Source of the DNA: Inhella sp.
Lineage (GTDB): Bacteria > Pseudomonadota > Gammaproteobacteria > Burkholderiales > Burkholderiaceae_C
Direction of reading: 5' to 3'
Length of the DNA stretch: 64,000 nucleotides
Assembly (NCBI RefSeq): GCF_027532025.1
Contig: NZ_JAPZSY010000006.1
Coordinates: 1-64,000, forward strand
Below are positions 1 through 64,000 of this stretch, one piece after another. How positions within the stretch are numbered: the first letter of the stretch is position 1; every line of letters starts with the position of its first letter. The notes below the pieces were generated by a model. It saw only the letters and a program-made list of their open reading frames with translations. It was not told where the DNA came from and did no database searches. The position numbers were made by a program, and so were the translations under genes.

Positions 1-399
1 GGCGGCATCTACAACAACGCCGCGCAGATCTGGAACCACACCTTCTTCTGGCATTGCATGAAGCCCAACGGCGGCGGCGAGCCCAGCGGCGCGCTGGCCG
101 AGGCCATTCAGGCCAAGTGGGGCAGCTACGCCGCCTTCAAGGAAGCCTTCGTCAAGTCGGCCGTGGGCAACTTCGGGTCCGGCTGGACGTGGCTGGTCAA
201 GAAAGCCGATGGCTCGGTGGACATCGTCAACACCGGCGCCGCCGGCACGCCGCTGACCACCGCCGACAAGGCGCTGCTCACCGTGGACGTGTGGGAGCAC
301 GCCTACTACATCGACTACCGCAACCTGCGCCAAAAGTTCGTCGAGACCTTCCTCGACAAGCTGGCGAACTGGGAATTCGCGCAGGCCAACTTCGCCTGA
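1..399 (+). CDS. sodB: Superoxide dismutase, Fe/Mn family, C-terminal part (5' end outside window)
   Basis: The open frame enters at base 1 and ends with TGA at 397-399, leaving 132 residues. It opens with the active-site helix NNAAQIWNHTFFWHCM and carries the metal-ligand signature DVWEHAYYIDYRN near the end, both diagnostic of Fe/Mn superoxide dismutases. These cytoplasmic enzymes convert superoxide to peroxide and oxygen. The sequence is closest in style to iron-type SodB of proteobacteria, but metal choice cannot be proven from this fragment. About the first third of a normal 190-200 residue protein is missing only because of the window edge. A strong terminator follows directly. Confidence 0.95.
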   Translation, partial: GGIYNNAAQIWNHTFFWHCMKPNGGGEPSGALAEAIQAKWGSYAAFKEAFVKSAVGNFGSGWTWLVKKADGSVDIVNTGAAGTPLTTADKALLTVDVWEHAYYIDYRNLRQKFVETFLDKLANWEFAQANFA

Positions 400-420
400 C
401 CGAACTCAAGCCGTCGTCAC

Positions 421-446
421 AGGGCCCCTCGCGGGGCCCTTTTTAT
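421..446 (+). terminator. Rho-independent terminator of sodB
   Basis: Perfect 8-bp stem AGGGCCCC/GGGGCCCT with a TCGC loop (421-440) followed by five T. The T tract overlaps the stop codon of the convergent DUF192 gene. Confidence 0.9.
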
Positions 447-892
447 TGGGAGGCGCTGAACGGGGCGCCGCTCAACCGGCTGCCAGGTTTGATGCCTTTT
501 TGCGCGAACCAGCCCTGGTTCATTTCCAAGGCGTAGCGCACCGGCTCTTTGGAGCAGTGGCTGGTCTCGTCCATCGGTTGCATGTCGGCCATGGAGACGA
601 TGCGGCCGTCGTCGGCGACGAAGGCGATCGACAGCGGCAGGTGCGTGTTCTTCATCCAGAAGCATTGCACCTCGCGCGACTCGAACACGAACAGCATGCC
701 TTCGTGCGCCGGCATGGATTTGCGGTGCATGAGGCCGATGGCGCGCTGCTCGGGGCTTTGCGCCACCTGAGCCTGGATTTGGAACATGCCGGCGCGCAGC
801 GGCACCGTGGGAAGGCGCTGGGGACTTTGCGCCCCCACGCTGCCAGCCAGTGCCAGGCTCAGGAACAGGACCCATGGCTTGATGTGCGTCAT
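443..892 (-). CDS. DUF192 family exported protein
   Basis: This 149-residue protein has an N-terminal signal peptide (hydrophobic run WVLFLSLALAGSVGAQ, cleavage likely after GAQ). It carries the DUF192 core: an RAIGLMHRKSMPAHEGMLFVF-type segment and CFWMKNTHLPLSIAF. DUF192 proteins are small periplasmic or exported proteins of unknown biochemical role. I chose the ATG at 892 because the nine codons upstream add only a non-hydrophobic tail. It converges on sodB and is divergent from ccoI with 35 bp between starts. Family assignment is firm; function is not known. Confidence 0.85.
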   Translation of the reverse strand: MTHIKPWVLFLSLALAGSVGAQSPQRLPTVPLRAGMFQIQAQVAQSPEQRAIGLMHRKSMPAHEGMLFVFESREVQCFWMKNTHLPLSIAFVADDGRIVSMADMQPMDETSHCSKEPVRYALEMNQGWFAQKGIKPGSRLSGAPFSASQ

Positions 893-927
893 GACGGCAG
901 GGGGCAGGTTGACCAACAATCCGCCCG

Positions 928-3096
928 ATGGACCAGCCAGCGGTCGGCACAGCCGCCATTATCCCGACGCCTGCTGAAGCGGCGCCGAGCCTGCAGGCTT
1001 GGTCCGTGTCGGGGCTGCATTGCGCGGCCTGCGCCGATGCGCTGGCCGATTGGTTGCGCGCCCAGCCAGGCGTGCAGCACGCCGATGTGGGCTATGCCGC
1101 GGCCCTGGCTGTGGTGCGGGCGGCACCGGCGGTGCAGCAGGGATTGCCGGCGGCGGCGCATCGTGCCGGTTACGGGCTGGCCCCCGCCACGCCGGCCGAT
1201 GCCGCTGCCTTGCGCCAGCGCGAGGCCCGCGTCTTGTTGTGGCGCTTGTTTGTGGCCGCCTTTTGCATGATGCAGGTCATGATGCTGGCGGCGCCCACCT
1301 ACTTCGCCGCCGGCGCCGAGGTGCCAGCCGACCTGCGGCGCTTGCTGCATTGGGGCAGTTGGGTGCTGTCGTGGCCGGTCATGCTGTTCAGCGCGCAGCC
1401 GTTCTTGCAGGGGGCTTGGCGTTCGCTGCGCCGCCGCCAATTGGGCATGGATGTGCCGGTGGCGCTGGGCATCGTCATCACCTTCGCAGCCAGCACCTGG
1501 GCCTTGAACGACCCGAGCGGGCGAGAGGCGGTTTACTTCGACTCGCTGACCATGTTCGTGGCCTTCCTGCTCGCCGGGCGGTGGCTGGAGATGAAGGCCC
1601 GACACGGTGCAGCGCAAGAGCTGGCTGCCTTGACGGCCTCGGACACGCCGGACGTGGCGCGCGAACATGCCGATGGCAGCGTCAGCACCGTGTCGGCGAC
1701 CGCGGTGGCGGTGGGCGATGTGCTGCGGGTCGCTTTGGGCGAGCGCGTGGCTTGCGATGCCCGGTTGGTGGAAGGCATCACCCAGTGCGACGAAGCCTTG
1801 CTGACCGGCGAATCCCTGCCGGTGCCCAAGGCGGCGGGCGATCGGGTCTGGGGTGGCAGCGTGAACTTGGGTGGCCCCGTTCGCGTGCGGGTGGAGCGCC
1901 CCTGGGCCGACAGTCAGGCGCAGCGCCTGGCCCAGGGGTTGGCGCAGGCCCTGACGGAGCGCCCCCGGCTGCGACCCGAAGCCGAGCGTTGGGCCGGGCC
2001 GTTTCTGGCGGCCGTCCTCACCCTGGCTCTCGGGGCGGGTGTGGCCTGGTGGTGGATCGAGCCTTCCCGGGCGGTGATGGTGGCTTGTGCCATGCTCATC
2101 GTGACGTGCCCCTGTGCCTTGGCTCTGGCGGCCCCGGCGGCCCGCGTGGCCAGCGCACGGGCGCTGGCGCGACGTGGCGTGGTGCTGCAGCGCCTCGATG
2201 CCTTGGAGGTCTTGGCTGGCGTGGATCAGGTGGTGCTGGACAAGACCGGCACGCTCAGCCGGCCCGCCGTGAGGCCGAGTGCGCCCACAGGCGCAGCGGC
2301 CTTGCAGGCGGCAGCCCAGGCCTTGGCCAGTTGGTCCCAGCACCCCATGGCCCGTGCGGTGTCCCGCCTCCCGCTGCCCACGACGGCGCCCCCCTGGGTC
2401 TGGCACAGCGTGAGCGAGCAGCCCGGCGCGGGTCTGCGTGGTTTGGACCCGCAAGGCCGGGCCTGGTGCTTGGGGGCGCCCGCGTGGGTGGGGGCCTCAG
2501 GCTCCTGGGCGCAATCGGCCCTGGTGTTCGGTCCCGAGGGGCAGGAGGCGGTGCTGGGCTTCGACCAAGACGAGGAGCCCTTGCCCAGTGCCGGGCGGTT
2601 GGTGCAGCGCCTGAAGGCCATGGGCTTGACGTTGCGTTTGTTGTCGGGCGACCGGCCGGAGCGCGTGCGCGCCATGGCCGTGCCATTGGGCTTGGATCGG
2701 GCCGAAGGGGCCTGCACCCCGGAGCACAAGCGCGCCGCTGTGGAGGGCCTGCAAGCACAGGGCCATCGGGTGCTGATGGTGGGCGACGGCGTCAACGACG
2801 GACCGGTGCTGGCGCAGGCCGATGCCGCGGTGGCTGTGGGGGGTGCCAGTGCCTTGGCCGGCCGGGCTGCCGATGCGGTGCTGCTGCGCGCCGACTTGGG
2901 GGCTCTGGCGGACCTGTTGCTGCAGGCCCGCGCGACGCACCGCATCGTGCGGCAGAACTTGACCTGGGCGGCTGCCTACAACGCGCTGGCCGTTCCGCTG
3001 GCCCTGATGGGCTGGTTGCCGCCTTGGGCGGCTGGCCTTGGCATGGCGCTGAGCTCCGCCTTGGTGGTGGGCAACGCCATGCGCTTGGTGCGCTGA
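928..3096 (+). CDS. ccoI: Copper-translocating P1B-type ATPase for cbb3 oxidase assembly
   Basis: This 722-residue P1B ATPase begins with a heavy-metal-associated domain (GLHCAACA, CxxC metal site near residue 30), followed by membrane helices and the actuator motif TGESLPVPK. The intramembrane copper site is TCPCALAL, the phosphorylation loop DKTGTLS, the nucleotide-binding motif SQHPMARA and the hinge GDGVNDGPVL. All catalytic residues are present. Sitting directly before ccoS and ccoNOQP, it is best read as CcoI/FixI, the inner-membrane pump that supplies copper for the CcoN heme-copper centre, rather than a detoxifying CopA. The start at 928 lacks a clear ribosome site but gives a complete first domain. 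Confidence 0.93.
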   Translation: MDQPAVGTAAIIPTPAEAAPSLQAWSVSGLHCAACADALADWLRAQPGVQHADVGYAAALAVVRAAPAVQQGLPAAAHRAGYGLAPATPADAAALRQREARVLLWRLFVAAFCMMQVMMLAAPTYFAAGAEVPADLRRLLHWGSWVLSWPVMLFSAQPFLQGAWRSLRRRQLGMDVPVALGIVITFAASTWALNDPSGREAVYFDSLTMFVAFLLAGRWLEMKARHGAAQELAALTASDTPDVAREHADGSVSTVSATAVAVGDVLRVALGERVACDARLVEGITQCDEALLTGESLPVPKAAGDRVWGGSVNLGGPVRVRVERPWADSQAQRLAQGLAQALTERPRLRPEAERWAGPFLAAVLTLALGAGVAWWWIEPSRAVMVACAMLIVTCPCALALAAPAARVASARALARRGVVLQRLDALEVLAGVDQVVLDKTGTLSRPAVRPSAPTGAAALQAAAQALASWSQHPMARAVSRLPLPTTAPPWVWHSVSEQPGAGLRGLDPQGRAWCLGAPAWVGASGSWAQSALVFGPEGQEAVLGFDQDEEPLPSAGRLVQRLKAMGLTLRLLSGDRPERVRAMAVPLGLDRAEGACTPEHKRAAVEGLQAQGHRVLMVGDGVNDGPVLAQADAAVAVGGASALAGRAADAVLLRADLGALADLLLQARATHRIVRQNLTWAAAYNALAVPLALMGWLPPWAAGLGMALSSALVVGNAMRLVR

Positions 3097-3107
3097 CAAT
3101 CCGCCGC

Positions 3108-3314
3108 ATGGACATCCTCTACCTGCTGGTGCCGGTGTCGGTGCTGTTGGCGCTGGGCGTGCTGGGCGTGTTCGCCTGGGCCTTGCAGGGCGGGCAGTTC
3201 GAGGACGTGGAGGCCGAAGGGGAGCGCATCCTCGTGGACGAAGCGCCGCAGGGGGGCGCCGTTGGCGCGGGCGAGGCGCAGGCGAGCGCCGACCGTCCGG
3301 AGCCGTCTCGGTAG
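3108..3314 (+). CDS. ccoS: cbb3-type oxidase assembly protein CcoS
   Basis: A 68-residue protein with one N-terminal membrane helix (MDILYLLVPVSVLLALGVLG) followed by WALQGGQFEDVEAEGERIL. This is the typical CcoS layout of a helix, the GQFDDLE-like motif and a short hydrophilic tail. CcoS is needed to mature cbb3 oxidase, probably with CcoI in metal or heme insertion. It starts 11 bp after ccoI. A GACAAT hexamer lies at 3094-3099, so an internal promoter with an almost leaderless message is possible. Confidence 0.9.
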   Translation: MDILYLLVPVSVLLALGVLGVFAWALQGGQFEDVEAEGERILVDEAPQGGAVGAGEAQASADRPEPSR

Positions 3315-3424
3315 GCGTCGCACCAGGAGAGGCGCCGGGAGACGCCCACCTTCGGTGCTCGACTCCGAAGGACCCCCAGAGCGTTCCGCTGCACGCGCCC
3401 CCCCCCCAGGGAACCGGCCGCCTC

Positions 3425-3438
3425 TTGATGCGCGTCAA
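3425..3438 (+). promoter_or_regulatory. FNR/Anr box before ccoN
   Basis: TTGAT-GCGC-GTCAA matches the FNR consensus TTGAT-N4-ATCAA at nine of ten positions. It lies in the 180-bp gap before ccoN, centred about 63 bp upstream of the start codon, which is a normal place for oxygen-responsive activation of a cbb3 operon. An FNR-type regulator with the iron-sulfur cysteines is encoded at 11209-11946. Confidence 0.8.
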
Positions 3439-3494
3439 GCCCTCCCCGGGAATGACCCTGAAGAATGCCGGGCATCCCTTGGAGGAACTTGAAG

Positions 3495-4928
3495 ATGCGA
3501 TCCAACACCCCTGCGGCGGCTGCCGCGTACGAGGACGGCCCCATCCGTGCGTTCGCACTGATGGCCGTCGTGTGGGGCATCGTGGGCATGCTGGTGGGGG
3601 TGGTGATTGCCGCCCAGCTGGCCTTCCCCGACCTCACCGCTGGCATCCCCTGGCTGAGCTATGGGCGTTTGCGGCCGCTGCACACCAACGCGGTGATCTT
3701 TGCTTTTGGCGGCTGCGTGCTGTTTGCCACCAGCTACCACGTGGTGCAGCGCACGGGCTTGACGCGACTGTTTCTGCCCAAGCTGGCGTGGTTCACGTTC
3801 TGGGGTTGGCAGCTCGTGATCTTGCTGGCTGCCGTCACGCTGCCACTGGGCATCACGCAGGGCAAGGAGTACGCCGAACTGGAGTGGCCGATCGACCTGC
3901 TGATTGCGGTCGTCTGGGTGGCTTACGCCGTGGTGTTCTTTGGCACCGTGGGCATCCGCAAAGTCAAGCACATCTACGTGGCGAACTGGTTCTTCGGCGC
4001 GTTCATCATCGCGGTGGCCTTGCTGCACATCGTGAACAGCGCCGCGGTGCCCGTGGGGCTGTGGAAGAGCTACAGCGCTTACGCCGGGGTGCAAGACGCG
4101 ATGGTGCAGTGGTGGTACGGCCACAACGCGGTGGGCTTCTTCCTGACCGCGGGCTTTCTGGGGATCATGTACTACTACATCCCCAAGCAGGCCGAACGCC
4201 CGGTGTACAGCTACCGCCTGTCCATCGTGCACTTCTGGGCCCTGATCTTCACCTACATGTGGGCGGGCCCTCACCACCTGCACTACACCGCGCTGCCCGA
4301 CTGGGCGCAAAGCTTGGGGATGGTGTTCAGCTTGGTGCTGCTGGCCCCCAGCTGGGGCGGCATGATCAACGGCATCATGACCCTGAGCGGCGCCTGGCAC
4401 AAGCTGCGCGACGACCCGGTGCTCAAGTTCTTGATCGTGTCCCTGTCGTTCTACGGCATGAGCACCTTCGAGGGCCCCATGATGTCCATCAAGACGGTGA
4501 ACGCCCTGAGCCACTACACCGACTGGACCATCGGCCACGTGCACAGCGGTGCCTTGGGCTGGGTGGGCCTGGTGTCGATGGGGGCGCTGTACGCCATGAT
4601 CCCGCGCCTGTGGGGCCTGCCGGGCATGCACAGCAAGCGCGCCATCGAGCTGCACTTCTGGATCGCCACCCTGGGCATCGTGCTCTACATCGCCGCCATG
4701 TGGATCGCCGGCGTGATGCAGGGCCTGATGTGGCGTGCCACTCACGCCGACGGCACCTTGGTCTACAGCTTTGTCGAAAGCGTCAAGGCCACGTACCCGT
4801 ACTACCTGATCCGCTTGCTGGGCGGGCTGCTGTACCTCGGTGGCATGGGCGTCATGGCCTGGAACGTGTGGATGACCGTCCGGGGCCGCCAGGCGCCGGT
4901 GATGGTCCCGAAACTGGCCGCGGCTTAA
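3495..4928 (+). CDS. ccoN: cbb3-type cytochrome c oxidase subunit I
   Basis: CcoN (477 residues) is the catalytic heme-copper subunit, reducing oxygen to water with high affinity while pumping protons. About twelve hydrophobic helices are visible. The histidine ligands lie in [40 protein letters not shown] and [13 protein letters not shown] prefer the ATG at 3495 over the one at 3465 because GGAGG (3481-3485) sits nine bases before it and the length matches the family. It is the first gene of ccoNOQP-ccoG-fixH behind the FNR box. Confidence 0.97.
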
Positions 4929-4938
4929 GGAGAACAAG

Positions 4939-5607
4939 ATGGCCGACAACAAGCCCACCCGCGGTCACGAGCGCATCGAGACCAACAACTTTTTGATGAT
5001 CGTGCTGATCCTCGTGGCCGTCGCCTTCGGCGGCCTCGTCGAGATCGTGCCGCTCTTCTTCCAGCGCAGCACCACCGAAGCCGCACCGGGCCTCAAGCCC
5101 TACAGCGCGCTGCAGTTGGTGGGGCGCGATGTCTACCTGCGCGAGGGTTGCTACAACTGCCACTCGCAAATGATCCGCCCCTTCCGCGCTGAGACCCTGC
5201 GCTACGGCGAGTTCAGCAAAGCCGGCGAGTTCGTGTACGACCACCCCTTCCAATGGGGCAGCAAACGCACTGGCCCGGATCTGCACCGCGTGGGCGGGCG
5301 TTACTCGGACGAGTGGCACCGCCTTCACTTGATGAACCCGCGCGACTTGGTGCCCGAGTCCAACATGCCGGCCTACCCCTGGCTGGCCACGGCCACCGTG
5401 GACGCCGCGGGCGTGGGGCCGCGCATGCAGGCCCTGCGCATGGTGGGCGTGCCGTACAGCGACGGCGAAATCGCCGCCGCCGGCGAGGCCGTCAAGGGCA
5501 AGACCGAGATGGAGGCCCTGATTGCGTACCTGCAGGTGCTGGGCACGGCGCCGCGTGAGGCCGCCAAGACCCAGCAGGCGGTCGTCACGTCGGGGGTCGC
5601 GCCATGA
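4939..5607 (+). CDS. ccoO: cbb3-type cytochrome c oxidase subunit II (mono-heme)
   Basis: This 222-residue protein has an N-terminal membrane anchor ([20 protein letters not shown]) and one heme c site, [13 protein letters not shown], with the distal methionine region later (SNMPAYPW). CcoO passes electrons from CcoP to CcoN on the periplasmic side. The gene begins 10 bp after ccoN behind AAGGAG and overlaps ccoQ through ATGA. Confidence 0.97.
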
Positions 5608-5777
5608 GCCTCGACCTGAACACCCTGCGCAGCGTGGCGACGCTGCTGGGCTTTGTGGCCTTCATGCTGCTGGTTTGGCGCACTTGGCGCCGCTCGGCCC
5701 AACCCGAACACGATCGCGCCGCGGCGCTGCCCTTCCAGGACGATGCCCGCGCGCCACAAGGAGATGCCCGTGACTGA
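5604..5777 (+). CDS. ccoQ: cbb3-type oxidase subunit CcoQ
   Basis: This short frame encodes 57 residues: [18 protein letters not shown], a single membrane helix, then a WRTWRR basic stop-transfer and a charged tail. That is the normal form of CcoQ, a small subunit that stabilises the complex. Its ATG overlaps the ccoO stop (ATGA) and its tail overlaps the ccoP start, so the three are translationally coupled. Sequence conservation in CcoQ is low; the call rests mainly on position and topology. Confidence 0.85.
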
Positions 5778-6696
5778 TTTCTTTTCGAGTGGCTGGCACT
5801 GGTTCATCGCCGGCGTGACGGTGCTGGGCCTGGTGTTTTGCATTTGGCTGCTGCTGGCCAGCAGCAAGACCACGGCCATGTCCGACGACGGCACGACCGG
5901 GCACGTCTGGGACGAGGACTTGCGTGAGATGAATAACCCCCTGCCGCGTTGGTGGCTGGGGCTGTTCGTCATCACCGTGCTGTTCGCTGCCGTCTACCTT
6001 TACCTGTATCCCGGGCTCGGCGGCGCCCAAGGCTCGCTGAAGTGGAGTCAGGAGGGGCAGTGGCACGCAGAGCAGCAGGCCGCTCACGCCAAAGTGGCGC
6101 CGCTGTACGACCGTTTCACGGCCATGGGGCCGCAGGAGCTGGCGCAACAGCCCGAGGCCTTGGCCATTGGCCAGCGCCTGTTCATCAACAACTGCGCGCA
6201 GTGTCACGGCTCGGACGCCAAAGGCAGCAAAGGCTTCCCCAACCTGACCGACGCGGACTGGTTGTGGGGCGGCGAGTTCGACACCATCAAGCAGTCGATC
6301 AGCCAGGGTCGAGAGGGCAACATGCCCCCGATGGGCGCGGCCGTGGGCGGCTCTGACGAACAGCGCAACTTGGCCCACTACGTGCTGAGCCTGTCCGACA
6401 GCGCGCACGACAGCCTCAAGGCGCAGTTGGGCAAGCCCAAGTTTGCTTCGTGCGCGGCCTGCCATGGCGGCAAAGGCGAGGGCAACACGGCCTTGGGTGC
6501 CCCCCGCTTGAACGACAAGATTTGGCTGCATGGCCGGGGTGAGGCGTCCATCTTGGCCATGATCCAAAACGGCAAGCACAACGTCATGCCCGCCCAAGAC
6601 CGGTTGCTGACGCCGGAGCAGATTCACGTGCTGGCGGGCTATGTGTGGAGTCTGTCCAACAAGCCGCCTGCCGGTCGGGTGGCGACGGCGCCGTGA
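5770..6696 (+). CDS. ccoP: cbb3-type cytochrome c oxidase subunit III (di-heme)
   Basis: CcoP (308 residues) begins with the usual [15 protein letters not shown] helix, has a second helix near residue 60 (WWLGLFVITVLFAAVYLY) and carries two heme c sites, NNCAQCHGSDAKG and SCAACHGGKGEG. It receives electrons from the cytochrome bc1 chain and hands them to CcoO. I chose GTG at 5770 because AAGGAG (5758-5763) is spaced six bases from it; the in-frame ATG at 5764 abuts the ribosome site with no spacing. The start lies inside ccoQ. Confidence 0.95.
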   Translation: MTDFFSSGWHWFIAGVTVLGLVFCIWLLLASSKTTAMSDDGTTGHVWDEDLREMNNPLPRWWLGLFVITVLFAAVYLYLYPGLGGAQGSLKWSQEGQWHAEQQAAHAKVAPLYDRFTAMGPQELAQQPEALAIGQRLFINNCAQCHGSDAKGSKGFPNLTDADWLWGGEFDTIKQSISQGREGNMPPMGAAVGGSDEQRNLAHYVLSLSDSAHDSLKAQLGKPKFASCAACHGGKGEGNTALGAPRLNDKIWLHGRGEASILAMIQNGKHNVMPAQDRLLTPEQIHVLAGYVWSLSNKPPAGRVATAP

Positions 6697-6703
6697 TCGT
6701 CCG

Positions 6704-8137
6704 ATGAGCCACACGAGCCCAGCACCCAGCGTGGTGCACCTGTACCGGAAGCGACAGAAGATCCACCCTCGTGAGATCGCGGGCCGCTTTCAGAACTGGC
6801 GCTGGGTGTTCGTGTTCCTCACGCAGGCTGTGTTCTACGGACTGCCCTGGCTGCAATGGGCCACCGAGGCGGGCGCGCGCCAAGCGGTGTTGTTCGACCT
6901 CGAGGCCCGCCGCTTCTACCTGCTCGGCGTGGTCTTCTACCCGCAGGACTTCATCTACCTCACGGCCTTGTTGGTGGTTTGCGCTTATGCGCTCTTCTTG
7001 TTCACCGCGGTGGCGGGGCGCTTGTGGTGCGGCTATGCCTGCCCGCAGACGGTCTACACCTCGCTGTTCCTTTTGGTTGAGCAAAAGATCGAGGGCAGCA
7101 AGATCCAGCGCGAGCGCCTGGATACGGCGCCCTGGCGTTGGGACAAGCTGTGGCGCCGTGGGGCCAAGCACAGCGCCTGGTTGACCATGGCCCTGGTCAC
7201 CGGCTTCACCTTTGTGGGCTACTTCACGCCCATCCGAGCCCTGGCGGGCGAGGTGCTCAGCGCCAGCCTGGGCCCCTGGCAAACCTTCTGGATCTTGTTC
7301 TACAGCTTTGCCACCTGGGGCAACGCCGGCTTCATGCGCGAGCAGGTGTGCAAGTACATGTGCCCCTATGCGCGGTTCCAGAGTGCCATGTTCGACCGCG
7401 ACACGCTCATCATCGGCTACGACGCGGAGCGCGGTGAGCCCCGTGGTCCACGCGGCCGCAAAGACGACCTGAAGGCCAAGCAGCTGGGCGATTGCATCGA
7501 CTGTGGCCTGTGCGTGCAGGTTTGCCCGACCGGCATCGACATCCGCAACGGACTGCAGTACGAATGCATCGGCTGTGCTGCCTGCGTGGATGCCTGCGAT
7601 CAAGTCATGGACAAGATGGGCTACGCGCGGGGCCTGGTGCGGTACGACACCGAAAACGGCATCCAACAGCACCTGGATCGAAAGACCGAGTGGCTGCGCG
7701 TTTTTCGCCCGCGGGTTTGGGTCTACACCGCTGTCATGTGGCTTATCGTGGCCGCGGTGGGCGCCAGCTTGTGGATGCGGCCACCGCTGCGCGTGGACGT
7801 GGTGCGCGACCGTGGCGCCCTGGCCCGCTGGAACGAGCAGGGCCAGCTGGAAAACGTGTACCGGTTGCAACTCATGAACCTGGTGGAGCGCTCGCAGACC
7901 TACCGCATCCGCGTGGAAAGCGATGCGGTTCCGGGCTTGAGCGTGGGCCAACCTGCCGAGGTGACGCTGGGCAGCATCGAGGCGCGATGGGTGCCGGTGA
8001 GCGTTCACCAGCCCACCGATGCCGCCAGCCCCAAGGAGGGCGCCCACCCGGTTCGTTTTATCGTCGAGCGCGTCGCGCGGGGCGCCGACGGCGCACGCGA
8101 CATCGTCGAGCATTCCACCTTCGTCGTTCCGCGCTGA
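6704..8137 (+). CDS. ccoG: cbb3 oxidase accessory protein CcoG (FixG/RdxA), ferredoxin-like
   Basis: A 477-residue membrane protein with an N-terminal helical domain (WCGYACPQTVYTSLFL; ending in the EQKIEGSK motif) and two 4Fe-4S clusters. Cluster motifs are CIDCGLCVQVCPTGIDI and CIGCAACVDACDQVM. The C-terminal half is the periplasmic Ig-like FixG domain. Family members act as cupric reductases that prepare Cu(I) for cbb3 assembly. It starts seven bases after ccoP and belongs to the same operon. Confidence 0.95.
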   Translation: MSHTSPAPSVVHLYRKRQKIHPREIAGRFQNWRWVFVFLTQAVFYGLPWLQWATEAGARQAVLFDLEARRFYLLGVVFYPQDFIYLTALLVVCAYALFLFTAVAGRLWCGYACPQTVYTSLFLLVEQKIEGSKIQRERLDTAPWRWDKLWRRGAKHSAWLTMALVTGFTFVGYFTPIRALAGEVLSASLGPWQTFWILFYSFATWGNAGFMREQVCKYMCPYARFQSAMFDRDTLIIGYDAERGEPRGPRGRKDDLKAKQLGDCIDCGLCVQVCPTGIDIRNGLQYECIGCAACVDACDQVMDKMGYARGLVRYDTENGIQQHLDRKTEWLRVFRPRVWVYTAVMWLIVAAVGASLWMRPPLRVDVVRDRGALARWNEQGQLENVYRLQLMNLVERSQTYRIRVESDAVPGLSVGQPAEVTLGSIEARWVPVSVHQPTDAASPKEGAHPVRFIVERVARGADGARDIVEHSTFVVPR

Positions 8138-8162
8138 CGACGCCTTCATTGGAGGCCATGCC

Positions 8163-8381
8163 ATGAACCCCCGACAAGCCCTTCCGCGTCAGCCTTGGTG
8201 GCGCACCTCCTTCATGTACTTGGTGCTGGGTCTGCCCTTGGTGGCCGTGGCAGGGAGCCTGAGCCTGGTGGCGGTGGCGGTGAACAACGCCGATGAAGTC
8301 ATCAAGCCCACCGCCCAGCAGGCCCCTGAGCGCCCAGCCCTCGAGGGCCGCAACCACGCGGCCACGGGCGGCAAGAAGTAA
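8163..8381 (+). CDS. Shortened FixH/CcoH-like membrane protein
   Basis: A 72-residue protein with one membrane helix (TSFMYLVLGLPLVAVAGSLS) followed by VAVNNADEVIK and a short charged tail. Position after ccoG and the helix plus the valine-rich sequence after it fit the start of FixH. The roughly 90-residue periplasmic domain of classical FixH is absent, and the frame ends cleanly at TAA without downstream FixH-like coding in any frame that I can see. It may be a naturally minimal CcoH of this lineage. GGAGG at 8151-8155 supports the start. Confidence 0.65.
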   Translation: MNPRQALPRQPWWRTSFMYLVLGLPLVAVAGSLSLVAVAVNNADEVIKPTAQQAPERPALEGRNHAATGGKK

Positions 8382-8417
8382 GCGCGCCGAGGCGCCCGTC
8401 GCCGAGCCGACACGCAG

Positions 8418-8446
8418 GCTTCATGCGGGCGTCACCGCCCCGTCAC
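8418..8446 (+). promoter_or_regulatory. Candidate PhoB box, three 11-bp repeats, before ugd
   Basis: TTCA at 8420, GTCA at 8431 and GTCA at 8442 are spaced exactly 11 bp, giving GCGTCAC-CGCC-CCGTCAC plus a weaker leading unit. PhoB binds direct 11-bp repeats with a TGTCA/CGTCA core. The array ends about 48 bp before the ugd start. The same layout occurs before pstS. This is a pattern match, not proof. Confidence 0.45.
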
Positions 8447-8464
8447 GCCCCCTGCCCATGATCA

Positions 8465-8487
8465 CCAGGCGCCCGGATGGCGCCTGG
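8465..8487 (+). promoter_or_regulatory. Hairpin overlapping the ugd ribosome-binding site
   Basis: Perfect 9-bp stem CCAGGCGCC/GGCGCCTGG with a CGGAT loop. The 3' arm contains the first two bases of the GGAG ribosome site at 8486-8489, five bases before the ugd ATG. There is no T tract, so it is a poor terminator for the cco operon and could instead limit ugd translation. Confidence 0.5.
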
Positions 8488-8494
8488 AGCGAGC

Positions 8495-9868
8495 ATGAAG
8501 ATCACCGTCATCGGTGCCGGTTACGTCGGCCTGGTCACCGCCGCCTGCTTGGCGGACATGGGCAACAGCGTGGTGGGCTTGGATGTGGACGAGGCGCGCG
8601 TGGCCTCGCTGGGTCAAGGCATCTTGCCCATCCACGAGCCCGGCTTGGACGGACTGGTGGTGCGCAACCAGCAAGCCGGCCGCCTGCGCTTTACCACCGA
8701 CGCAGGCGATGCCATTGCCCACGGCTCCATCGTCTTCATCGCAGTGGGCACGCCGCCCGCCGAAGACGGTTCCGCGGACTTGGCCCATGTGCTGAGCGCG
8801 GCGGCCACGGTCGGACGCCACATGAACGATTACAAGGTGGTGGTCAACAAGAGCACGGTGCCGGTGGGCACGGCGGAGAAGGTGCGCGCCACCCTCGCCG
8901 GTGAGTTGCAGGCGCGCGCGGCGGTGCTGCCGTTTTCGGTCGTCTCCAACCCCGAGTTCCTGAAAGAAGGCGCGGCCGTGGACGATTTCATGTCCCCCGA
9001 CCGCGTCATCGTGGGGGCCGACGACGACCGCGCTCTCTACCTGCTGCGCTCGCTGTATGCGCCTTTCCTGCGCAATCGCGACCGCCTGCTCACCATGGAC
9101 CCCCGCAGCGCTGAGCTCACCAAGTACGCCGCCAACGCCATGCTGGCCATGCGCATCAGCTTCATGAACGAGATGGCGCTGCTGGCCGACGCCGTGGGCG
9201 CCGACGTGGAGCAGGTGCGGCAAGGCATCGGCAGCGACCCGCGCATCGGCACGCACTTTCTGTACGCCGGTTGCGGCTGGGGGGGCTCGTGCTTCCCCAA
9301 GGACGTCAAGGCCTTGGCCCACCTAGGGCACGCCCAAGGGGTGGGCTCCCGGTTGTTGGACGCCACGCTGGCCGTGAACGACCGCCAGCGCGAGCTGTTG
9401 GCCGCGCGCGTGGTGCAGCGCTTCGGGCCCGATTTGCGCGGCCGGCGGTTCGCCGTGTGGGGCCTGGCCTTCAAGCCGGGCACCGACGACGTTCGGGAAG
9501 CCCCCAGCCGCGTGCTGATCGCCGAGCTCTTGGAGCGCGGCGCCGAGGTGGCCGCTTACGACCCGGTGGCCATGGCCAGCGCCGCGCGCCATTGGCCCGA
9601 TTTGACGGCCCTGAACTACGCGCCCGACCCCTACGCGGCGGCCCTGGGGGCGGACGCCCTGTTGGTCGTCACAGAGTGGCGCGAATTCCGCAGCCCCGAC
9701 TTCGAGCGCTTGCGGGGCGAAATGGCCACACCGATCGTCTACGACGGCCGCAACCTGTACGACCCCACCACCGTGCGCGCACTGGGCTTCGAGCATGTGG
9801 GCATCGGTCGTGGGACCTTGGTGGTGCCTGGGGTGGCCCAGCCCGAGCCCGAGCGTTTGCGGGCTTGA
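8495..9868 (+). CDS. ugd: UDP-glucose 6-dehydrogenase
   Basis: A 457-residue enzyme oxidising UDP-glucose to UDP-glucuronate with two NAD+. The Rossmann motif GAGYVGLVTAACLADMGN opens the protein, the catalytic cysteine is in GCGWGGSCFPKDVK (about residue 260) and the C-terminal domain starts with WGLAFKPGTDDVREAPS. I chose ATG 8495, spaced five bases from GGAG, over an upstream in-frame start. It lies between two halves of the usual cbb3-fnr-hemN neighbourhood and has a PhoB-box-like array in front. Besides capsule or LPS sugar supply, it could feed glucuronolipid synthesis with the glycosyltransferase at 22863. The stop abuts that of ndh with no gap. Confidence 0.95.
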   Translation: MKITVIGAGYVGLVTAACLADMGNSVVGLDVDEARVASLGQGILPIHEPGLDGLVVRNQQAGRLRFTTDAGDAIAHGSIVFIAVGTPPAEDGSADLAHVLSAAATVGRHMNDYKVVVNKSTVPVGTAEKVRATLAGELQARAAVLPFSVVSNPEFLKEGAAVDDFMSPDRVIVGADDDRALYLLRSLYAPFLRNRDRLLTMDPRSAELTKYAANAMLAMRISFMNEMALLADAVGADVEQVRQGIGSDPRIGTHFLYAGCGWGGSCFPKDVKALAHLGHAQGVGSRLLDATLAVNDRQRELLAARVVQRFGPDLRGRRFAVWGLAFKPGTDDVREAPSRVLIAELLERGAEVAAYDPVAMASAARHWPDLTALNYAPDPYAAALGADALLVVTEWREFRSPDFERLRGEMATPIVYDGRNLYDPTTVRALGFEHVGIGRGTLVVPGVAQPEPERLRA

Positions 9869-11167
9869 TCAGTCGCGCGGCTGCAGCGTCGTGACGACAC
9901 GGGCATGGCGCGCGTGCGTCCAGTAGGCCCAGGCCCAGTCCGTCAGCACCACCAGCCGGTTGCGGAAGCCGATCAAGAACACCACGTGGGCGAACAGCCA
10001 GAACACCCAGGCCGCCCAGCCAGAGAAGCGCAGGGGCCCCACAGGCGTGGCCAGGTCCACCACGGCGCTGTGCCTTCCGAGCGTGGCCAGGTTGCCGTAA
10101 TCGCGGTAGCGGAAGGCTTGCGTGGGTTTTCCGGCCTGCCGAGCCAGCAGGTTGCGCGCGGCCGCGCGGCCCATTTGCTTGGCGCCGGGCGACACGCCGG
10201 GCACCGCCTGGGGCTTGCGGCCCGGGGCGTGGCTTTGGGCGGCGGCCAGGTCGCCGATCACACTGATCGAGGGGTGCCCTGGCAGGCTGAGGTCGGGTGA
10301 GACCACGACCCGACCGGCCCGGTCCAGAGCGCAGCCCGTGGCCTCGGCCAGCACCCGGCCCAGGGGCGACGCCGCCACGCCGGCTGCCCACACGGTGCAG
10401 GCGCTGGCCAGCCTGTAGGTGCCGCTGGCGCCGTCGACCTGCAGGCCTTCGGGGTCGATGTGCGTCACGCGCGCGCCGGTTCGCACGTCCACGCCCAGGG
10501 CTTGCAATTGCTGGCGAGCGCTCTGACTCAGGCCCTCGGGCATGGCCGCCAGCACGCGCGGACCGCCTTCGAGCAAAACCACGCGGGCGCGCGCGGGGTC
10601 GATGCGGCGGATTTCGCCGCGCAGGGTGTGTCGGGCGATTTCGGCCATCGTGCCCGCCAACTCCACCCCGGTCGGCCCGCCGCCCACCACCACGAAGTTC
10701 AGGGCCTCGGTGTCACCATTCAGTTCGGCCCGCTCGAAAGCCAGCAGCAGCCGGCGCCGGATCTCGAAGGCGTCGTCCAGGCTCTTGAGGCCTGGCGCGT
10801 GCGTCGCCCATTCGTCATGGCCAAAGTAGCTGTGGGTGGCGCCGGCAGCGACGATGAGGTGGTCGAAGGGCAGTTGGCGGCCATCGGCGAGCGCCACGCG
10901 CTGGCCGATGGCGTCGATGCCCACCACCTCGCCCAGCAGCGTGGTCGCGTTGCGTTGTCGGCGAAACAGGCTGCGGACCGGTGCCGCGATCGACGGGGCC
11001 GAGAGGCCACCGGTGGCGACTTGGTAGAGCAGCGGTTGAAACAGGTGGTGGTTGCTTCGGTCGACGACGGTCACGTCGACGGGGGCATGGCGCAGGGCTC
11101 GGGCGGCTTCCAGGCCACCGAAGCCGCAACCCACGATGAGCACTTGCGGGCGTTCGGCTGGGGGCAT
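9869..11167 (-). CDS. ndh: Type II NADH dehydrogenase (NDH-2), FAD-dependent
   Basis: A 432-residue flavoprotein with an N-terminal FAD fold (LIVGCGFGGLEAARALR), the second NAD fold (VVVGGGPTGVELAGTMAE), the ACTVWAAGV segment and SVIGDLAA, all typical of NDH-2. It oxidises NADH and reduces quinone without pumping protons. The C-terminal hydrophobic stretch WAAWVFWLFAHVVFLIGF anchors it to the membrane. It converges with ugd, zero bases apart, and the minus-strand fnr ends upstream in the same direction, 41 bp away. Confidence 0.92.
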   Translation of the reverse strand: MPPAERPQVLIVGCGFGGLEAARALRHAPVDVTVVDRSNHHLFQPLLYQVATGGLSAPSIAAPVRSLFRRQRNATTLLGEVVGIDAIGQRVALADGRQLPFDHLIVAAGATHSYFGHDEWATHAPGLKSLDDAFEIRRRLLLAFERAELNGDTEALNFVVVGGGPTGVELAGTMAEIARHTLRGEIRRIDPARARVVLLEGGPRVLAAMPEGLSQSARQQLQALGVDVRTGARVTHIDPEGLQVDGASGTYRLASACTVWAAGVAASPLGRVLAEATGCALDRAGRVVVSPDLSLPGHPSISVIGDLAAAQSHAPGRKPQAVPGVSPGAKQMGRAAARNLLARQAGKPTQAFRYRDYGNLATLGRHSAVVDLATPVGPLRFSGWAAWVFWLFAHVVFLIGFRNRLVVLTDWAWAYWTHARHARVVTTLQPRD

Positions 11168-11208
11168 GCGCCCATGCTACGCCCGTTTTGTGCGGTGCAG
11201 CAAAAATC

Positions 11209-11946
11209 TCAGCAGGCGGCCGATGACACCAGGCGCTGCAGCGCCTCGGGCGACTTGACGGTGATTTGTCGCTGCTTGACATCCAGGATGCCATCGTCCT
11301 GGAAGCGGCTGAAGGTGCGGCTCACCGTCTCAAGCTTGAGGCCCAGGTAGGAGCCGATTTCTTCGCGCGTCATGCGCAGCACCAACTCGCTGGCCGAGTA
11401 GCCCCGCGCTTGCAGGCGTTGGGTCAGGTTAAGCAAAAAGGCCGCCACGCGCTCTTCGGCGCGCATGCTGCCCAGCAGCAGCATCACGCCATGGTCGCGC
11501 ACGATTTCGCGGCTCATGATCTTGTGCAACTGCATCTGCAGCGCTCCGAACTCCCGCGCCAGGTGCTCCACGTCGCTGAAGGGCAGCACGCACACCGACG
11601 AGTCCTCGAGCGCCTGGGCGTCCACCGTGTGGTGGCCGCTGCCGATGCCGTCCAGGCCCAGCAGTTCGCCGGCCATCTGGAATCCGGTCACTTGCATGCG
11701 ACCGTCTTCGGCGCTCAGGCAAGTCTTGAAGAAGCCCGTGCGCACCGCGTACAAGGCGTGGAACGGCTCGCTGGCGCGGAACAGGCTTTCGCCCCGCGGG
11801 ATGACCTTGCGCGTGCTGATCAGGCCATCCAGGCGTTCCATGTCGCTGGGGCTCAGGCCCAGGGGCAGGCAAAGCTCGCGCAAATTGCAAGCGGAGCAAG
11901 CGGTGCGCAGCGGCTCGGCGCGCAGCGGGGGCAGGGCGGTTTGCAT
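11209..11946 (-). CDS. fnr: FNR-type oxygen-responsive transcription regulator
   Basis: A 245-residue Crp/Fnr regulator. The N terminus carries C-x2-C-x5-C (ACSACNLRELC), matching E. coli FNR Cys20-23-29, and a central cysteine occurs in DSSVCVLPFSDVE, so the 4Fe-4S oxygen-sensing set is complete. A cyclic-nucleotide-like fold follows, and the helix-turn-helix is EEIGSYLGLKLETVSRTFSR, with the E-xx-S-R recognition pattern for TTGAT. I chose ATG 11946; the longer frame would run through the hemN promoter. It is divergent from hemN and probably controls both this pair and ccoNOQP. Confidence 0.93.
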   Translation of the reverse strand: MQTALPPLRAEPLRTACSACNLRELCLPLGLSPSDMERLDGLISTRKVIPRGESLFRASEPFHALYAVRTGFFKTCLSAEDGRMQVTGFQMAGELLGLDGIGSGHHTVDAQALEDSSVCVLPFSDVEHLAREFGALQMQLHKIMSREIVRDHGVMLLLGSMRAEERVAAFLLNLTQRLQARGYSASELVLRMTREEIGSYLGLKLETVSRTFSRFQDDGILDVKQRQITVKSPEALQRLVSSAAC

Positions 11947-11992
11947 CCCTGCATTCTGCAACGGCCGTTTGTCGCCGATCTGACAGGCCGGC

Positions 11993-12006
11993 TTGCCATA
12001 GATCAA
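11993..12006 (+). promoter_or_regulatory. Candidate FNR box between fnr and hemN
   Basis: TTGCC-ATAG-ATCAA matches eight of ten positions of the FNR consensus, with a perfect right half. It lies between the divergent fnr and hemN starts, so it could serve hemN activation and fnr autoregulation. Its centre is 41.5 bp upstream of base 12041, the annotated hemN ATG. Confidence 0.6.
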
Positions 12007-12040
12007 CACCGCGGGCTGGCAATGGGGGCACCATGCCGGC

Positions 12041-13486
12041 ATGAACTCCGAGCCATCCCGCCCGTCGTCGTCCACAGCCTTTGCCCGTTCCGCAGGGGGC
12101 GCGGCGGTGCAGTTTTTGCCGCCCGCCCTGCTGGACCGCCTCGGCAGCGCCGGCCCCCGCTACACCAGCTACCCCACGGCCGACCGCTTCGTGGAGGCGC
12201 ACGGCCCCCAGCAACACCAGCAGGCTCTGACCCAACGGGCGCAGGGCCCGGGTCGCGCGGCGCCCCTGTCGGTCTACGTGCACGTGCCGTTTTGCGAGTC
12301 CCTGTGCTACTACTGCGCCTGCAACAAGATCGTCACCAAGCACAAAGAGCGCGGGGCCGAGTACCTGGATTTGTTGGATGCGGAGATCGAGTTGTGGGTG
12401 CGCGGGCTGGGGCCGCGCGCCGCCGTCTCGCAGCTGCACTTGGGCGGCGGCACGCCCACCTTCCTGAGCGATGCCGAGCTCGGTCGCTTGGCGGCTCGCT
12501 TGCGCGAGGCCTTCGACTGGCTGCCGGGCATCGAAGCGTCGATCGAGATCGATCCTCGCACCGTGACCCGCGATCGTTTGGTTCACCTGCTCGGCCTGGG
12601 GTTCAACCGCATCAGCTTTGGGGTGCAGGACTTTGACGCCAAGGTGCAGCAGGCGGTGCACCGCGTGCAAACCTTCGAGTCGGTGGCCGGCTTGATGGTC
12701 GATGCCCGCGACCTCGGCTTCGCGTCGGTCAACCTGGATTTGATTTGCGGCTTGCCGTTGCAGACGCCGGCCAGCTTTGCCCACACCTTGGCCCAAGTGG
12801 TGCAACTGCGGCCGGACCGCATCGCGCTCTACGCTTACGCCCACCTGCCGCAACGCTTCAAGGCGCAGCGCCGCATCCACAGCGCCGACCTGCCGCCGGC
12901 CGATGTGCGCCTGCACCTGCACGCCGACGCCATCGCCGCCTTTTTGGCCGCGGGCTACGAGCACATCGGCATGGACCACTTTGCCCTACCCGACGACGCC
13001 CTGGCCCAGGCCAAGCGCCAGGGGCGGCTGCATCGCAATTTCCAGGGCTACACCGTGCAGCCCGATGGCGATCTGATCGGCTTGGGCGTTTCGGCCATCA
13101 GCCGCGTGGGGCCCACCTTCGCGCAAAACGCCAAGACCCTCGAGGAGTACGCCGACGCCCTGGCTCAGCGACAGTGGCCGGTGGTGCGCGGCATCGTCTC
13201 CACGCGCGACGACTTGGTGCGCCGCGCCGCCATCATGGCCCTGATGTGCCAAGGTCGGTTGGATTTCTCCGCCTTGGCGGCGGCCCACCTGATCGACCCC
13301 CGGACCTACTTTGCGGCAGAGCTCGGTGCCCTGGCCACGCAGGAGGCCGACGGTTTGGTCACCGTTCACGACCAAGCGGTGGAAGTGACCCCGCTGGGCT
13401 GGTTCTTCGTGCGCTCCATCGCCGCCGTGTTCGACCGGCACCTGCAGGCCGACCGTGCCCGCGAGAGGTACTCGAAGATCATCTGA
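12041..13486 (+). CDS. hemN: Oxygen-independent coproporphyrinogen III oxidase (radical SAM)
   Basis: A 481-residue radical-SAM enzyme that turns coproporphyrinogen III into protoporphyrinogen IX without oxygen, supplying heme for microaerobic respiration. PRYTSYPTADRF opens the conserved part and the cluster motif is CESLCYYCACNK (CxxxCxxC). HLGGGTPTFLS, GVQDFDAKVQQAVHR and YTVQPDGDLIGLG are also canonical. An in-frame GTG at 12107 with AGGGGG seven bases upstream would give 459 residues, close to E. coli HemN, and would leave room for a transcript start at the position predicted from the FNR box. Either start is possible. It overlaps the next gene by TGATG. Confidence 0.95.
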   Translation: MNSEPSRPSSSTAFARSAGGAAVQFLPPALLDRLGSAGPRYTSYPTADRFVEAHGPQQHQQALTQRAQGPGRAAPLSVYVHVPFCESLCYYCACNKIVTKHKERGAEYLDLLDAEIELWVRGLGPRAAVSQLHLGGGTPTFLSDAELGRLAARLREAFDWLPGIEASIEIDPRTVTRDRLVHLLGLGFNRISFGVQDFDAKVQQAVHRVQTFESVAGLMVDARDLGFASVNLDLICGLPLQTPASFAHTLAQVVQLRPDRIALYAYAHLPQRFKAQRRIHSADLPPADVRLHLHADAIAAFLAAGYEHIGMDHFALPDDALAQAKRQGRLHRNFQGYTVQPDGDLIGLGVSAISRVGPTFAQNAKTLEEYADALAQRQWPVVRGIVSTRDDLVRRAAIMALMCQGRLDFSALAAAHLIDPRTYFAAELGALATQEADGLVTVHDQAVEVTPLGWFFVRSIAAVFDRHLQADRARERYSKII

Positions 13487-14145
13487 TGCTGGACCTCGCA
13501 CTCACGGGCACCCTGGGCCTCATGGGGCTGGCCAGCGTGCCCCATTGCGCCCTCATGTGCGGTGCGCCGTGTGCGGCCGTCGCCGGCGGGGGCTCGGCGG
13601 CCGGCGTGTCGGCCTTTCAGGCGGGGCGGGTCATCGGCTACGCCGCGGCTGGCGCGGTGGCGGCGTTCAGCATGGCAGCGCTGCGCGAGGCCACAGCTTG
13701 GAGCGCGGCCCTGCGTCCCCTGTGGACCGTGCTGCAGGCCGCCTTGTTGGGCCTGGGCCTGTGGTTGCTGATTCGCGGGCAGTGGCCGGCTTGGCTGGGC
13801 CGCCAAGGCTTCAAACCTTCGGCCCAGGCCGTGGCCATCGTGCCGTGGTCGCGGGCCAGCGGCGCTGGGTTGTTGTGGTTTGCCTGGCCTTGTGGCCTGC
13901 TGCAAGGCGCCTTGCTGATGGCCGCGCTGGCCAACTCGCCATGGGGCGGTGCCGCGGCCATGGCCAGCTTCGCACTGGCGTCCAGCCCCGGGCTGGTGCT
14001 GGCCCCGATGGCGCTGAGGCGCTGGCTGGGTGGCACCAACGCGACGGCATGGGCCGCGCGATTGGCCGGTCTGCTGTTGGTGGCCGGCGCTGCCTGGGCT
14101 TTGGGCCATGGCCTGTGGGCGCAGGTGGTGGCTTGGTGTACCTAG
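13486..14145 (+). CDS. TauE/SafE-like (DsbD_2-type) membrane protein of the cbb3 neighbourhood
   Basis: A 219-residue protein with about six membrane helices. The first contains [13 protein letters not shown], a His/Cys motif typical of the branch often annotated as sulfite exporter TauE/SafE or cytochrome biogenesis transmembrane protein. A second Cys-containing segment is [19 protein letters not shown]. Members of this branch commonly sit between ccoS and hemN, and the pattern of paired Cys/His in helices suggests metal, probably copper, handling for oxidase assembly. That function is inference. It overlaps hemN by one base and so is translationally coupled to it. Confidence 0.75.
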
Positions 14146-14194
14146 AATCTCGCCTCTATTTCGTTTCCTCACCCCGCACTTGGAGCGTCCATCC

Positions 14195-15448
14195 ATGTAC
14201 CAGCACATCAAGGTGCCTGAAGGCGGCCAGAAGATCACGGTCAATGCCGACTTCTCGCTGAATGTCCCGAACAACCCCATCATTCCGTACATCGAGGGCG
14301 ACGGCACCGGCTTTGACATCACCCCCGTGATGATCAAGGTGGTGGATGCGGCCGTGGCCAAGGCCTACGGCGGCGCCAAGAAGATCCATTGGATGGAGAT
14401 CTACGCCGGCGAGAAGTCGACCAAGGTCTACGGCCCCGACGTGTGGCTGCCCGAAGAGAGCCTGCAAGTCCTGAAGGACTACGTGGTGTCGATCAAGGGC
14501 CCGCTGACCACGCCCGTGGGCGGTGGCATCCGCAGCCTGAACGTGGCCCTGCGCCAAGAGCTCGACCTGTACGTTTGCCTGCGCCCCGTGCAGTACTTCG
14601 ACGGCGTGCCCAGCCCCGTGAAGGAGCCGCACAAGGTCGACATGGTCATCTTCCGCGAGAACTCGGAAGACATCTATGCCGGGATCGAGTACGAAGCCCG
14701 CAGCGACAAGGCCAAGAAGCTGATTCACTTCTTGCAGACCGAATTCGGCGTCAAAAAGATCCGCTTCCCCGAAAGCTCGGGCATCGGCATCAAGCCGGTC
14801 AGCCAAGAAGGCACCGAGCGGCTGGTGCGCAAGGCCATCCAGTACGCGATCGACAACGACAAGCCCAGCGTGACCTTGGTGCACAAGGGCAACATCATGA
14901 AGTTCACCGAAGGGGGCTTCCGCGACTGGGGCTATGCGCTGGCGCAGCGAGAGTTCGGGGCGCAGCTGATCGACGGCGGCCCGTGGTGCTCGTTCAAGAA
15001 CCCGAAGACGGGCAAGGACATCGTCATCAAGGACAGCATCGCCGACGCCTTCTTGCAGCAGATCATCCTGCGCCCGGCCGAGTACTCGGTGATCGCCACG
15101 CTGAACCTGAACGGCGACTACATCTCCGACGCCCTGGCTGCGCAAGTGGGTGGCATCGGCATCGCCCCGGGCGCCAACCTGAGCGACTCGGTGGCCATGT
15201 TCGAAGCCACGCACGGCACCGCACCGAAGTACGCCGGCAAGGACTACGTGAACCCGGGTTCGGAAATCCTGTCGGCCGAGATGATGTTGCGCCACATGGG
15301 CTGGACCGAAGCCGCGGACACCATCATCAGCGCGATGGAGAAGGCCATCCTGAGCAAGAAGGTGACCTACGACTTCGCCCGCCTGATGGAAGGCGCGACG
15401 CAGGTGTCTTGCTCGGGCTTCGGCCAGGTCATGATCGACCACATGTGA
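14195..15448 (+). CDS. icd: NADP-dependent isocitrate dehydrogenase
   Basis: A 417-residue TCA-cycle enzyme oxidising isocitrate to 2-oxoglutarate. Conserved segments include [13 protein letters not shown], the substrate loop [42 protein letters not shown] and [13 protein letters not shown]. Length matches the E. coli enzyme. GGAG at 14182-14185, nine bases upstream, supports the start. A TAGAAT hexamer (14143-14148) inside the end of the previous gene is a plausible -10. A perfect palindromic terminator follows. Confidence 0.97.
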
Positions 15449-15470
15449 TCGGGGCTCCGGCCCATCACCC

Positions 15471-15494
15471 AGCCCCGCCGCGGCGGGGCTTTTT
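15471..15494 (+). terminator. Terminator of icd
   Basis: A perfect palindrome AGCCCCGCCG/CGGCGGGGCT (15471-15490) followed by TTTTTC. It sits between the convergent icd and phoR; only the plus side has a T tract. Confidence 0.9.
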
Positions 15495-15503
15495 CATGTC
15501 CGT

Positions 15504-16742
15504 TCAGCGCCGCAACTGGCTGGCCGGGATGCGGATGGCGAAGCGGCTGCCTTGACCCGGCTGGGATTGGATGTCCAGTTCGGCGCCGTGGCGTTGCAGC
15601 ACGTGCTTGACGATGGCCAAGCCCAGCCCCGTGCCGCCGGTGCCTCGGGAGCGGCTGGCGTCCACCCGGTAGAAGCGCTCCGTGAGGCGCGGTAGGTGCT
15701 CGGCCGCGATGCCCACGCCTTCGTCCTGCACGGCGAACTCGCCGCCGCCGTCCGGCAGCGCGCACCAGCGCAGTTGCACCCGGCCACCGCCGGGGGTGTA
15801 GCGCAGGGCGTTGGAGACGAGGTTGGCAAAGGCGCTGTGCCACTCGCCCTCGGGCCCGGCCAGGTGCCAGCCCTCGGCGTCGTCCCACCCTTCGGCCTCA
15901 AGCGGGTGGTGGCCGTCGTCGAGCGCGCGGGCGTCGGCCAGCAAGCGCTCCAGCAGGGGGCGCAACGCAAAGCGCGATTCGGTGGTGGGCGGCGGGCTGC
16001 CCTCCAGTTGCGCCAAGGTCAGCAGGTCGGTGACCAAAGACTGCATGCGTTGCGACTGCTGCTGCATCAGCCCGTAGATCCGCTGGCGCTCGTCGCCGGT
16101 CAAGTCCAGGGCTTGGAGGCTCTCCAGAAATCCGCTCAGCACGGTGAGCGGGCTGCGGATCTCGTGGGACACATTGGCCACGAAGTCGCGCCGCATGCGT
16201 TCCATGCGCGCCGATTCGGTGATGTCCTGGGACACCAGCAGGCTCATCGGGCCGCGGCCGTCGTCGCCATAGCGGCGCAATGACAGCGCCAGTTTCAGGC
16301 TGCCGTTGTGCAGGGCGATTTGCGTTTGGCCTTCCGTGTTGGGGCTGGAGAGCAGTTCCACGAAGGCCGGCACGCGCACCAGGTTGCGCACGTTTTGCTG
16401 CAGGTCGCGCCGCAAGTCCAGGCCCAGGTGCTCGCCGGACACGTGATTCAGCCACTGGATGTGGTCGTCGGCGTCCAGCAAGACCAAGCCGTTGGGGTAG
16501 GCCTCCAAGGCTTGCAGGAACTGCTCGCGCCGTTGGCGCTCGCGTTGGGCCCGTGCTTCGCGCACGCGCAGCGCCTTTTCAACGCGGTAGGCCAGTTCGG
16601 CGTGCGCCCCATGGAGCCGCGGCGCGGGGCCGGCGGGGTCTCGGCCCACCCACCGCAGCAACCGGTGCAGTCGCCAGCGATCCAAAGCCCACAGCGACGC
16701 CGCGCCGACCGCGAGAGCCGCGCACCACCACGCTCCGCTCAT
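15504..16742 (-). CDS. phoR: Phosphate-regulon sensor histidine kinase
   Basis: A 412-residue kinase with a short N-terminal membrane segment (WWCAALAVGAASLWAL), a PAS domain around residues 75-180 (PNGLVLLDADDHIQWLN), the dimerisation box FVANVSHEIRSPLTVLSG with the phospho-acceptor His193, and an ATPase domain. The N box is NLVSNALRY and the G boxes are DEGVGI and GTGGTGLGLAI. The lack of a large periplasmic domain fits PhoR, which senses phosphate through PstSCAB and PhoU. It is the last gene of the operon, six bases after phoB. Confidence 0.94.
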   Translation of the reverse strand: MSGAWWCAALAVGAASLWALDRWRLHRLLRWVGRDPAGPAPRLHGAHAELAYRVEKALRVREARAQRERQRREQFLQALEAYPNGLVLLDADDHIQWLNHVSGEHLGLDLRRDLQQNVRNLVRVPAFVELLSSPNTEGQTQIALHNGSLKLALSLRRYGDDGRGPMSLLVSQDITESARMERMRRDFVANVSHEIRSPLTVLSGFLESLQALDLTGDERQRIYGLMQQQSQRMQSLVTDLLTLAQLEGSPPPTTESRFALRPLLERLLADARALDDGHHPLEAEGWDDAEGWHLAGPEGEWHSAFANLVSNALRYTPGGGRVQLRWCALPDGGGEFAVQDEGVGIAAEHLPRLTERFYRVDASRSRGTGGTGLGLAIVKHVLQRHGAELDIQSQPGQGSRFAIRIPASQLRR

Positions 16743-16748
16743 GGCCGA

Positions 16749-17441
16749 TCAGCCGGGGGCGGATTGACTCAGGCGGTAGCCCGAGCCGCGCACGGTCTCG
16801 ATCAATTCGGCGCAGCCTGCGGGGGCCAGCGCGTCGCGCAGCCGCTTGATGTGCACGTCCACCGTCCGCTCCTCGATGAAGACGTGATCGCCCCAGACCT
16901 TGTCCAGCAGTTGCGCCCGGGTGTGCACGCGCTCGGGGTGGCTCATCATGTAGCGCAGCAGGCGGAACTCGGTGGGTCCGAGGTGCAACTCGGTCTCGAG
17001 GTGGTAGACGCGGCGGGCCGCTGGGTCCAGCCGCAGCGAGCCGATGTGCAGCGGGGCCTCGAGGGCCTCTGGCGCGCGCCGACGCAGCAAGGCACGCACG
17101 CGGGCCATCAGTTCACCCGGCGAGAACGGCTTGGTCAGGTAGTCGTCGGCGCCTGCGTCCAGGCCTCGGATCTTGTCGCTCTCCTGCACGCGGGCGGTGA
17201 GCATGATGACCGGCAGGCTCTTGGTGCGCGGGTCTTGGCGCCAGCGCTGCAGCAAGGTGGTGCCGGGGTCGCCCGGCAGCATCCAGTCGAGGATGACCAG
17301 GTCGGGCAGTTGTTCGGTCACGGCGGCCAAAGCCTCCGCGGCGCTGGCGGCCATGCGGGGCTGGTGCCCCTCATGGCGAAGGTGCAGGGCAATGAGCTCC
17401 GCAATCGCCAGCTCGTCTTCCACGACGAGGACGCGTCCCAT
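16749..17441 (-). CDS. phoB: Phosphate-regulon response regulator
   Basis: A 230-residue OmpR-family regulator. The receiver has the acidic pocket VVEDE, phospho-acceptor Asp52 in LVILDWMLPG, and the lysine in DDYLTKPFSPGEL. The C-terminal winged helix ends RTVDVHIKRLRDAL and VRGSGYRLS. It binds 11-bp direct repeats (Pho boxes), candidates for which occur at five places in this window. It lies between phoU and phoR in the pst operon. Confidence 0.95.
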   Translation of the reverse strand: MGRVLVVEDELAIAELIALHLRHEGHQPRMAASAAEALAAVTEQLPDLVILDWMLPGDPGTTLLQRWRQDPRTKSLPVIMLTARVQESDKIRGLDAGADDYLTKPFSPGELMARVRALLRRRAPEALEAPLHIGSLRLDPAARRVYHLETELHLGPTEFRLLRYMMSHPERVHTRAQLLDKVWGDHVFIEERTVDVHIKRLRDALAPAGCAELIETVRGSGYRLSQSAPG

Positions 17442-17488
17442 GGTGTTTGCTCGCGGTTGGTCGGCCGCTCAGCGCGGCCGATTCAGGG

Positions 17489-18193
17489 TCAGGCGACGGC
17501 CGATTCCAGGCCTTCGGGCGGGGTGTGGCGCACGTCGGCGCCCTTGACGATGTAGATCACCTGCTCGGCCAGGTTCTTGGCGTGGTCGCCCACACGCTCC
17601 AAGGCCTTGGCGACGAAGACCAGGTCAATGGAGGCGCTGATGGTGCGGGGGTCCTCCATCATGTAGGTGACCAGCTTGCGCATCAGCCCGTCGAACTCGG
17701 CATCGATCTCGTTGTCCGACTTGATGACCTGCAGCGCGAGGTTGGCGTCCAGGCGGGCGAAGGAGTCCAGGGCCTTGCGCAGGCTGGAGTTGGCCAAGGT
17801 GGCCTCGGCGCTCATCTGGGTGGTCGGGAAGAGGCGGCCGTGCGTGCCACCGTGAATGAGCCGGTGGGTGATGCGGGCGATGCGCGCGGCCTCGTCGCCC
17901 ACGCGCTCGAGGTTGCCGATGGTTTTGGACACGCCGATGAGCAGGCGCAAGTCGCGCGCCGTCGGTTGGCGCCGCGCGATGATCCCCGAGAGGTCGCGGT
18001 CGATTTCCATCTCGATCTGGTTGACGCGCTCTTCGGTCTTGATGACCTGGGTGGCTTGGGCTTCATCGAAGTTGGCCAGCGCCTCGACGGCGGCGGCCAC
18101 CTGTTGTTCCACCAGGCCGCCCATTTCGAGCACGCGGGTGGAGATGGAGCTGAGTTCGGCGTCGAACTGGGTGGAAAGGTGCTTGTCGCTCAT
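17489..18193 (-). CDS. phoU: Phosphate signalling protein PhoU
   Basis: This 234-residue all-helical protein carries the two PhoU repeats. Typical segments are STRVLEMGGLVEQQVAAAVEA, EERVNQIEMEID, RDLRLLIGVSKTIGNLERVGDEA and the matching C-terminal ALERVGDHAKNLAEQVIYI. PhoU links the transporter state to PhoR and keeps the regulon off when phosphate is sufficient. It starts 13 bp after pstB. Confidence 0.96.
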   Translation of the reverse strand: MSDKHLSTQFDAELSSISTRVLEMGGLVEQQVAAAVEALANFDEAQATQVIKTEERVNQIEMEIDRDLSGIIARRQPTARDLRLLIGVSKTIGNLERVGDEAARIARITHRLIHGGTHGRLFPTTQMSAEATLANSSLRKALDSFARLDANLALQVIKSDNEIDAEFDGLMRKLVTYMMEDPRTISASIDLVFVAKALERVGDHAKNLAEQVIYIVKGADVRHTPPEGLESAVA

Positions 18194-18206
18194 GTCGTGC
18201 TCCTGA

Positions 18207-19001
18207 TCAACCGAACCGGCCGGTGATGTAGTCCTCGGTTTCCTTGCGCTTGGGCTTCATGAAGATGTCGTTGGTTTCACCGTACTCCATCAACTCGCCC
18301 AGGTACATGTAGGCGGTGTAGTCGCTCACGCGGGCGGCCTGCTGCATGTTGTGGGTCACGATGAGGATGGTGACCTTGTGCTTGATCTCGCCGATCAACT
18401 CTTCGATGGAGCCGGTGGCGATCGGGTCCAGCGCCGAGGTGGGCTCGTCGAACAGGATGATTTCCGGGTCGGTGGCCAGACCGCGGGCGATGCACAGGCG
18501 TTGCTGCTGCCCCCCCGACAGGTTGACCGCCAACTCGTCCAAGCGATCCTTCACCTCGTTCCACAGCGCGGCGCCCTTGAGGGCTGCTTCCACCTTGTCT
18601 TCGAGCACGGTGCGGTTGCGCTCGCCCCGCACCTTCAGGCCGTAGGCCACGTTCTCGAAGATGCTCTTCGGGAAGGGGTTGGGCTTTTGGAAGACCATGC
18701 TGATGCGCATGCGCACTTCGATGGGGTCGACGTCCTTGTGCAGGATGTCGACCTCGTCCGGGTGCAGGCGGATGCTGCCGTCGTAGCGGTGCCCCGGGTA
18801 GAGGTCGTGCATGCGGTTGAAGCAGCGCAGCAGCGTGCTCTTGCCGCAGCCGCTGGGGCCGATGAGGGCCGTCACCTTGTTCTCATACACGGGCAGGTTC
18901 ACGCCCTTCAGGGCCTTGAAGTCGCCGTAATAAAAGTCCAGGTTCTCGGCGTGGGCCTTGAGCGGGGGCGGGTTCGTCGGCAGGGTGATGGTGGAGGGCA
19001 T
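18207..19001 (-). CDS. pstB: Phosphate ABC transporter ATP-binding protein
   Basis: A 264-residue ABC ATPase. Walker A is [17 protein letters not shown], the signature is [16 protein letters not shown] and Walker B is [14 protein letters not shown]; the H-loop is VTHNMQQA. The segment [14 protein letters not shown] is characteristic of PstB, and so is the order pstC-pstA-pstB. It drives uptake of phosphate delivered by PstS. Confidence 0.97.
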
Positions 19002-19054
19002 TCGGTCAGTCCTCGATGAATTTCAGGGGCGGTGGGCGGGGCGCAAGCGGCCGA

Positions 19055-19990
19055 TCACCATTTGATGTTCTTGCGCAAGCGGTAGCGCAGCCAGATGGCG
19101 ATGGCGTTCATGGACAGGGTCATGAGCACCAGCACGAAGGCGGCGGCGGCGGCGTTTTCATGGAAGCGCGGGTCGGGCCGGCTGGTCCAGTTGAAGATCT
19201 GGATGGGCATCACGGAGAAGGGCGACCACAGCCAATCGAACAAGCCCGCGGTTTGGCCGGTCTCGATGCTGAGTTGACCCGGCGCCGGCGGCAAGAAGGC
19301 GATGAAGGTCAGCGCCCCGATGGTGATGATGGGCGCCGTTTCGCCGATGGCGCGGCTCATGCCGATGATCACGCCGGTCAAGATGCCGGGGGTGGCGTAC
19401 TTGAGCAGGTGGTCGTTCACCACTTGCCACTGCGACGCCCCGCAGCCGTAAGCCGCTTCGCGGATTTGCTGCGGGATGGAGCGCAGCGCTTCCCGCGTGG
19501 CCGTGATGACGATGGGCAAGATGAGCAGGCCCAGGGTCAGGCCGGCGGTGAGGATCGACTGGCCCAGACCGAAGGTGTAGACGAACAGGCCCAAGGCCAA
19601 CAGGCCGTAAATGATGGACGGCACGCCGGCGAGGTTGGTGATGTTGATCTCGATCACCCCCGTGAACCAGTTCTTGCGGGCGTACTCTTCCAAGTAGATC
19701 GCGCCCGCGATGCCCATGGGGACGGCGCACAAGGCCGTGACGGTCATCACCAGCACCGAGCCCACCCAACTGGACAAGATGCCGGCCTCGGCCGGCCGGC
19801 GAGAGGGGAAGTTGGTGAAGAACTCGGGGGTGAGGCGGGGAATGCCCGTTACCGCCATGTCGATGAACAGGGCAGCCAGGGTCAGGATGGCGACCGACAA
19901 CGCCATCAGCCCCAGCAGGGCGAACAGGATGTCAAAGCGCCGTGCCTTTTTGATCAGCGCACGAAGCTGCGCGGTCTTGTCGATGGTCAT
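19055..19990 (-). CDS. pstA: Phosphate ABC transporter permease PstA
   Basis: A 311-residue permease with six helices and the EAA-type loop REALRSIPQQIREAAYGCGAS. The motif YLEEYARKNWFTGVIEINI and ending RYRLRKNIKW match PstA. I place the start at 19990, where ATG overlaps the pstC stop (ATGA), rather than the much longer upstream frame, which is an overlap artefact. Confidence 0.95.
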   Translation of the reverse strand: MTIDKTAQLRALIKKARRFDILFALLGLMALSVAILTLAALFIDMAVTGIPRLTPEFFTNFPSRRPAEAGILSSWVGSVLVMTVTALCAVPMGIAGAIYLEEYARKNWFTGVIEINITNLAGVPSIIYGLLALGLFVYTFGLGQSILTAGLTLGLLILPIVITATREALRSIPQQIREAAYGCGASQWQVVNDHLLKYATPGILTGVIIGMSRAIGETAPIITIGALTFIAFLPPAPGQLSIETGQTAGLFDWLWSPFSVMPIQIFNWTSRPDPRFHENAAAAAFVLVLMTLSMNAIAIWLRYRLRKNIKW

Positions 19991-20943
19991 CAGTAGGCCT
20001 CGCGGAACTTGTTGCGCAGGTAGTAGCCGGCCAAGTTGAAGGTCAGGGTCAGCAGCATCAGCGACAGGCCGGCTGCAAAGATGGTTTGGTAGCCGATGGA
20101 GCCATGGGGCAAATCCCCCAGCGCCACTTGCACGATGAAGCTGGTGATGGTGGCAGCCGACTCCATGGGGTTGAGGGTCAGGTTGGGCTGCATGCCGGCG
20201 GCCACGGCCAAGATCATGGTTTCGCCCACGGCGCGGCTGATGCCCAGGATGTAGGCCGCGGCGATGCCGGACAGCGCCGACGGGACCACCACCTTCACCG
20301 CGGTTTGAAACCGGGTGCTGCCCATGGCGTAGGCGCCTTCGCGCAAGCTCATGGGCACGGCTCGCATGGCGTCTTCGCTCAGGCTGGCCACGTAGGGAAT
20401 GATCATGACGCCCATGACCAAACCCGCCGACAAGATGTTGAAGCCCGGCAGCTCCGGGAAGATCTTTTGCAACAGCGGCGTGACGACCAGCAGCGCGAAG
20501 AAGCCGTAAATAATGGTGGGCACGCCCGACAGCAACTCCAGCATCGGCTTGAGGGTTTCGCGGGTCTTGTGGCCGGCGAACTCGCTCAGGTAGATGGCGA
20601 TGATGGTGCCCAGCGGGATGGCCACGCACAGGGCCACGAAGGAGCTGGACAGCGTACCGGCCATCAGCACCATGATGCCGAAATGGGCGTCGTCGAACAG
20701 CGGTGTCCACTGCGTGTCGGTCAGAAAGTCCCAGATGGGGACGTTCGAGAAGAAGCTGATCGATTCGCGCACCAGGATGTACACGATGCCCAGCGTCGTG
20801 AACACCGACACGCTGGCGGCGGCGAGCAGCACCATTTCGATGACGCGTTCACGGCGTTGGCGCGCGCGCTTGAGGGCGGCGAATTCGGCGAGCTTGGCGG
20901 CACCAGCGGCGGAGGCGCCGGTCTCGGCAGGGGCGATGGCCAT
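19990..20943 (-). CDS. pstC: Phosphate ABC transporter permease PstC
   Basis: A 317-residue permease. After a cytoplasmic N terminus it shows six helices, the long periplasmic segment IWDFLTDTQWTPLFDDAHFG and the loop REGAYAMGSTRFQTAVKVVVP. IYLSEFAGHKTRETLKPMLE is typical of PstC. It is separated from pstS by 127 bp holding a hairpin, a common arrangement that lets pstS be made in excess. Confidence 0.95.
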   Translation of the reverse strand: MAIAPAETGASAAGAAKLAEFAALKRARQRRERVIEMVLLAAASVSVFTTLGIVYILVRESISFFSNVPIWDFLTDTQWTPLFDDAHFGIMVLMAGTLSSSFVALCVAIPLGTIIAIYLSEFAGHKTRETLKPMLELLSGVPTIIYGFFALLVVTPLLQKIFPELPGFNILSAGLVMGVMIIPYVASLSEDAMRAVPMSLREGAYAMGSTRFQTAVKVVVPSALSGIAAAYILGISRAVGETMILAVAAGMQPNLTLNPMESAATITSFIVQVALGDLPHGSIGYQTIFAAGLSLMLLTLTFNLAGYYLRNKFREAY

Positions 20944-20991
20944 GGAGGGGTCTCGGACGGAGGCAACAGGGGGTCTGTTGCGGATGGTGAA

Positions 20992-21016
20992 ACGGGCCCG
21001 GTGGTGCCGGACCCGT
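20992..21016 (-). promoter_or_regulatory. Intercistronic hairpin between pstS and pstC
   Basis: Stem ACGGGCCCGG/CCGGACCCGT (one G-T-type mismatch, five-base loop), followed on the minus strand by GTTTC. It could slow transcription or protect the pstS message 3' end, raising PstS relative to the permease. Confidence 0.5.
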
Positions 21017-21033
21017 TGTCACTGTACTTTCAT
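21016..21033 (+). promoter_or_regulatory. Weak PhoB-box-like repeat before pstC
   Basis: TTGTCAC-TGTA-CTTTCAT has the 7-4-7 layout with one core mismatch. It reads on the strand opposite to pstC, so a direct role is uncertain. Confidence 0.25.
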
Positions 21034-21070
21034 CAACGGACGCTCACCAGGGCGCGCGCCCGTGGGGTCA

Positions 21071-22054
21071 TCACAGTTGGGCTTCGCGGGCCAGCAGTTC
21101 GTCGATGGTCAAACCGACCTCGTTCTTGCCGCCAAACACGGTGCCCTTCTTGCCCTTGGCCACGTGCTCCAGCGCCAGGGTGTAGGCCTTGGCCGGCAGG
21201 GGCACGTACTTCACTTCCTTGGCGATCTTGGCCGCGTTCTTCATCAGGTAGTCCACGAACTCCTTGACTTCCGGCTTGGCCAGGGACTTGGCGTTGACGT
21301 AGACGAACACCGGGCGGCTCAGCGGCTCGTAGGTGCCGGCCAGCACGGAGGCCTCGCTCGGAGCGACGGCTTGGCCCTTGGGGTTGACGATGGGTACCGC
21401 CTTCAGCTTGCTGGTGTTCTCGGCGTAGTAGGCGTAGCCGAAGTAGCCGATGGCGTTGATGTCGGAGCTGACGCCTTGCACCAGCACGTTGTCGTCTTCC
21501 GACGCGGTGAAGTCGCCGCGGCTGGCTTTGCTCTTGCCGTTGATGGCTTCGGTGAAGTAGTCGAAGGTGCCGCTGTCAGCGCCAGCGCCAAACAGCTTGA
21601 TCGGTGCGTCTGGGAAGGTCGGGTTCACTTGGTTCCAGCGCGTGACTTTCCCTTGCGAATCGGGGCCGTAGATGGTCTTCAGCTCGGCCACGGTCAGTTG
21701 CTTGATGAAGGGGTTCTTCGGGTTGATGACGACGGTCAGCGCGTCAAAGGCGACGGGCAACTCGTAGTACTCGACGCCGGCGGCCTTGCAGTCGTCCATT
21801 TCCTTCTTGGAAATGGGGCGCGAGGCGTTGCTGATGTCGGTTTCGCCACGGCAGAACTTCTTGAAGCCGCCGCCGGTGCCCGAGATGCCGACGGTGACCT
21901 TCATGGCGCCTTTCTTGGCCTTCTGGAAGTCTTCCGCCACGCCCTCGATGATGGGGAACACGGTCGAAGAGCCGTCGATCTTCACGACCTGGGCGTGGGC
22001 GCCGAAGGCGGCGGTCAGGCCGATCAGGGCCAGGGCTTGGGCAATTTTGCGCAT
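21071..22054 (-). CDS. pstS: Phosphate-binding periplasmic protein
   Basis: A 327-residue solute-binding protein with a signal peptide (ALALIGLTAAFGAHAQ, cleaved after AHA). Conserved segments are KIDGSSTVFPIIEGVAEDF, the phosphate-binding ISGTGGGFKKFCRGETDIS and GADSGTFDYF. This is the SphX/PstS-2 type rather than the E. coli PstS sequence type. It heads pstSCAB-phoU-phoB-phoR. I chose ATG 22054, which begins the signal peptide and has AGGAA upstream. Confidence 0.95.
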   Translation of the reverse strand: MRKIAQALALIGLTAAFGAHAQVVKIDGSSTVFPIIEGVAEDFQKAKKGAMKVTVGISGTGGGFKKFCRGETDISNASRPISKKEMDDCKAAGVEYYELPVAFDALTVVINPKNPFIKQLTVAELKTIYGPDSQGKVTRWNQVNPTFPDAPIKLFGAGADSGTFDYFTEAINGKSKASRGDFTASEDDNVLVQGVSSDINAIGYFGYAYYAENTSKLKAVPIVNPKGQAVAPSEASVLAGTYEPLSRPVFVYVNAKSLAKPEVKEFVDYLMKNAAKIAKEVKYVPLPAKAYTLALEHVAKGKKGTVFGGKNEVGLTIDELLAREAQL

Positions 22055-22123
22055 CTCAGGAACTCCTGTGAGGGGGGATTTGGCGGTACTCGCCGGGGTT
22101 GTTGTGCACTCTAGGGGCGCTTC

Positions 22124-22141
22124 ATGACGACTTTGTGACGT
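22124..22141 (-). promoter_or_regulatory. PhoB box before pstS
   Basis: On the minus strand the sequence is ACGTCAC-AAAG-TCGTCAT, two 7-mers with GTCA cores exactly 11 bp apart; a third GTCA lies 12 bp further upstream. Position about 70 bp before pstS is normal for PhoB activation. Confidence 0.75.
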
Positions 22142-22155
22142 CACCCATGACGGCC

Positions 22156-22827
22156 TCAGAGCGAAGGGAATGGGGCCGGGGATCGGGTGGAGGGCAGGTC
22201 CAACTGGTAGCCCAGGCCGCGTTGGGCGCGCACCAAGTCCGGCAGCCCGATGGCGGCCAAGACTTTGCGCAGGCGCCGCACCACTTGGTCCACGGTGCGG
22301 GGCTGGGGTTGGGCGTGAGGCGGCCACACGCGTTCTTGCAGCTCTTGCCGGGTGATGAGGCGACCGGGTTGGCGTGCCAGGCAGACCAGCAGGCGCAGCT
22401 CTACCGGCGGCACTTCGGCTTGGATCAGCCGGCCGGCGGGCAGGTCGCGCCCGACGAGCCCGCGGGCTTCGTCCACGCGCAAGGGCCCCACTTTCAGGAG
22501 GGGCAACGGGTCGGCCAACTCGGGCACCCAATGGGCCAGGGCGTTTCGCAGGGCTTGCGCATCGCCTTGCCAGGGCAAGGGGCGGCAGTGGGCGGCGAGC
22601 GGCGCTTGGGTCAGGCGGGCGAGGTCGTCGGGCGGTGCCACGACGAGGTCGGGTTGCAGCACGCCCAGCCAGCGCTCTGCTTGCGAGGGGTCGTCGGTGC
22701 GCGCCACCACCACGCCGTGCGATTTGGCCGCGCTGACGACCGGCTCCAGCACCGGGTGGGGCGGGCAGGCGATCAAGACGGTGGGCAGGGTGGGCACGGT
22801 GCGACGCGAGAGTGACGAGCCCGGCAT
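22156..22827 (-). CDS. Orphan OmpR/PhoB-like regulator with degenerate receiver domain
   Basis: About 223 residues. The C-terminal winged helix is clear: LRLLVCLARQPGRLITRQEL, then RTVDQVVRRLRKVL and RAQRGLGYQL. The N-terminal 100 residues thread as a response-regulator receiver (TVLIACPPHP ... LQPDLVVAP) but lack the acidic pair at the end of strand 1. At the position of PhoB Asp52 the sequence has proline (PDLVVAPPDD). It therefore probably acts without phosphorylation. No kinase is adjacent. Start choice is uncertain: ATG 22827 or GTG 22797. A PhoB-box-like repeat lies just upstream, and the gene reads toward pstS. Confidence 0.75.
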   Translation of the reverse strand: MPGSSLSRRTVPTLPTVLIACPPHPVLEPVVSAAKSHGVVVARTDDPSQAERWLGVLQPDLVVAPPDDLARLTQAPLAAHCRPLPWQGDAQALRNALAHWVPELADPLPLLKVGPLRVDEARGLVGRDLPAGRLIQAEVPPVELRLLVCLARQPGRLITRQELQERVWPPHAQPQPRTVDQVVRRLRKVLAAIGLPDLVRAQRGLGYQLDLPSTRSPAPFPSL

Positions 22828-22841
22828 GGTGCGCTCGGGCT

Positions 22842-22859
22842 GTGACACGGGCGTGACGA
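22842..22859 (-). promoter_or_regulatory. Candidate PhoB box before the orphan regulator
   Basis: Minus strand TCGTCAC-GCCC-GTGTCAC, two perfect GTCA cores 11 bp apart, squeezed between the glycosyltransferase stop (22863) and the regulator. It is only 15 bp before ATG 22827, which would favour the downstream GTG 22797 as the translated start. Confidence 0.45.
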
Positions 22860-22862
22860 TCC

Positions 22863-24074
22863 TCACGCCAAGCGCAACGCGGGGGGCAGTTCGGGTGCGA
22901 GTTCGGCCATGGCGGCGCGGTGGTGGCCTTCCACCTCGGCCACGATGCGGTCCCAGCCCAGGGTCAGGGCCACGGCATGGGCCTCGCGGCCCAGGGCGCG
23001 CAAGGCGGTGGGCAGTCGACCCAGATCCACCACGGCGCGGCAAAAGGTGGCGGCATCGCCCATGGGCGCCAAGGCGCCGGCTCGGTGATCCCTCAGGAGC
23101 ACGGCTGCTGCCGCGTAGTGGTAGGCCACCACCGGCAGGCCGCAGGCCATGGCCTCGGGCACCACGTTGCCGAAGGTTTCGGTCAGGCTGGGGAAGACGA
23201 ACAAATCGGCGCTGGCGTAGTGCGCGGCCAAGTCGTCGCCATGTCGAGTGCCGGCGAACAGGGCGTCGGGGCAGCGGGCCTGGAGGCGTTCGCGCTCCGG
23301 GCCATCGCCCACGAACACCAGCTTGGCCCGGGGCTCGACCAGGCGCAGGGCCTCGAAGGCATCCACGGCGGTGCCCAGGTTCTTCTCAGCGGCCAAACGG
23401 CCCACGCAGATGAGCACCGGAGCACCGTCTTCGGCGCCCCAATGGCGGCGCAGCGCGGTGCTGCGGCGCTCGGGGCGGAAGCGTTGCGTGTCCACGCCAC
23501 GGGCACTGGCGAACACGCGCTGGAAGCCCTGGCCCAGCAGCTGGTCGCGCAAGTCGGGGGCCGGAGCCAGGGTGCGCTGGCATTGGTTGTGGAACTTGCG
23601 CAGGTAGGCCAGGATGGGGTGACGCAGCCAACCCACGCCGTAGTGCTGGCTGTAGGCATGGAAATTGGTGCGGAACTCGCTGACCACGGGCAAGCGCAAA
23701 TGGCGAGCGGCTTGCAGCGCCGACCAACCCAGCGGGCCTTCGGTGGCCAGGTGAACGACGTCGGGCCGCTCGAAGCTCCAGCGCCGCACCAGGGCGCGCT
23801 TGGCCGGCAACCCCATCTTCAGTTCCGGGTAGCGCGGGATGGGCAAACCCCGCATCAGCATCTCGGCAAAACCTTCTTGCACGCGGGCGACGTCGTCGCG
23901 GCCCTGGCGGGGGCGGATGAGCTGCAGCTCGTGTCCGTGCTCCCGCAGGCCCTCCACCACGCGGGCGATGGTTCCAGCCACGCCGTTGACCTCGGGCGGG
24001 TAGGTCTCGGTGACGACGGCGATGCGCAGCCAGCGGCGGGCGCTGTTTTCGATGGCGATGTCGTTGCTGTTCAT
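22863..24074 (-). CDS. GT4-family glycosyltransferase, probable lipid glycosyltransferase
   Basis: A 403-residue GT-B enzyme of CAZy family GT4. The N-terminal domain begins RIAVVTETYPPEVNGVAGTI, a signature of lipid hexosyl/mannosyltransferases such as MgtA and SqdX. The donor-binding domain shows CVGRLAAEKNLGTAVDAF, FVGDGPERERLQA and the E-x7-E motif FPSLTETFGNVVPEAMACGLPVV. Its place beside the pst operon, with a PlcP-type phosphoesterase 3.5 kb away, suggests it glycosylates diacylglycerol during phosphate starvation, like Agt of alphaproteobacteria. Donor sugar and acceptor are inference. It is divergent from the membrane protein at 24203. Confidence 0.85.
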   Translation of the reverse strand: MNSNDIAIENSARRWLRIAVVTETYPPEVNGVAGTIARVVEGLREHGHELQLIRPRQGRDDVARVQEGFAEMLMRGLPIPRYPELKMGLPAKRALVRRWSFERPDVVHLATEGPLGWSALQAARHLRLPVVSEFRTNFHAYSQHYGVGWLRHPILAYLRKFHNQCQRTLAPAPDLRDQLLGQGFQRVFASARGVDTQRFRPERRSTALRRHWGAEDGAPVLICVGRLAAEKNLGTAVDAFEALRLVEPRAKLVFVGDGPERERLQARCPDALFAGTRHGDDLAAHYASADLFVFPSLTETFGNVVPEAMACGLPVVAYHYAAAAVLLRDHRAGALAPMGDAATFCRAVVDLGRLPTALRALGREAHAVALTLGWDRIVAEVEGHHRAAMAELAPELPPALRLA

Positions 24075-24138
24075 GCGGCCATCGTGGCCCGGAGATGCGA
24101 CGGCTTGATGACGCTCCCTTCACCGCATTGGCATCGAA

Positions 24139-24186
24139 CCGTCATCGCCGATTCACGCGTGCACGGGAGCATCACGGCTCCGTCAT
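24139..24186 (+). promoter_or_regulatory. Two candidate PhoB boxes in the glycosyltransferase / membrane-protein intergenic region
   Basis: CCGTCAT-CGCC-GATTCAC (24139-24156) and GCATCAC-GGCT-CCGTCAT (24169-24186) each have the 7-4-7 layout with 11-bp core spacing and one degenerate half. Both lie in the 128-bp divergent gap. Confidence 0.4.
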
Positions 24187-24202
24187 CAACCTGGAGCCCC
24201 CA

Positions 24203-24817
24203 GTGACTGCATTCATGGAAGCGCTGCGCACGCAGCGCTGGGACGACCACCGCTACTACCACCACAGCCGCATCAACCAGAGCCTGCACCTGTTGAGCGC
24301 GCTGAGCTTCTTGGTCGCCTACGGCCTCGTGTTCGTGGACCCGGCTTGGGCCGCCTTGTTGGCCTGGGGGGTGTCGATGACCTCGCGGCAAGCGGGTCAC
24401 TTCTTCTTCGAGCCGCGAGGCTACGACCACGTCAACCAGGCCACGCACGAGCACAAGGAGGCCATCAAGGTGGGCTACAACCTGCGCCGCAAGGTGGTTC
24501 TGATGGCCGCTTGGGCGGCGTTGCCCGTGTGGCTGTGGTTGGATCCGACTTGGGCCGGCCTGATTCAGCCGGCCGCGAACCTCACGGAGTACGCGCACGA
24601 CGTGGGCATGGCTTGGTTCGCGTTGGGCGTGGTCGGGCTGAGTTTCCGCACCCTTCACCTGTTCGTGCTGGCCGATGTGCAGACCGGCATCGTGTGGGCC
24701 ACCAAGATCCTGACCGACCCCTTCCACGACGTCATGCTGTACTGGCGTGCGCCGCTGCACCTGCTGCGCGGCGAGCTCATCGACCCGATGCCGCACGCCC
24801 AAACCCCTGCCCACTGA
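24203..24817 (+). CDS. Histidine-rich integral membrane protein (possibly Mpo1/DUF962-like)
   Basis: About 204 residues with four or five helices. Histidines cluster at helix ends: HRYYHHSRINQSLHLL, RQAGHFFFEPRGYDHVN and THEHKEAIKVGYN, resembling metal-ligand spacing in fatty-acid hydroxylases and the Mpo1 (DUF962) dioxygenases that act on 2-hydroxy fatty acids. I am not certain of the family. GTG 24203 is preferred because CTGGAG ends six bases before it; ATG 24215 is the alternative. Its lipid-gene neighbours and shared PhoB-like sites suggest a role on lipids. A terminator follows. Confidence 0.6.
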   Translation: MTAFMEALRTQRWDDHRYYHHSRINQSLHLLSALSFLVAYGLVFVDPAWAALLAWGVSMTSRQAGHFFFEPRGYDHVNQATHEHKEAIKVGYNLRRKVVLMAAWAALPVWLWLDPTWAGLIQPAANLTEYAHDVGMAWFALGVVGLSFRTLHLFVLADVQTGIVWATKILTDPFHDVMLYWRAPLHLLRGELIDPMPHAQTPAH

Positions 24818-24839
24818 GGGGTTCGCGTGCAGCACGCGC

Positions 24840-24866
24840 AGGCCCGCCCCGGCGGGCCTTTTTGTG
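24840..24866 (+). terminator. Terminator after the membrane protein
   Basis: Perfect 9-bp stem AGGCCCGCC/GGCGGGCCT with a two-base loop, then TTTTTG. Confidence 0.9.
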
Positions 24867-24871
24867 GGCGC

Positions 24872-26515
24872 TCAGCGCCGGCGCCAGGCGGCCCAGGTTT
24901 CCTGGATCAGCCGGCGCCGCAGCGCCGGGGCGGCGGGCGCTTCGTCCCACCATCCGTCGGCTTGCATTTGCGCGCAGGCGGCCGCAAAGCGGTGGCACAG
25001 GGTGTCGAAATCGGTTGCGCTGAAGTCCAGCGTGAACACCATGCGGCCCGTACCCACCCACGACAGCGCCACGCCTTGCTCGCGCAAGTAGAACTGCAGC
25101 AGCCAGTGGTAGCGCCCTGGCTGCGTGTAGGCCACGCTCCACACCGAACTCCAATGCGACACGCGCACCGGCCAGCCGCCGTCTTGCAGGATCCGGTTCA
25201 GGCGCGCGGCACGGGCGTCCCAGCGCGACTCCTGGCCGGCGTACAGGGCCTGGACCTCGGGGGTGTCGAGCTGCTCGAGAAACACTTGGATGCCCATGAC
25301 CACGTGCGGGTGCGCGTTGAAGGTGCCGCGGGCGAAGCAAAGGTCGGCCGGTCGGTCGTCTCGGTAGCGCTTCATCCAGCGCGCCTGCCCGCACAGCACC
25401 CCCAGCGGGAAGCCGCCGCCCAGGGTCTTGCCGTAGGTCACCAAGTCTGCCTGCACGCCAAAGCGCTCTTGCGCGCCGCCCGGGGCCAGCCGGAAGCCCA
25501 TAAAGACTTCGTCGAAGATGAGGGCGATGCCGCGCTCGCTGCACACCGCGCGCAGCTGCTCGAGCCATGCGCGGTAGGCTTCGGCGTCGACGGCGGGCAG
25601 CGTGCGTGCGCCCATCAAGCCGCTGTCGCCCGGAGCGGCCTTGTTGGGGTGCAGCACCTGCAAGGGGTTGACCAGCACGCAGGCGATGTCGCGCCGGGTG
25701 CGCAGCACGCGCAGGCTGCGCTCGTCCAGGTCGCGCAGGGTGTAGGTGTCTTGAGCGGGCATGGGGTTGCCCGGGCCGGGCTGCACATCGCCCCACCAGC
25801 CGTGGTAGGCCCCGCAAAAGCGCACCAGCTTGCGGCGCCCTGTGTGGTAGCGGGCCAGGCGCACGGCCTGCATCACCGCTTCGGTGCCCGACATGTGAAA
25901 GCTGACCTCGTCCTGGCCCGAGAGGCGACGCAGGCGCTGCACCACGTCCAGCATGGCTTCGGGGTAGGTGCCCAGGCCCACGCCATAGGGCAAGGCGCGG
26001 CGCTGGGCTTCGGCCATGCTGCGCTGGTAGAAGGCGTGGCCCAGCACGTTGACGCCGTAACTGCCGGTCAGGTCCAGCAGGCGCTCGCCGTCCAGGTCGA
26101 CCACCCAGGCGCCATCCACCCGTTGCACGAAGGCGCCGACGCCGAGCAGGCCCCGCAGGGTGGCGCTGAAAGGGAAGGGCACGCGGTAGGCGCCCGTCAG
26201 CTGCAAGTCGCTCAAGCCCTCGCGCGCCTCGCGGGTGGCCGCCAGGCTGCGCGCATGGCGGGTATTCAGCTTGTGGGCCAGGCGCTGCAAGCCTTCGCGC
26301 CGGCGGCTTTGCAGCGCCAGGCTGGCGCCGTCGGCGCCATAAAAAGCGTCGCCCTCGAGCCGGTAGCCCGGCAGCCAGCGCGCCAGGCGCAGGGCCATCT
26401 TGCTGTGGCCGGTCAGGCTGGGGTGCTTGGCCACCGACAGCTGCAAGCGTCTCACGGCTTTGGGCAGCAGGGCCAGCCCGGTGCCGGCCGCGGCCAGCGT
26501 CATCCATTCCGTCAT
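24872..26515 (-). CDS. Class III PLP-dependent aminotransferase (glutamate-1-semialdehyde-mutase-like) with N-terminal extension
   Basis: A 547-residue protein. Residues from about 125 on form a fold-type I class III aminotransferase: GSYGVNVLGHAFY, FHMSGTEAVMQAVRLARYHT, CGAYHGWWGDVQ, LIFDEVFMGFRL and the PLP lysine in TYGKTLGGGFPLG. It resembles glutamate-1-semialdehyde aminomutase but is 110-120 residues longer at the N terminus, where a hydrophobic stretch (TLAAAGTGLALLPKAV) may tether it to the membrane. Lying 28 bp from a divergent phosphatidylserine decarboxylase, it is unlikely to serve heme synthesis. Its substrate may be an amino-lipid or a lipid headgroup; that is inference. AAGGAA five bases upstream supports the start. 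Confidence 0.8.
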   Translation of the reverse strand: MTEWMTLAAAGTGLALLPKAVRRLQLSVAKHPSLTGHSKMALRLARWLPGYRLEGDAFYGADGASLALQSRRREGLQRLAHKLNTRHARSLAATREAREGLSDLQLTGAYRVPFPFSATLRGLLGVGAFVQRVDGAWVVDLDGERLLDLTGSYGVNVLGHAFYQRSMAEAQRRALPYGVGLGTYPEAMLDVVQRLRRLSGQDEVSFHMSGTEAVMQAVRLARYHTGRRKLVRFCGAYHGWWGDVQPGPGNPMPAQDTYTLRDLDERSLRVLRTRRDIACVLVNPLQVLHPNKAAPGDSGLMGARTLPAVDAEAYRAWLEQLRAVCSERGIALIFDEVFMGFRLAPGGAQERFGVQADLVTYGKTLGGGFPLGVLCGQARWMKRYRDDRPADLCFARGTFNAHPHVVMGIQVFLEQLDTPEVQALYAGQESRWDARAARLNRILQDGGWPVRVSHWSSVWSVAYTQPGRYHWLLQFYLREQGVALSWVGTGRMVFTLDFSATDFDTLCHRFAAACAQMQADGWWDEAPAAPALRRRLIQETWAAWRRR

Positions 26516-26543
26516 CGTCGTTCCTTGGAGGTCGAGTGCATCG

Positions 26544-27491
26544 ATGTCCGAGGGTGTAGTTCCTTGTCTTGACAACGTCATGAACCCTGTCACCTCACCG
26601 ACTTCCGCCTCCCCCACGCCCCGCCGCCGCTGGCGCGACCGCTTGTTGCTGAACGAGGACTTGAACTTCCTGCTCACCAACCGCGTGCCCCGCATCGCCT
26701 TGACGCGCTTCATGGGCTGGTTCAGCAAGGTCCGCTCGCCCGCGTTGACGCGGCTGAGCCTGTGGGTGTGGCGCCAGTTCACCGACTTGGACCTGAGCGA
26801 CGCCAAGCAGCAGCGCTTCGACAGCCTGCACGCCTGCTTCACCCGCGAGTTGGTGCCCGGCGCGCGGCCCATTGCTGCCGACCCGGCCGTGCTGGTCAGC
26901 CCGAGCGACGCCATCGTGGGTGCGCTCGGTCGGGTCGAGGCCGGCACCGTGTTGCAGGCCAAGGGCATGCCTTACCCCCTGGCCGAGTTGTTGGGCAGTG
27001 CCGACGACGCCGCCGAGTTCGAGGGCGGCCACTACCTGACCCTGCGGCTGACCTCGGCCATGTACCACCGCTTCCATGCGCCCGACGACGCCACCGTGAC
27101 CGATGTGCGTTACCTCAGCGGCGACACCTGGAACGTCAACCCCATTGCCCTGAAGCGCGTGGAGCGCCTGTTCTGCCGCAACGAGCGCGCCGTGCTGCGC
27201 CTGCGCTTGCATGACGACCGTCCCCTGCTGATCGTGCCGGTGGCGGCCATTTTGGTGGCCAGCATGCGACTGCACTGCCTCGACGTGCTGCTGCACTTGC
27301 GCTGGCGCGGGCCGCGGGACACGCGTTGCCACGCGCCAGTGCGGCGCGGCCAAGAGTTGGGCTGGTTCGAGCACGGCTCCACCCTGGTGCTCTTGGTACC
27401 GCCCGACCTGCAGCCCTTGGTGACCCCCGGGGAGCGCTTGCGCATGGGGCAGCCCCTGTTGCGACGCTCGGTTGTCATGCCGGTGTCGTGA
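26544..27491 (+). CDS. psd: Phosphatidylserine decarboxylase
   Basis: A 303-315 residue PSD proenzyme. LPYxLTR-like N-terminal text (NRVPRIALTRFMGWF), the catalytic segment [40 protein letters not shown] and the self-cleavage site HGSTLVLLVPP are present. The G-S-T serine becomes the pyruvoyl cofactor. PSD makes phosphatidylethanolamine in the inner membrane. I prefer ATG 26544 because GGAGGT lies 11 bases upstream; ATG 26580 has no ribosome site. It is 22 bp from the next gene and divergent from the aminotransferase. Confidence 0.92.
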   Translation: MSEGVVPCLDNVMNPVTSPTSASPTPRRRWRDRLLLNEDLNFLLTNRVPRIALTRFMGWFSKVRSPALTRLSLWVWRQFTDLDLSDAKQQRFDSLHACFTRELVPGARPIAADPAVLVSPSDAIVGALGRVEAGTVLQAKGMPYPLAELLGSADDAAEFEGGHYLTLRLTSAMYHRFHAPDDATVTDVRYLSGDTWNVNPIALKRVERLFCRNERAVLRLRLHDDRPLLIVPVAAILVASMRLHCLDVLLHLRWRGPRDTRCHAPVRRGQELGWFEHGSTLVLLVPPDLQPLVTPGERLRMGQPLLRRSVVMPVS

Positions 27492-27513
27492 GCCCTGGGC
27501 AGCATGGGCAGTC

Positions 27514-28383
27514 ATGCAACGCGACGCCCTGCCCGAACTCGCGGCCCTCTTGCCGCCGCCCGGAAACGACCCCGACGAGGGCGGCGAGCCCGGCGGCTTG
27601 CGACTGCGCACCGTGTGGATCAGCGACCTGCACCTGGGCACCCCGGGTTGCCAGGCGCAAGCGCTGCTGCACTTTCTGCGCCATGTCGATTGCGACACCC
27701 TGTACCTCGTGGGCGACATCGTCGACGGCTGGCAGTTGCGCCGGCACTGGTTTTGGCCCCAGGCGCACAACGACGTCGTCCAAAAACTGCTGCGCAAGGT
27801 GCGCAAGGGCACGCGTGTTGTCTTCGTGCCGGGCAACCACGACGAGTTCGCCCGCAAGTACCTGGGCCACAGCTTTGGCGGCATCGAGGTGCTGGGCGAG
27901 GTCATCCACACCTTGGCCGATGGTCGGCGGTTGTGGGTCACCCATGGCGACCATTTCGACGGCGTGATCCAAATCGCCAAGTGGCTGGCCCACCTGGGCG
28001 ATTGGGCCTACACCCGTGCGCTGGAGGCCAACCATGCCCTCAACTCCCTGCGCGCCCGCTTGGGACTGCCCTACTGGAGCCTGTCGCGCTACCTCAAGCT
28101 CAAGGTCAAGCGGGCGGTGGCTTACGTGGACGACTTCGAGCGCGCCGTGGCGCGCGAAGCCCGCGCCCGTGGACTGGATGGGGTGGTGTGCGGGCACATC
28201 CACCATGCCGAATTGCGCGACATCGACGGCATCCTGTACGCCAACGACGGCGACTGGGTGGAAAGCCTGACCGCCCTGGCCGAGCACGCCGACGGAAGGC
28301 TGGAGGTCATCGACTGGACCGAGCGCTGGGCGCAAGCCGTGCGCCCCAAGTTGCCCTTGGCCCTGCCGGCCCCCACCGCCTGA
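27514..28383 (+). CDS. PlcP-type metallophosphoesterase (phospholipase C-like)
   Basis: This 289-residue calcineurin-like phosphoesterase has ISDLHLGTPGCQA, YLVGDIVDGWQL, VPGNHDEFARKY, THGDHFD and GHIHHAE, giving all metal ligands. Segments WPQAHNDVVQKLLRKVRKGT, WLAHLGDWAY and YWSLSRYLKLKVK are those of PlcP, the rhizobial enzyme that cleaves phospholipid headgroups from PE/PC to give diacylglycerol under phosphate starvation. Such proteins are often mislabelled UDP-2,3-diacylglucosamine hydrolase; true LpxH is at 32459 here. It is co-transcribed with psd and lies close to the pst/pho genes and a GT4 enzyme. Confidence 0.82.
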   Translation: MQRDALPELAALLPPPGNDPDEGGEPGGLRLRTVWISDLHLGTPGCQAQALLHFLRHVDCDTLYLVGDIVDGWQLRRHWFWPQAHNDVVQKLLRKVRKGTRVVFVPGNHDEFARKYLGHSFGGIEVLGEVIHTLADGRRLWVTHGDHFDGVIQIAKWLAHLGDWAYTRALEANHALNSLRARLGLPYWSLSRYLKLKVKRAVAYVDDFERAVAREARARGLDGVVCGHIHHAELRDIDGILYANDGDWVESLTALAEHADGRLEVIDWTERWAQAVRPKLPLALPAPTA

Positions 28384-28408
28384 AGCGCCCAAAAGAAACC
28401 CGCCTCAT

Positions 28409-28468
28409 GGGCGGGATTCGGGGCGGGATTCGGGGCGGGGTTCAGGGCGGGGTTCAGGGCGGGGTGGG
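28409..28468 (+). repeat. 12-bp tandem repeat, five copies
   Basis: GGGCGGGATTCG x2, GGGCGGGGTTCA x2, then GGGCGGGGTGGG, in the gap between the convergent phosphoesterase and cspA. The first copy also pairs with CCCGCC at 28400-28405 to form a short hairpin. Purely non-coding; copy number is likely variable. Confidence 0.9.
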
Positions 28469-28491
28469 TGAGCGGGACGCCCGGTGTGGGC

Positions 28492-28716
28492 TCAGTGGGT
28501 GCCCTGGGCCGGGTCGAGTGGCTGGATGTTTTGGGCCAGCACGCCTTTGGGGCCTTCGATCAACTCGAAGCTGACCTTGCTGCCTTGGCGAAGGGTGCGG
28601 AAGCCTTCCATGTTGATGGCACTGAAGTGCGCGAAGACGTCAGAACCGCCGGATTCCGGTTCGATGAACCCGAAGCCTTTGGCGTCGTTGAACCACTTGA
28701 CCGTACCGAGCGGCAT
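28492..28716 (-). CDS. cspA: Cold-shock-domain RNA-binding protein
   Basis: A 74-residue cold-shock protein with both RNA-binding motifs, KGFGFIEP (RNP1) and DVFAHFSAI (RNP2), plus GTVKWFNDA at the start and [15 protein letters not shown]. Such proteins melt RNA structure. The 246-bp gap upstream to clpS holds its leader and I see nothing else coding there. The choice of cspA as symbol is generic; several paralogues are usual. Confidence 0.9.
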
Positions 28717-28962
28717 GACTGCATCCTTGGGAAGTGCTCAAAAATGAGGCGCTGGATTGTTGGTCTCGGTGGCCGCTGGCGTCAATTCAGGGCCTGCCCG
28801 GATGGGGCAGACCCCAGGTCCCGGCGCTGGCAGGGCCGCATGCTGCGGCGCGCGAGGCCGCCGTCTTCCCGCCCTGCTGGACCTGGGGGGATGCCGTGCA
28901 AGCCGCCCGGGCATGGCGAGTCAGCGTCAGCGGATCGGCGGATGGCTCCCTAGAATCAAGGC

Positions 28963-29322
28963 ATGCCGTTTCCGCTTCTTTCCACCCCGCCGGGCTCGCC
29001 AGCGCCAGGCCCGCTGCCCGACGGGGGCGATGCGGCCACCGTGGCCGAGCGCCAAGATCAGCGCACCGAGCCGCCCAGGCTGTACCAAGTGGTGATGTTG
29101 AACGACGACTACACACCGATGGAGTTCGTCGTCATGGTGTTGCAGGAGTATTTCCGGCACGATCTCGACAGCGCCACGCTCATCATGCTGAAGATCCATC
29201 ACGAAGGGCGCGGCGTCTGTGGGGTCTACACCCAGGACGTGGCGGCCACCAAGGTTGAACTCGTTGCCGCCGCTGCACAGCGGGACGGCCATCCCCTGCA
29301 ATGCGTCATGGAGGCCGCATGA
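28963..29322 (+). CDS. clpS: ATP-dependent Clp protease adaptor ClpS
   Basis: A 119-residue adaptor that delivers N-degron substrates to ClpAP. The core [20 protein letters not shown], the [12 protein letters not shown] segment and the T-x-VE region are typical. The N terminus is longer than in E. coli and proline-rich. A TAGAAT hexamer at 28951-28956 ends six bases before the ATG, so either the message is leaderless or the true start is a downstream GTG (29041). It overlaps clpA through ATGA. Confidence 0.92.
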
Positions 29323-31655
29323 TTGCCCAAGAACTCGAAGTCAGTCTGCACATGGCGTTCGTGGACGCCCGGCAGCAGCGGCACGAATTCATCACGGTCG
29401 AGCACCTGCTGATGGCCCTGCTCGACAACCCGTCCGCCAGCGAGGTGCTGCGCGCCTGCGCCGCCACCATCGAAGACCTGCGCAAGAACTTGGCGCAGTT
29501 CATCAAGGACAACACGCCCACCGTGGGCGGCACCGACGAGGTGGACACCCAGCCCACACTCGGTTTCCAACGGGTGATCCAGCGCGCCATCATGCACGTG
29601 CAAAGCACGGGCAACGGCAAGAAGGAAGTCACCGGCGCCAACGTGCTGGTGGCCATCTTTGGCGAAAAGGATTCGCACGCGGTTTACTACCTGCACCAGC
29701 AGGGCGTGACCCGCTTGGACGTGGTGAACTTCATCGCCCACGGCATCCGCAAGTCCGACCCGCCCGAACCGCCGAAGAGCGAAGGCAAGTCCGAAGGCGA
29801 AGGTGGATCGCAGCCGCAGGAAGAAGGCGAAGGCCAGCCGACCAAGGCGTCGCCCCTTGAGCAGTTCACCCAAAACCTGAATGCCGCCGCCCGGGACGGC
29901 AAGATCGACCCACTGATCGGCCGCGAAAGCGAGGTCGAGCGCGTCATCCAGGTGCTGTGCCGTCGACGCAAGAACAACCCGCTCTTGGTGGGCGAAGCCG
30001 GCGTGGGCAAGACCGCCATCGCCGAGGGACTGGCTTGGCGCATCACCGAAGGCACGGTGCCTGAGGTGCTGGCCGACAGCACGGTGTACGCCCTGGACAT
30101 GGGCGCCCTGCTGGCTGGCACCAAGTACCGTGGCGACTTCGAGCAGCGGCTCAAGGCGGTATTGAAGCAACTGAAGGACCAGCCCGGCGCCGTGTTGTTC
30201 ATCGATGAGATCCACACCCTCATCGGGGCGGGTGCGGCCAGCGGGGGCACCCTGGACGCGAGCAACCTGCTCAAGCCGGCGCTCTCCAGCGGCCAACTCA
30301 AGTGCATCGGCGCCACCACCTTCACCGAGTACCGGGGCATTTTTGAAAAGGACGCGGCCCTGTCGCGGCGGTTCCAGAAGGTGGACGTCGTCGAGCCCAC
30401 CGTCAGCCAAACCATTGAGATCTTGAAGGGGCTCAAGAGCCGCTTCGAAGAGCACCACGGCGTCAAGTACGCCAGCGCCGCGCTGGAGGCGGCGGCCGAG
30501 TTGGCGGCTAAGTTCATCAACGACCGGTTCCTCCCGGACAAGGCCATCGACGTCATCGACGAGGCCGGCGCCGCTCAGCGCGTGTTGCCGGTGGGCAAGC
30601 GCAAGAAAACCATCACGCGCGCCGAGGTCGAAGACATCGTCAGCAAGATCGCGCGCATCCCGCCCACCTCGGTCAGCAACGACGACCGCGGCAAGCTCAA
30701 GACCTTGGAGCGCGACCTCAAGGCCACGGTGTTCGGGCAAGACCCGGCCAGCGAGGCCCTGGCCGCTGCCATCAAGATGGCCCGCTCCGGTCTGGGCAAG
30801 CCCGACAAGCCGATCGGCGCCTTCCTGTTCAGCGGCCCCACGGGCGTCGGCAAGACCGAGGTGGCCAAACAGTTGGCGTTCACGCTGGGCATCGAACTGA
30901 TCCGCTTCGACATGTCGGAGTACATGGAGCGTCACGCCGTCAGCCGCCTCATCGGTGCGCCCCCGGGCTACGTGGGCTTCGACCAAGGCGGCTTGCTGAC
31001 CGAGGCCATCACCAAGAAGCCGCACGCGGTGCTGCTGTTGGATGAAATCGAAAAGGCGCACCCCGATGTTTTCAACGTGCTGCTGCAGGTCATGGACCAC
31101 GGCACGCTGACCGACAACAACGGACGCAAGGCCGATTTCCGCAACGTCATCATCGTGATGACGACCAATGCGGGCGCCGAGGCCTTGCAAAAGAGCACCA
31201 TCGGCTTCACCACGCAGCGCCAACTGGGCGACGAGATGGGCGACATCAAGCGCTTGTTCACGCCCGAGTTCCGCAACCGCCTGGACGGCATCATCAGCTT
31301 CCGCGCGCTGGATGAAACCATCATCCTGCGCGTGGTGGACAAGTTCCTGCTGCAACTGGAAGGCCAGCTCACCGAGAAGAAGGTCGAAGTCACCTTCACC
31401 GACGCGCTGCGCAAGCACCTGGGCCAGAAGGGTTTCGACCCCCTGATGGGTGCGCGTCCGATGCAACGTCTGATTCAAGACACCATCCGCCGCGCCTTGG
31501 CCGACGAACTATTGTTCGGGCGCCTGACCGAGGGTGGGCGCTTGACGGTGGACGTCAACGAGGCAGGCGAGGTGCAGCTCGACATCCAGGCTTTGCCGAC
31601 CAAGCCCGGCAAGGGCAAGGCCGACAAGAAGGTCGAATCCGAGCCCGCGGCCTGA
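29319..31655 (+). CDS. clpA: ATP-dependent Clp protease ATP-binding subunit ClpA
   Basis: A 778-residue AAA+ unfoldase. The Clp N domain ([20 protein letters not shown]) is followed by a first ATPase module with [15 protein letters not shown] and [13 protein letters not shown], then a second with [15 protein letters not shown] and [13 protein letters not shown]. The ClpP-binding loop region lies near residue 630. A charged linker with repeated EGE/EGK follows the N domain and is longer than in E. coli. Translationally coupled to clpS. Confidence 0.96.
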
Positions 31656-31670
31656 GCGCCGAGCCTCCCG

Positions 31671-31697
31671 ACAACGCCCGGCCTGGCCGGGCGTTGT
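31671..31697 (+). terminator. Terminator between clpA and mtfA
   Basis: A 12-bp perfect stem ACAACGCCCGGC/GCCGGGCGTTGT with a three-base loop, touching the stop codon of the convergent mtfA. The outer A-T pairs make it usable in both directions. Confidence 0.8.
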
Positions 31698-32462
31698 TCA
31701 TGGGCGGTGCGCGGCCGGGTCTTGCCGAAAGAAGCCGGCCAATTGCGCGTACAGGGCCGGGTCTTCGGCGCGCAGGGCCCGCGGATCGACAAAGAAAGCC
31801 TCGCTGGCCACGGCAAAGAACTCGTCCAGCGCGCGGGTGCCGTAGTCGTCGATGCAACTGGGCTCGCGGTGGGCCACCCGATCGGCGAAGCGATCCCAGG
31901 CCAGGGTCAGCCCGTCGTGCCAGCGGCGCATGGCGTCGGCGTCGGGCAGCGGCGGAATGCCGTCGGCCTCGCCGTTGGCCAAGTCGATGAGGTGGATGAA
32001 TTCGTGGATCACCACGTTGAAGACCGGCCCGCCGTCGTCGTTCCAGTCCACCGCGTCCCAGGTCAGCATCACCGGCCCGCCCGGCATCGCTTCGCCAGCC
32101 AAGGGTTCCTCCCAGGTGTGCACCACGCCGAAGTCGTCGACGTCCTCGCGAGGCGCCACGACCTCGCCGGCGTGCATCACGATGCCTCGGCTGCGCCCGT
32201 ACACGCCCAGCCCCAGGGCCAGCACGGGCAGGCAGGCCTGGGCGGCCACGGCCACGGCCATGGCATCGCTCACTTGCAGCTCGCCCACCCCATGAAACTC
32301 CCGCGTGGCCAAGAACAGGCTGCACATCGACCGAAGCCGGGGCTCGTCGGCAGGCAAAAAGGGAAAGCGTGCCAGCGTGGCCGCCCACAGTGCGTCTGGG
32401 ATGGGGTGCTTGGCGATCAAGCGCTGCTCGCGCCACGCCTGCCAGCGGGTCAGCCAGCTCAC
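31698..32462 (-). CDS. mtfA: M90-family zinc metallopeptidase (MtfA)
   Basis: A 254-residue cytosolic peptidase with the zinc motif NVVIHEFIHLIDLANGEADG (HExxH) and a downstream glutamate in DEFFAVASEAFF. FLATREFHGVGELQVSD and VMLTWDAVDWN are MtfA segments. In E. coli MtfA interacts with the glucose repressor Mlc. GTG 32462 overlaps the lpxH stop as GTGA and gives a length close to E. coli MtfA (265). The longer upstream frame is an artefact. Confidence 0.88.
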   Translation of the reverse strand: MSWLTRWQAWREQRLIAKHPIPDALWAATLARFPFLPADEPRLRSMCSLFLATREFHGVGELQVSDAMAVAVAAQACLPVLALGLGVYGRSRGIVMHAGEVVAPREDVDDFGVVHTWEEPLAGEAMPGGPVMLTWDAVDWNDDGGPVFNVVIHEFIHLIDLANGEADGIPPLPDADAMRRWHDGLTLAWDRFADRVAHREPSCIDDYGTRALDEFFAVASEAFFVDPRALRAEDPALYAQLAGFFRQDPAAHRP

Positions 32463-33221
32463 ATCAAAGCGTCGCGCTGGATGCCTTCGGGACCGAGGTA
32501 AAGGCACTCGGCCCGCGCTGCGCCACCGTGGTCCAGGTCCCAGTCGCTCAGGCACAGGCGCGACAGGCCTTGCCCCAGGGAGAAGCAGCCCGGCCGGTGG
32601 GTATGACCATGGATGAACATGCGCGCGCCAGCGGTGTTCAGCAACTGGCGGCAGAGATCGGCGTCGGGGTCGGCGAAGGGCAGGCCCTCGTGCTGCTGCT
32701 GAGCCTGCGCTTGCCGGCTGGCGTCGCGCATCTGCGCGGCCTGGGCCAGGCGCTCGTCCAGCGGGCGCTGCAGGAAGGCCTGCTGCCAGGCGGGTTGGCG
32801 CACTTGCGCCCGGAAGGCTTGGTAGCCGGCGTCGTCCAAGCACTGGGCATCGCCGTGCGCCACCAGGAAGCGGTCGCCCCAAGCGTCCAGGGTCAGCAAC
32901 TCGTCCACGCGCTGGAAGGCACCCGCCTGGGCCAGGGTGTCGCCCACCAGAAAGTCGCGGTTGCCGGCCATGAAGTATTGCGGGCGCTGACGCCCGCTCG
33001 CCATCAGGGCGCGCGCCACGCGCTGGGCATAGGCCAGGTCCAGCGCGTCGTCACCCACCCAGGCCTCGAAGAGATCACCGAGGATGAACAAGGCATCGGC
33101 CTGCAGGCTGCCCAGCAGGCGCTCGAACGCGGCCAGGGTGTTCGGCGTGTCGGGCCAGGTGCAGGTCGGACACGAAGGCCAGGCACCGCCATGCGGGCGG
33201 CGCTTGCAGGTGACGGATCAA
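32459..33221 (-). pseudogene. lpxH: UDP-2,3-diacylglucosamine diphosphatase with a single-base frameshift
   Basis: LpxH removes UMP from UDP-2,3-diacylglucosamine in lipid A synthesis. Motifs GDLFEAWVGDD, GNRDFLVG, HGDAQC and HGHTHRPG are in the frame ending at 32459. The N-terminal FVSDLHL metal motif lies upstream in another frame. Removing one C from the run read as GGCCCGAC (plus-strand GGG at 33152-33154) joins them as SDLHLADTPNTLAAFERLLG, a normal LpxH sequence. The total of 763 bases is a multiple of three plus one, consistent with one inserted base. No ATG precedes the FVSDLHL motif; TTG 33221 is the likely start, four bases after ppiB. LpxH is normally essential, so a sequencing error is likely unless another hydrolase substitutes. 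Confidence 0.85.
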
Positions 33222-33225
33222 ACGA

Positions 33226-33729
33226 TCACGCGGCCTCGACGGCCTTTTCGATCACCACGGCTTCGAGCGGCACGTCATCGTGGAAGCCCGAGCGGCCGGT
33301 GCGCACTTTTTCGATGGCATCGACCACAGATTGCCCTTCCACCACGGCACCGAACACGGCGTAGCCCCAGCCCGAGCCGCTCTCGCGCGTGAAGTTCAGG
33401 AAGTCGTTGTCCTTCGTGTTGATGAAGAACTGGGCGGTGGCCGAGTGCGGGTCGTTGGTGCGGGCCATGGCCAGCGTGTACTTGACGTTCTTCAGGCCGT
33501 TGTTGGCCTCGTTCTGGATCGGGGCCTGGGTGGCCTTTTGCTTCATGTCGGCGGTCATGCCGCCGCCTTGGACCATGAAGCCCTTGATGACGCGGTGAAA
33601 CACCGTGCCGTCGTAGTGGCCGCGGCGCACGTAGCCGAGGAAGTTCTCGACCGAAGCCGGCGCTTTGTCGGCGTCCAGCTCGATCTTGATCAGGCCGTGG
33701 TTGGTGTGGAGTTCGACGGTGTGCTTCAT
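33226..33729 (-). CDS. ppiB: Peptidyl-prolyl cis-trans isomerase, cytoplasmic cyclophilin
   Basis: A 167-residue cyclophilin without a signal peptide. [49 protein letters not shown] and [14 protein letters not shown] hold the active-site Arg, Phe and Gln residues. It catalyses proline isomerisation in folding. The start overlaps the ppiA stop by four bases (ATGA), so the two cyclophilins are coupled. Confidence 0.95.
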
Positions 33730-34289
33730 TTTTTCGGGGCCGCCTCGATGCGCGCCAGTTTGATGGTGACGGGAGTGGTGGGCACGTTTTGGAACATGCC
33801 TTGGTTGGTGACGGGCACCGCACGGATCTTGTCGACCACCTCCATGCCGGCCACGACATGACCGAACACGGCGTAGCCGTTGCCGTCCTGGGCCTGCTCG
33901 GCGTCCAGGAAGCCGTTGTCCACCACATTGATGAAGAACTGGGCCGTGGCAGAGTTGGGGTCGCCCGTGCGGGCCATGGCCACGCTGCCGCGCACGTTGC
34001 GCAGGCCGTTGCGGCTTTCCAGTGGGATGGGGGCTTTGGTGGGCTTTTGCTGCATCTGCGCGGTGAAACCGCCGCCCTGGATCATGAAATCGGCGATGAC
34101 GCGGTGAAAGACCGTGCCGTTGTAGTGGCCGGCCTTCACGTAGGCCAGGAAGTTGGCCGTCGATTTGGGGGCCTTTTCGGCGTCCAGGGCGATCTTGATG
34201 TCGCCGGCGCTGGTGGACAGCACCACGGTTTGGGCGGCTGCCACGCCGGCCCCAGCCAGCAGGGCGGTGAACACGAGGGGTTTGAGCAT
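33726..34289 (-). CDS. ppiA: Peptidyl-prolyl cis-trans isomerase, periplasmic cyclophilin
   Basis: A 187-residue cyclophilin with a signal peptide ([19 protein letters not shown]). [43 protein letters not shown] and [17 protein letters not shown] are conserved. It is the periplasmic partner of PpiB, and about half of the residues are shared between the two, indicating a local duplication. It is preceded one base away by the TPR gene. Confidence 0.94.
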
Positions 34290-34290
34290 G

Positions 34291-34812
34291 TCAGCGGGCG
34301 CGCATCAGCGCGTCGAGTTGTGAAATCTTGAGCTGCAAACGGGCTTGAGGCTGCAGACCTTGCGCCTTGTTGTAGGCGCGCTGGGCCAGGCGAAGCAGCA
34401 CGTCGCCCAGGTTTTCTTGGGCCTGCGCATGGTCGGGGTTCAACAGCACGGCCCGCGCCAGGCTGTGCTGGGCGGCATCCAAGTCGCCCCGCCCCGCCAG
34501 GATGACCGCCAGGTTGTTGTGCGCTTCTGCGTAATCGGGGAAATCTTCGACCAGGCGGCTCAACAACGCCTCGGCCTCGCTCGTTTCGCCGCGATCCAGG
34601 CGCATCCAAGCCAAGGTGAATCGCCAGCGGCTTTGTTGCGGGTCGGCGGTGATGGCTTGGGTCAGCACGTCCAGCGCTTGCTGTTGTCGACCGGCATACC
34701 AATGCGTTTGCGCTTGGTCGAGGGGGTTGCCGTTCGTGGCCTGCGCGGCGCTGGGCTGGGCCAGCCAAAGCCACGAAGAGAACACGACCAATAAGAGGGA
34801 AAGACGGGGCAT
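34291..34812 (-). CDS. Exported TPR-repeat protein
   Basis: About 173 residues. A signal peptide ([22 protein letters not shown]) is followed by two or three tetratricopeptide units, e.g. [22 protein letters not shown] and [22 protein letters not shown], which mediate protein contacts. The start at 34812 begins the signal peptide. It is the first gene of a TPR-ppiA-ppiB-lpxH-mtfA run; a TAGAAT hexamer on the minus strand (34868-34873) is a plausible -10. Specific partner unknown. Confidence 0.75.
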
Positions 34813-34931
34813 GGGAGCGAGGCGGGGCAGGCGGGCCGGCAGACCCCCCTGGCTATACTGACTCGTCATTCTAGGGATGGCCCGAACCCCACACACCGGG
34901 CGCCCCGACTACCCTTGCCCCCTGCTCGAAG

Positions 34932-34952
34932 ACGGCCCCACCTCGGGGCCGT
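34932..34952 (+). promoter_or_regulatory. Terminator-like hairpin in the cysS leader
   Basis: Stem ACGGCCCC/GGGGCCGT with a five-base loop followed by TGGTTTCTG, ending 19 bases before the cysS ATG. It could attenuate cysS or be a leftover terminator; no T-box or upstream peptide is visible. Confidence 0.4.
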
Positions 34953-34971
34953 TGGTTTCTGCTGACGGTCC

Positions 34972-36348
34972 ATGTCGCTGCGTCTCTACAACACCCTGAC
35001 CCGCTCGCTCGAAGCGTTCCGCCCCTTGCAAGAGGGCCACGTCCGGATGTACGTGTGCGGCATGACCATCTACGACCTGTGCCACATGGGGCACTTGCGC
35101 ATGATGATGGCGTTCGACGTCGTCTACCGCTGGTTGCGGGCGTCGGGGTACGAGGTGACCTACGCGCGCAACATCACCGACATCGACGACAAGATCATCA
35201 AGCGCGCCTTGGAGCGCGGCATCCCCATCCGTCAGTTGACCCAGGAGATGACCGCGGCGATGCACCAGGACTTCGCCCAAGTGGGCATCACCCCGCCCAC
35301 CCACGAGCCCCGCGCCACCGAGTACGTGCCGCAGATGATCGGCCTCATCGAGCGCCTGGAAACCCGGGGCTTGGCCTACCAAGCCGACGACGGCGACGTG
35401 AACTTCGCCGTTCGCCGCTTCGAGGGCTACGGCAAGCTCAGCGGGAAGAGCCTGGACGACTTGCGCGCCGGCGAGCGCATCGCGGTCGACGACAGCAAGC
35501 GCGACCCGCTCGACTTCGTGCTTTGGAAGGCCGCCAAGCCCGAGGAGCCCGCCGATGCCAAGTTCGATGGCGGACGGTTCGGTCCCGGCCGGCCTGGATG
35601 GCACATCGAGTGCTCGGCCATGAGCTGCGCGCTGCTGGGTGAAGCGTTCGACATCCACGGCGGCGGTGCCGATCTTCAGTTCCCGCACCACGAGAACGAA
35701 ATCGCCCAGAGCCAGGGGGCGGGCATGGCCTTTGCCACGTACTGGCTGCACAACGGCTTCTTGAACGTCGACGGCGAAAAGATGTCCAAGAGCCTGGGCA
35801 ACTTCTTCACCATCCGCGATGTGCTGGCCAAGTACGACGGTGAGACGCTGCGCTTCTTCATGCTGCGCACGCACTACCGGCGTCCCTTCAACTTCAGCGA
35901 CGCCCACCTGGACGACGCCGAAGTGGCGCTCACCCGGCTGTACACCGCGCTCGACGCCGTGGCTCCGGTCGAGGTCGCGATCGACTGGAGCGAGCCCAGC
36001 GCCGCCGCCTTCAAGGCGGCGATGGACGAGGACTTCAACACCCCCCAGGCGCTGGCCGTGCTGTTCGAGCTGGCGGGCGAGGTCAATCGCACCCGCTCGG
36101 TCGAGCGCGCAGGCCTGCTCAAGGCCTTGGCTGGCACGCTGGGTGTGTTGCAAAGCGACCCGCGCGCTTACCTGCAGCGTCGCGGCGGCGCGGTGGACGA
36201 AGCCTGGATCGCCGAGCGCATCGCCGCGCGCGCTGCGGCCAAGGTGGCACGTGACTTCGCCGGTGCCGACGCCATCCGCGCCGAGCTGAGCGCGGCGGGC
36301 ATCATCCTCAAAGATGGCCCCAGCGGCACCACCTGGGTCAAAGGCTGA
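34972..36348 (+). CDS. cysS: Cysteinyl-tRNA synthetase
   Basis: A 458-residue class I synthetase with zinc ligand [18 protein letters not shown] (containing the HIGH-equivalent HMGH), [20 protein letters not shown] and KMSKSLGN (KMSKS loop). It charges tRNA-Cys in the cytoplasm. The stop overlaps the start of the next gene by one base (TGATG). Confidence 0.97.
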
Positions 36349-36998
36349 TGGGACCGCGCCACGCCGGGGCTGCCCCCGACTACTGGGACGATGCTTGCAA
36401 GCACCTGATCCGTCGCGACCGCGTGCTGAAAAAGCTGATCCCGCGGTTCGGCGAAGCCCGCTTGTCCAGCCGGGGCGACGCGTTCACCACCCTGGCACGC
36501 TCCATCACGGGGCAGCAGATCTCGGTCAAGGCGGCCCAATCGGTGTGGGAGCGCTTCGCGGCCTTGCTCCAAGCGCCCACCCACAAAATCGCGCCGGCCG
36601 CGGTGCTGCAGCAGGACGTCGCCGCGCTGCGCACCGCTGGGCTGTCGGCGCGCAAGGCCGAGTACCTGCGGGACCTGGCGCAGCATTTCGAAGCCGGTCA
36701 GGTGCACGTCCGCCAGTGGGCGCAGATGGACGACGAGGCCATCATCGACGAGTTGGTGGCCATCCGCGGCATCGGCCGCTGGACGGCGGAGATGTTTCTC
36801 ATCTTCCACTTGATGCGCCCTAACGTGCTGCCTTTGGATGACATCGGGCTACTAAAAGGCATCAGCGTTCACTATTTTTCGGGCGAGCCCGTGAGCCGGG
36901 CGGAGGCGCGCGAGGTGGGTGAAGCCTGGGCGCCTTACCGCTCAGTCGCCACTTGGTACCTCTGGCGCAGCCTGGATCCGCTGCCGGTGGACTACTGA
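36348..36998 (+). CDS. DNA-3-methyladenine glycosylase II-like (AlkA-type HhH-GPD)
   Basis: A 216-residue base-excision enzyme. SITGQQISVKAA is the conserved helix and the helix-hairpin-helix is VAIRGIGRWTAEMFLIFHL, followed by PLDDIGLLKG with the catalytic aspartate. It lacks the N-terminal Ada-like domain of full E. coli AlkA and represents the short form common in betaproteobacteria. It removes alkylated bases. It is coupled to cysS by overlap. Confidence 0.9.
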   Translation: MGPRHAGAAPDYWDDACKHLIRRDRVLKKLIPRFGEARLSSRGDAFTTLARSITGQQISVKAAQSVWERFAALLQAPTHKIAPAAVLQQDVAALRTAGLSARKAEYLRDLAQHFEAGQVHVRQWAQMDDEAIIDELVAIRGIGRWTAEMFLIFHLMRPNVLPLDDIGLLKGISVHYFSGEPVSRAEAREVGEAWAPYRSVATWYLWRSLDPLPVDY

Positions 36999-37062
36999 TC
37001 CAACCTGGGAGTTTCCCGACCGATCGGTTGGTCAACCGGGCCCAAGCTGAGACAATCGCGCC

Positions 37063-38034
<972 letters not shown>

Positions 38035-39055
38035 CCCTTTGCGCCCCACGGTGGCCGTCGCGTTCAGCGGCGGCGCCGACTCCACCGCCCTGCTGTGGGC
38101 CACCGCCCGGCAGGGCGTTTTGCTGGGCGTCGAGGTCGTGGCACTGCATGTCAACCATGGCCTGCAGCCTGAAGCCGCTGCCTGGGAGGCGCAGGCGCAG
38201 GCCGTGGTCGAGCGCCTGACGGCCGCCGGGCTGCCGGTGCGCTTGCGGGTGCGGCGCTTGGCCGGTGCGCCGGCCGTCGGCGAGAGTGTCGAGGCCTGGG
38301 CGCGGCGCGGCCGGTACGCCGCCTTGGCGGAGGCCGCCCGGGAGGTGCGGGCCTCGCTCGTGCTGCTGGCTCACCATGCCGACGACCAGGCCGAGACCGT
38401 CTTGTTGCAGGCCTTGCGCGGGGCTGGGCCCGCTGGCTTGGCGGCCATGCCCGAGCGCTGGGTGTCGGCCGACGGCATCGCCTGGCAGCGCCCCTGGCTG
38501 CACCACCGCCGTGCGACGCTGCTTGCCGTGGCCGAGGCCAGCGGACTGCCTTGGGTCCAGGACCCGAGCAACGCCGACCCGCGCTTCGCCCGCAACCGAC
38601 TGCGTCGGGCCGTGATGCCTGCCTTGGAAGAGGCCTTCCCGCACGCGGTGACCGTGCTGGGGCAGGTGGCCGCTCACGCCGCGCAAGCCCGCGCGCTGGC
38701 CGACGAGGTGGCCGAGGAGGACCTCCCGCCTTGCGTCGGCGACGGCGGTCGCCTGTGCCACGCCGCTTGGGTTCGCCTGCCACCGGCCCGCCGACACAAC
38801 GCCTTGCGCGCTTGGCTCCAGGCCCAGTTGCCTGCCGGGGTGCCGGTGGCCTTGCTGGAGCGCCTGGGCCGCGAGTGGAGGGGGCAGGGGGCGCGATGGC
38901 CTGCGCCGGGTGGCTGGCTGCGTTCGCAGCAGGGCCTCTTGGCCTTTGAGCATTCGCCAGCCACGAAGTGACGCTGCCCCGGGTTTCCCCGGGTCGCGCT
39001 GGCGCGGGTGCCTAGAATCGCCGGCTCTTTCGCCAGTCAACCACTTGCACACCGC

Positions 39056-40324
39056 ATGGCTTTGATCGTTCATAAATACGGCGGCACGTCCATGGGCTCC
39101 ACGGAGCGCATTCGCAACGTTGCCAAACGCGTGGCCAAGTGGGTGCGCGCCGGCCACCAACTGGTGGTGGTGCCCTCGGCCATGTCGGGCGAGACCAATC
39201 GCCTGCTCGGGCTGGCCAAGGAACTCAGCCCCGAGGTCGTCACGCCCACCATCCAGCGCGAACTCGATGCCATTGCCGCCACGGGCGAGCAGGTGTCGGT
39301 CGGGCTGCTGTCCATCGCGTTGCAGAACGAAGGCCTGGAGGCCGTGAGTTACAGCGGCTGGCAGGTGCCCATTCGCACCGACCAGAGCTACACCAAGGCC
39401 CGCATCCAAAGCATCGACGACACCAAAGTGCGCGCCGACTTGGCGGCTGGCAAGGTGGTCGTCATCACGGGCTTTCAGGGGGTGGACGACGACGGCAACG
39501 TGACCACCTTGGGTCGCGGCGGCTCGGACACCTCGGCGGTGGCCATCGCCGCGGCGATGAAGGCCGACGAGTGCCTGATCTACACCGACGTGGACGGCGT
39601 CTACACGACCGACCCGCGCATCGTGCCCGAGGCCCGGCGCTTGCACACCATCAGCTTTGAAGAAATGCTGGAGATGGCGTCGCTGGGCAGCAAGGTGCTG
39701 CAGATCCGCTCGGTGGAGTTCGCGGGCAAGTACCGCGTGCCCCTGCGCGTGCTGTCCAGCTTCACGCCCTGGGACATCGACATTCACGAAGAAGCCAAAT
39801 CTGGCACCCTGATCACGTTTGAAGAGGACGAAAAGATGGAACAAGCCGTCGTCTCCGGCATCGCGTTCAACCGCGACGAAGCCAAGGTGACCCTGCTGGG
39901 CGTGCCCGACAAGCCGGGCATCGCCTTCCAGATCCTGGGCCCGGTGGCCGATGCCAACATCGACATCGACGTCATCATTCAAAACGTCAGCCACGACGGC
40001 AAGACCGACTTCTCGTTCACCGTGCACCGCAACGACTACGCGCGCACGCTGGATCTGCTGAAAAACACCGTGGGCCCCGCTGTGCAGGCCGCCGAGGTAT
40101 TGGGCGACCCGAAGATCTGCAAGGTGTCCATCGTGGGCATCGGCATGAAGTCGCACGTGGGCATTGCCGCCAAGATGTTCCGTTGCCTGTCGGAGGAGGC
40201 CATCAACATCCAGATGATCTCGACCAGCGAAATCAAAACCTCGGTGGTGATCGACGAGAAGTACATGGAGCTGGCCGTGCGCGCGCTGCACAAGGCCTTC
40301 GACCTGGATCAGGTCGCCGCCTGA
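39056..40324 (+). CDS. lysC: Aspartate kinase
   Basis: A 422-residue aspartokinase, first enzyme of the lysine/threonine/methionine pathway. It has [24 protein letters not shown], the [11 protein letters not shown] substrate segment and two ACT domains ([40 protein letters not shown]) that bind feedback inhibitors. I use ATG 39056; a longer in-frame start adds non-conserved residues. TAGAAT (39013-39018) is a plausible -10. Confidence 0.97.
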
Positions 40325-40352
40325 TTTCTGCCATAATGCGCGGCTTCGCGCT

Positions 40353-40445
40353 GGAGTCGTGACCGAGTGGCCGAAGGTGCTCCCCTGCTAAGGGAGTATG
40401 TGGGCAAAACCTGCATCGAGGGTTCGAATCCCTCCGACTCCGCCA
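40353..40445 (+). tRNA. tRNA-Ser(GCU)
   Basis: A type II tRNA with acceptor GGAGTCG/CGACTCC, encoded GCCA end, anticodon stem CTCCC/GGGAG, loop CTGCTAA with anticodon GCT at 40387-40389, long variable arm and T arm GAGGG-TTCGAAT-CCCTC. Length and variable arm identify serine. CATAAT at 40332-40337 may be its -10. The 3' side starts an accessory region. Confidence 0.97.
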
Positions 40446-40490
40446 AAACAAAGCCTTCCAGCCTGCTCAGCGGGCCCAAGAGGCGCACAG

Positions 40491-40516
40491 AGCCCCGCAC
40501 CACGCGGGGCTTTTTG
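40491..40516 (+). terminator. Terminator after tRNA-Ser
   Basis: Stem AGCCCCGC/GCGGGGCT with a five-base loop and TTTTTG. The following 190 bp to the AraC gene hold no convincing gene. Confidence 0.9.
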
Positions 40517-40708
40517 CTTTTGGAGCGCCTGACTGCACCTCTGGTCGGTCCGACTGATGGGGGGGCAAGCGGCTCGTCGCCGAGATCAGCATGTCGTACG
40601 TCGACGCCCCCGTGGACAACGGCAAGTGACTCTCGCTGCAGACGAACCGTCTCGACCTGAGAGTCGGCGCATGGGTCACGATCCCGCAGACGGTGGGCTC
40701 AGCTTGGT

Positions 40709-41713
40709 TCAGACTGCCGGCCGCGCGGCGCGGAATTCGTTCGGTGACTGACCCAGCAGTCGCTTGAAGGCACGGGCGAAGGCTGAGGGGTTGTCGTATC
40801 CGACGCTCATCGCGATCTGGGTCACGCTGTCCTGGGTTTCGCGCAGCCTCTGCGCTGCCAGTTGCAGGCGCCACCCTTGCAGGTACTCCGTCGGCGTCTG
40901 ACCCAGGCAAGCCTGGAAGCGCTCGAGGAACGCAGTACGTGACAGATGCGTGCAGTGGGCCAGTTCGACCAGTGTCCAGCGACGCTCAGGCTGCTCGTGC
41001 AGGGCCAGGAGCGCGGGGGCCAGCCGTGAATCGGAGGCGGCAGCCAGCCAGCCGGTGGCGGGCCGCGTGTCCAGCAGTGCCTCACGCAGGGCCTGGACGA
41101 ACAGGATCTCGGCGGTACGCCGCAGCACTGCGGATGACACACCGCCGGGCTGCGCGGCCTCTTCCCGAACGAGGGCCAGCGCAGGTGACAGCCGCTTGCA
41201 CTCCGGTGTCGCCGCACGCAGGACCATGATCGCGGGCAGACCGGCCACGATGGCCTGTGCCGAACGCATCTCGGCCGTAAAGCTGGCCGTCAGCAGTCGG
41301 GTCAGTGCCCCGCCACCCCCGTAGCTGAGGCTGCTCGCGCGGCGATCGCGCCTGTCGATGCCGGCGATCGCCGTGACCGCGACAACGGGTCGGCCCGCAC
41401 GGTCGGACATCGCGTGGACCTCGTCGCGCGGCAGCACGACGACATCTCCGGCACTCAGATGCAGGGTCGTTCCGTCGCCCGCCAAAGTCACGACGCATTC
41501 GCCTTCAAGGACGGCATGGATGGCCGCCAGGCGTCCGCCCGGCAGTTGCAGCGCCCATGGCGCGCTCAACTCACTGACGCAGAAGAACCAGCCGTGGAAG
41601 CGCAGGGAATCCAAGACCTGCGCGATCAACACTGCCCGGGGCGAACGATCGGCATCGTGTGCCGCACTTTCGGCCGCGCGTGGCGCCGCATGCATGCCTA
41701 TCGTCGTGGCCAT
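40709..41713 (-). CDS. AraC-family transcription regulator with cupin sensor domain
   Basis: A 334-residue regulator. The N-terminal half is a cupin (LHLSAGDVVVLPRDEVHAMS), of the Cupin_6/AraC-binding type. The C-terminal 100 residues have two helix-turn-helix units: LVELAHCTHLSRTAFLERFQ and VTQIAMSVGYDNPSAFARAFKR, ending LGQSPNEFRA. It is divergent from the dioxygenase gene 22 bp away and probably regulates it. The ligand is unknown. Confidence 0.88.
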   Translation of the reverse strand: MATTIGMHAAPRAAESAAHDADRSPRAVLIAQVLDSLRFHGWFFCVSELSAPWALQLPGGRLAAIHAVLEGECVVTLAGDGTTLHLSAGDVVVLPRDEVHAMSDRAGRPVVAVTAIAGIDRRDRRASSLSYGGGGALTRLLTASFTAEMRSAQAIVAGLPAIMVLRAATPECKRLSPALALVREEAAQPGGVSSAVLRRTAEILFVQALREALLDTRPATGWLAAASDSRLAPALLALHEQPERRWTLVELAHCTHLSRTAFLERFQACLGQTPTEYLQGWRLQLAAQRLRETQDSVTQIAMSVGYDNPSAFARAFKRLLGQSPNEFRAARPAV

Positions 41714-41735
41714 TGGTGATGCAGGAGCACGTTTG

Positions 41736-42425
41736 ATGAAACCAGTTTCTCACGCAGGCCGGCGCCGCATGCTGGGCTGGATCGCCCGTGTGGTGACCAT
41801 CCTTCCGTTCATGGGAGCCGCGCAGGCGTCCGGACGGATGAAGCCCACACCTGCGGTCACAGTCGGGCCTTTCTACCCGCCCGATCCGAGGGGACTTCCG
41901 TTTTTCAGCGCCCGACCGCTCAGCCCACTGCCCGAGGGCAATGACTTGACTGCGGGCGCTGGTGGTCGCCGTGCCGAGGGCGAGCGGATGCTGCTCCAGG
42001 GCCGTGTCATGAACACCGCCGGCCAGCCCCTGGCGGGCGCCCGGGTCGAAATCTGGCAGGTGGATGCTCGGGGCCGCTACGCGGTGGAGAGCCGGGCTGA
42101 TCGCGACCCCGGCTTTTCCGGCTACGGCGTGCAGCAGGCCGACGCGAGCGGCCGCTATGCGTTCACGACCATCCGGCCCCGCAGCTACGGGCGCTACGGC
42201 GGGCTCATCAAGCGCGCGGCGCACATCCACCTGAGGGTCTCCATGGCTGGACGGGCGCCGCTGGCCACCGAAGTCTGGTTCGCGGGCGAGCCCGGCAACG
42301 AGCGCGACTCGTTCGTCCGTCGGATCACAGACGCGGAACTGCGCGAGCGCATGCTGGTCCGCCTGGTCCCGGGCATCGATGGCCTGCCGATGGGCGCCTT
42401 TGATGTCGTGCTGCCCGACGTTTGA
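41736..42425 (+). CDS. Exported intradiol ring-cleavage dioxygenase-like protein
   Basis: A 229-residue protein of the protocatechuate 3,4-dioxygenase beta / catechol dioxygenase fold. GPFYPPD, GRVMNTAGQPLAGARVEIWQVDA, GYGVQQADASGRYAFTTIRP and KRAAHIHLRV carry the Tyr and His iron ligands. Unlike catabolic enzymes it has an N-terminal signal with RRR before a hydrophobic run (SHAGRRRMLGWIARVVTIL), suggesting twin-arginine export. Its substrate is unknown. GGAG nine bases upstream supports the start; it is followed by an NAD(P)-binding gene nine bases on. Confidence 0.82.
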   Translation: MKPVSHAGRRRMLGWIARVVTILPFMGAAQASGRMKPTPAVTVGPFYPPDPRGLPFFSARPLSPLPEGNDLTAGAGGRRAEGERMLLQGRVMNTAGQPLAGARVEIWQVDARGRYAVESRADRDPGFSGYGVQQADASGRYAFTTIRPRSYGRYGGLIKRAAHIHLRVSMAGRAPLATEVWFAGEPGNERDSFVRRITDAELRERMLVRLVPGIDGLPMGAFDVVLPDV

Positions 42426-42434
42426 GGAGTGACG

Positions 42435-43124
42435 ATGAGACTCGTGGTGTTTGGCGCCTCCGGCGCCACTGGCCGGCACGTCGTGAGCCTGGCCGCCAAG
42501 GATGGATGGTCCGTGCGGGCCGTCGTTCGATCCGAGGCGCAGCGCAGCACGCTCACGGGCGCGGATGAGCCCATCCTGGGCGACCCCACTGAGCCCGCCG
42601 ATGTGGCGCGCGTGATGGGCGGTGCTGATGCCGTGGCTGTGTGCCTGGGGATCTCGCGCCGCACACGTTCGCCATTCGCGCCACTGGTGTCGCCCGCGGA
42701 CCTGACGTCGCGATCGGTGGCCACGATCGTGCAAGCGATGCAGCGCGAGGGCGTGCGCCGCATCGTTTATGTCAGTGCTTTCGGGGCGGGCGACAGCTGG
42801 CCCCGGATCCCCTGGTGGGGCCGCGCATTCCTGCGGCTGAGCCAGGTGCGCCACTCGATGCTCGACCACACCCGCAGCGAACGCCTGCTGGCGGGCTCCG
42901 GTCTCGAGTGGACCGCTCTTCGGCCGATGCTGCTGGACGACGCACCGTCCGCCCTGCCAGCTCAGGAGATGCGGCCGGGCGACTCGCTCCTGTCCAAAGT
43001 CTCGCGCGAATCCCTCGCGCGCAGGGTCGTGGCCGTGCTGGGTGAACCGTTGACCCATGGCCGCGCGGTGGCGCTCGTCGCGGGCAAGGCTCACATGTCC
43101 GCCACCACCACGAGCCACGCATGA
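42435..43124 (+). CDS. NAD(P)-binding Rossmann-fold oxidoreductase (atypical SDR, NmrA/YwnB-like)
   Basis: A 229-residue protein opening with LVVFGASGATGRHVVSLA, the dinucleotide-binding motif of atypical short-chain dehydrogenases. RRIVYVSAFGAGDSW and SGLEWTALRPMLLDD are also typical. No catalytic YxxxK is evident, so it may be a sensor or a reductase of unknown substrate. GAGGAG precedes ATG 42435. The stop lies four bases before the inverted-repeat element. Confidence 0.8.
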   Translation: MRLVVFGASGATGRHVVSLAAKDGWSVRAVVRSEAQRSTLTGADEPILGDPTEPADVARVMGGADAVAVCLGISRRTRSPFAPLVSPADLTSRSVATIVQAMQREGVRRIVYVSAFGAGDSWPRIPWWGRAFLRLSQVRHSMLDHTRSERLLAGSGLEWTALRPMLLDDAPSALPAQEMRPGDSLLSKVSRESLARRVVAVLGEPLTHGRAVALVAGKAHMSATTTSHA

Positions 43125-43128
43125 CCGT

Positions 43129-43392
43129 CTAGGAGTCTGCGCGGCAGAAGCCCAGGCCGGCGGGGCCCCTGGTCCGGCGCTGGCTAGGCGCGACGCCGCC
43201 GTGGACTCGTGTCACAAGACGGAGCGACACCGCATGCGCCGGATCCAGGGGCCACCCTTCGGGCCGAGCCCCGGGGGCGACAAGCGTCGTTGCCGGCTCC
43301 TGACGTAGCCCGCCACGCGGCGTCGCCAGCGCCTAGCCTGTCGCCCCCGAAATCTCGGCGACGGCCTGGGCTTCTGCCGCGCAGACTCCTAG
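43129..43392. mobile_element. MITE-like element with perfect 31-bp terminal inverted repeats
   Basis: Bases 43129-43159 (beginning CTAGGAGTCTGCGCGGCAGA) are the exact reverse complement of 43362-43392. Inner sequence continues as an imperfect inverted repeat (GGCGCTGGCTAGGCG against GGCTAGGCGCTGG). The 264-bp unit encodes no transposase. The right end joins directly to the middle of a VOC-family reading frame that lacks its start, so the element or the DNA that came with it removed the 5' end. No target duplication is visible. A related palindrome is at 53082-53128. Confidence 0.8.
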
Positions 43393-43394
43393 CG

Positions 43395-43709
43395 CGCTCG
43401 GTGCGCTTCTACGTCGACCAACTGGGCTTCGAGGAGGACTTTCAGGTCGAGGGTTGGGCCTTTTTGAGCCGCGGCGCTTGCCAGCTTCGCCTGGGCCACT
43501 GCCCCGACGCGGTGCCGATGTCGAAGGCGCAAGATCATTCCTGGTTCGCCTACCTGCACGTGGACGACGCCCAGGCGATGTACCGCGAGGTCCTGGAGAA
43601 GGGCGTCGAGATCTGGCTGCCCTTGGCCGACCGACCTTGGGGCCAGCGCGAGTTCGCCATCGTCACGCCCGATGGGCATCGCCTCGTGGTCGGGCAGGTC
43701 TTGGCATGA
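43395..43709 (+). pseudogene. 5'-truncated VOC-family (glyoxalase/bleomycin-resistance) protein
   Basis: The remaining 104 residues begin RSVRFYVDQLGFEEDF and include FLSRGACQLRLGHC, WFAYLHVDDAQAMYREVLEKG and GQREFAIVTPDGHRLVVGQ, a typical single VOC domain of bleomycin-resistance type. The normal start (about 10-15 residues before DVxRSVRFY) is replaced by the end of the inverted-repeat element. A fused frame from GTG 43209 inside the element stays open, so an aberrant protein is possible. The stop overlaps rhlE by ATGA. Confidence 0.8.
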
Positions 43710-44959
43710 CGCCCCGGTCGTTTGCCGAACTGGGCTTGCCGCCGTCCGTGCTCAACGCGGCCCGTGAGGCGGGCTTCATCGAGCCCACGCCCATCCAGGT
43801 CGCCGCCATCCCCCCGGGGTTGGCGGGCCGCGACGTGCTGGCGCTGGCGGAAACCGGTTCGGGCAAGACGGCGGCCTTTGCCTTGCCGCTGCTGGCCATG
43901 GCCCTTGAGGCTCCTGCGGCCGCGGGGCCCCGTGGCTTGGTGCTGGCCCCCACGCGCGAGCTGGCGGTGCAAACCGCCGAAACCCTGAGGGGCCTGGCCG
44001 CTGCGTTGCCGCGGCGGCTCAAGATCGGCCTGGCCTTTGGCGGCGTTTCCATCAACCCGCAGCTCATGGCCCTGCGCGGCGGCTGTGACTTGATGGTGGC
44101 CACGCCGGGTCGGTTGCTCGACCTGATCGACCACAACGGTCTCACCCTGGCGCATGTGCGCACCCTGGTGCTGGACGAGGCCGACCGCTTGTTGGCGGCT
44201 GGCTTCGAGGCCGAGTGGCGGCGCATCGAGGGCCTGCTGCCCGCAACTCGGCAGACGGGGCTGTTCAGCGCCACGTTCCCCGCAGCCTTGCAGGGCTTGG
44301 CCGAGGGGCTGCTGCGCGACCCACTGCGCATCGCCTTGGCCAGTGCGCCGCCCGACATCCGGCAACGCTGCATCCAGGTGGATGCAGCGCAGCGCACGCC
44401 GCTGCTGCGCCACCTGCTGGCCACCGAAGGCTGGCAGCGCGTCATCGTCTTCGTGGCCACGCGGTATGCCGCTGAGCACGTGTCCGACAAGCTGTGGGCT
44501 CATGGCATCCAGGCGGCGGCCTTGCACGGCGAGCTCAGCCAAGGGGGCCGGGCCGAGGTGCTGGCGGCCCTGCAGTCAGGCCGGGTGCGGGTGCTGGTGG
44601 CCACCGACGTGGCGGCGCGCGGTCTGCACATCCCGGCCTTGGACGCGGTGGTGAACCATGAGTTGCCCCGCTCGGCGGCCGATTACACGCACCGCATCGG
44701 GCGCACCGGCCGAATGGGGCATGCCGGCACGGCGGTCAGCTTCGTTTGCGCCGACAGCCCCACCAACGCCGAGTCGCACTTCCGCCTCATCGAAAAGCGC
44801 CAGGGACAACGTGTGCCGCGCGAGCAGGTGCGCGGCTTCGAGCCCCGGGCCGTGGCCTCGGAGATGCAGGCCACCGGCGGCATCGAGGGCCGGCGCCCGA
44901 GCAAGAAGGACAAACTGCGGGCCGCCGGCCTGCATCCACCCAACGGGAGCACCGCATGA
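43706..44959 (+). CDS. rhlE: DEAD-box RNA helicase (RhlE-like)
   Basis: A 417-residue helicase with the Q motif (FIEPTPIQVAAIPPGLAGRD), Walker A AETGSGKTAAF, LDEADRLLAAGF (DEAD), SATFP, and the C-terminal HRIGRTGRMG. It unwinds RNA in ribosome assembly or decay. The charged C terminus with RPSKKDKLRA resembles RhlE. Its start overlaps the truncated VOC gene and its stop overlaps the next gene, both as ATGA. Confidence 0.92.
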   Translation: MTPRSFAELGLPPSVLNAAREAGFIEPTPIQVAAIPPGLAGRDVLALAETGSGKTAAFALPLLAMALEAPAAAGPRGLVLAPTRELAVQTAETLRGLAAALPRRLKIGLAFGGVSINPQLMALRGGCDLMVATPGRLLDLIDHNGLTLAHVRTLVLDEADRLLAAGFEAEWRRIEGLLPATRQTGLFSATFPAALQGLAEGLLRDPLRIALASAPPDIRQRCIQVDAAQRTPLLRHLLATEGWQRVIVFVATRYAAEHVSDKLWAHGIQAAALHGELSQGGRAEVLAALQSGRVRVLVATDVAARGLHIPALDAVVNHELPRSAADYTHRIGRTGRMGHAGTAVSFVCADSPTNAESHFRLIEKRQGQRVPREQVRGFEPRAVASEMQATGGIEGRRPSKKDKLRAAGLHPPNGSTA

Positions 44960-45801
44960 GACCTGGGCATCGATGGCGGCATGGGCTCGTCGCCTGGGCC
45001 TTCTGGGGCGCGGGCTTGGCCCAGGCCTGCACCCTCACCATGGGTTACCGGCCCGAAGCCCGACCGCCCTTGATGGCCGAGGCGCCCGACGACTCGGGCG
45101 TGTACCTGGAACTCTTCACGCGTGCGGCCAAACGCATCGGCTGCGACTTGCGCGTCGAGCGCCTGCCCAAGCTGCGCATGATCGAGGCCCTCAAGCGCGG
45201 CGAGGTGGACTTCTACCCCGGCATGGATTTCGACGACGAGCGCAACACCTACCTGCTGTTCATGTCCAACGGCTTGCCGGGGGGATTGGTCGGCGTTTCG
45301 CGCCCCGACCTGCCCGAGGTGACCCACCTGCGCCAGTTGGCCGGCCGCCGGCTGTTGCGCAACCCCGGTCAGCCGCAGTACCTGGAGGACCTGACGGAGG
45401 CCGAGCGCGCCGCCATTCCCATCGAAAAGGTGGTGTCGGCCTCGCTGCAGCGGGGTGTGGAAATGCTGTTGCGCGAGCGGGGCGACTTTTACGTCTACAG
45501 CCAGTTGTCGGTCGATCACCTGCTGCGCATGCGGCCCGAATGGCGCAGCCAGCTCAAGGTGCACCGGCGTTGCTGCGGGGGCGACAGCCGCTACCACGCG
45601 GCCTTTGCCAAGGCCTCGCCCCACATGCGCTTGGAGCCCAACCCCCACTTCCGATCCGACCAACCCGAGGGGGCCGACAACCAGCGGGTGCGGGCCGCGC
45701 CTGGCAGCGTGGCCCAACGCTTCGCGCAGGCCTTGGAGCGCATGACCAAGGCGGGCGAGGTGCAGCAGCTGCTCGAAGCCGCGAAGGGCCCGGCGGACTG
45801 A
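44956..45801 (+). CDS. Periplasmic solute-binding protein (SBP_bac_3-like)
   Basis: A 281-residue protein with a signal peptide (GLVAWAFWGAGLAQA, then a Cys). TMGYRPEARPPLMAE and GVYLELFTRAAKRIGCDLRVERLPKLRMIEAL follow the amino-acid-binding family pattern. It has no transporter genes beside it, like many orphan family 3 binding proteins. Ligand unknown. Coupled to rhlE by ATGA. Confidence 0.75.
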   Translation: MRPGHRWRHGLVAWAFWGAGLAQACTLTMGYRPEARPPLMAEAPDDSGVYLELFTRAAKRIGCDLRVERLPKLRMIEALKRGEVDFYPGMDFDDERNTYLLFMSNGLPGGLVGVSRPDLPEVTHLRQLAGRRLLRNPGQPQYLEDLTEAERAAIPIEKVVSASLQRGVEMLLRERGDFYVYSQLSVDHLLRMRPEWRSQLKVHRRCCGGDSRYHAAFAKASPHMRLEPNPHFRSDQPEGADNQRVRAAPGSVAQRFAQALERMTKAGEVQQLLEAAKGPAD

Positions 45802-45831
45802 GCGGGGTGGATCAGGGCGGGGCCGGCCGCT

Positions 45832-46323
45832 TCAATCCGGGGCGGGCAGGGCCAGTTGCTGCGCCACGGCCAGGCATTGCTGGATGTGCATCTCGCACAC
45901 GGCCTTGAGAGCGGTGTAGGTCAACAGGGCCGACACCGCCTGCCCGGCCAGCGGCACGAACTTGGCGGCTTGCTGGGTGGTCAGCCGCACGCCCACCACC
46001 TGCAGAAGCTTCATCACCAAGTCGCGCGTCACGAGCCGTCCGATGAGCAGGCTGCCCCCCGTGGAGATGGCCTTGTAGACGACCACGCGGCGGTCGGGCG
46101 CCAGGCGCTCCACCTGCTCGGGGCTCAGGCCGAAGGCCTGGCTGATTTGCGGCAGCACGCGCATTAGAACGGCCACGTCGGTGGCCCAGTCCAAGCCGGG
46201 CAAGGGCACCACCGCCACCCCGGCGGCCATCAGCGCGCGCTTGCGCACCAGCCGGCGGCTCTGCTCGAGGGCGGCTTGCAGGTGGGCGGGCAGTGGAGCT
46301 TGGGGGGGCTGGGCCATGCGCAT
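45832..46323 (-). CDS. Small membrane protein, DUF697-like
   Basis: A 163-residue protein. RALMAAGVAVVPLPGLDWATDVAVLMRVLPQI resembles the start of DUF697 proteins, and two hydrophobic helices follow (VGVRLTTQQAAKFVPLAGQAV, ALLTYTALKAV). Function unknown. GGAGG (46334-46338 on the minus strand) lies 10 bases before ATG 46323 inside a hairpin. It is the last gene of the exporter cluster. Confidence 0.6.
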   Translation of the reverse strand: MRMAQPPQAPLPAHLQAALEQSRRLVRKRALMAAGVAVVPLPGLDWATDVAVLMRVLPQISQAFGLSPEQVERLAPDRRVVVYKAISTGGSLLIGRLVTRDLVMKLLQVVGVRLTTQQAAKFVPLAGQAVSALLTYTALKAVCEMHIQQCLAVAQQLALPAPD

Positions 46324-46329
46324 GAACAA

Positions 46330-46349
46330 GGGGCCTCCGAAGAGGCCCC
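46330..46349 (-). promoter_or_regulatory. Hairpin between natB and the DUF697-like gene
   Basis: Perfect 8-bp stem GGGGCCTC/GAGGCCCC with a four-base loop. On the minus strand its second arm contains the GGAGG ribosome site of the next gene, so it may act as a weak terminator of natB or hold down translation. Confidence 0.5.
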
Positions 46350-46378
46350 CGAACTGTAGGTGCCGAGCGATGCCCCTT

Positions 46379-47601
46379 TCAGCGGCTGGCGGCGGCTCGC
46401 ATCTCGCGGGCCACGTACCAGACGCTGACCCCCGCGATGGCCGCTGCAGCCAGCAGCGGGGGCAGCACGCGCGCCAGACCCAGCGCTTCGCCCTTGAGCA
46501 CCAACATCATCTGCTGGTACTGGGCCAAGCCCGGAACCCAGTAGTGCCAGGCGGCGTCGGCGCCCGGGTTCAGCATCGGGATCAGTGGCACCAGGCTGAA
46601 CACCATGAGCACCAGGTTGGCGCTGGCCTGGGCCTCCTTGAAGGTCTTGGTGCGGATGGCCATGGCCATCAACAGCCCGCCCGCGGCGATGGCCAGGGGC
46701 GCCAGCAGGGCGGTAAAGAGGCTGGCCTCCTGCCAGCCGAAGCGGAACTGCGCGGCCAGGGCATCGCTCTTGATGAGCCACTGCCCGGGCAGGAAGCCGA
46801 AGGCCGACAAGGCGGCCACGGCTGCCCCCATGAGCGCCACCGCCATCCATTTGCCCAGGGTGATGGCGTGGTGGCTGGTCGGGTTGGTCAGCAAGGGCTC
46901 CAGCGAGCCGCGCTCGCGCTCACCGCTGGTGGCGTCCAGCGCGGCGGCCAAGCAGCCGTAGAGCACCGGCATGATGAGCACGAAGGGCACGATGCTGGTG
47001 ATGCGCGTGGCGCGGGCACCGGGGCTGGCGAGGTCGCGTTCGGTCATTTGCACCGGCTGCATCACCTCGGGCGACACGCCGCGCAGCAGGAGCTGCAGCT
47101 GGGCGCGCTCGCTGCCGAAGTTGCGCACCAGGTTCGCGACGGCGCCTGAGCCCACCTGGGCCCGCATGTTGGCGCTGTCGGTCACCACCTCCACCGTGGG
47201 CTGATCGCCGCGCGCCAGCTCGGCCTCGAAGTCGGCCGGGATGACGAGGACGGGCGAGCCCAACGTGCCGCTGCGCAGCTTTTTCTCGTAGGCCTCTTCA
47301 GGGCCCGCGCCGTCGAGCTTGACGAGGGTGTAGTTCTGCCGCTCGATGAAGTTGACCAAGGTCGGGCCGTGGGCGGCGCCGTAGACGTGGACCTCGCGTT
47401 TCTCAAACTGGGCTTCGAACTGGGCGATCAGTGCGCTCAGCGCGAACAGCATGATCGGGCCGACCAAGATGCCGGGCAGCACCATGCGCATCAGGGTGCG
47501 GCGGTCGCGCAGGGCGTCCACCAGCTCCTTGATGAAGACGATGACGATGTGGTTCAGCACACCAGCGTTGGGGTGCGTCACCGCTTGGTTGAGGGTGCGG
47601 C

Positions 47602-47605
<4 letters not shown>
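46379..47605 (-). CDS. natB: ABC-2 type exporter permease (NatB-like)
   Basis: A 408-residue permease with one N-terminal helix (LMRMVLPGILVGPIMLFALSALIA), a large extracytoplasmic domain and five C-terminal helices. TSIVPFVLIMPVLYGCLAAALDATSGERERGSLEPLLTN-type text, given here only by position (about residues 225-265), is characteristic of NatB. NatAB exports sodium in Bacillus; the substrate here is not established. The start overlaps natA by ATGA. Confidence 0.82.
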
Positions 47606-48392
<787 letters not shown>

Positions 48393-48396
<4 letters not shown>

Positions 48397-49922
48397 TTCG
48401 AACCCTCCGGTTGGTTCTTCTTGACGGGCGGCAGCTCGGGGTTGGGCGGCACGTAGGCCAGGGGCCGCGGCATGGTGGCGGCGCAGTCCAGCTTCACGGC
48501 CAGGGCCTCGGCATCGCTCTTCGCTTCGATGAAGCGGGCCACCACGTCGCGCATGCAAGGCAGGTTGGTCACGCCATGGCCGGCGGCCGGCACCACCACG
48601 TGTCGCGCTTGGGCGCCCAGCGCGGCGGTCACGCGCTCGCCGTGGCGGGGCGGGGTCACGGGGTCGGCGCCACCGCTGGTCAACATCACGGGCGCGGTGG
48701 CGGGCGGCACGGTGTAGAAGGCCGGGTCCACGGTGCCGCGCGGCCAGTTGGCGCAGATGCGCTCGTAGCGGCGACGGTCGAAATCGCTGAAGTCGCGGCC
48801 GGGGGCGTCGCGGTTGTCGGCCACGCGGGGCAGGTCTTCGGCGCAGACCACCGAGAAGTGCATGCCCGCGGCCAAGCCGCCCCGTCGGCCCCCGCCCAGC
48901 CCGTTGGACAGCGCCAGCAGGCTGTTGAAGTCGCCCTGAGCCGCCGCAGCGATGGCCGCGGGGACGGCGGCCGACAGCGCCGGCATGTAGAGCGGCGGCC
49001 GCACCGCGCTGATCACGTGCTGGCGGTCCAGCGTCACGGTGGCGGCCTTGCCCGTCAGGGGGTGGCGCAGCTCCACCCGCCGGGGCAAACCGGCCAGCAC
49101 CTGCTGCCATTGCTCGGCCAGCTTGGGGTAAGCGGCTTGGCAGCCGGGCTGGGCCTGGCAACTGGCCAGCAGCGCGTCCAGCGCGGCCTGGGTGTCGGTG
49201 CTGAAGCTCTTGGGCAGCGCGATGTCGGGTGGGGCCAGGCCGTCGAGCACGTTGCGGCGCACCGCCTGAGGGAACAGGCGCTGGTACTCCAGGCCGGCGC
49301 GCGTGCCGTAGCTGGCCCCGATCAGGTTCCAGTGCGGCACGCCCAGGGCTTGGCGCACGGCGTCCAGGTCCTGCATGGCGAGGGTGGTGGTGTAGAAGCG
49401 CAAGTCGCCGTGCGGCAGCTTCATCAGGCGCTCGCGGCAGCGGTCGATCAAGGCGTACTGCTGCTCCAGGTCGAGCAGGGCCTCCAGGCCGCGGTACGGC
49501 TCCTCTTCCTCTTTGCACTCCAGCGGGGCGCTTTCGCCCGTGCCGCGTTGGTCGACGAACACCAGGTCGCGCCGTTGGTTCAAGCGGCTGAAGCGAGGCG
49601 CGATCAGCGGGGCCATTTCCGCGGCCGCTTGGCCCGGGCCGCCGGCCAGGATGGTGACGGCGTCGGGCAGCTTGTTGCGCGCCAGCGCGGGCACCACCAC
49701 CACGCGCAGCTGGATCTGCGGGCCCTGTGGCCGGGCGGGGTCCAAGGGGCGCGCCAAGGTGCCGCATTGCAACTCGGTGGGGTAGCCGGGCAGGCGGCAG
49801 CCCTTGAGCGTGAGCGTGGGCGCGGCGGCGGCATCGGCGGCGGCCAGGCTGGCCAGCACGGCCACCAGCATCGCGGTTGGCACGCCCAGGCGCTGAGGCA
49901 AGCAAAGACGGGCAGGTTTCAT
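48393..49922 (-). CDS. Exported alpha/beta-hydrolase, proline-iminopeptidase/tripeptidyl-aminopeptidase type
   Basis: A 509-residue hydrolase with a signal peptide (AMLVAVLASLAAADAAAA). The catalytic serine is in LIGASYGTRAGLEYQR, DQRGTGESAPLEC is the oxyanion region, Asp is in TSGGADPVTPPRHGE and His in VPAAGHGV. The TAP-like C-terminal domain is present. It likely trims peptides outside the cytoplasm. GGAGG upstream supports ATG 49922. Association with a NatAB-type exporter is conserved in this order but its meaning is unclear. Confidence 0.85.
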
Positions 49923-50126
49923 GGGCGGGGGCCCTCCAAGGTCGTCGAAGTGGGGCGGATTATTCGGGTCGGTGGCGATGCGCGGCGCCCTGCGTCGGCG
50001 AATGGCCCATCCGACGGGCAGACGGCTGTCTTGAGCGCACGAGTGGCGCCCCTGCGACTTCGGGGTGGCCGGCATCCGGACGCCTTCTTACACTGCGCCG
50101 GTCGATCGAACAGCCAAGGGGATGGA

Positions 50127-52463
50127 TTGGGCCGCAACGAGCCACGACGACTGCCGCTGGTGCTGACCCTGACGGGCGGCGCCTTGGCCTGGGCCCTGTG
50201 GGCCTGGGCCGCCGCCGATCCCCAAGCCCCCTGGGCCGAGTGGGCCGACAACGCGCACTGGACGGTGGCCTACGCCACGGCCGCCTGGGTGGCTTGGCTG
50301 GGCGTCGGGCGGGCCGATTGGGCGCTGGACAACCGGGCGCGCCGCACCTTTGCGGTGTCTTTGCTGCTGCTGATGTTCGGGCAACTGGCGTACGCCGTTC
50401 AGCTGGTCTTCGACTGGTGGCCGCCGGTGGCGCCGTCGGACCTCTTCTTCCTGGCCCTGGGCCTGGGCTTCTTGCTGGGCTTCCTGGGGTTGTTGGAGGA
50501 CCCAGCCAAGCCGCCGGTGTGGCGCCGTGTGGGCTTGGACGTGCTGGGCGGCGCCACGGCCGCCTTGGCGTTTGCGCTCACCCTGTACCTGCCGCGCGCG
50601 CCCAGCGGCTCGGCCTGGCTGGTGGCTGCATCGGCCGCCTACCCGGTGGTGATGGTCAGTGCGGCGGTCACCACCGTCATTGCCATGCTGCACCAGCGCC
50701 AGCGCCCGAGTTGGGCCGGCACGCTCATCGGGCTGGGTTTGGTGGGCCAAGCCACGGGATGGATGGCCTGGAACGTGGGCCTGCTGGGCGGCTCGGTGGC
50801 GAACGGGTCGCTCTTGAGCCTGTGGTTTTCGGGCTCGGCCTTGCTGCTGGGCCTGGGCTCGGCGGGCTTGCGCACCGACATCAACCGCGACCCGGCTTAC
50901 GACCGCCTGTGCGAGGGCGCGCTGCGCCTGTTGCCGCTCACCATGGTGGGCCTGGCCTCGGCGGCCTTGGGCTTGCTGGTGCTGACCGACCGCCTGGGCG
51001 ACACGCCGCGCGGCGTGCTCGTGGTGCTGGGCTTGGTCATCCTGCTGCTGGCCGTGCTGCGTCAGACCCAACAGCTCGGCGACCGCGACCGTCTCTTGGA
51101 GGCCGAGCGCGCCGTCGCCGAAAGCCGCGCCGCCCTGGAGCATCAAGCGCAGCACGACGCGCTGACCGGCTTGCCCAACCTGCAGCTGCTGCGCGACCGC
51201 GCCGAGCGCGCCATGGCCATGGCTGCGCGCCAGCGCCACCGGGTGGCGCTGCTGTTCATCGACCTCGACCAGTTCAAAGAGGTCAACGACACCTTGGGCC
51301 ACGCAGCGGGCGACGCCTTGCTGCAGCACCTGGCGCACGAATTGCAAGGCCTGCTGCGTCAGGCCGACACCGTGGCGCGCCAGGGGGGCGACGAGTTCTG
51401 CATCGTGCTGCCCGAGGTGCAGGACCAGAACGAGGTGGCCACCGTGGCCGAAAAGGTGATGGCCCTGTCGCAGCGCAGTGTGGCCATCGAGGGCCACGAC
51501 CTGCCCTTGCACTTGTCGGTCGGCATCGCGCTGTTCCCCGACAACGCGGCCGACTTCAACACCCTGATGCAGGCGGCCGACACCGCCATGTACCGCGCCA
51601 AGGCGGCAGGCCGCCAGGGCTACCGCTTCTACGACCCGGCCATGAACGCCGAGGCCGTGGCCCGGATGCAATTGCGCTCGCGCCTGAGCAAGGCGCTGGA
51701 GCGAGGTGAGCTGTCGCTGCGCTACCAGCCGCAGGTGGATTTGGCCAGTGGCCGCGTCGTGGGCGTGGAGACGCTGATGCGTTGGAACTCGGCGGAGTGG
51801 GGCCCCGTTTCACCCGCGCAATTCATCCCGGTGGCCGAGGACAGCGGGCTCATCGTCGAAATGGGCGCCTGGGCCCTGTTCGAGTCCTGCCGCCAGGCGT
51901 CCACCTGGATGGGCATGGGCTTGCCGCTGTTGCGGGTGGCCGTCAACATCAGCGTGCTGCAGTTCCGCCGCTCCCGTTTGGACGAGCAGGTGACCGAAGC
52001 CCTGGCGCTCACCGGCTTGCCCGCCGAGTGCTTGGAGCTGGAGGTCACCGAGTCGGTCATGATGCAAGAGCAGGACGCTGTCATCGCCACGCTCGACCGC
52101 CTGGGGGCGATGGGCATCGGGCTGTCCATCGACGACTTCGGCACCGGCTACTCCAGCCTTAGCTACCTCAAGCGGCTGCGCGTCAACAAGCTGAAGATCG
52201 ACCAAAGCTTCGTGCGCGACGCCACCGAAAGCGAGGGCGCGGCCGGCATCGTGCGCGCCGTCGTGCAAATGGCCAAGGCCTTGGGCTTGAGCACCCTGGC
52301 CGAGGGCGTGGAGACCGAAGCGCAGCGAGACTTGCTGATCGCCTGCGGCTGTGAAGGCGCCCAGGGCTATTTGTTCGCCAAGCCACTGACCGCCGACGAA
52401 CTCACCACCTGGTTGCGTCAGCAGCCCCCCCTCCCGACACCCCCTGAAACGACCCGCTCATGA
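50127..52463 (+). CDS. Membrane-bound GGDEF-EAL cyclic-di-GMP protein
   Basis: A 778-residue protein. The first 320 residues hold eight or nine helices. A GGDEF domain follows, with active-site ARQGGDEFCI and the inhibitory RxxD site RQAD five residues before it. The EAL domain has ETLMRW, DDFGTGYSSLSYL and KIDQSFVRD, so both synthesis and breakdown of c-di-GMP look possible. No ATG fits; TTG 50127 is chosen because AAGGGG (50116-50121) is five bases upstream. Coupled by ATGA to the GST gene. Confidence 0.9.
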   Translation: MGRNEPRRLPLVLTLTGGALAWALWAWAAADPQAPWAEWADNAHWTVAYATAAWVAWLGVGRADWALDNRARRTFAVSLLLLMFGQLAYAVQLVFDWWPPVAPSDLFFLALGLGFLLGFLGLLEDPAKPPVWRRVGLDVLGGATAALAFALTLYLPRAPSGSAWLVAASAAYPVVMVSAAVTTVIAMLHQRQRPSWAGTLIGLGLVGQATGWMAWNVGLLGGSVANGSLLSLWFSGSALLLGLGSAGLRTDINRDPAYDRLCEGALRLLPLTMVGLASAALGLLVLTDRLGDTPRGVLVVLGLVILLLAVLRQTQQLGDRDRLLEAERAVAESRAALEHQAQHDALTGLPNLQLLRDRAERAMAMAARQRHRVALLFIDLDQFKEVNDTLGHAAGDALLQHLAHELQGLLRQADTVARQGGDEFCIVLPEVQDQNEVATVAEKVMALSQRSVAIEGHDLPLHLSVGIALFPDNAADFNTLMQAADTAMYRAKAAGRQGYRFYDPAMNAEAVARMQLRSRLSKALERGELSLRYQPQVDLASGRVVGVETLMRWNSAEWGPVSPAQFIPVAEDSGLIVEMGAWALFESCRQASTWMGMGLPLLRVAVNISVLQFRRSRLDEQVTEALALTGLPAECLELEVTESVMMQEQDAVIATLDRLGAMGIGLSIDDFGTGYSSLSYLKRLRVNKLKIDQSFVRDATESEGAAGIVRAVVQMAKALGLSTLAEGVETEAQRDLLIACGCEGAQGYLFAKPLTADELTTWLRQQPPLPTPPETTRS

Positions 52464-53068
52464 AGCTTTACTACGCCCCTGCAGCTTGCTCCCTGTCGCC
52501 CCACATCGTTCTGCTGGAGTCGGGCCTGCCGTTCGAGACGGTGCGCGTCAGCACCAAGAGCCACAAAACGGCCGACGGCGGCGACTTTCACGCCATCAAC
52601 GACAAGGGCTACGTGCCGGTGCTGGAGCTCGACGACGGCGAGCGCCTCACCGAAGGCCCGGCCATCGTCCAGTGGATCGCCGACCAAGTGCCGGACCAAC
52701 ACCTCGCACCGCCCAACGGCACTTTGGCCCGCGCGCGCTTGCAGGAGTGGCTGAACTTCATCACCAGCGAACTGCACAAGGGCTTCGGGCCTTTGTTCTA
52801 CCCAGCCTACGACGCAGCGGCCAAGGCCGTGGCAGCCGAATCCCTGAAAAAGCGCCTGAGCTGGACCGACGCCCGCCTTGCGGGCCGCGAGTTCTTGTTG
52901 GACAGCGGCTTCAGCGTGGCCGATGCCTACCTGTTCACCGTGCTGGGTTGGGGCCACTACGTCGGCCTGAACCTGGCCGACTGGCCGAACCTGGCCGCCT
53001 ATCACGCGCGCATCGCGGCCCGTCCGGCCGTGCAGGCGGCGCTCAAGGCCGAGGGCCTGTTGAAGTGA
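52460..53068 (+). CDS. gstA: Glutathione S-transferase
   Basis: A 202-residue beta-class GST. KLYYAPAACSLSPHIVLLE carries the catalytic cysteine, GYVPVLELDDGERLTEGPAIVQWIAD the glutathione-binding Pro/Glu region, and FSVADAYLFTVLGW the N-capping box. It conjugates glutathione to electrophiles. Overlaps the GGDEF-EAL stop. Confidence 0.94.
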   Translation: MKLYYAPAACSLSPHIVLLESGLPFETVRVSTKSHKTADGGDFHAINDKGYVPVLELDDGERLTEGPAIVQWIADQVPDQHLAPPNGTLARARLQEWLNFITSELHKGFGPLFYPAYDAAAKAVAAESLKKRLSWTDARLAGREFLLDSGFSVADAYLFTVLGWGHYVGLNLADWPNLAAYHARIAARPAVQAALKAEGLLK

Positions 53069-53081
53069 TCGCGGTGGGCGC

Positions 53082-53128
53082 CTAGGCGTCTGCGCGACAG
53101 CCTGCGTTTCTGCCGCGCAGCCTGCTAG
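53082..53128. repeat. Palindromic repeat related to the 43-kb element ends
   Basis: CTAGGCGTCTGCGCGACAG (53082-53100) pairs with CTGCCGCGCAGCCTGCTAG (53110-53128) at 15 of 19 positions. Both arms resemble the CTAGGAGTCTGCGCGGCAG ends at 43129 and 43392. It sits between the convergent gstA and TPR genes and may also end transcription. Confidence 0.7.
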
Positions 53129-54147
53129 GACCGGTACCCCGGTCCCTCGTCCAGCGCGCGGGGCAGGCGGGTCAGGGCGGTGGCGCCGCCGGCGCCGGCT
53201 TGGCGTTCCACGTCGGCCTGCAGCTCCACCACCCGCCACAGGTGGTGCAGCGCCTGCTGGGCGTCCCCCTGGCGTTCCAACAGCTTGGCCAGCTGCAGGT
53301 GGGCGCGGCGCTGCTCGGCCTTGGATTGGATGCGCTCGGCCAGGGCCAGGCCGTGGCGGGTGCTGCGGATGGCGGCCGCCTCGTCGCCGCGCACCAGCGC
53401 GATCTCCGTCCAGGTGCGGCTCGCGGCGGCTTCCAGCCAGTGGTGTTGCAACTGGCTGGCCAGGTTGAGCGCCAGTCGGCAGTCGGCCACGGCCAGCGGC
53501 ACTTGGCCGCGCGCCAGCGCCGTTTGCGCCAGGTGCCAATGCGCCTCGGCCTCGAACTCGCGGTGGCCGCCGCGCCGGGCCGCGGCCAGGCCGTGGGCGA
53601 ACTGGCGTTCGGCGTCCTCGAGCTGTTGGCTTTCGAGGTGCCCCACCCCCAGGTTGATGGCGACCTTGGCGGCCAGGTAGCTGTCGTCCAGGCCCGCCAG
53701 GCGCTGCAAGGCGTCGCGGTGCCAGCGCAAGCCGGTGCTCCAGGCGCCCATCGCGTAGTGGATCTGCCCCAGGCCGATGCGGGCCGAGATGCCCAGGTGC
53801 GCGTCGTGCGCTGCTTCGGCCCAGTCCAGCGCCCGCGACCAATGCTCGGTCGCGTCCAGGTAGTGGCCCTGTTGGTAGGCCAGTCGGCCCTGGGCTTCGG
53901 CCACGCGGGCGGCTTGCAGCGGCATTTGTGCCGGGTCGGCTTCCAGCGCGGCGCGTTGGAGCTCGCCCTGCAACTCCAGGGCGCGGCCGCGGTGTTCCAG
54001 CAGGTGAAAGCGCAGCACCAGAGCGTCCAACGCGCCGGCCCGGTTGCCCTGGGCGCGGCCCTGCTGCTCCTGCTGCGTCAGCCAGGCCAGCACCCAGCGT
54101 GGGTGCCGGGCGGCCGCGCGCGTCAGGCGCTCCAACAGGCGGGTCAT
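53125..54147 (-). CDS. TPR-repeat protein of unknown function
   Basis: About 340 residues, almost wholly helical repeat. Units include RLAYQQGHYLDATEHWSRAL, ARIGLGQIHYAMGAWSTGLR, VAINLGVGHLESQQLEDAER and HLQLAKLLERQGDAQQALHH, spaced 35-40 residues as in tetratricopeptides. No enzymatic domain and no signal peptide are seen. The arrangement resembles the sensor half of TPR-diguanylate cyclases, but no cyclase follows. I prefer ATG 54147; upstream starts run into the nagK promoter. Confidence 0.7.
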   Translation of the reverse strand: MTRLLERLTRAAARHPRWVLAWLTQQEQQGRAQGNRAGALDALVLRFHLLEHRGRALELQGELQRAALEADPAQMPLQAARVAEAQGRLAYQQGHYLDATEHWSRALDWAEAAHDAHLGISARIGLGQIHYAMGAWSTGLRWHRDALQRLAGLDDSYLAAKVAINLGVGHLESQQLEDAERQFAHGLAAARRGGHREFEAEAHWHLAQTALARGQVPLAVADCRLALNLASQLQHHWLEAAASRTWTEIALVRGDEAAAIRSTRHGLALAERIQSKAEQRRAHLQLAKLLERQGDAQQALHHLWRVVELQADVERQAGAGGATALTRLPRALDEGPGYRS

Positions 54148-54305
54148 GGCGGCGGCCTTGGCGGGGAAGTGCGTGCTCACGGGACGAAGAACAACAACCG
54201 GGGCTGAAGCCCTGAGGATAGCGGGTCCACCCGACTGGTCTGCGGGTGGCACGGGCGGGCACACTGTCAGGGCGGTTGCAACGGCCTGCGACTTCATTCC
54301 ACTCA

Positions 54306-54347
54306 AATACCAATTGACCACGCTTCTTGTTGGTATTAGAGTGGTAT
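54306..54347 (+). promoter_or_regulatory. nagK promoter with overlapping GntR-type operators
   Basis: TTGACC (54314-54319), 17 bp, TAGAGT (54337-54342) is a good sigma-70 pair. AATACCAA (54306-54313) and TTGGTATT (54330-54337) form an inverted repeat, and TGGTAT recurs at 54331 and 54342 (11 bp apart), covering the -10. The HutC-type regulator encoded by the second gene of the operon is the obvious ligand-controlled repressor. The predicted transcript start is within a few bases of ATG 54353. Confidence 0.7.
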
Positions 54348-54352
54348 CCATT

Positions 54353-55288
54353 ATGCCGCCTTGGACCGTTCGCCATCACCATCGCCCGCCCACGGGGGCT
54401 GCACGGGTCCGTTTTTGGGTGGGCGTGGACGGCGGCGGCACCACCACCCGCCTGCGTTTGAGCGATGCCCAGGGACGCCGCCTGGGCGAGGGCCGGGCAG
54501 GCCCTTCGGCCTTGGGCCAGGGCGCCCACCAGGCTTGGCAGCACGTGGGCGAGGCCCTGCACGAAGCCGCCCGCGACGCCGGGCTGGAGCGCGCGCCCGA
54601 TTGGGCCGATTGCGCCCTCGGCCTGGGTTTGTCCGGTGCGGCGTCGGCGCCGCTGGCGCAAGCCTTCTTGGTCGCCCGCCCGGCGGAGTTGGCCATCGCT
54701 TTGGACACCGACGGCCGCGCCGGCGTGCTCGGAGCGCACGGCGCGCGGCCGGGGGCCTTGGTGGTCGCTGGCACCGGCTCGGTGGCCGAGGCCCTGGACG
54801 CCGATGGCGGCTGGCGCTGCGTGGGCGGCTGGGGGTGGCTCAATGGCGACGAAGGCAGCGGCGCTTGGCTGGGCAAGGCCGCCATGCGCCATGCGCAGCG
54901 GGCGCGCGACGGCCGCGACCGCCCGGGGGCCTTGGCCCGCGCCGTGTGGGCGTTGGCCGGTGACGCGCCTGAGGCGCTGTTGGCGTGGTCGCTGGCGGCG
55001 CAGCAGCAGCGCTTCGCTTCGCTGGCGCCGCTGGTGTTCGAACACGAGGCCGACGACCCCGTCGCCGCCGCCCTGCTGGCCCAGGCGGCGGACGAACTGG
55101 CCGCCCTTGCCCTGGCGGTGGACCCGAGCGCAGCCCTGCCGCTGGCGATGAGTGGCAGCATCGCCGACCGGCTCGCGCCGAGGCTGCCTTCGCGGCTGCG
55201 CGCGCGCTGCGTGTCCCCGCAGGGCGACGCCATGGATGGCGCGCTGCGGATGGTCCAACACCTGTTGCTGAACGAAGCCCGCGCATGA
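54353..55288 (+). CDS. nagK: N-acetylglucosamine kinase, BadF/BadG ATPase family
   Basis: A 311-residue ASKHA kinase. FWVGVDGGGTTTRLRLSD is the phosphate loop, ALVVAGTGSVAEA and GGWGWLNGDEGSGAWLG the second half, and PLAMSGSIADRL the adenosine site. It phosphorylates GlcNAc released by NagZ or taken up from outside. First gene of the amino-sugar operon; message nearly leaderless. Overlaps the regulator by ATGA. Confidence 0.88.
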   Translation: MPPWTVRHHHRPPTGAARVRFWVGVDGGGTTTRLRLSDAQGRRLGEGRAGPSALGQGAHQAWQHVGEALHEAARDAGLERAPDWADCALGLGLSGAASAPLAQAFLVARPAELAIALDTDGRAGVLGAHGARPGALVVAGTGSVAEALDADGGWRCVGGWGWLNGDEGSGAWLGKAAMRHAQRARDGRDRPGALARAVWALAGDAPEALLAWSLAAQQQRFASLAPLVFEHEADDPVAAALLAQAADELAALALAVDPSAALPLAMSGSIADRLAPRLPSRLRARCVSPQGDAMDGALRMVQHLLLNEARA

Positions 55289-56022
55289 GCACCCTGCCTT
55301 TTGACTTCCGGCCCGACCCCGCCGCCGCCTCCCCCCTCTACCTGCAGCTGGCGCAGGCCCTGGCCAAGGCCATCCACGACGGGCGCTACCAGGCCGACGA
55401 GGCCCTGCCTTCGGAGCGCCTGCTGGCCGAATCGCTGAGCCTGTCGCGCGTCACCGCGCGCAAGGCCATCGAGCGCCTGACGGAGCAGGGCCTGATCGTG
55501 CGCAAGCGCGGCTCGGGCAACTACATCGCACCGCGCCTGGAGCAACCGCTCACGCGCCTGTCGGGCTTTTCGGAAGAGCTGCACCAGCGAGGCTTCGTGC
55601 CGGGCTCGCGCTGGCTCAAGCGCGGCTTCACGCCCGCGGCGGCCGACGAGCAGCTGTCGCTGGAGCTGCACGGCAACGAGCGCGTGGCGCGCCTGGAGCG
55701 CCTGCGCCTGGCCGACAGCGTCATCATGGCCTACGAGGTCAGCGTGCTGCCGGCCTCCATCCTGCCCGACCCCGAGGCCGTCAACGCCTCGCTTTACGCC
55801 CACCTCGCGCAGCGCGGCAACGCGCCGGTGCGCGCGCTGCAGCACATCCGCGCGCTCAACGCCGACGCCAAGCTGGCCGGCCTGATGGAGATCCCCGTCG
55901 GTGCCGCCGTGCTCTTCATCACCCGCGTGGGCTACCTGGCCTCGGGCCAGGCCGTGGAGCTGACGCACAGCTATTGCCGCAGCGACTACTACGACTTCGT
56001 GGCGGAGATGCGGCGTGATTGA
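55285..56022 (+). CDS. nagQ: GntR/HutC-family regulator of amino-sugar use (NagQ-like)
   Basis: A 245-residue regulator. The winged helix is near residues 15-75 (YQADEALPSERLLAESLSLS, VTARKAIERLTEQGLIVRK) and the rest is the UTRA effector domain (RVARLERLRLADSVIMAYEVS, ending SYCRSDYYDFVAEM). UTRA domains of this type bind phosphorylated amino sugars. It lies inside the operon it probably represses and fits the TGGTAT operators before nagK. The nagQ name is by analogy. Confidence 0.85.
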   Translation: MSTLPFDFRPDPAAASPLYLQLAQALAKAIHDGRYQADEALPSERLLAESLSLSRVTARKAIERLTEQGLIVRKRGSGNYIAPRLEQPLTRLSGFSEELHQRGFVPGSRWLKRGFTPAAADEQLSLELHGNERVARLERLRLADSVIMAYEVSVLPASILPDPEAVNASLYAHLAQRGNAPVRALQHIRALNADAKLAGLMEIPVGAAVLFITRVGYLASGQAVELTHSYCRSDYYDFVAEMRRD

Positions 56023-57148
56023 CCACGGGCAACGCACCGGCCTGATCGTCACGCCGGACGGCGTGCTGCACGGCCGCGTGCAGTGGGCGGGCGGGCGCAT
56101 CACGGCCCTCGAAGGCCAAGCCCTGAGCTGGGCCGACGCGGAAGCGCTGGCCCCCACCACGCCCTGGCTGCTGCCCGGCTTCGTCGACCTGCACTGCCAC
56201 GGCGGCGGCGGGCACGACGTGATGGACGGTGGCGAGGCCGCCGCGCACATCGCCCGCACCCACGTGCGCCACGGCACGACCGCGCTACTGGCCACCACGA
56301 TGACGGCGCCGCTGCCCGAGATCCAGGCCGCCTTCGCGCCGCTGGGCGAGCAGATCGCGCAGCGCCGCCCAGGCAGCGCGCGCTGGCTGGGCGTGCACCT
56401 CGAAGGCCCCTACATCAACCCCGAGCGCCTGGGCGCGCAGCCCGACTTCGCGCAGGTGGCCGACCTGGCCACCGTGCGCGCCCTGCACGCGGTGGCGCCC
56501 ATCCGCGTCGTCACGCTGGCGCCCGAGATCGAGCACCACCTGGCGCTGATCCCGGCGCTGGTGGCCGATGGCATTCGCGTGCAGATCGGGCACAGCAACG
56601 GCACCTACGACGACGGCGTGGCCGCCTTGGCGCGCGGCGCGCACGGCTTCACCCACCTGTTCAACGCCATGAGCGGCCTGCACCACCGCGAGCCCGGCAT
56701 GGCCGGCGCCGCGCTGGCCCACGCGCAGCACGCCGAGCTCATCCCCGACCTGCTGCACGTGCACCCCGGTGCGCTGCGCGTGGCCCTGCGCGCCATCCCC
56801 CACTGCTACTGCGTGACCGACGCCACCAGCGCCACCGGCATGCCCGACGGCGAGTACCGCCTGGGCCGCCACCGCGTGCTCAAGTGCCTGGGCGCCGTAC
56901 GCCTGGCCGACGGCACCTTGGCCGGCAGCGCGCTGACGCTCGACCAGGCGCTGCGCAACCTCGTCGTGCACCTGGGCCTGCCGTTGACGGAGGGCGTGCG
57001 CCGCGTGGCCACCATCGCCGCCGACTACCTGGGCTTGCCCGACCGCGGCCGCCTGGCGGTGGGCGCACACGCCGACCTCGTGGTGATGAACCGCGACCTG
57101 CAACTCCAAGCCGTGTTGGCCGAAGGGGAAGAGATTGAACTTGGCTGA
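56015..57148 (+). CDS. nagA: N-acetylglucosamine-6-phosphate deacetylase
   Basis: A 377-residue amidohydrolase. Metal and substrate motifs are GFVDLHCHGGGGHDVMDGG, GVHLEGPYINPERLGAQ, GHSNGTYDDGV, THLFNAMSGLHHREPG and CVTDATSATGMPDG. It yields glucosamine-6-phosphate and acetate. GTG 56015 overlaps the regulator stop. The ending overlaps the deaminase start by 14 bases. Confidence 0.95.
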   Translation: MIDHGQRTGLIVTPDGVLHGRVQWAGGRITALEGQALSWADAEALAPTTPWLLPGFVDLHCHGGGGHDVMDGGEAAAHIARTHVRHGTTALLATTMTAPLPEIQAAFAPLGEQIAQRRPGSARWLGVHLEGPYINPERLGAQPDFAQVADLATVRALHAVAPIRVVTLAPEIEHHLALIPALVADGIRVQIGHSNGTYDDGVAALARGAHGFTHLFNAMSGLHHREPGMAGAALAHAQHAELIPDLLHVHPGALRVALRAIPHCYCVTDATSATGMPDGEYRLGRHRVLKCLGAVRLADGTLAGSALTLDQALRNLVVHLGLPLTEGVRRVATIAADYLGLPDRGRLAVGAHADLVVMNRDLQLQAVLAEGEEIELG

Positions 57149-58184
57149 CTTCCAGTCACTGATGTTGACCGAGGCGCGCAGCGCCCCCGCCGCCGTGGCC
57201 CAGCAACTGGCGCAAGACGGCGCCGCCTACGCCGCGCTGGGCCGCAGCCTGCGCGAGGCGCCCCCCAGCAGCCTGCTCACCGTGGCGCGCGGCTCGTCGG
57301 ACCACGCGGCGCACTACCTCGCCTACCTCGTGATGGCGCGCCTGGGCCGCTTGGTGACCTCGCTGCCCATGTCCTTGGTGACCTTGTACGGCAGCCGCAT
57401 CCGAACCGAGGGCCTGGTGTCCTTCGCCTTCTCGCAGTCGGGCCAAAGCCCTGACCTCGTGGCCCCCACGAAGGCCTTCCGCGAGGGCGGCGCGCGCACC
57501 GTGGCCTTCGTCAACGCCGCCGGCTCGCCGCTGGCCCAGGCGGCCGAGCACGTGTTCGCGCTGCACGCCGGCGAAGAGCGCAGCGTCGCCGCCACCAAGA
57601 GCTACATCGCCCAGTTGGTGGCCGGCGCCCGCGTGGTGGCCAGCTGGCAGGAGGACGACGCGCTGCGCGTGGCCCTGCAAGACCTGCCCGGCGTGCTGGA
57701 ACGCGCCGCGCACCAAGACTGGTCGAGCGCCGTGGACGCGCTGCGCCACGCCGACCGCCTCTTCGTCATCGGCCGTGGCACGGGCCTGCCCATCGCCATG
57801 GAAGCCGCGCTGAAGTTCAAAGAGACCTGCGCCATCCAGGCCGAGGCCTTCTCGGGCGCCGAGGTCAAGCACGGGCCCATGGCCCTGGTGGACGACGGCT
57901 ACCCCTTGCTGGTCTTCGCGCCGCGCGGTCCCGCGCAAGCCGGCCTGCTGGCCCTGGCCGAGGAGATGCGCGGCCGCGGCGCCAAGGTCTTGCTGGCCGC
58001 CCCGGAAGGCAGCGTGCCCGCCGGCACGCCCGGTTGGCTGCCGCTGGTCGGCGCGGGGCATGAAGAGCTGGACCCCATCGCTGCCGTGCAGAGCTTCTAC
58101 CCGATGGTCGAGGCGCTGGCGCAAGCACGTGGCCTGAACCCCGATCAACCCCGCCACTTGGCGAAGGTCACGAAGACCCACTGA
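57135..58184 (+). CDS. nagB: SIS-domain glucosamine-6-phosphate deaminase (NagB-II type)
   Basis: A 349-residue double SIS-domain protein related to the isomerase half of GlmS. LTVARGSSDHAAHYLAYLVM, FAFSQSGQSPDLVAPTKAFR and IGRGTGLPIAMEAALKFKE are typical, and the tail RHLAKVTKTH carries the conserved catalytic-lysine ending. It replaces classical NagB, giving fructose-6-phosphate and ammonia. TTG 57135 has AAGGGG five bases upstream; a later ATG (57162) would cut the first helix. Confidence 0.88.
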   Translation: MNLADFQSLMLTEARSAPAAVAQQLAQDGAAYAALGRSLREAPPSSLLTVARGSSDHAAHYLAYLVMARLGRLVTSLPMSLVTLYGSRIRTEGLVSFAFSQSGQSPDLVAPTKAFREGGARTVAFVNAAGSPLAQAAEHVFALHAGEERSVAATKSYIAQLVAGARVVASWQEDDALRVALQDLPGVLERAAHQDWSSAVDALRHADRLFVIGRGTGLPIAMEAALKFKETCAIQAEAFSGAEVKHGPMALVDDGYPLLVFAPRGPAQAGLLALAEEMRGRGAKVLLAAPEGSVPAGTPGWLPLVGAGHEELDPIAAVQSFYPMVEALAQARGLNPDQPRHLAKVTKTH

Positions 58185-58210
58185 AATGGAAATGCCCCCA
58201 GTCTCCCTAA

Positions 58211-58254
58211 CGGTCGCCACCCCCCGAGGGGGCCGCCCACGCCTTCGGGCGGCC
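58211..58254. repeat. Intergenic double-hairpin repeat (REP-like)
   Basis: CCCCC-CGA-GGGGG and a perfect GGCCGCCC/GGGCGGCC stem (58231-58238, 58247-58254) fill the 92-bp gap between nagB and nagZ. The CCACCCCCCGAGGGGGCCG sequence is of a type I recognise as widespread between genes in Burkholderiales. No T tract follows. Confidence 0.6.
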
Positions 58255-58276
58255 GTGCGGCGTGGGGTCCCGCACC

Positions 58277-59752
58277 ATGAATAACAGCTTTGATCCCGGT
58301 CCGCTCTTGATGGTGGACATCCCCGGCAAGACGCTGGAGCCCGCCACCGCCGAGTTCCTGCGACGCGAGCGCATCCGCGCCGTGTGCCTGTTCCGCAAGA
58401 ACTTGGGGCAAGAGGCCGAGGTGCGCGCACTGATCCAAGACCTGCGCGCGCTCATGGGCCCCACGGCCCTGATCGGGCTGGACCAAGAAGGCGGCTCGGT
58501 CGTGCGCTCCACCTTCTTGCCGCAGGCGCCCTCGGCCATGGCCCTGGGCGCTTCGGGCGACGAGTCCCTGGCCGAAGGCGTGGGCGCGGCCGTGGCGCGC
58601 GGGCTCAAGAGCTTGGGCGTGAACTGGAACTTCGCGCCCGTGGTGGACGTGAACAACAACCCGGCCAACCCGGTCATCGCCGAGCGCGCCTTCTCCGACG
58701 ACCCCGACACCGTGGCCCGCCTGGCCGGCGCCTGGATGCGCGGCTCGCTGCGCGAGGGCGTGGCCTGCTGCGTCAAGCACTTCCCCGGCCACGGCGACAC
58801 GCACGTCGACTCGCACCTGGCCCTGCCCACCGTGGACAAGTCGCGCGCCGAACTCGACGCGCTGGAGCTGCGTCCCTTCAAGGCCCTGTGCGCCAGCGCG
58901 CCGGCGGTGATGACGGCGCACATCGTCTACCCACAGATCGACCCCGAGCACCCGGCCACGCTCAGCCCCAAGGTGCTCAAAGGCATCCTGCGCGACGAGT
59001 GGGGCTACGACGGGGTGGTGATCACCGACGCGCTGATGATGAAGGCCATCGCCGAGCGCTACGGCTACACCCGCGCGCCCGTCATGGCCCTGGAAGCCGG
59101 CGCCGACCTGGTGCTGGCGCAGGGCAGCCTGGCCGAGCAGCAGCAGGCCGTGGACGCGCTGCGCGAGGCCTTTGCCCGCGGGCGTCTGAGCCGCGCCCAA
59201 GGCGAGCGCGCCCAAGCCCGCTTGGACCGCTTGGCGCAGGCCTACCCCAGCGCTCAGGGCGACTACCCGGCGGCGCAGCGCGAGGCCGACGACGCGCTGA
59301 TGCACCGCGCCTGGGCCCAAGGCCTGCTGGCGCTGCGCGGCGCGCGCGCCCCGGGCCGCGACACCCCGCTGCGCGTCATCGTGCAGGCCGACGTGCCGAC
59401 CGACATGGTCAGCGAGGCCGGCCCCACCGCGCTGCAGGCGCTGGCGCTGTTCGACGGCTTCCGCGACGTCAAGCGCCTGGTGCTGGACGACATCGACACC
59501 CTGCGCTGGGCGCAGGTGCCGCAGGACGGCCGCATCAACGTGCTCGTCTCCACCCGCCGCCACCGCTACGAGGGCGTGCTCGACTGGCGCCCCGACCTGC
59601 ACCTGGCGCTGTGGAACCCCTTCCAGGCCCTGGACGTGCCCGGCCCGGCGCTCGTCACCTGGGGCTACGCCCAAGGCGCGCTGCGCGCCGCCCAGGCCTG
59701 GCTGGAAGGGCGCGAGCGCGCGCCGGGGCATGCGCTGGCCACCTTGGTTTGA
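58277..59752 (+). CDS. nagZ: Beta-N-acetylhexosaminidase, GH3 family
   Basis: A 491-residue GH3 enzyme. GLDQEGGSVVR, CVKHFPGHGDTHVDSHLALP (with the catalytic D-x-H loop) and GVVITDALMMKAIAERYG holding the nucleophilic aspartate are present. It releases GlcNAc from muropeptides or chitin oligomers. It is longer than E. coli NagZ (341) through an added C-terminal domain, as in GH3 enzymes outside peptidoglycan recycling. Confidence 0.92.
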   Translation: MNNSFDPGPLLMVDIPGKTLEPATAEFLRRERIRAVCLFRKNLGQEAEVRALIQDLRALMGPTALIGLDQEGGSVVRSTFLPQAPSAMALGASGDESLAEGVGAAVARGLKSLGVNWNFAPVVDVNNNPANPVIAERAFSDDPDTVARLAGAWMRGSLREGVACCVKHFPGHGDTHVDSHLALPTVDKSRAELDALELRPFKALCASAPAVMTAHIVYPQIDPEHPATLSPKVLKGILRDEWGYDGVVITDALMMKAIAERYGYTRAPVMALEAGADLVLAQGSLAEQQQAVDALREAFARGRLSRAQGERAQARLDRLAQAYPSAQGDYPAAQREADDALMHRAWAQGLLALRGARAPGRDTPLRVIVQADVPTDMVSEAGPTALQALALFDGFRDVKRLVLDDIDTLRWAQVPQDGRINVLVSTRRHRYEGVLDWRPDLHLALWNPFQALDVPGPALVTWGYAQGALRAAQAWLEGRERAPGHALATLV

Positions 59753-59829
59753 ACCCACTCACCTGACTTCACCCTTTCACGCCTTTTTCCGATCGGTCCA
59801 CCCCCTCCTCGTTCGAACCACACCCCCAC

Positions 59830-59895
59830 CGTTCGGCCTGAGGTATCGAAGGCCCGCCATGCGAGAGCGAAGGCTTCGAGCCCTCAGCCCGAGCG
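59830..59895. repeat. Inverted repeat, 23-bp imperfect arms, between nagZ and ampG
   Basis: Arms 59830-59852 (containing GTTCGGCCTGAGG) and 59873-59895 pair at about 18 of 23 positions. The sequence resembles the CCGTTCGGCCTGAG...TCGAAGG repeats scattered between genes in many proteobacteria. Confidence 0.6.
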
Positions 59896-59932
59896 AAGGC
59901 TGGGGTGGACCCTGAAACCAAGCAGCCCACCC

Positions 59933-61258
59933 ATGACCCCTGCCCCCACCTCCCCCCTGCGCTGGGTGCCCACGCTGTACTTCGCGCAGGGCCTGCAGTT
60001 CTTCGTCGTCATGCTCATCGCGGGCCTGATGTTCAAGAGCATGGGCGTGGGCAACGACGCCATCGCCCGCTGGACGGGCGTTCTGGGCCTGGCCTGGGTC
60101 TTCAAGCCGCTGTGGAGCCCCTTCCTGGAGCTGCTGCGCAGCAAGAAACTGGTCATCGTGGCCATGCAGTTCACGGGCGCCATCGGCCTGGGCCTGATCG
60201 CCTTGGCACTGCAGTTGCCGGTGTGGTTCGGGCTGACGATCGCGCTGCTCTTCGTGCTGGCCTACGCCTCGGCCACGCACGACATCGCGGCCGACGGCCT
60301 GTACATGGCGAGCTTGAGCGACCGGCAGCAGGCGGCCTACGCCGGCTGGCAGGGCGCCTTTTTCAACGCCAGCAAGTTCCTCACGCTGGGCGGGCTGCTG
60401 GTGCTGGCCGGCCACCTGGAAACGCGCATCGGCGTGTTCAACGCCTGGTCGCTCATCTTCGTGCTGCTGGCTGTGGTGCTGGGCGCGCTGGCCACCTACA
60501 ACGCGCGCGCCCTGCCCGGCACGCTGAACGCCGGTGCGGGCGACCTCAACGCCGCCGCCGTGGCGCGCACCCTGCGCGAGGTGATCGCCGACTTTCTGCA
60601 GAAGCCCGGCATCTGGATCGCCATCGTCTTCATCGTGCTGTTCCGCCTGGCCGAAGGGCAGGTGCAGACCATCGGCCCGCTGTTCCTCAAAGAGGCCCGC
60701 GAGGCCGGCGGCCTGGGCCTGAGCACCGAGCAAGTCGGCGGCATCTACGGCACCGCCGGCACGGCGGCCTTTTTGGTGGGCAGCATCTTGGGCGGCACCT
60801 TCACCGCCTGGCTGGGCCTGCGCCGCGCGCTGCCCGTGCTCATCCTGGCCATGGCCGTGCCCAACGTGGTGTTCTGGGCCTTGAGCGTGCTCCGGCCCAC
60901 CGACTTGTGGACCATCGGCTGGGCCATCGGCGTGGAGATGGCGGGCTACGGCTTCGGCTTCGTCGGCATGATCCTGTTCATCATGCAGGTGGTGGCCCCG
61001 GGCCGCTTCCAAACCGCGCACTACGCGCTGGGCACGGGGGTCATGCAGCTGGGCTTCGTCATCAGCAAGACCGTCAGCGGCGACATCCAGCTGGCCATGG
61101 GCTACCAGCGGTTCTTCCTCTGGACCATCGCCTGCGGCGTGCCCGCGCTGCTGATGCTCTTCTTCCTGCGTTGGCCCAAAGCCGAGGACGACGACGCGGG
61201 CGCGCCCAGCACGCGCTTCCTCGGTGAAGAGGCCGCCAACCCCAGCGCCGTGAAATGA
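59933..61258 (+). CDS. ampG: AmpG-like muropeptide/sugar MFS permease
   Basis: A 441-residue transporter with about twelve helices. LRWVPTLYFAQGLQFFVV, LAWVFKPLWSPFLELL and ASATHDIAADGLYMASL match the AmpG/PAT family (AmpG: VDxxxRR replaced here by SDRQQAAYAGW). It probably imports anhydromuropeptides or GlcNAc oligomers for the nag genes. Overlaps the GH16 gene by ATGA. Confidence 0.85.
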   Translation: MTPAPTSPLRWVPTLYFAQGLQFFVVMLIAGLMFKSMGVGNDAIARWTGVLGLAWVFKPLWSPFLELLRSKKLVIVAMQFTGAIGLGLIALALQLPVWFGLTIALLFVLAYASATHDIAADGLYMASLSDRQQAAYAGWQGAFFNASKFLTLGGLLVLAGHLETRIGVFNAWSLIFVLLAVVLGALATYNARALPGTLNAGAGDLNAAAVARTLREVIADFLQKPGIWIAIVFIVLFRLAEGQVQTIGPLFLKEAREAGGLGLSTEQVGGIYGTAGTAAFLVGSILGGTFTAWLGLRRALPVLILAMAVPNVVFWALSVLRPTDLWTIGWAIGVEMAGYGFGFVGMILFIMQVVAPGRFQTAHYALGTGVMQLGFVISKTVSGDIQLAMGYQRFFLWTIACGVPALLMLFFLRWPKAEDDDAGAPSTRFLGEEAANPSAVK

Positions 61259-62115
61259 GCGCGGCGGCGATCGCCATCGCGGCCGGCCTGTTCTTCGACG
61301 ACTTCAGCCAGCCCGACACCGCCGCGCTGCAGGCCCAGGGCTGGGTGCTGCGGCAGGCTCCCGGCCACCCAGGGGTGCCCGGCGCACGTTGGGCGCCCGA
61401 GGCCATCGCCCTGGTCGACGACCCCGCGCGCCCGGGCAACCGGCTGCTGCGCTTGCGGGCCCAAACCGACGGCACGCCCGAGGGCACCGTGCAGGCCCAG
61501 GCCTGCCACCAGCGCCGGGCGCTGCATGGCACGGTGGCGGCCCGCGTTCGTTTCAGCGCCCAGCCCGTGGCCGGGGTGGACGGCGACCCCGTGGTGCAAA
61601 CCTTCTACCAAGTCAGCCCCCTGGCGCACGACTACGACCCCACGTTCAGCGAGGTCGACTTCGAGCACCTGCCCAACGGCGGCTGGGGCAGCCCGCAGCC
61701 GCGCCTGTACGCCGTGAGTTGGCAAACCGTGCGCCTGGAGCCTTGGGACGCCCGCAACCAGGCCACCGAGGTGGTGGGCGCGCTGGACGGCTGGCACACC
61801 CTGGTCATCCACGTGGATGCCGTCAGCACGCGGCACTACCTGGACGGCCGGCTCATCGCCACCCATGGCGGCCGCAACGTGCCGGTGGTGCCGATGGCGC
61901 CCAGCTTCAACCTGTGGTTCTCACCAGGCGGGCTGCTGCCGCCATCGGCTGGCGTGCGGGTTTACGAACAGGACGTCGACTGGGTGCTGCACGCCCCCGG
62001 CCGCCAGCTCGCGCCCGCGCAGGTGCAGGCCGAGGTGCAGCGCCTGCGGCAAGCGGGGGTGTCGCGGCATGACGCGGTGGCCGGAGGGGGGCACCGCGCC
62101 ACCTGCGACTTCTGA
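61255..62115 (+). CDS. Glycoside hydrolase family 16 protein
   Basis: A 286-residue jelly-roll enzyme. [18 protein letters not shown] opens the fold and [16 protein letters not shown] contains the GH16 active-site pattern E-x-D-x-[21 protein letters not shown] and NLWFSPGG are typical of the family. The N terminus [12 protein letters not shown] may be a short signal. GH16 acts on beta-1,3/1,4-glucans and related galactans. Its presence in a GlcNAc operon is unexpected. No terminator is obvious after it. Confidence 0.82.
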
Positions 62116-62239
62116 GCCAGGGTGCGGCTCGGCCCCGCAGCGCCCCCGCCTTGATGCAGCACAGACCCGCCGCATTTCACGCGACGTGGCGCAACCCCCG
62201 GGGGCTATGCTCGCCCACCTTTCACGCTTGGTATCGGGA

Positions 62240-64000
62240 ATGAACGCTTTTCGAAACATCAAAATCGGAATGCGCCTGGGCCTCGGCTTTGGCGCCTTGA
62301 TCCTCCTTTCCCTGGTCATCGCCCTGCTGGGGCGCGTCGAGCTGGGTGTGGCCGACGACGACCTGCAGCTGGTGGTCAACGACCGCCTGCCCAAGTTGGA
62401 CCTGGTCGTGGAGTTGCGCGACAACGCCCGCCGCGTGGCCACGCAAGGGCGCAGCGTCGTGCTCTACAGCGACGAGGCCGACCGGAAGGCGGCGGTCAAC
62501 GACATCGCGCAGGTGCGCCAGCGCAATGGCGCCGTCATGAAGGAGCTGGAAGCCAAGCTGACCAGCGCCGAGGGTCGTCGTCTGCTGGCCGAGCTCATGG
62601 CCCGCCGGGAGGCCTTCAACGCCAGCATCGACAAGGTCGTGCGTTTGGGCTTGGCCGGCAGCGCGCAAGCCACCGAAGAGGCCAAGACCGAGTTCAAGCA
62701 GGTGACCGACGCCGCCGAGCAGGCCTACCTCAAGGCCCTGGACGGCCTGGTCGCTTACCAAAAGCGGCTCATGCTGGAGGCGGCGCAGGAGACCACCCGC
62801 ACCACGAAGATGGCCGGTTGGTTGATGCTGGTTGCCGCCGCCGTGGCCGCGGCGCTGGGCATTGGCATCGCCTGGAGCCTCACGCGCTCCATCGTCGTGC
62901 CCATCCGCCGCGCCGTGGCCGTGGCCGAGTCTGTGGCCGATGGTGACCTGCGGCAGAGCATCGTGGTCAACCGGCAGGACGAAACCGGCGAGTTGCTCGC
63001 CGCCCTGCGGCGCATGAACGAATCGCTCGTCACCATCGTGGGGGGCGTGCGGGGCAACGCCGACAGCGTGGCCACGGCCTCGGGCCAGATCGCGCAGGGC
63101 AACGCCGACTTGAGCCAGCGCACCGAAGAGCAGGCCAGCAACCTGCAGCAGACCGCGGCCTCGATGGAGCAGCTGACCGCCACCGTCAGCCACAACACCG
63201 ACACCGCCCGCCAAGCGGCGCAAATGGCCGGCAGTGCGGCCCGCGTTGCCGGCGAGGCCGGCAGCGTGATGTCGCAGCTGGTCGGCACCATGGACGAGAT
63301 CACCACCGCCAGCCGCAAGATCAGCGACATCATCGGCACCATCGACGGCATCGCCTTCCAGACCAACATCCTGGCGCTGAACGCCGCCGTCGAGGCGGCT
63401 CGGGCGGGCGAGCAAGGACGTGGCTTTGCCGTGGTGGCGGGCGAGGTGCGCACGCTGGCGCAGCGCAGCGCCGAAGCGGCCAAGGAGATCAAGAGCCTGA
63501 TCGGCAGCAGCGTCGATCGCGTCGAGGCCGGCAACGGCCTCGTGGCCCAGGCGGGTCAGACCGTGGGCGAGGTCGTGGGCCAGGTCAAGCGCGTGGCCGA
63601 CTTGATCGAAGAGATCAGCGCCGCCAGTTCCGAGCAGAGCAAGGGCATCGGCCAGATTGGCGATGCGGTGAACCAACTCGACCAGGTCACCCAACAAAAC
63701 GCCGCGCTGGTGGAAGAAAGCGCCGCAGCGGCCGAGAGCCTGCAGCACCAGGCCCGTGCCTTGGCGCAGGCGGTGGCGGTGTTCCGCCTGGGCAGCGAGG
63801 GCAGTTCGAGCGCCTCGTCGGTCTCGGCGCCCGCGCCGGCCCGGCCGCGCGCGTCGCCGCCCGCTTTCAAGGCCAAACCGGCGGCGGTCCGTCCCAGCGC
63901 TTCGCCTCGCCCTGCGGGGCCGACCAAGGCCCCGACTGCACCCCGGCCAGCGCCGGCCCCCAGCCCAGCGCCGGCGGCCAGCCACGGCGACGACGAGTGG
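62240..64000 (+). CDS. Methyl-accepting chemotaxis protein (3' end at window edge)
   Basis: The 587 codons up to the window end contain no stop. There is a helix at residues 12-31 ([20 protein letters not shown]), a four-helix-bundle sensor domain, a second helix near 190-212 ([21 protein letters not shown]), HAMP, and the signalling tip [20 protein letters not shown]. The Ala/Pro-rich tail ends HGDDEW at the last base, probably just before a CheR-binding WEEF-type end. It senses an unknown ligand and signals to CheA. Confidence 0.95.

Follow-up and report, generated by a model that had tools for sequence, protein, structure and literature searches.

A class III aminotransferase (AT), a His-rich membrane protein (MPO) and a second phosphatidylserine decarboxylase (PSD2) form a conserved gene core in several lineages of Pseudomonadota. 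In the window, that is, the whole 64,000-nucleotide stretch of Inhella sp. DNA analyzed here, this core lies beside a phoR-phoB-phoU-pstBACS cluster, together with a GT4 glycosyltransferase, a PlcP-like metallophosphoesterase and PHO-box-like repeats (Table 1). Judging from the sequences, we consider it probable that these genes constitute a PhoB-controlled membrane-lipid-remodeling module making a phosphorus-free, nitrogen-bearing surrogate lipid. Lipid remodeling under phosphate starvation is well supported because the core is conserved, its genes share the same genomes, PHO-box-like repeats are present and PlcP (or a PHP-like domain) occurs with AT.

How bacteria live where phosphate is scarce is shaped by the replacement of phospholipids with phosphate-free lipids. 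To our knowledge, and in line with published work (PMC4796936, PMC8590670, PMC9239053, PMC8528852), few phosphate-free lipid pathways are known, namely those of glycolipids, betaine lipids, and ornithine and related lipids. The conserved trio of enzymes and its PHO-box-like repeats point to a class of lipid that has yet to be linked to genes. A second PS decarboxylase reserved for this module, and the substitution of PlcP by a fusion of a PHP-like domain with GT4, would alter how genomes are read for lipid remodeling. Our literature search, which covered few subscription journals, found no report joining an aminotransferase or a PS decarboxylase with PlcP remodeling.

Table 1. Genes and PHO-box-like repeats of the module and its pho neighbors in the window.
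Feature	Position	Strand	Basis
phoR, phosphate sensor kinase (neighbor)	15504..16742	-	NCBIfam TIGR02966, 364 bits (cut-off 334)
phoB, phosphate response regulator (neighbor)	16749..17441	-	TIGR02154, 325 bits (cut-off 296)
phoU, pstB, pstA, pstC, pstS (neighbors)	17489..22054	-	TIGR02135, TIGR00972, TIGR00974, TIGR02138, TIGR02136, all above cut-off
pstS	21071-22054	-	
PHO box of pstS, CGTCACAAAGTCGTCAT	22124..22140	-	full score, 10/10
Orphan OmpR-type DNA-binding protein	22156..22827	-	PF00486, E 1.2e-16; start codon picked by eye
GT4 glycosyltransferase, module clade	22863..24074	-	PF13692, E 4.8e-31; PF13439
PHO-box-like repeat for GT4, CGTCATCAAGCCGTCGC	24097..24113	-	score 9/10
Two PHO-box-like repeats toward MPO	24129..24186 (starts 24129, 24170)	+	score 9 each
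MPO, Mpo1-like His-rich membrane protein, 200 aa	24215..24817	+	PF06127 only, E 0.003, 18.6 of 24 bits
AT, class III PLP aminotransferase, 547 aa	24872..26515	-	PF00202, E 1.7e-33
PHO-box-like repeat between AT and PSD2, TGTCTTGACAACGTCAT	26565..26581	+	score 9
PSD2, second phosphatidylserine decarboxylase	26580..27491	+	PF02666, E 1.9e-55; TIGR00163, 143.8 bits (cut-off 111.75)
PlcP-like metallophosphoesterase	27514..28383	+	PF00149, E 2.5e-11; five metal-site motifs kept

Gene content and conservation

The original prediction had listed a GT4, a phosphoesterase, a phosphatidylserine decarboxylase, a membrane protein and an aminotransferase beside the pho and pst genes, and the family matches bear this list out; phoR, phoB, phoU, pstB, pstA, pstC and pstS each pass their curated NCBIfam cut-offs. 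All the named genes lie where that prediction put them. The first part of the range given there (22156-28383), 22156-22827, is a separate gene encoding an OmpR-type DNA-binding protein. This orphan follows GT4 after about 35 bp, has no detected receiver domain and scores 52.6 bits with the PhoB model TIGR02154 (cut-off 296). Its counterparts are 69% identical in L022, a locus of a sister genome, and 40% identical in L080.

We compared 129 other loci, among which there are 125 different AT sequences; in three cases the same sequence occurs both in the family sample (120 genomes, 119 genera) and in the named set (the best 80 of at least 581 confirmed candidates). The phylum sample (398 genomes) holds 25 AT genomes, 21 of them compared by locus, including the window, G114 and G091; one is represented by a 4.4-kb contig only, and four (G229, G277, G449, G496) lie outside the locus comparison. 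MPO is present at 31 of 32 loci of the same family, 77 of the best 80 of at least 581 and 17 of 17 others, and the counts for PSD are the same. Because MPO (31/32), PSD (31/32) and a divergent GT4 (28/32) recur at the 32 other same-family AT loci, the gene order of the module is not a chance assembly, and the expectation that these genes stay together holds across the other loci. The constant genes of the module are AT, MPO and PSD2, the variable ones GT4 and PlcP. Closeness to the pho genes, also claimed earlier, proved to be local: pst or phoU lies within the stretch analyzed at 9 of the 129 other loci (including the best 80 of at least 581 candidates), in at least three different arrangements, and pst adjacency is rejected as a general rule.

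AT and MPO are hardly ever apart. In the family sample, AT (E <1e-195) and MPO occupy identical sets of 33 of the 120 genomes, and in the phylum sample 24 of 26 positive genomes have both. Every one of the 33 family-sample genomes with AT also has PlcP, which occurs in 87 of the 120 overall (naive P 2.9e-6, ignoring relatedness); 54 of these 87 have neither AT nor MPO. The module extends to other lineages, where it comes with either a methyltransferase resembling PmtA or a fusion of a PHP-like domain with GT4. This spread, the AT-MPO pairing and the dedicated second decarboxylase were points missing from the original prediction. Going by their names, many module carriers belong to freshwater and soil genera.

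PHO-box-like repeats

Our PHO-box score was built on the pstS region itself, whose box has the full score and a third 11-bp unit upstream (read by eye), together with a known consensus that also appears in PMC8528852. In the window, the GT4 repeat is followed by CACGAT at offset 27 (by eye); it is retained in L022 and has a diverged form in L080. Of the two repeats toward MPO, the one at 24129 is retained in L022 and the one at 24170 is absent from it. The repeat between AT and PSD2 is retained in both L022 and L080 and overlaps the PSD2 ATG.

An upstream PHO box, one of the marks of PlcP-Agt systems, is present in the window as repeats scoring 9 of 10. Among relatives, 95 of 103 GT4-MPO intergenic regions have tandem 11-bp repeats that score at least 9 of 10 at spacing 11; no other spacing between 7 and 22 gives more than 29. 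When the loci are thinned at 75% AT identity, 37 of 42 regions still have such a box, and a -10-like NANNNT stands at a single fixed offset in 58 of 100. No more than 42 of the 111 AT-PSD regions score 9, and these regions lack a -10 peak at offset 27. The control, made up of the loci's other divergent regions, reaches score 9 in 23 of 91 cases at spacing 11 and in at most 13 of 91 at other spacings (the 13 at spacing 22), with a full score in 11 of 91. The control seems to contain true boxes, because several of the 14 regions scoring at least 9.5 flank genes that by eye resemble phoX, ppx, ppk, ugd, lplT or the gene of a phosphate-binding protein. It remains the result least favorable to the uniqueness of the module boxes.

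The enzymes and their relatives

AT keeps the SGTEA, DEV and YGKT motifs and has an N-terminal extension of about 110 residues; among 129 relatives (including the best 80 of at least 581), 107 have a hydrophobic extension. Its predicted structure is of mediocre confidence (mean pLDDT 76.2). By profile, the nearest solved chain is the aminotransferase domain of MycA (6kfm, E 8e-65), ahead of glutamate-1-semialdehyde (GSA) aminomutase (2e-48). AT thus shares its nearest solved sequence and its PLP-site motifs with the MycA-type domains of lipopeptide synthases, from which it differs in standing alone and in its extension. The MycA domain acts on beta-ketoacyl-ACP.

MPO is predicted to be helical (mean pLDDT 90.9). 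Like the Mpo1-like 2-hydroxy fatty acid dioxygenases (PF06127), it is a small membrane protein with a weak match to that family, but it falls under the Pfam cut-off (18.6 vs. 24 bits) and nearly always occurs with an aminotransferase. All 32 members of our MPO alignment (A4) match PF06127 weakly, at best with E 3.2e-5. Residues H16, N21, H25, G61-H62 and E66-P67 are invariant in these 32 sequences, and we take the spacing of H, N, H and GH..E to resemble that of Mpo1-like proteins. A search of PDB folds with the MPO model returned 42 matches up to E 10, none below 0.001 (best Z 3.8, below 5), which does not show that the predicted fold is new; the MPO profile found nothing among PDB sequences up to E 1.

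PSD2 exceeds the cut-off of the E. coli-type decarboxylase model TIGR00163 and keeps the YHRFH (YHRxH) and GST motifs, the latter, the self-cleavage site, at residue 266. Between lineages its sequences are 53-56% identical, whereas its identity to the paralog in its own genome is 31%; by its sequence, including an N-terminal motif of its own, it is a separate subfamily and a dedicated second copy, distinct from the E. coli type. In three other families, all 10 loci have a PmtA-like gene near MPO. Its best match is NF045882 (three proteins, E 3e-44 to 7e-39), at 134-151 bits and so below the cut-off of 390 for bacterial phospholipid N-methyltransferase PmtA. A search of the 129 other loci at E 1e-15 did not find it in the remaining 119; it is not among the genes read in the window's cluster.

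GT4 probably acts on a lipid; its best NCBIfam match is N-acetylglucosaminyl-phosphatidylglycerol synthase (150 bits vs. a cut-off of 480). A FastTree tree, read by topology, contains about one sixth of the module GT4s and all others, with five PlcP-linked GT4s standing in for characterized Agt, and places the module GT4s and these five in separate clades. The five match the published PlcP-Agt arrangement, and four of their five loci retain both kinds of GT4, the fifth (L122) ending at a contig end. Going by this tree, we rejected a plain Agt as the identity of the module GT4, which falls outside the PlcP-linked clade. GT4 was not seen in the stretch analyzed at four loci (L166-L169).

The PlcP-like gene starts 22 bp after PSD2. 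By Pfam match, motifs and LpxH models, its product is a PlcP-like calcineurin-type phosphoesterase, and we rejected LpxH (43.5 and 35.1 bits vs. cut-offs of 134 and 190). At E 1e-5, no second PlcP copy was found in the genome of the window. PlcP lies in the same stretch at 15 of 32, 36 of 80 (the best of at least 581) and 0 of 17 loci, and 18 of the 25 phylum-sample genomes with AT have it. In the other seven (no match at E 1e-40), a PHP-like domain adjoins AT; it is fused to GT4 in six and cut by a contig end in the seventh. The N-terminal part of the fusion has no Pfam PHP match at E 10 in any of the six sequences (L170-L175), in which HxH, NH, E, H and DH are invariant, presumably the ordered metal motifs of PHP. 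Aligned by hhalign with a PHP protein of the window's genome, its first 88 columns gave E 0.003 at a probability of no more than 10%; single-sequence BLASTP was not significant, and a profile search of PDB sequences gave nothing meaningful up to E 10.

A possible pathway and its alternatives

We infer the following substrate, order of steps and product, under control by PhoB. At low phosphate, PlcP would strip phosphate-bearing head groups to give diacylglycerol, and GT4 and the AT-MPO-PSD2 core would then make a phosphorus-free surrogate lipid with nitrogen. MPO would most likely oxidize a lipid-bound carbon. At the membrane face, AT would aminate the resulting carbonyl, while PSD2 would take the carboxyl group off a head group resembling serine, and the PmtA-like enzyme of some other lineages would methylate the amine. 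The product is probably a nitrogen-bearing surrogate lipid, and the presence of PlcP in every AT genome of the family sample fits the swapping of phospholipid for another lipid. More tentatively, the core, with the PmtA-like enzyme in some lineages, might build a phosphorus-free mimic of PE or PC: the diacylglycerol from PlcP would receive a head group, oxidation by MPO and amination by AT would turn this group into an amino acid, PSD2 would decarboxylate it to leave an amine, and PmtA would add methyl groups, whereas genomes lacking PlcP would use the PHP-like phosphoesterase fused to GT4 instead.

Several observations count against remodeling by this module. The window repeats fall short of a full score (9 of 10), one lying over the PSD2 start codon and one missing from L022; PlcP is often outside the stretch, the control regions have boxes and the membership of MPO in Mpo1 is weak. 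AT is, by sequence, closest to an enzyme of acyl rather than head-group chemistry. The amination and acyl modification proposed earlier are best kept conditional, AT being nearest to a lipopeptide-synthase domain and MPO weakly Mpo1-like. AT could instead act in a MycA-like manner on an acyl chain or long-chain ketone, while MPO shortens or oxidizes 2-hydroxy fatty acids, yielding an amino-acyl or sphingoid-like phosphate-free lipid. The profile ranking of AT and the Mpo1-like main family of MPO speak for this reading, but it accounts for neither PSD2 nor the PmtA-like gene, and inspection of the recurrent frames by eye alone revealed neither an acyl carrier protein nor a ketosynthase; we regard it as unlikely.

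The exchange of phospholipid for glycolipid by PlcP and a glycosyltransferase is established in other bacteria, as several articles describe (PMC4796936, PMC9239053, PMC8528852). The module shares PHO boxes, a PlcP-like phosphoesterase, a GT4 and the link to phosphate starvation with PlcP-Agt remodeling in rhizobia, marine bacteria, Pseudomonas and methanotrophs, but differs in the AT-MPO-PSD2 core, in a GT4 of another clade and, in one genome group, in a PHP-like domain fused to GT4 where PlcP was not found. The original reading of such an exchange under phosphate starvation gains from the PHO-box-like repeats and from PlcP in 33 of 33 AT genomes, and loses by the position of GT4 outside the PlcP-linked clade. 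Were it a plain exchange, AT, MPO and PSD2 would be Pho-regulated neighbors from unrelated pathways; PHO-box-like repeats also precede ugd, lplT, ppk and phoX (by eye), and therefore the module often sits in Pho-rich surroundings. We find this improbable, as the three core genes are constant while GT4 and PlcP vary, and AT and MPO genomes match almost perfectly, yet more than half of the PlcP genomes in the family sample lack both. Equally improbable is an ordinary phospholipid adjustment, in which PSD2 and the PmtA-like enzyme would reset PE and PC while AT and MPO would provide or recover a precursor. The decarboxylase score of PSD2 and the consistent PmtA-like gene in three other families agree with it; however, more phospholipid under phosphate starvation would be counter-intuitive, PSD2 is distant from the other PSD of its genome, and the PmtA-like gene is confined to those 10 loci in the search described above.

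Finally, a haem-synthesis GSA aminomutase lying here by chance is extremely improbable and was rejected: GSA aminomutase models are the best NCBIfam matches of AT, but at 169 and 166 bits they stand far under their cut-offs of 398 and 527 (TIGR00713: 165.5 of 527), 87 of the 120 family genomes have no AT match of the strength used above, and AT has its long extension and MycA as its nearest solved relative.

Gene set and its constancy across relatives

The original prediction had placed a GT4 glycosyltransferase, a PlcP-type phosphoesterase, a phosphatidylserine decarboxylase, a membrane protein and an aminotransferase beside a pst-pho operon, and this gene set was borne out, all of its genes being located in the window. 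Downstream of the PlcP-like gene lie clpS and clpA, named by eye. No receiver domain was detected in the orphan OmpR-type protein, whose only clear full-length relatives are in the sister genome (L022) and L080, the remaining matches being weaker and short.

Features of the candidate lipid-remodelling module and its surroundings in the window
Feature	Position	Strand	Remark
UDP-glucose dehydrogenase relative	8462-9865		
phoR to pstS, seven adjacent genes	15504-22054	minus	each over curated NCBIfam cut-off
Orphan OmpR-type DNA-binding protein	22156-22827		between pstS and GT4
GT4 glycosyltransferase	22863-24074	minus	
MPO, Mpo1-like membrane protein	24215-24817	plus	200 aa
AT, class III aminotransferase	24872-26515	minus	547 aa
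PSD2, phosphatidylserine decarboxylase	26580-27491	plus	
PlcP-like metallophosphoesterase	27514-28383	plus	
Tandem repeat	28409-28465		directly past the PlcP-like gene; period 12, 4.8 copies, unit GGGCGGGGTTCA

The set is constant across relatives. The long AT was detected at E < 1e-195 in 33 of 120 family genomes, the next class of hits starting at about 1e-46. The 11-20 kb stretches of the 32 other family loci contain MPO in 31, PSD in 31 and a divergent GT4 in 28, with PlcP in 15 and pst or phoU in 1; the miss in L033 reflects an MPO ~15 kb distant, and the L049 stretch stops at a contig end. Among 80 named genome contigs, the top-ranked of 581 confirmed candidates and titled mostly Burkholderiales or Rhodocyclales, we found MPO in 77, PSD in 77, a divergent GT4 in 73, PlcP in 36 and pst or phoU in 8. 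Five of their six MPO or PSD misses fall at contig ends; L120 is not so explained. MPO and PSD are each present in 17/17 phylum-sample loci, and neither PlcP nor pst was found in the stretches fetched for these. Across the 129 loci there are 125 different AT sequences. The record titles of L123, L129 and L151, which name Akkermansia muciniphila and Bordetella parapertussis MAGs, are possibly mistaken; the AT of L123 is the same as that of the Limnohabitans locus L121.

Presence is also linked at the genome level. Counted as genomes, uncorrected for relatedness, MPO profile matches coincide exactly with the 33 long-AT genomes of the family, and among 398 Pseudomonadota genomes AT and MPO occur in 25 each and together in 24. 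Both discordant genomes come from a single genus: G246, with an AT contig of 4.4 kb, and G377, which is 78% complete. PlcP was detected in 87/120 family genomes, including all 33 with AT, and in 148/398 genomes of the phylum sample, including 18 of the 25 with AT.

PHO-box-like repeats

PHO-box-like repeats recur across the relatives. Our score counts two YGTCAY half-sites at a spacing of 11 bp, with a maximum of 10; the window pstS region carries a perfect tandem, CGTCACAAAGTCGTCAT. At spacing 11, 95 of 103 GT4-MPO intergenic regions score at least 9, and at other spacings from 7 to 22 at most 29 do (22 being twice 11); for AT-PSD regions the figures are 42/111 versus at most 18. Thinning at 75% AT identity leaves 37/42 and 12/47, respectively. 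The mean GT4-MPO score is 9.1, against 7.4 in dinucleotide shuffles. Other divergent regions, used as a control, score at least 9 in 23/91, and several of the best-scoring ones flank phosphate genes by eye. Counted from the start of the box, 58 of 100 GT4-MPO regions have NANNNT at offset 27, and at most 25 have it at any other offset (offset 38 being 27 + 11); no such peak was seen in AT-PSD regions.

Among the module repeats of the window, that of GT4 is best supported, the PSD2-side repeat overlaps the start codon, and of the two repeats on the MPO side the sister genome retains only the one at 24129. In L160 and L163, TGTCATCAATCTGTCAG lies ~73 bp upstream of the AT alignment start. Repeats were also observed near the module at L047:5428, L149:16843, L042:14253 and L119:14857, and the genes behind them resemble UDP-glucose dehydrogenase, LplT and diacylglycerol kinase (by eye except for L047).

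Proposed pathway and its enzymes

We propose that PhoB would switch the module on and that PlcP would yield diacylglycerol. MPO (oxygenase-like) and AT (a PLP enzyme) are hardly ever apart, which suggests consecutive steps, an oxidation by MPO being followed by an amination by AT. AT keeps its PLP-site motifs, and in a profile comparison the MycA aminotransferase domain is its closest match, ahead of GSA aminomutase; its first 35 residues include a hydrophobic stretch (15-residue mean of at least 1.6) in 107/129 loci, the window AT falling below this at 1.43. MPO is weakly Mpo1-like, and its model is helical and confident, with no PDB relatives found.

The window genome encodes two PSDs, both over the TIGR00163 cut-off. 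PSD2 shares 31% identity with the other one and 53-56% with the PSD2s of L165, L167 and L172, from other lineages, with which it has the motifs NFLLTNR.PR and SGDTWNVNPIAL in common. Given this closer match across lineages and the shared motifs, PSD2 is probably an old, dedicated subfamily.

Ten loci from three other families, in another class of the same phylum, carry a methyltransferase near MPO (L160-L163, L165-L169, L176; 57-100% identity to the L160 protein). For the three tested (L160, L165, L167), the best NCBIfam match is PmtA, below cut-off. The gene occupies the GT4-MPO interval in L160 and L165 and immediately precedes MPO in L167, where the fetched stretch shows no GT4; nor does that of L166. 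At E 1e-15 the methyltransferase was not detected in the other 119 loci. The dedicated decarboxylase and, in these other lineages, an N-methyltransferase suggest that the product would bear an amine head group; the main rival to this reading places the amine on an acyl chain instead.

PlcP-glycosyltransferase exchange under PHO boxes is already known (PMC4796936, PMC9239053, PMC8528852), and these systems resemble the window module in their PHO boxes, PlcP and glycosyltransferase. The literature searched, mostly outside subscription journals, yielded no mention of the AT-MPO-PSD2 core.

Fusion loci and GT4 clades

Six loci (L170-L175) have AT, GT4, PSD2 and MPO on a single strand, in an operon-like arrangement AT-fusion-PSD2-MPO in which GT4 is the C-terminal part of a ~900 aa protein. 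In the N-terminal part of this protein, all six sequences retain the motifs HxH, NH, E, H and DH in this order. That part gave no Pfam PHP match, and hhalign against a PHP protein of the window genome returned E 0.003 and 10% probability over 88 columns only. The seven AT genomes of the phylum sample with no PlcP match are the six of L170-L175 and G246 (L074), whose contig carries, directly after AT, the start of the same protein (92% identity over residues 4-456) and then ends. Because all seven carry the fusion protein or its start, the PHP-like domain may replace PlcP in these genomes.

In a FastTree phylogeny of about a sixth of the module GT4s and all others, Beta-lineage module GT4s form one clade. 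The PlcP-adjoining GT4s of L031, L097, L111, L122 and L154 form a separate clade, beside the GT4s of L160-L163 and L176; one other GT4, in L131, and the fusion GT4s stand apart from both. Both GT4 kinds occur together in four of the five loci with a PlcP-adjoining GT4. An LplT-like gene, named by eye, is present in 56/129 stretches and a nucleotide sugar dehydrogenase of the UDP-glucose dehydrogenase type in 31/129; the relative of the latter in the window lies ~13 kb from GT4.
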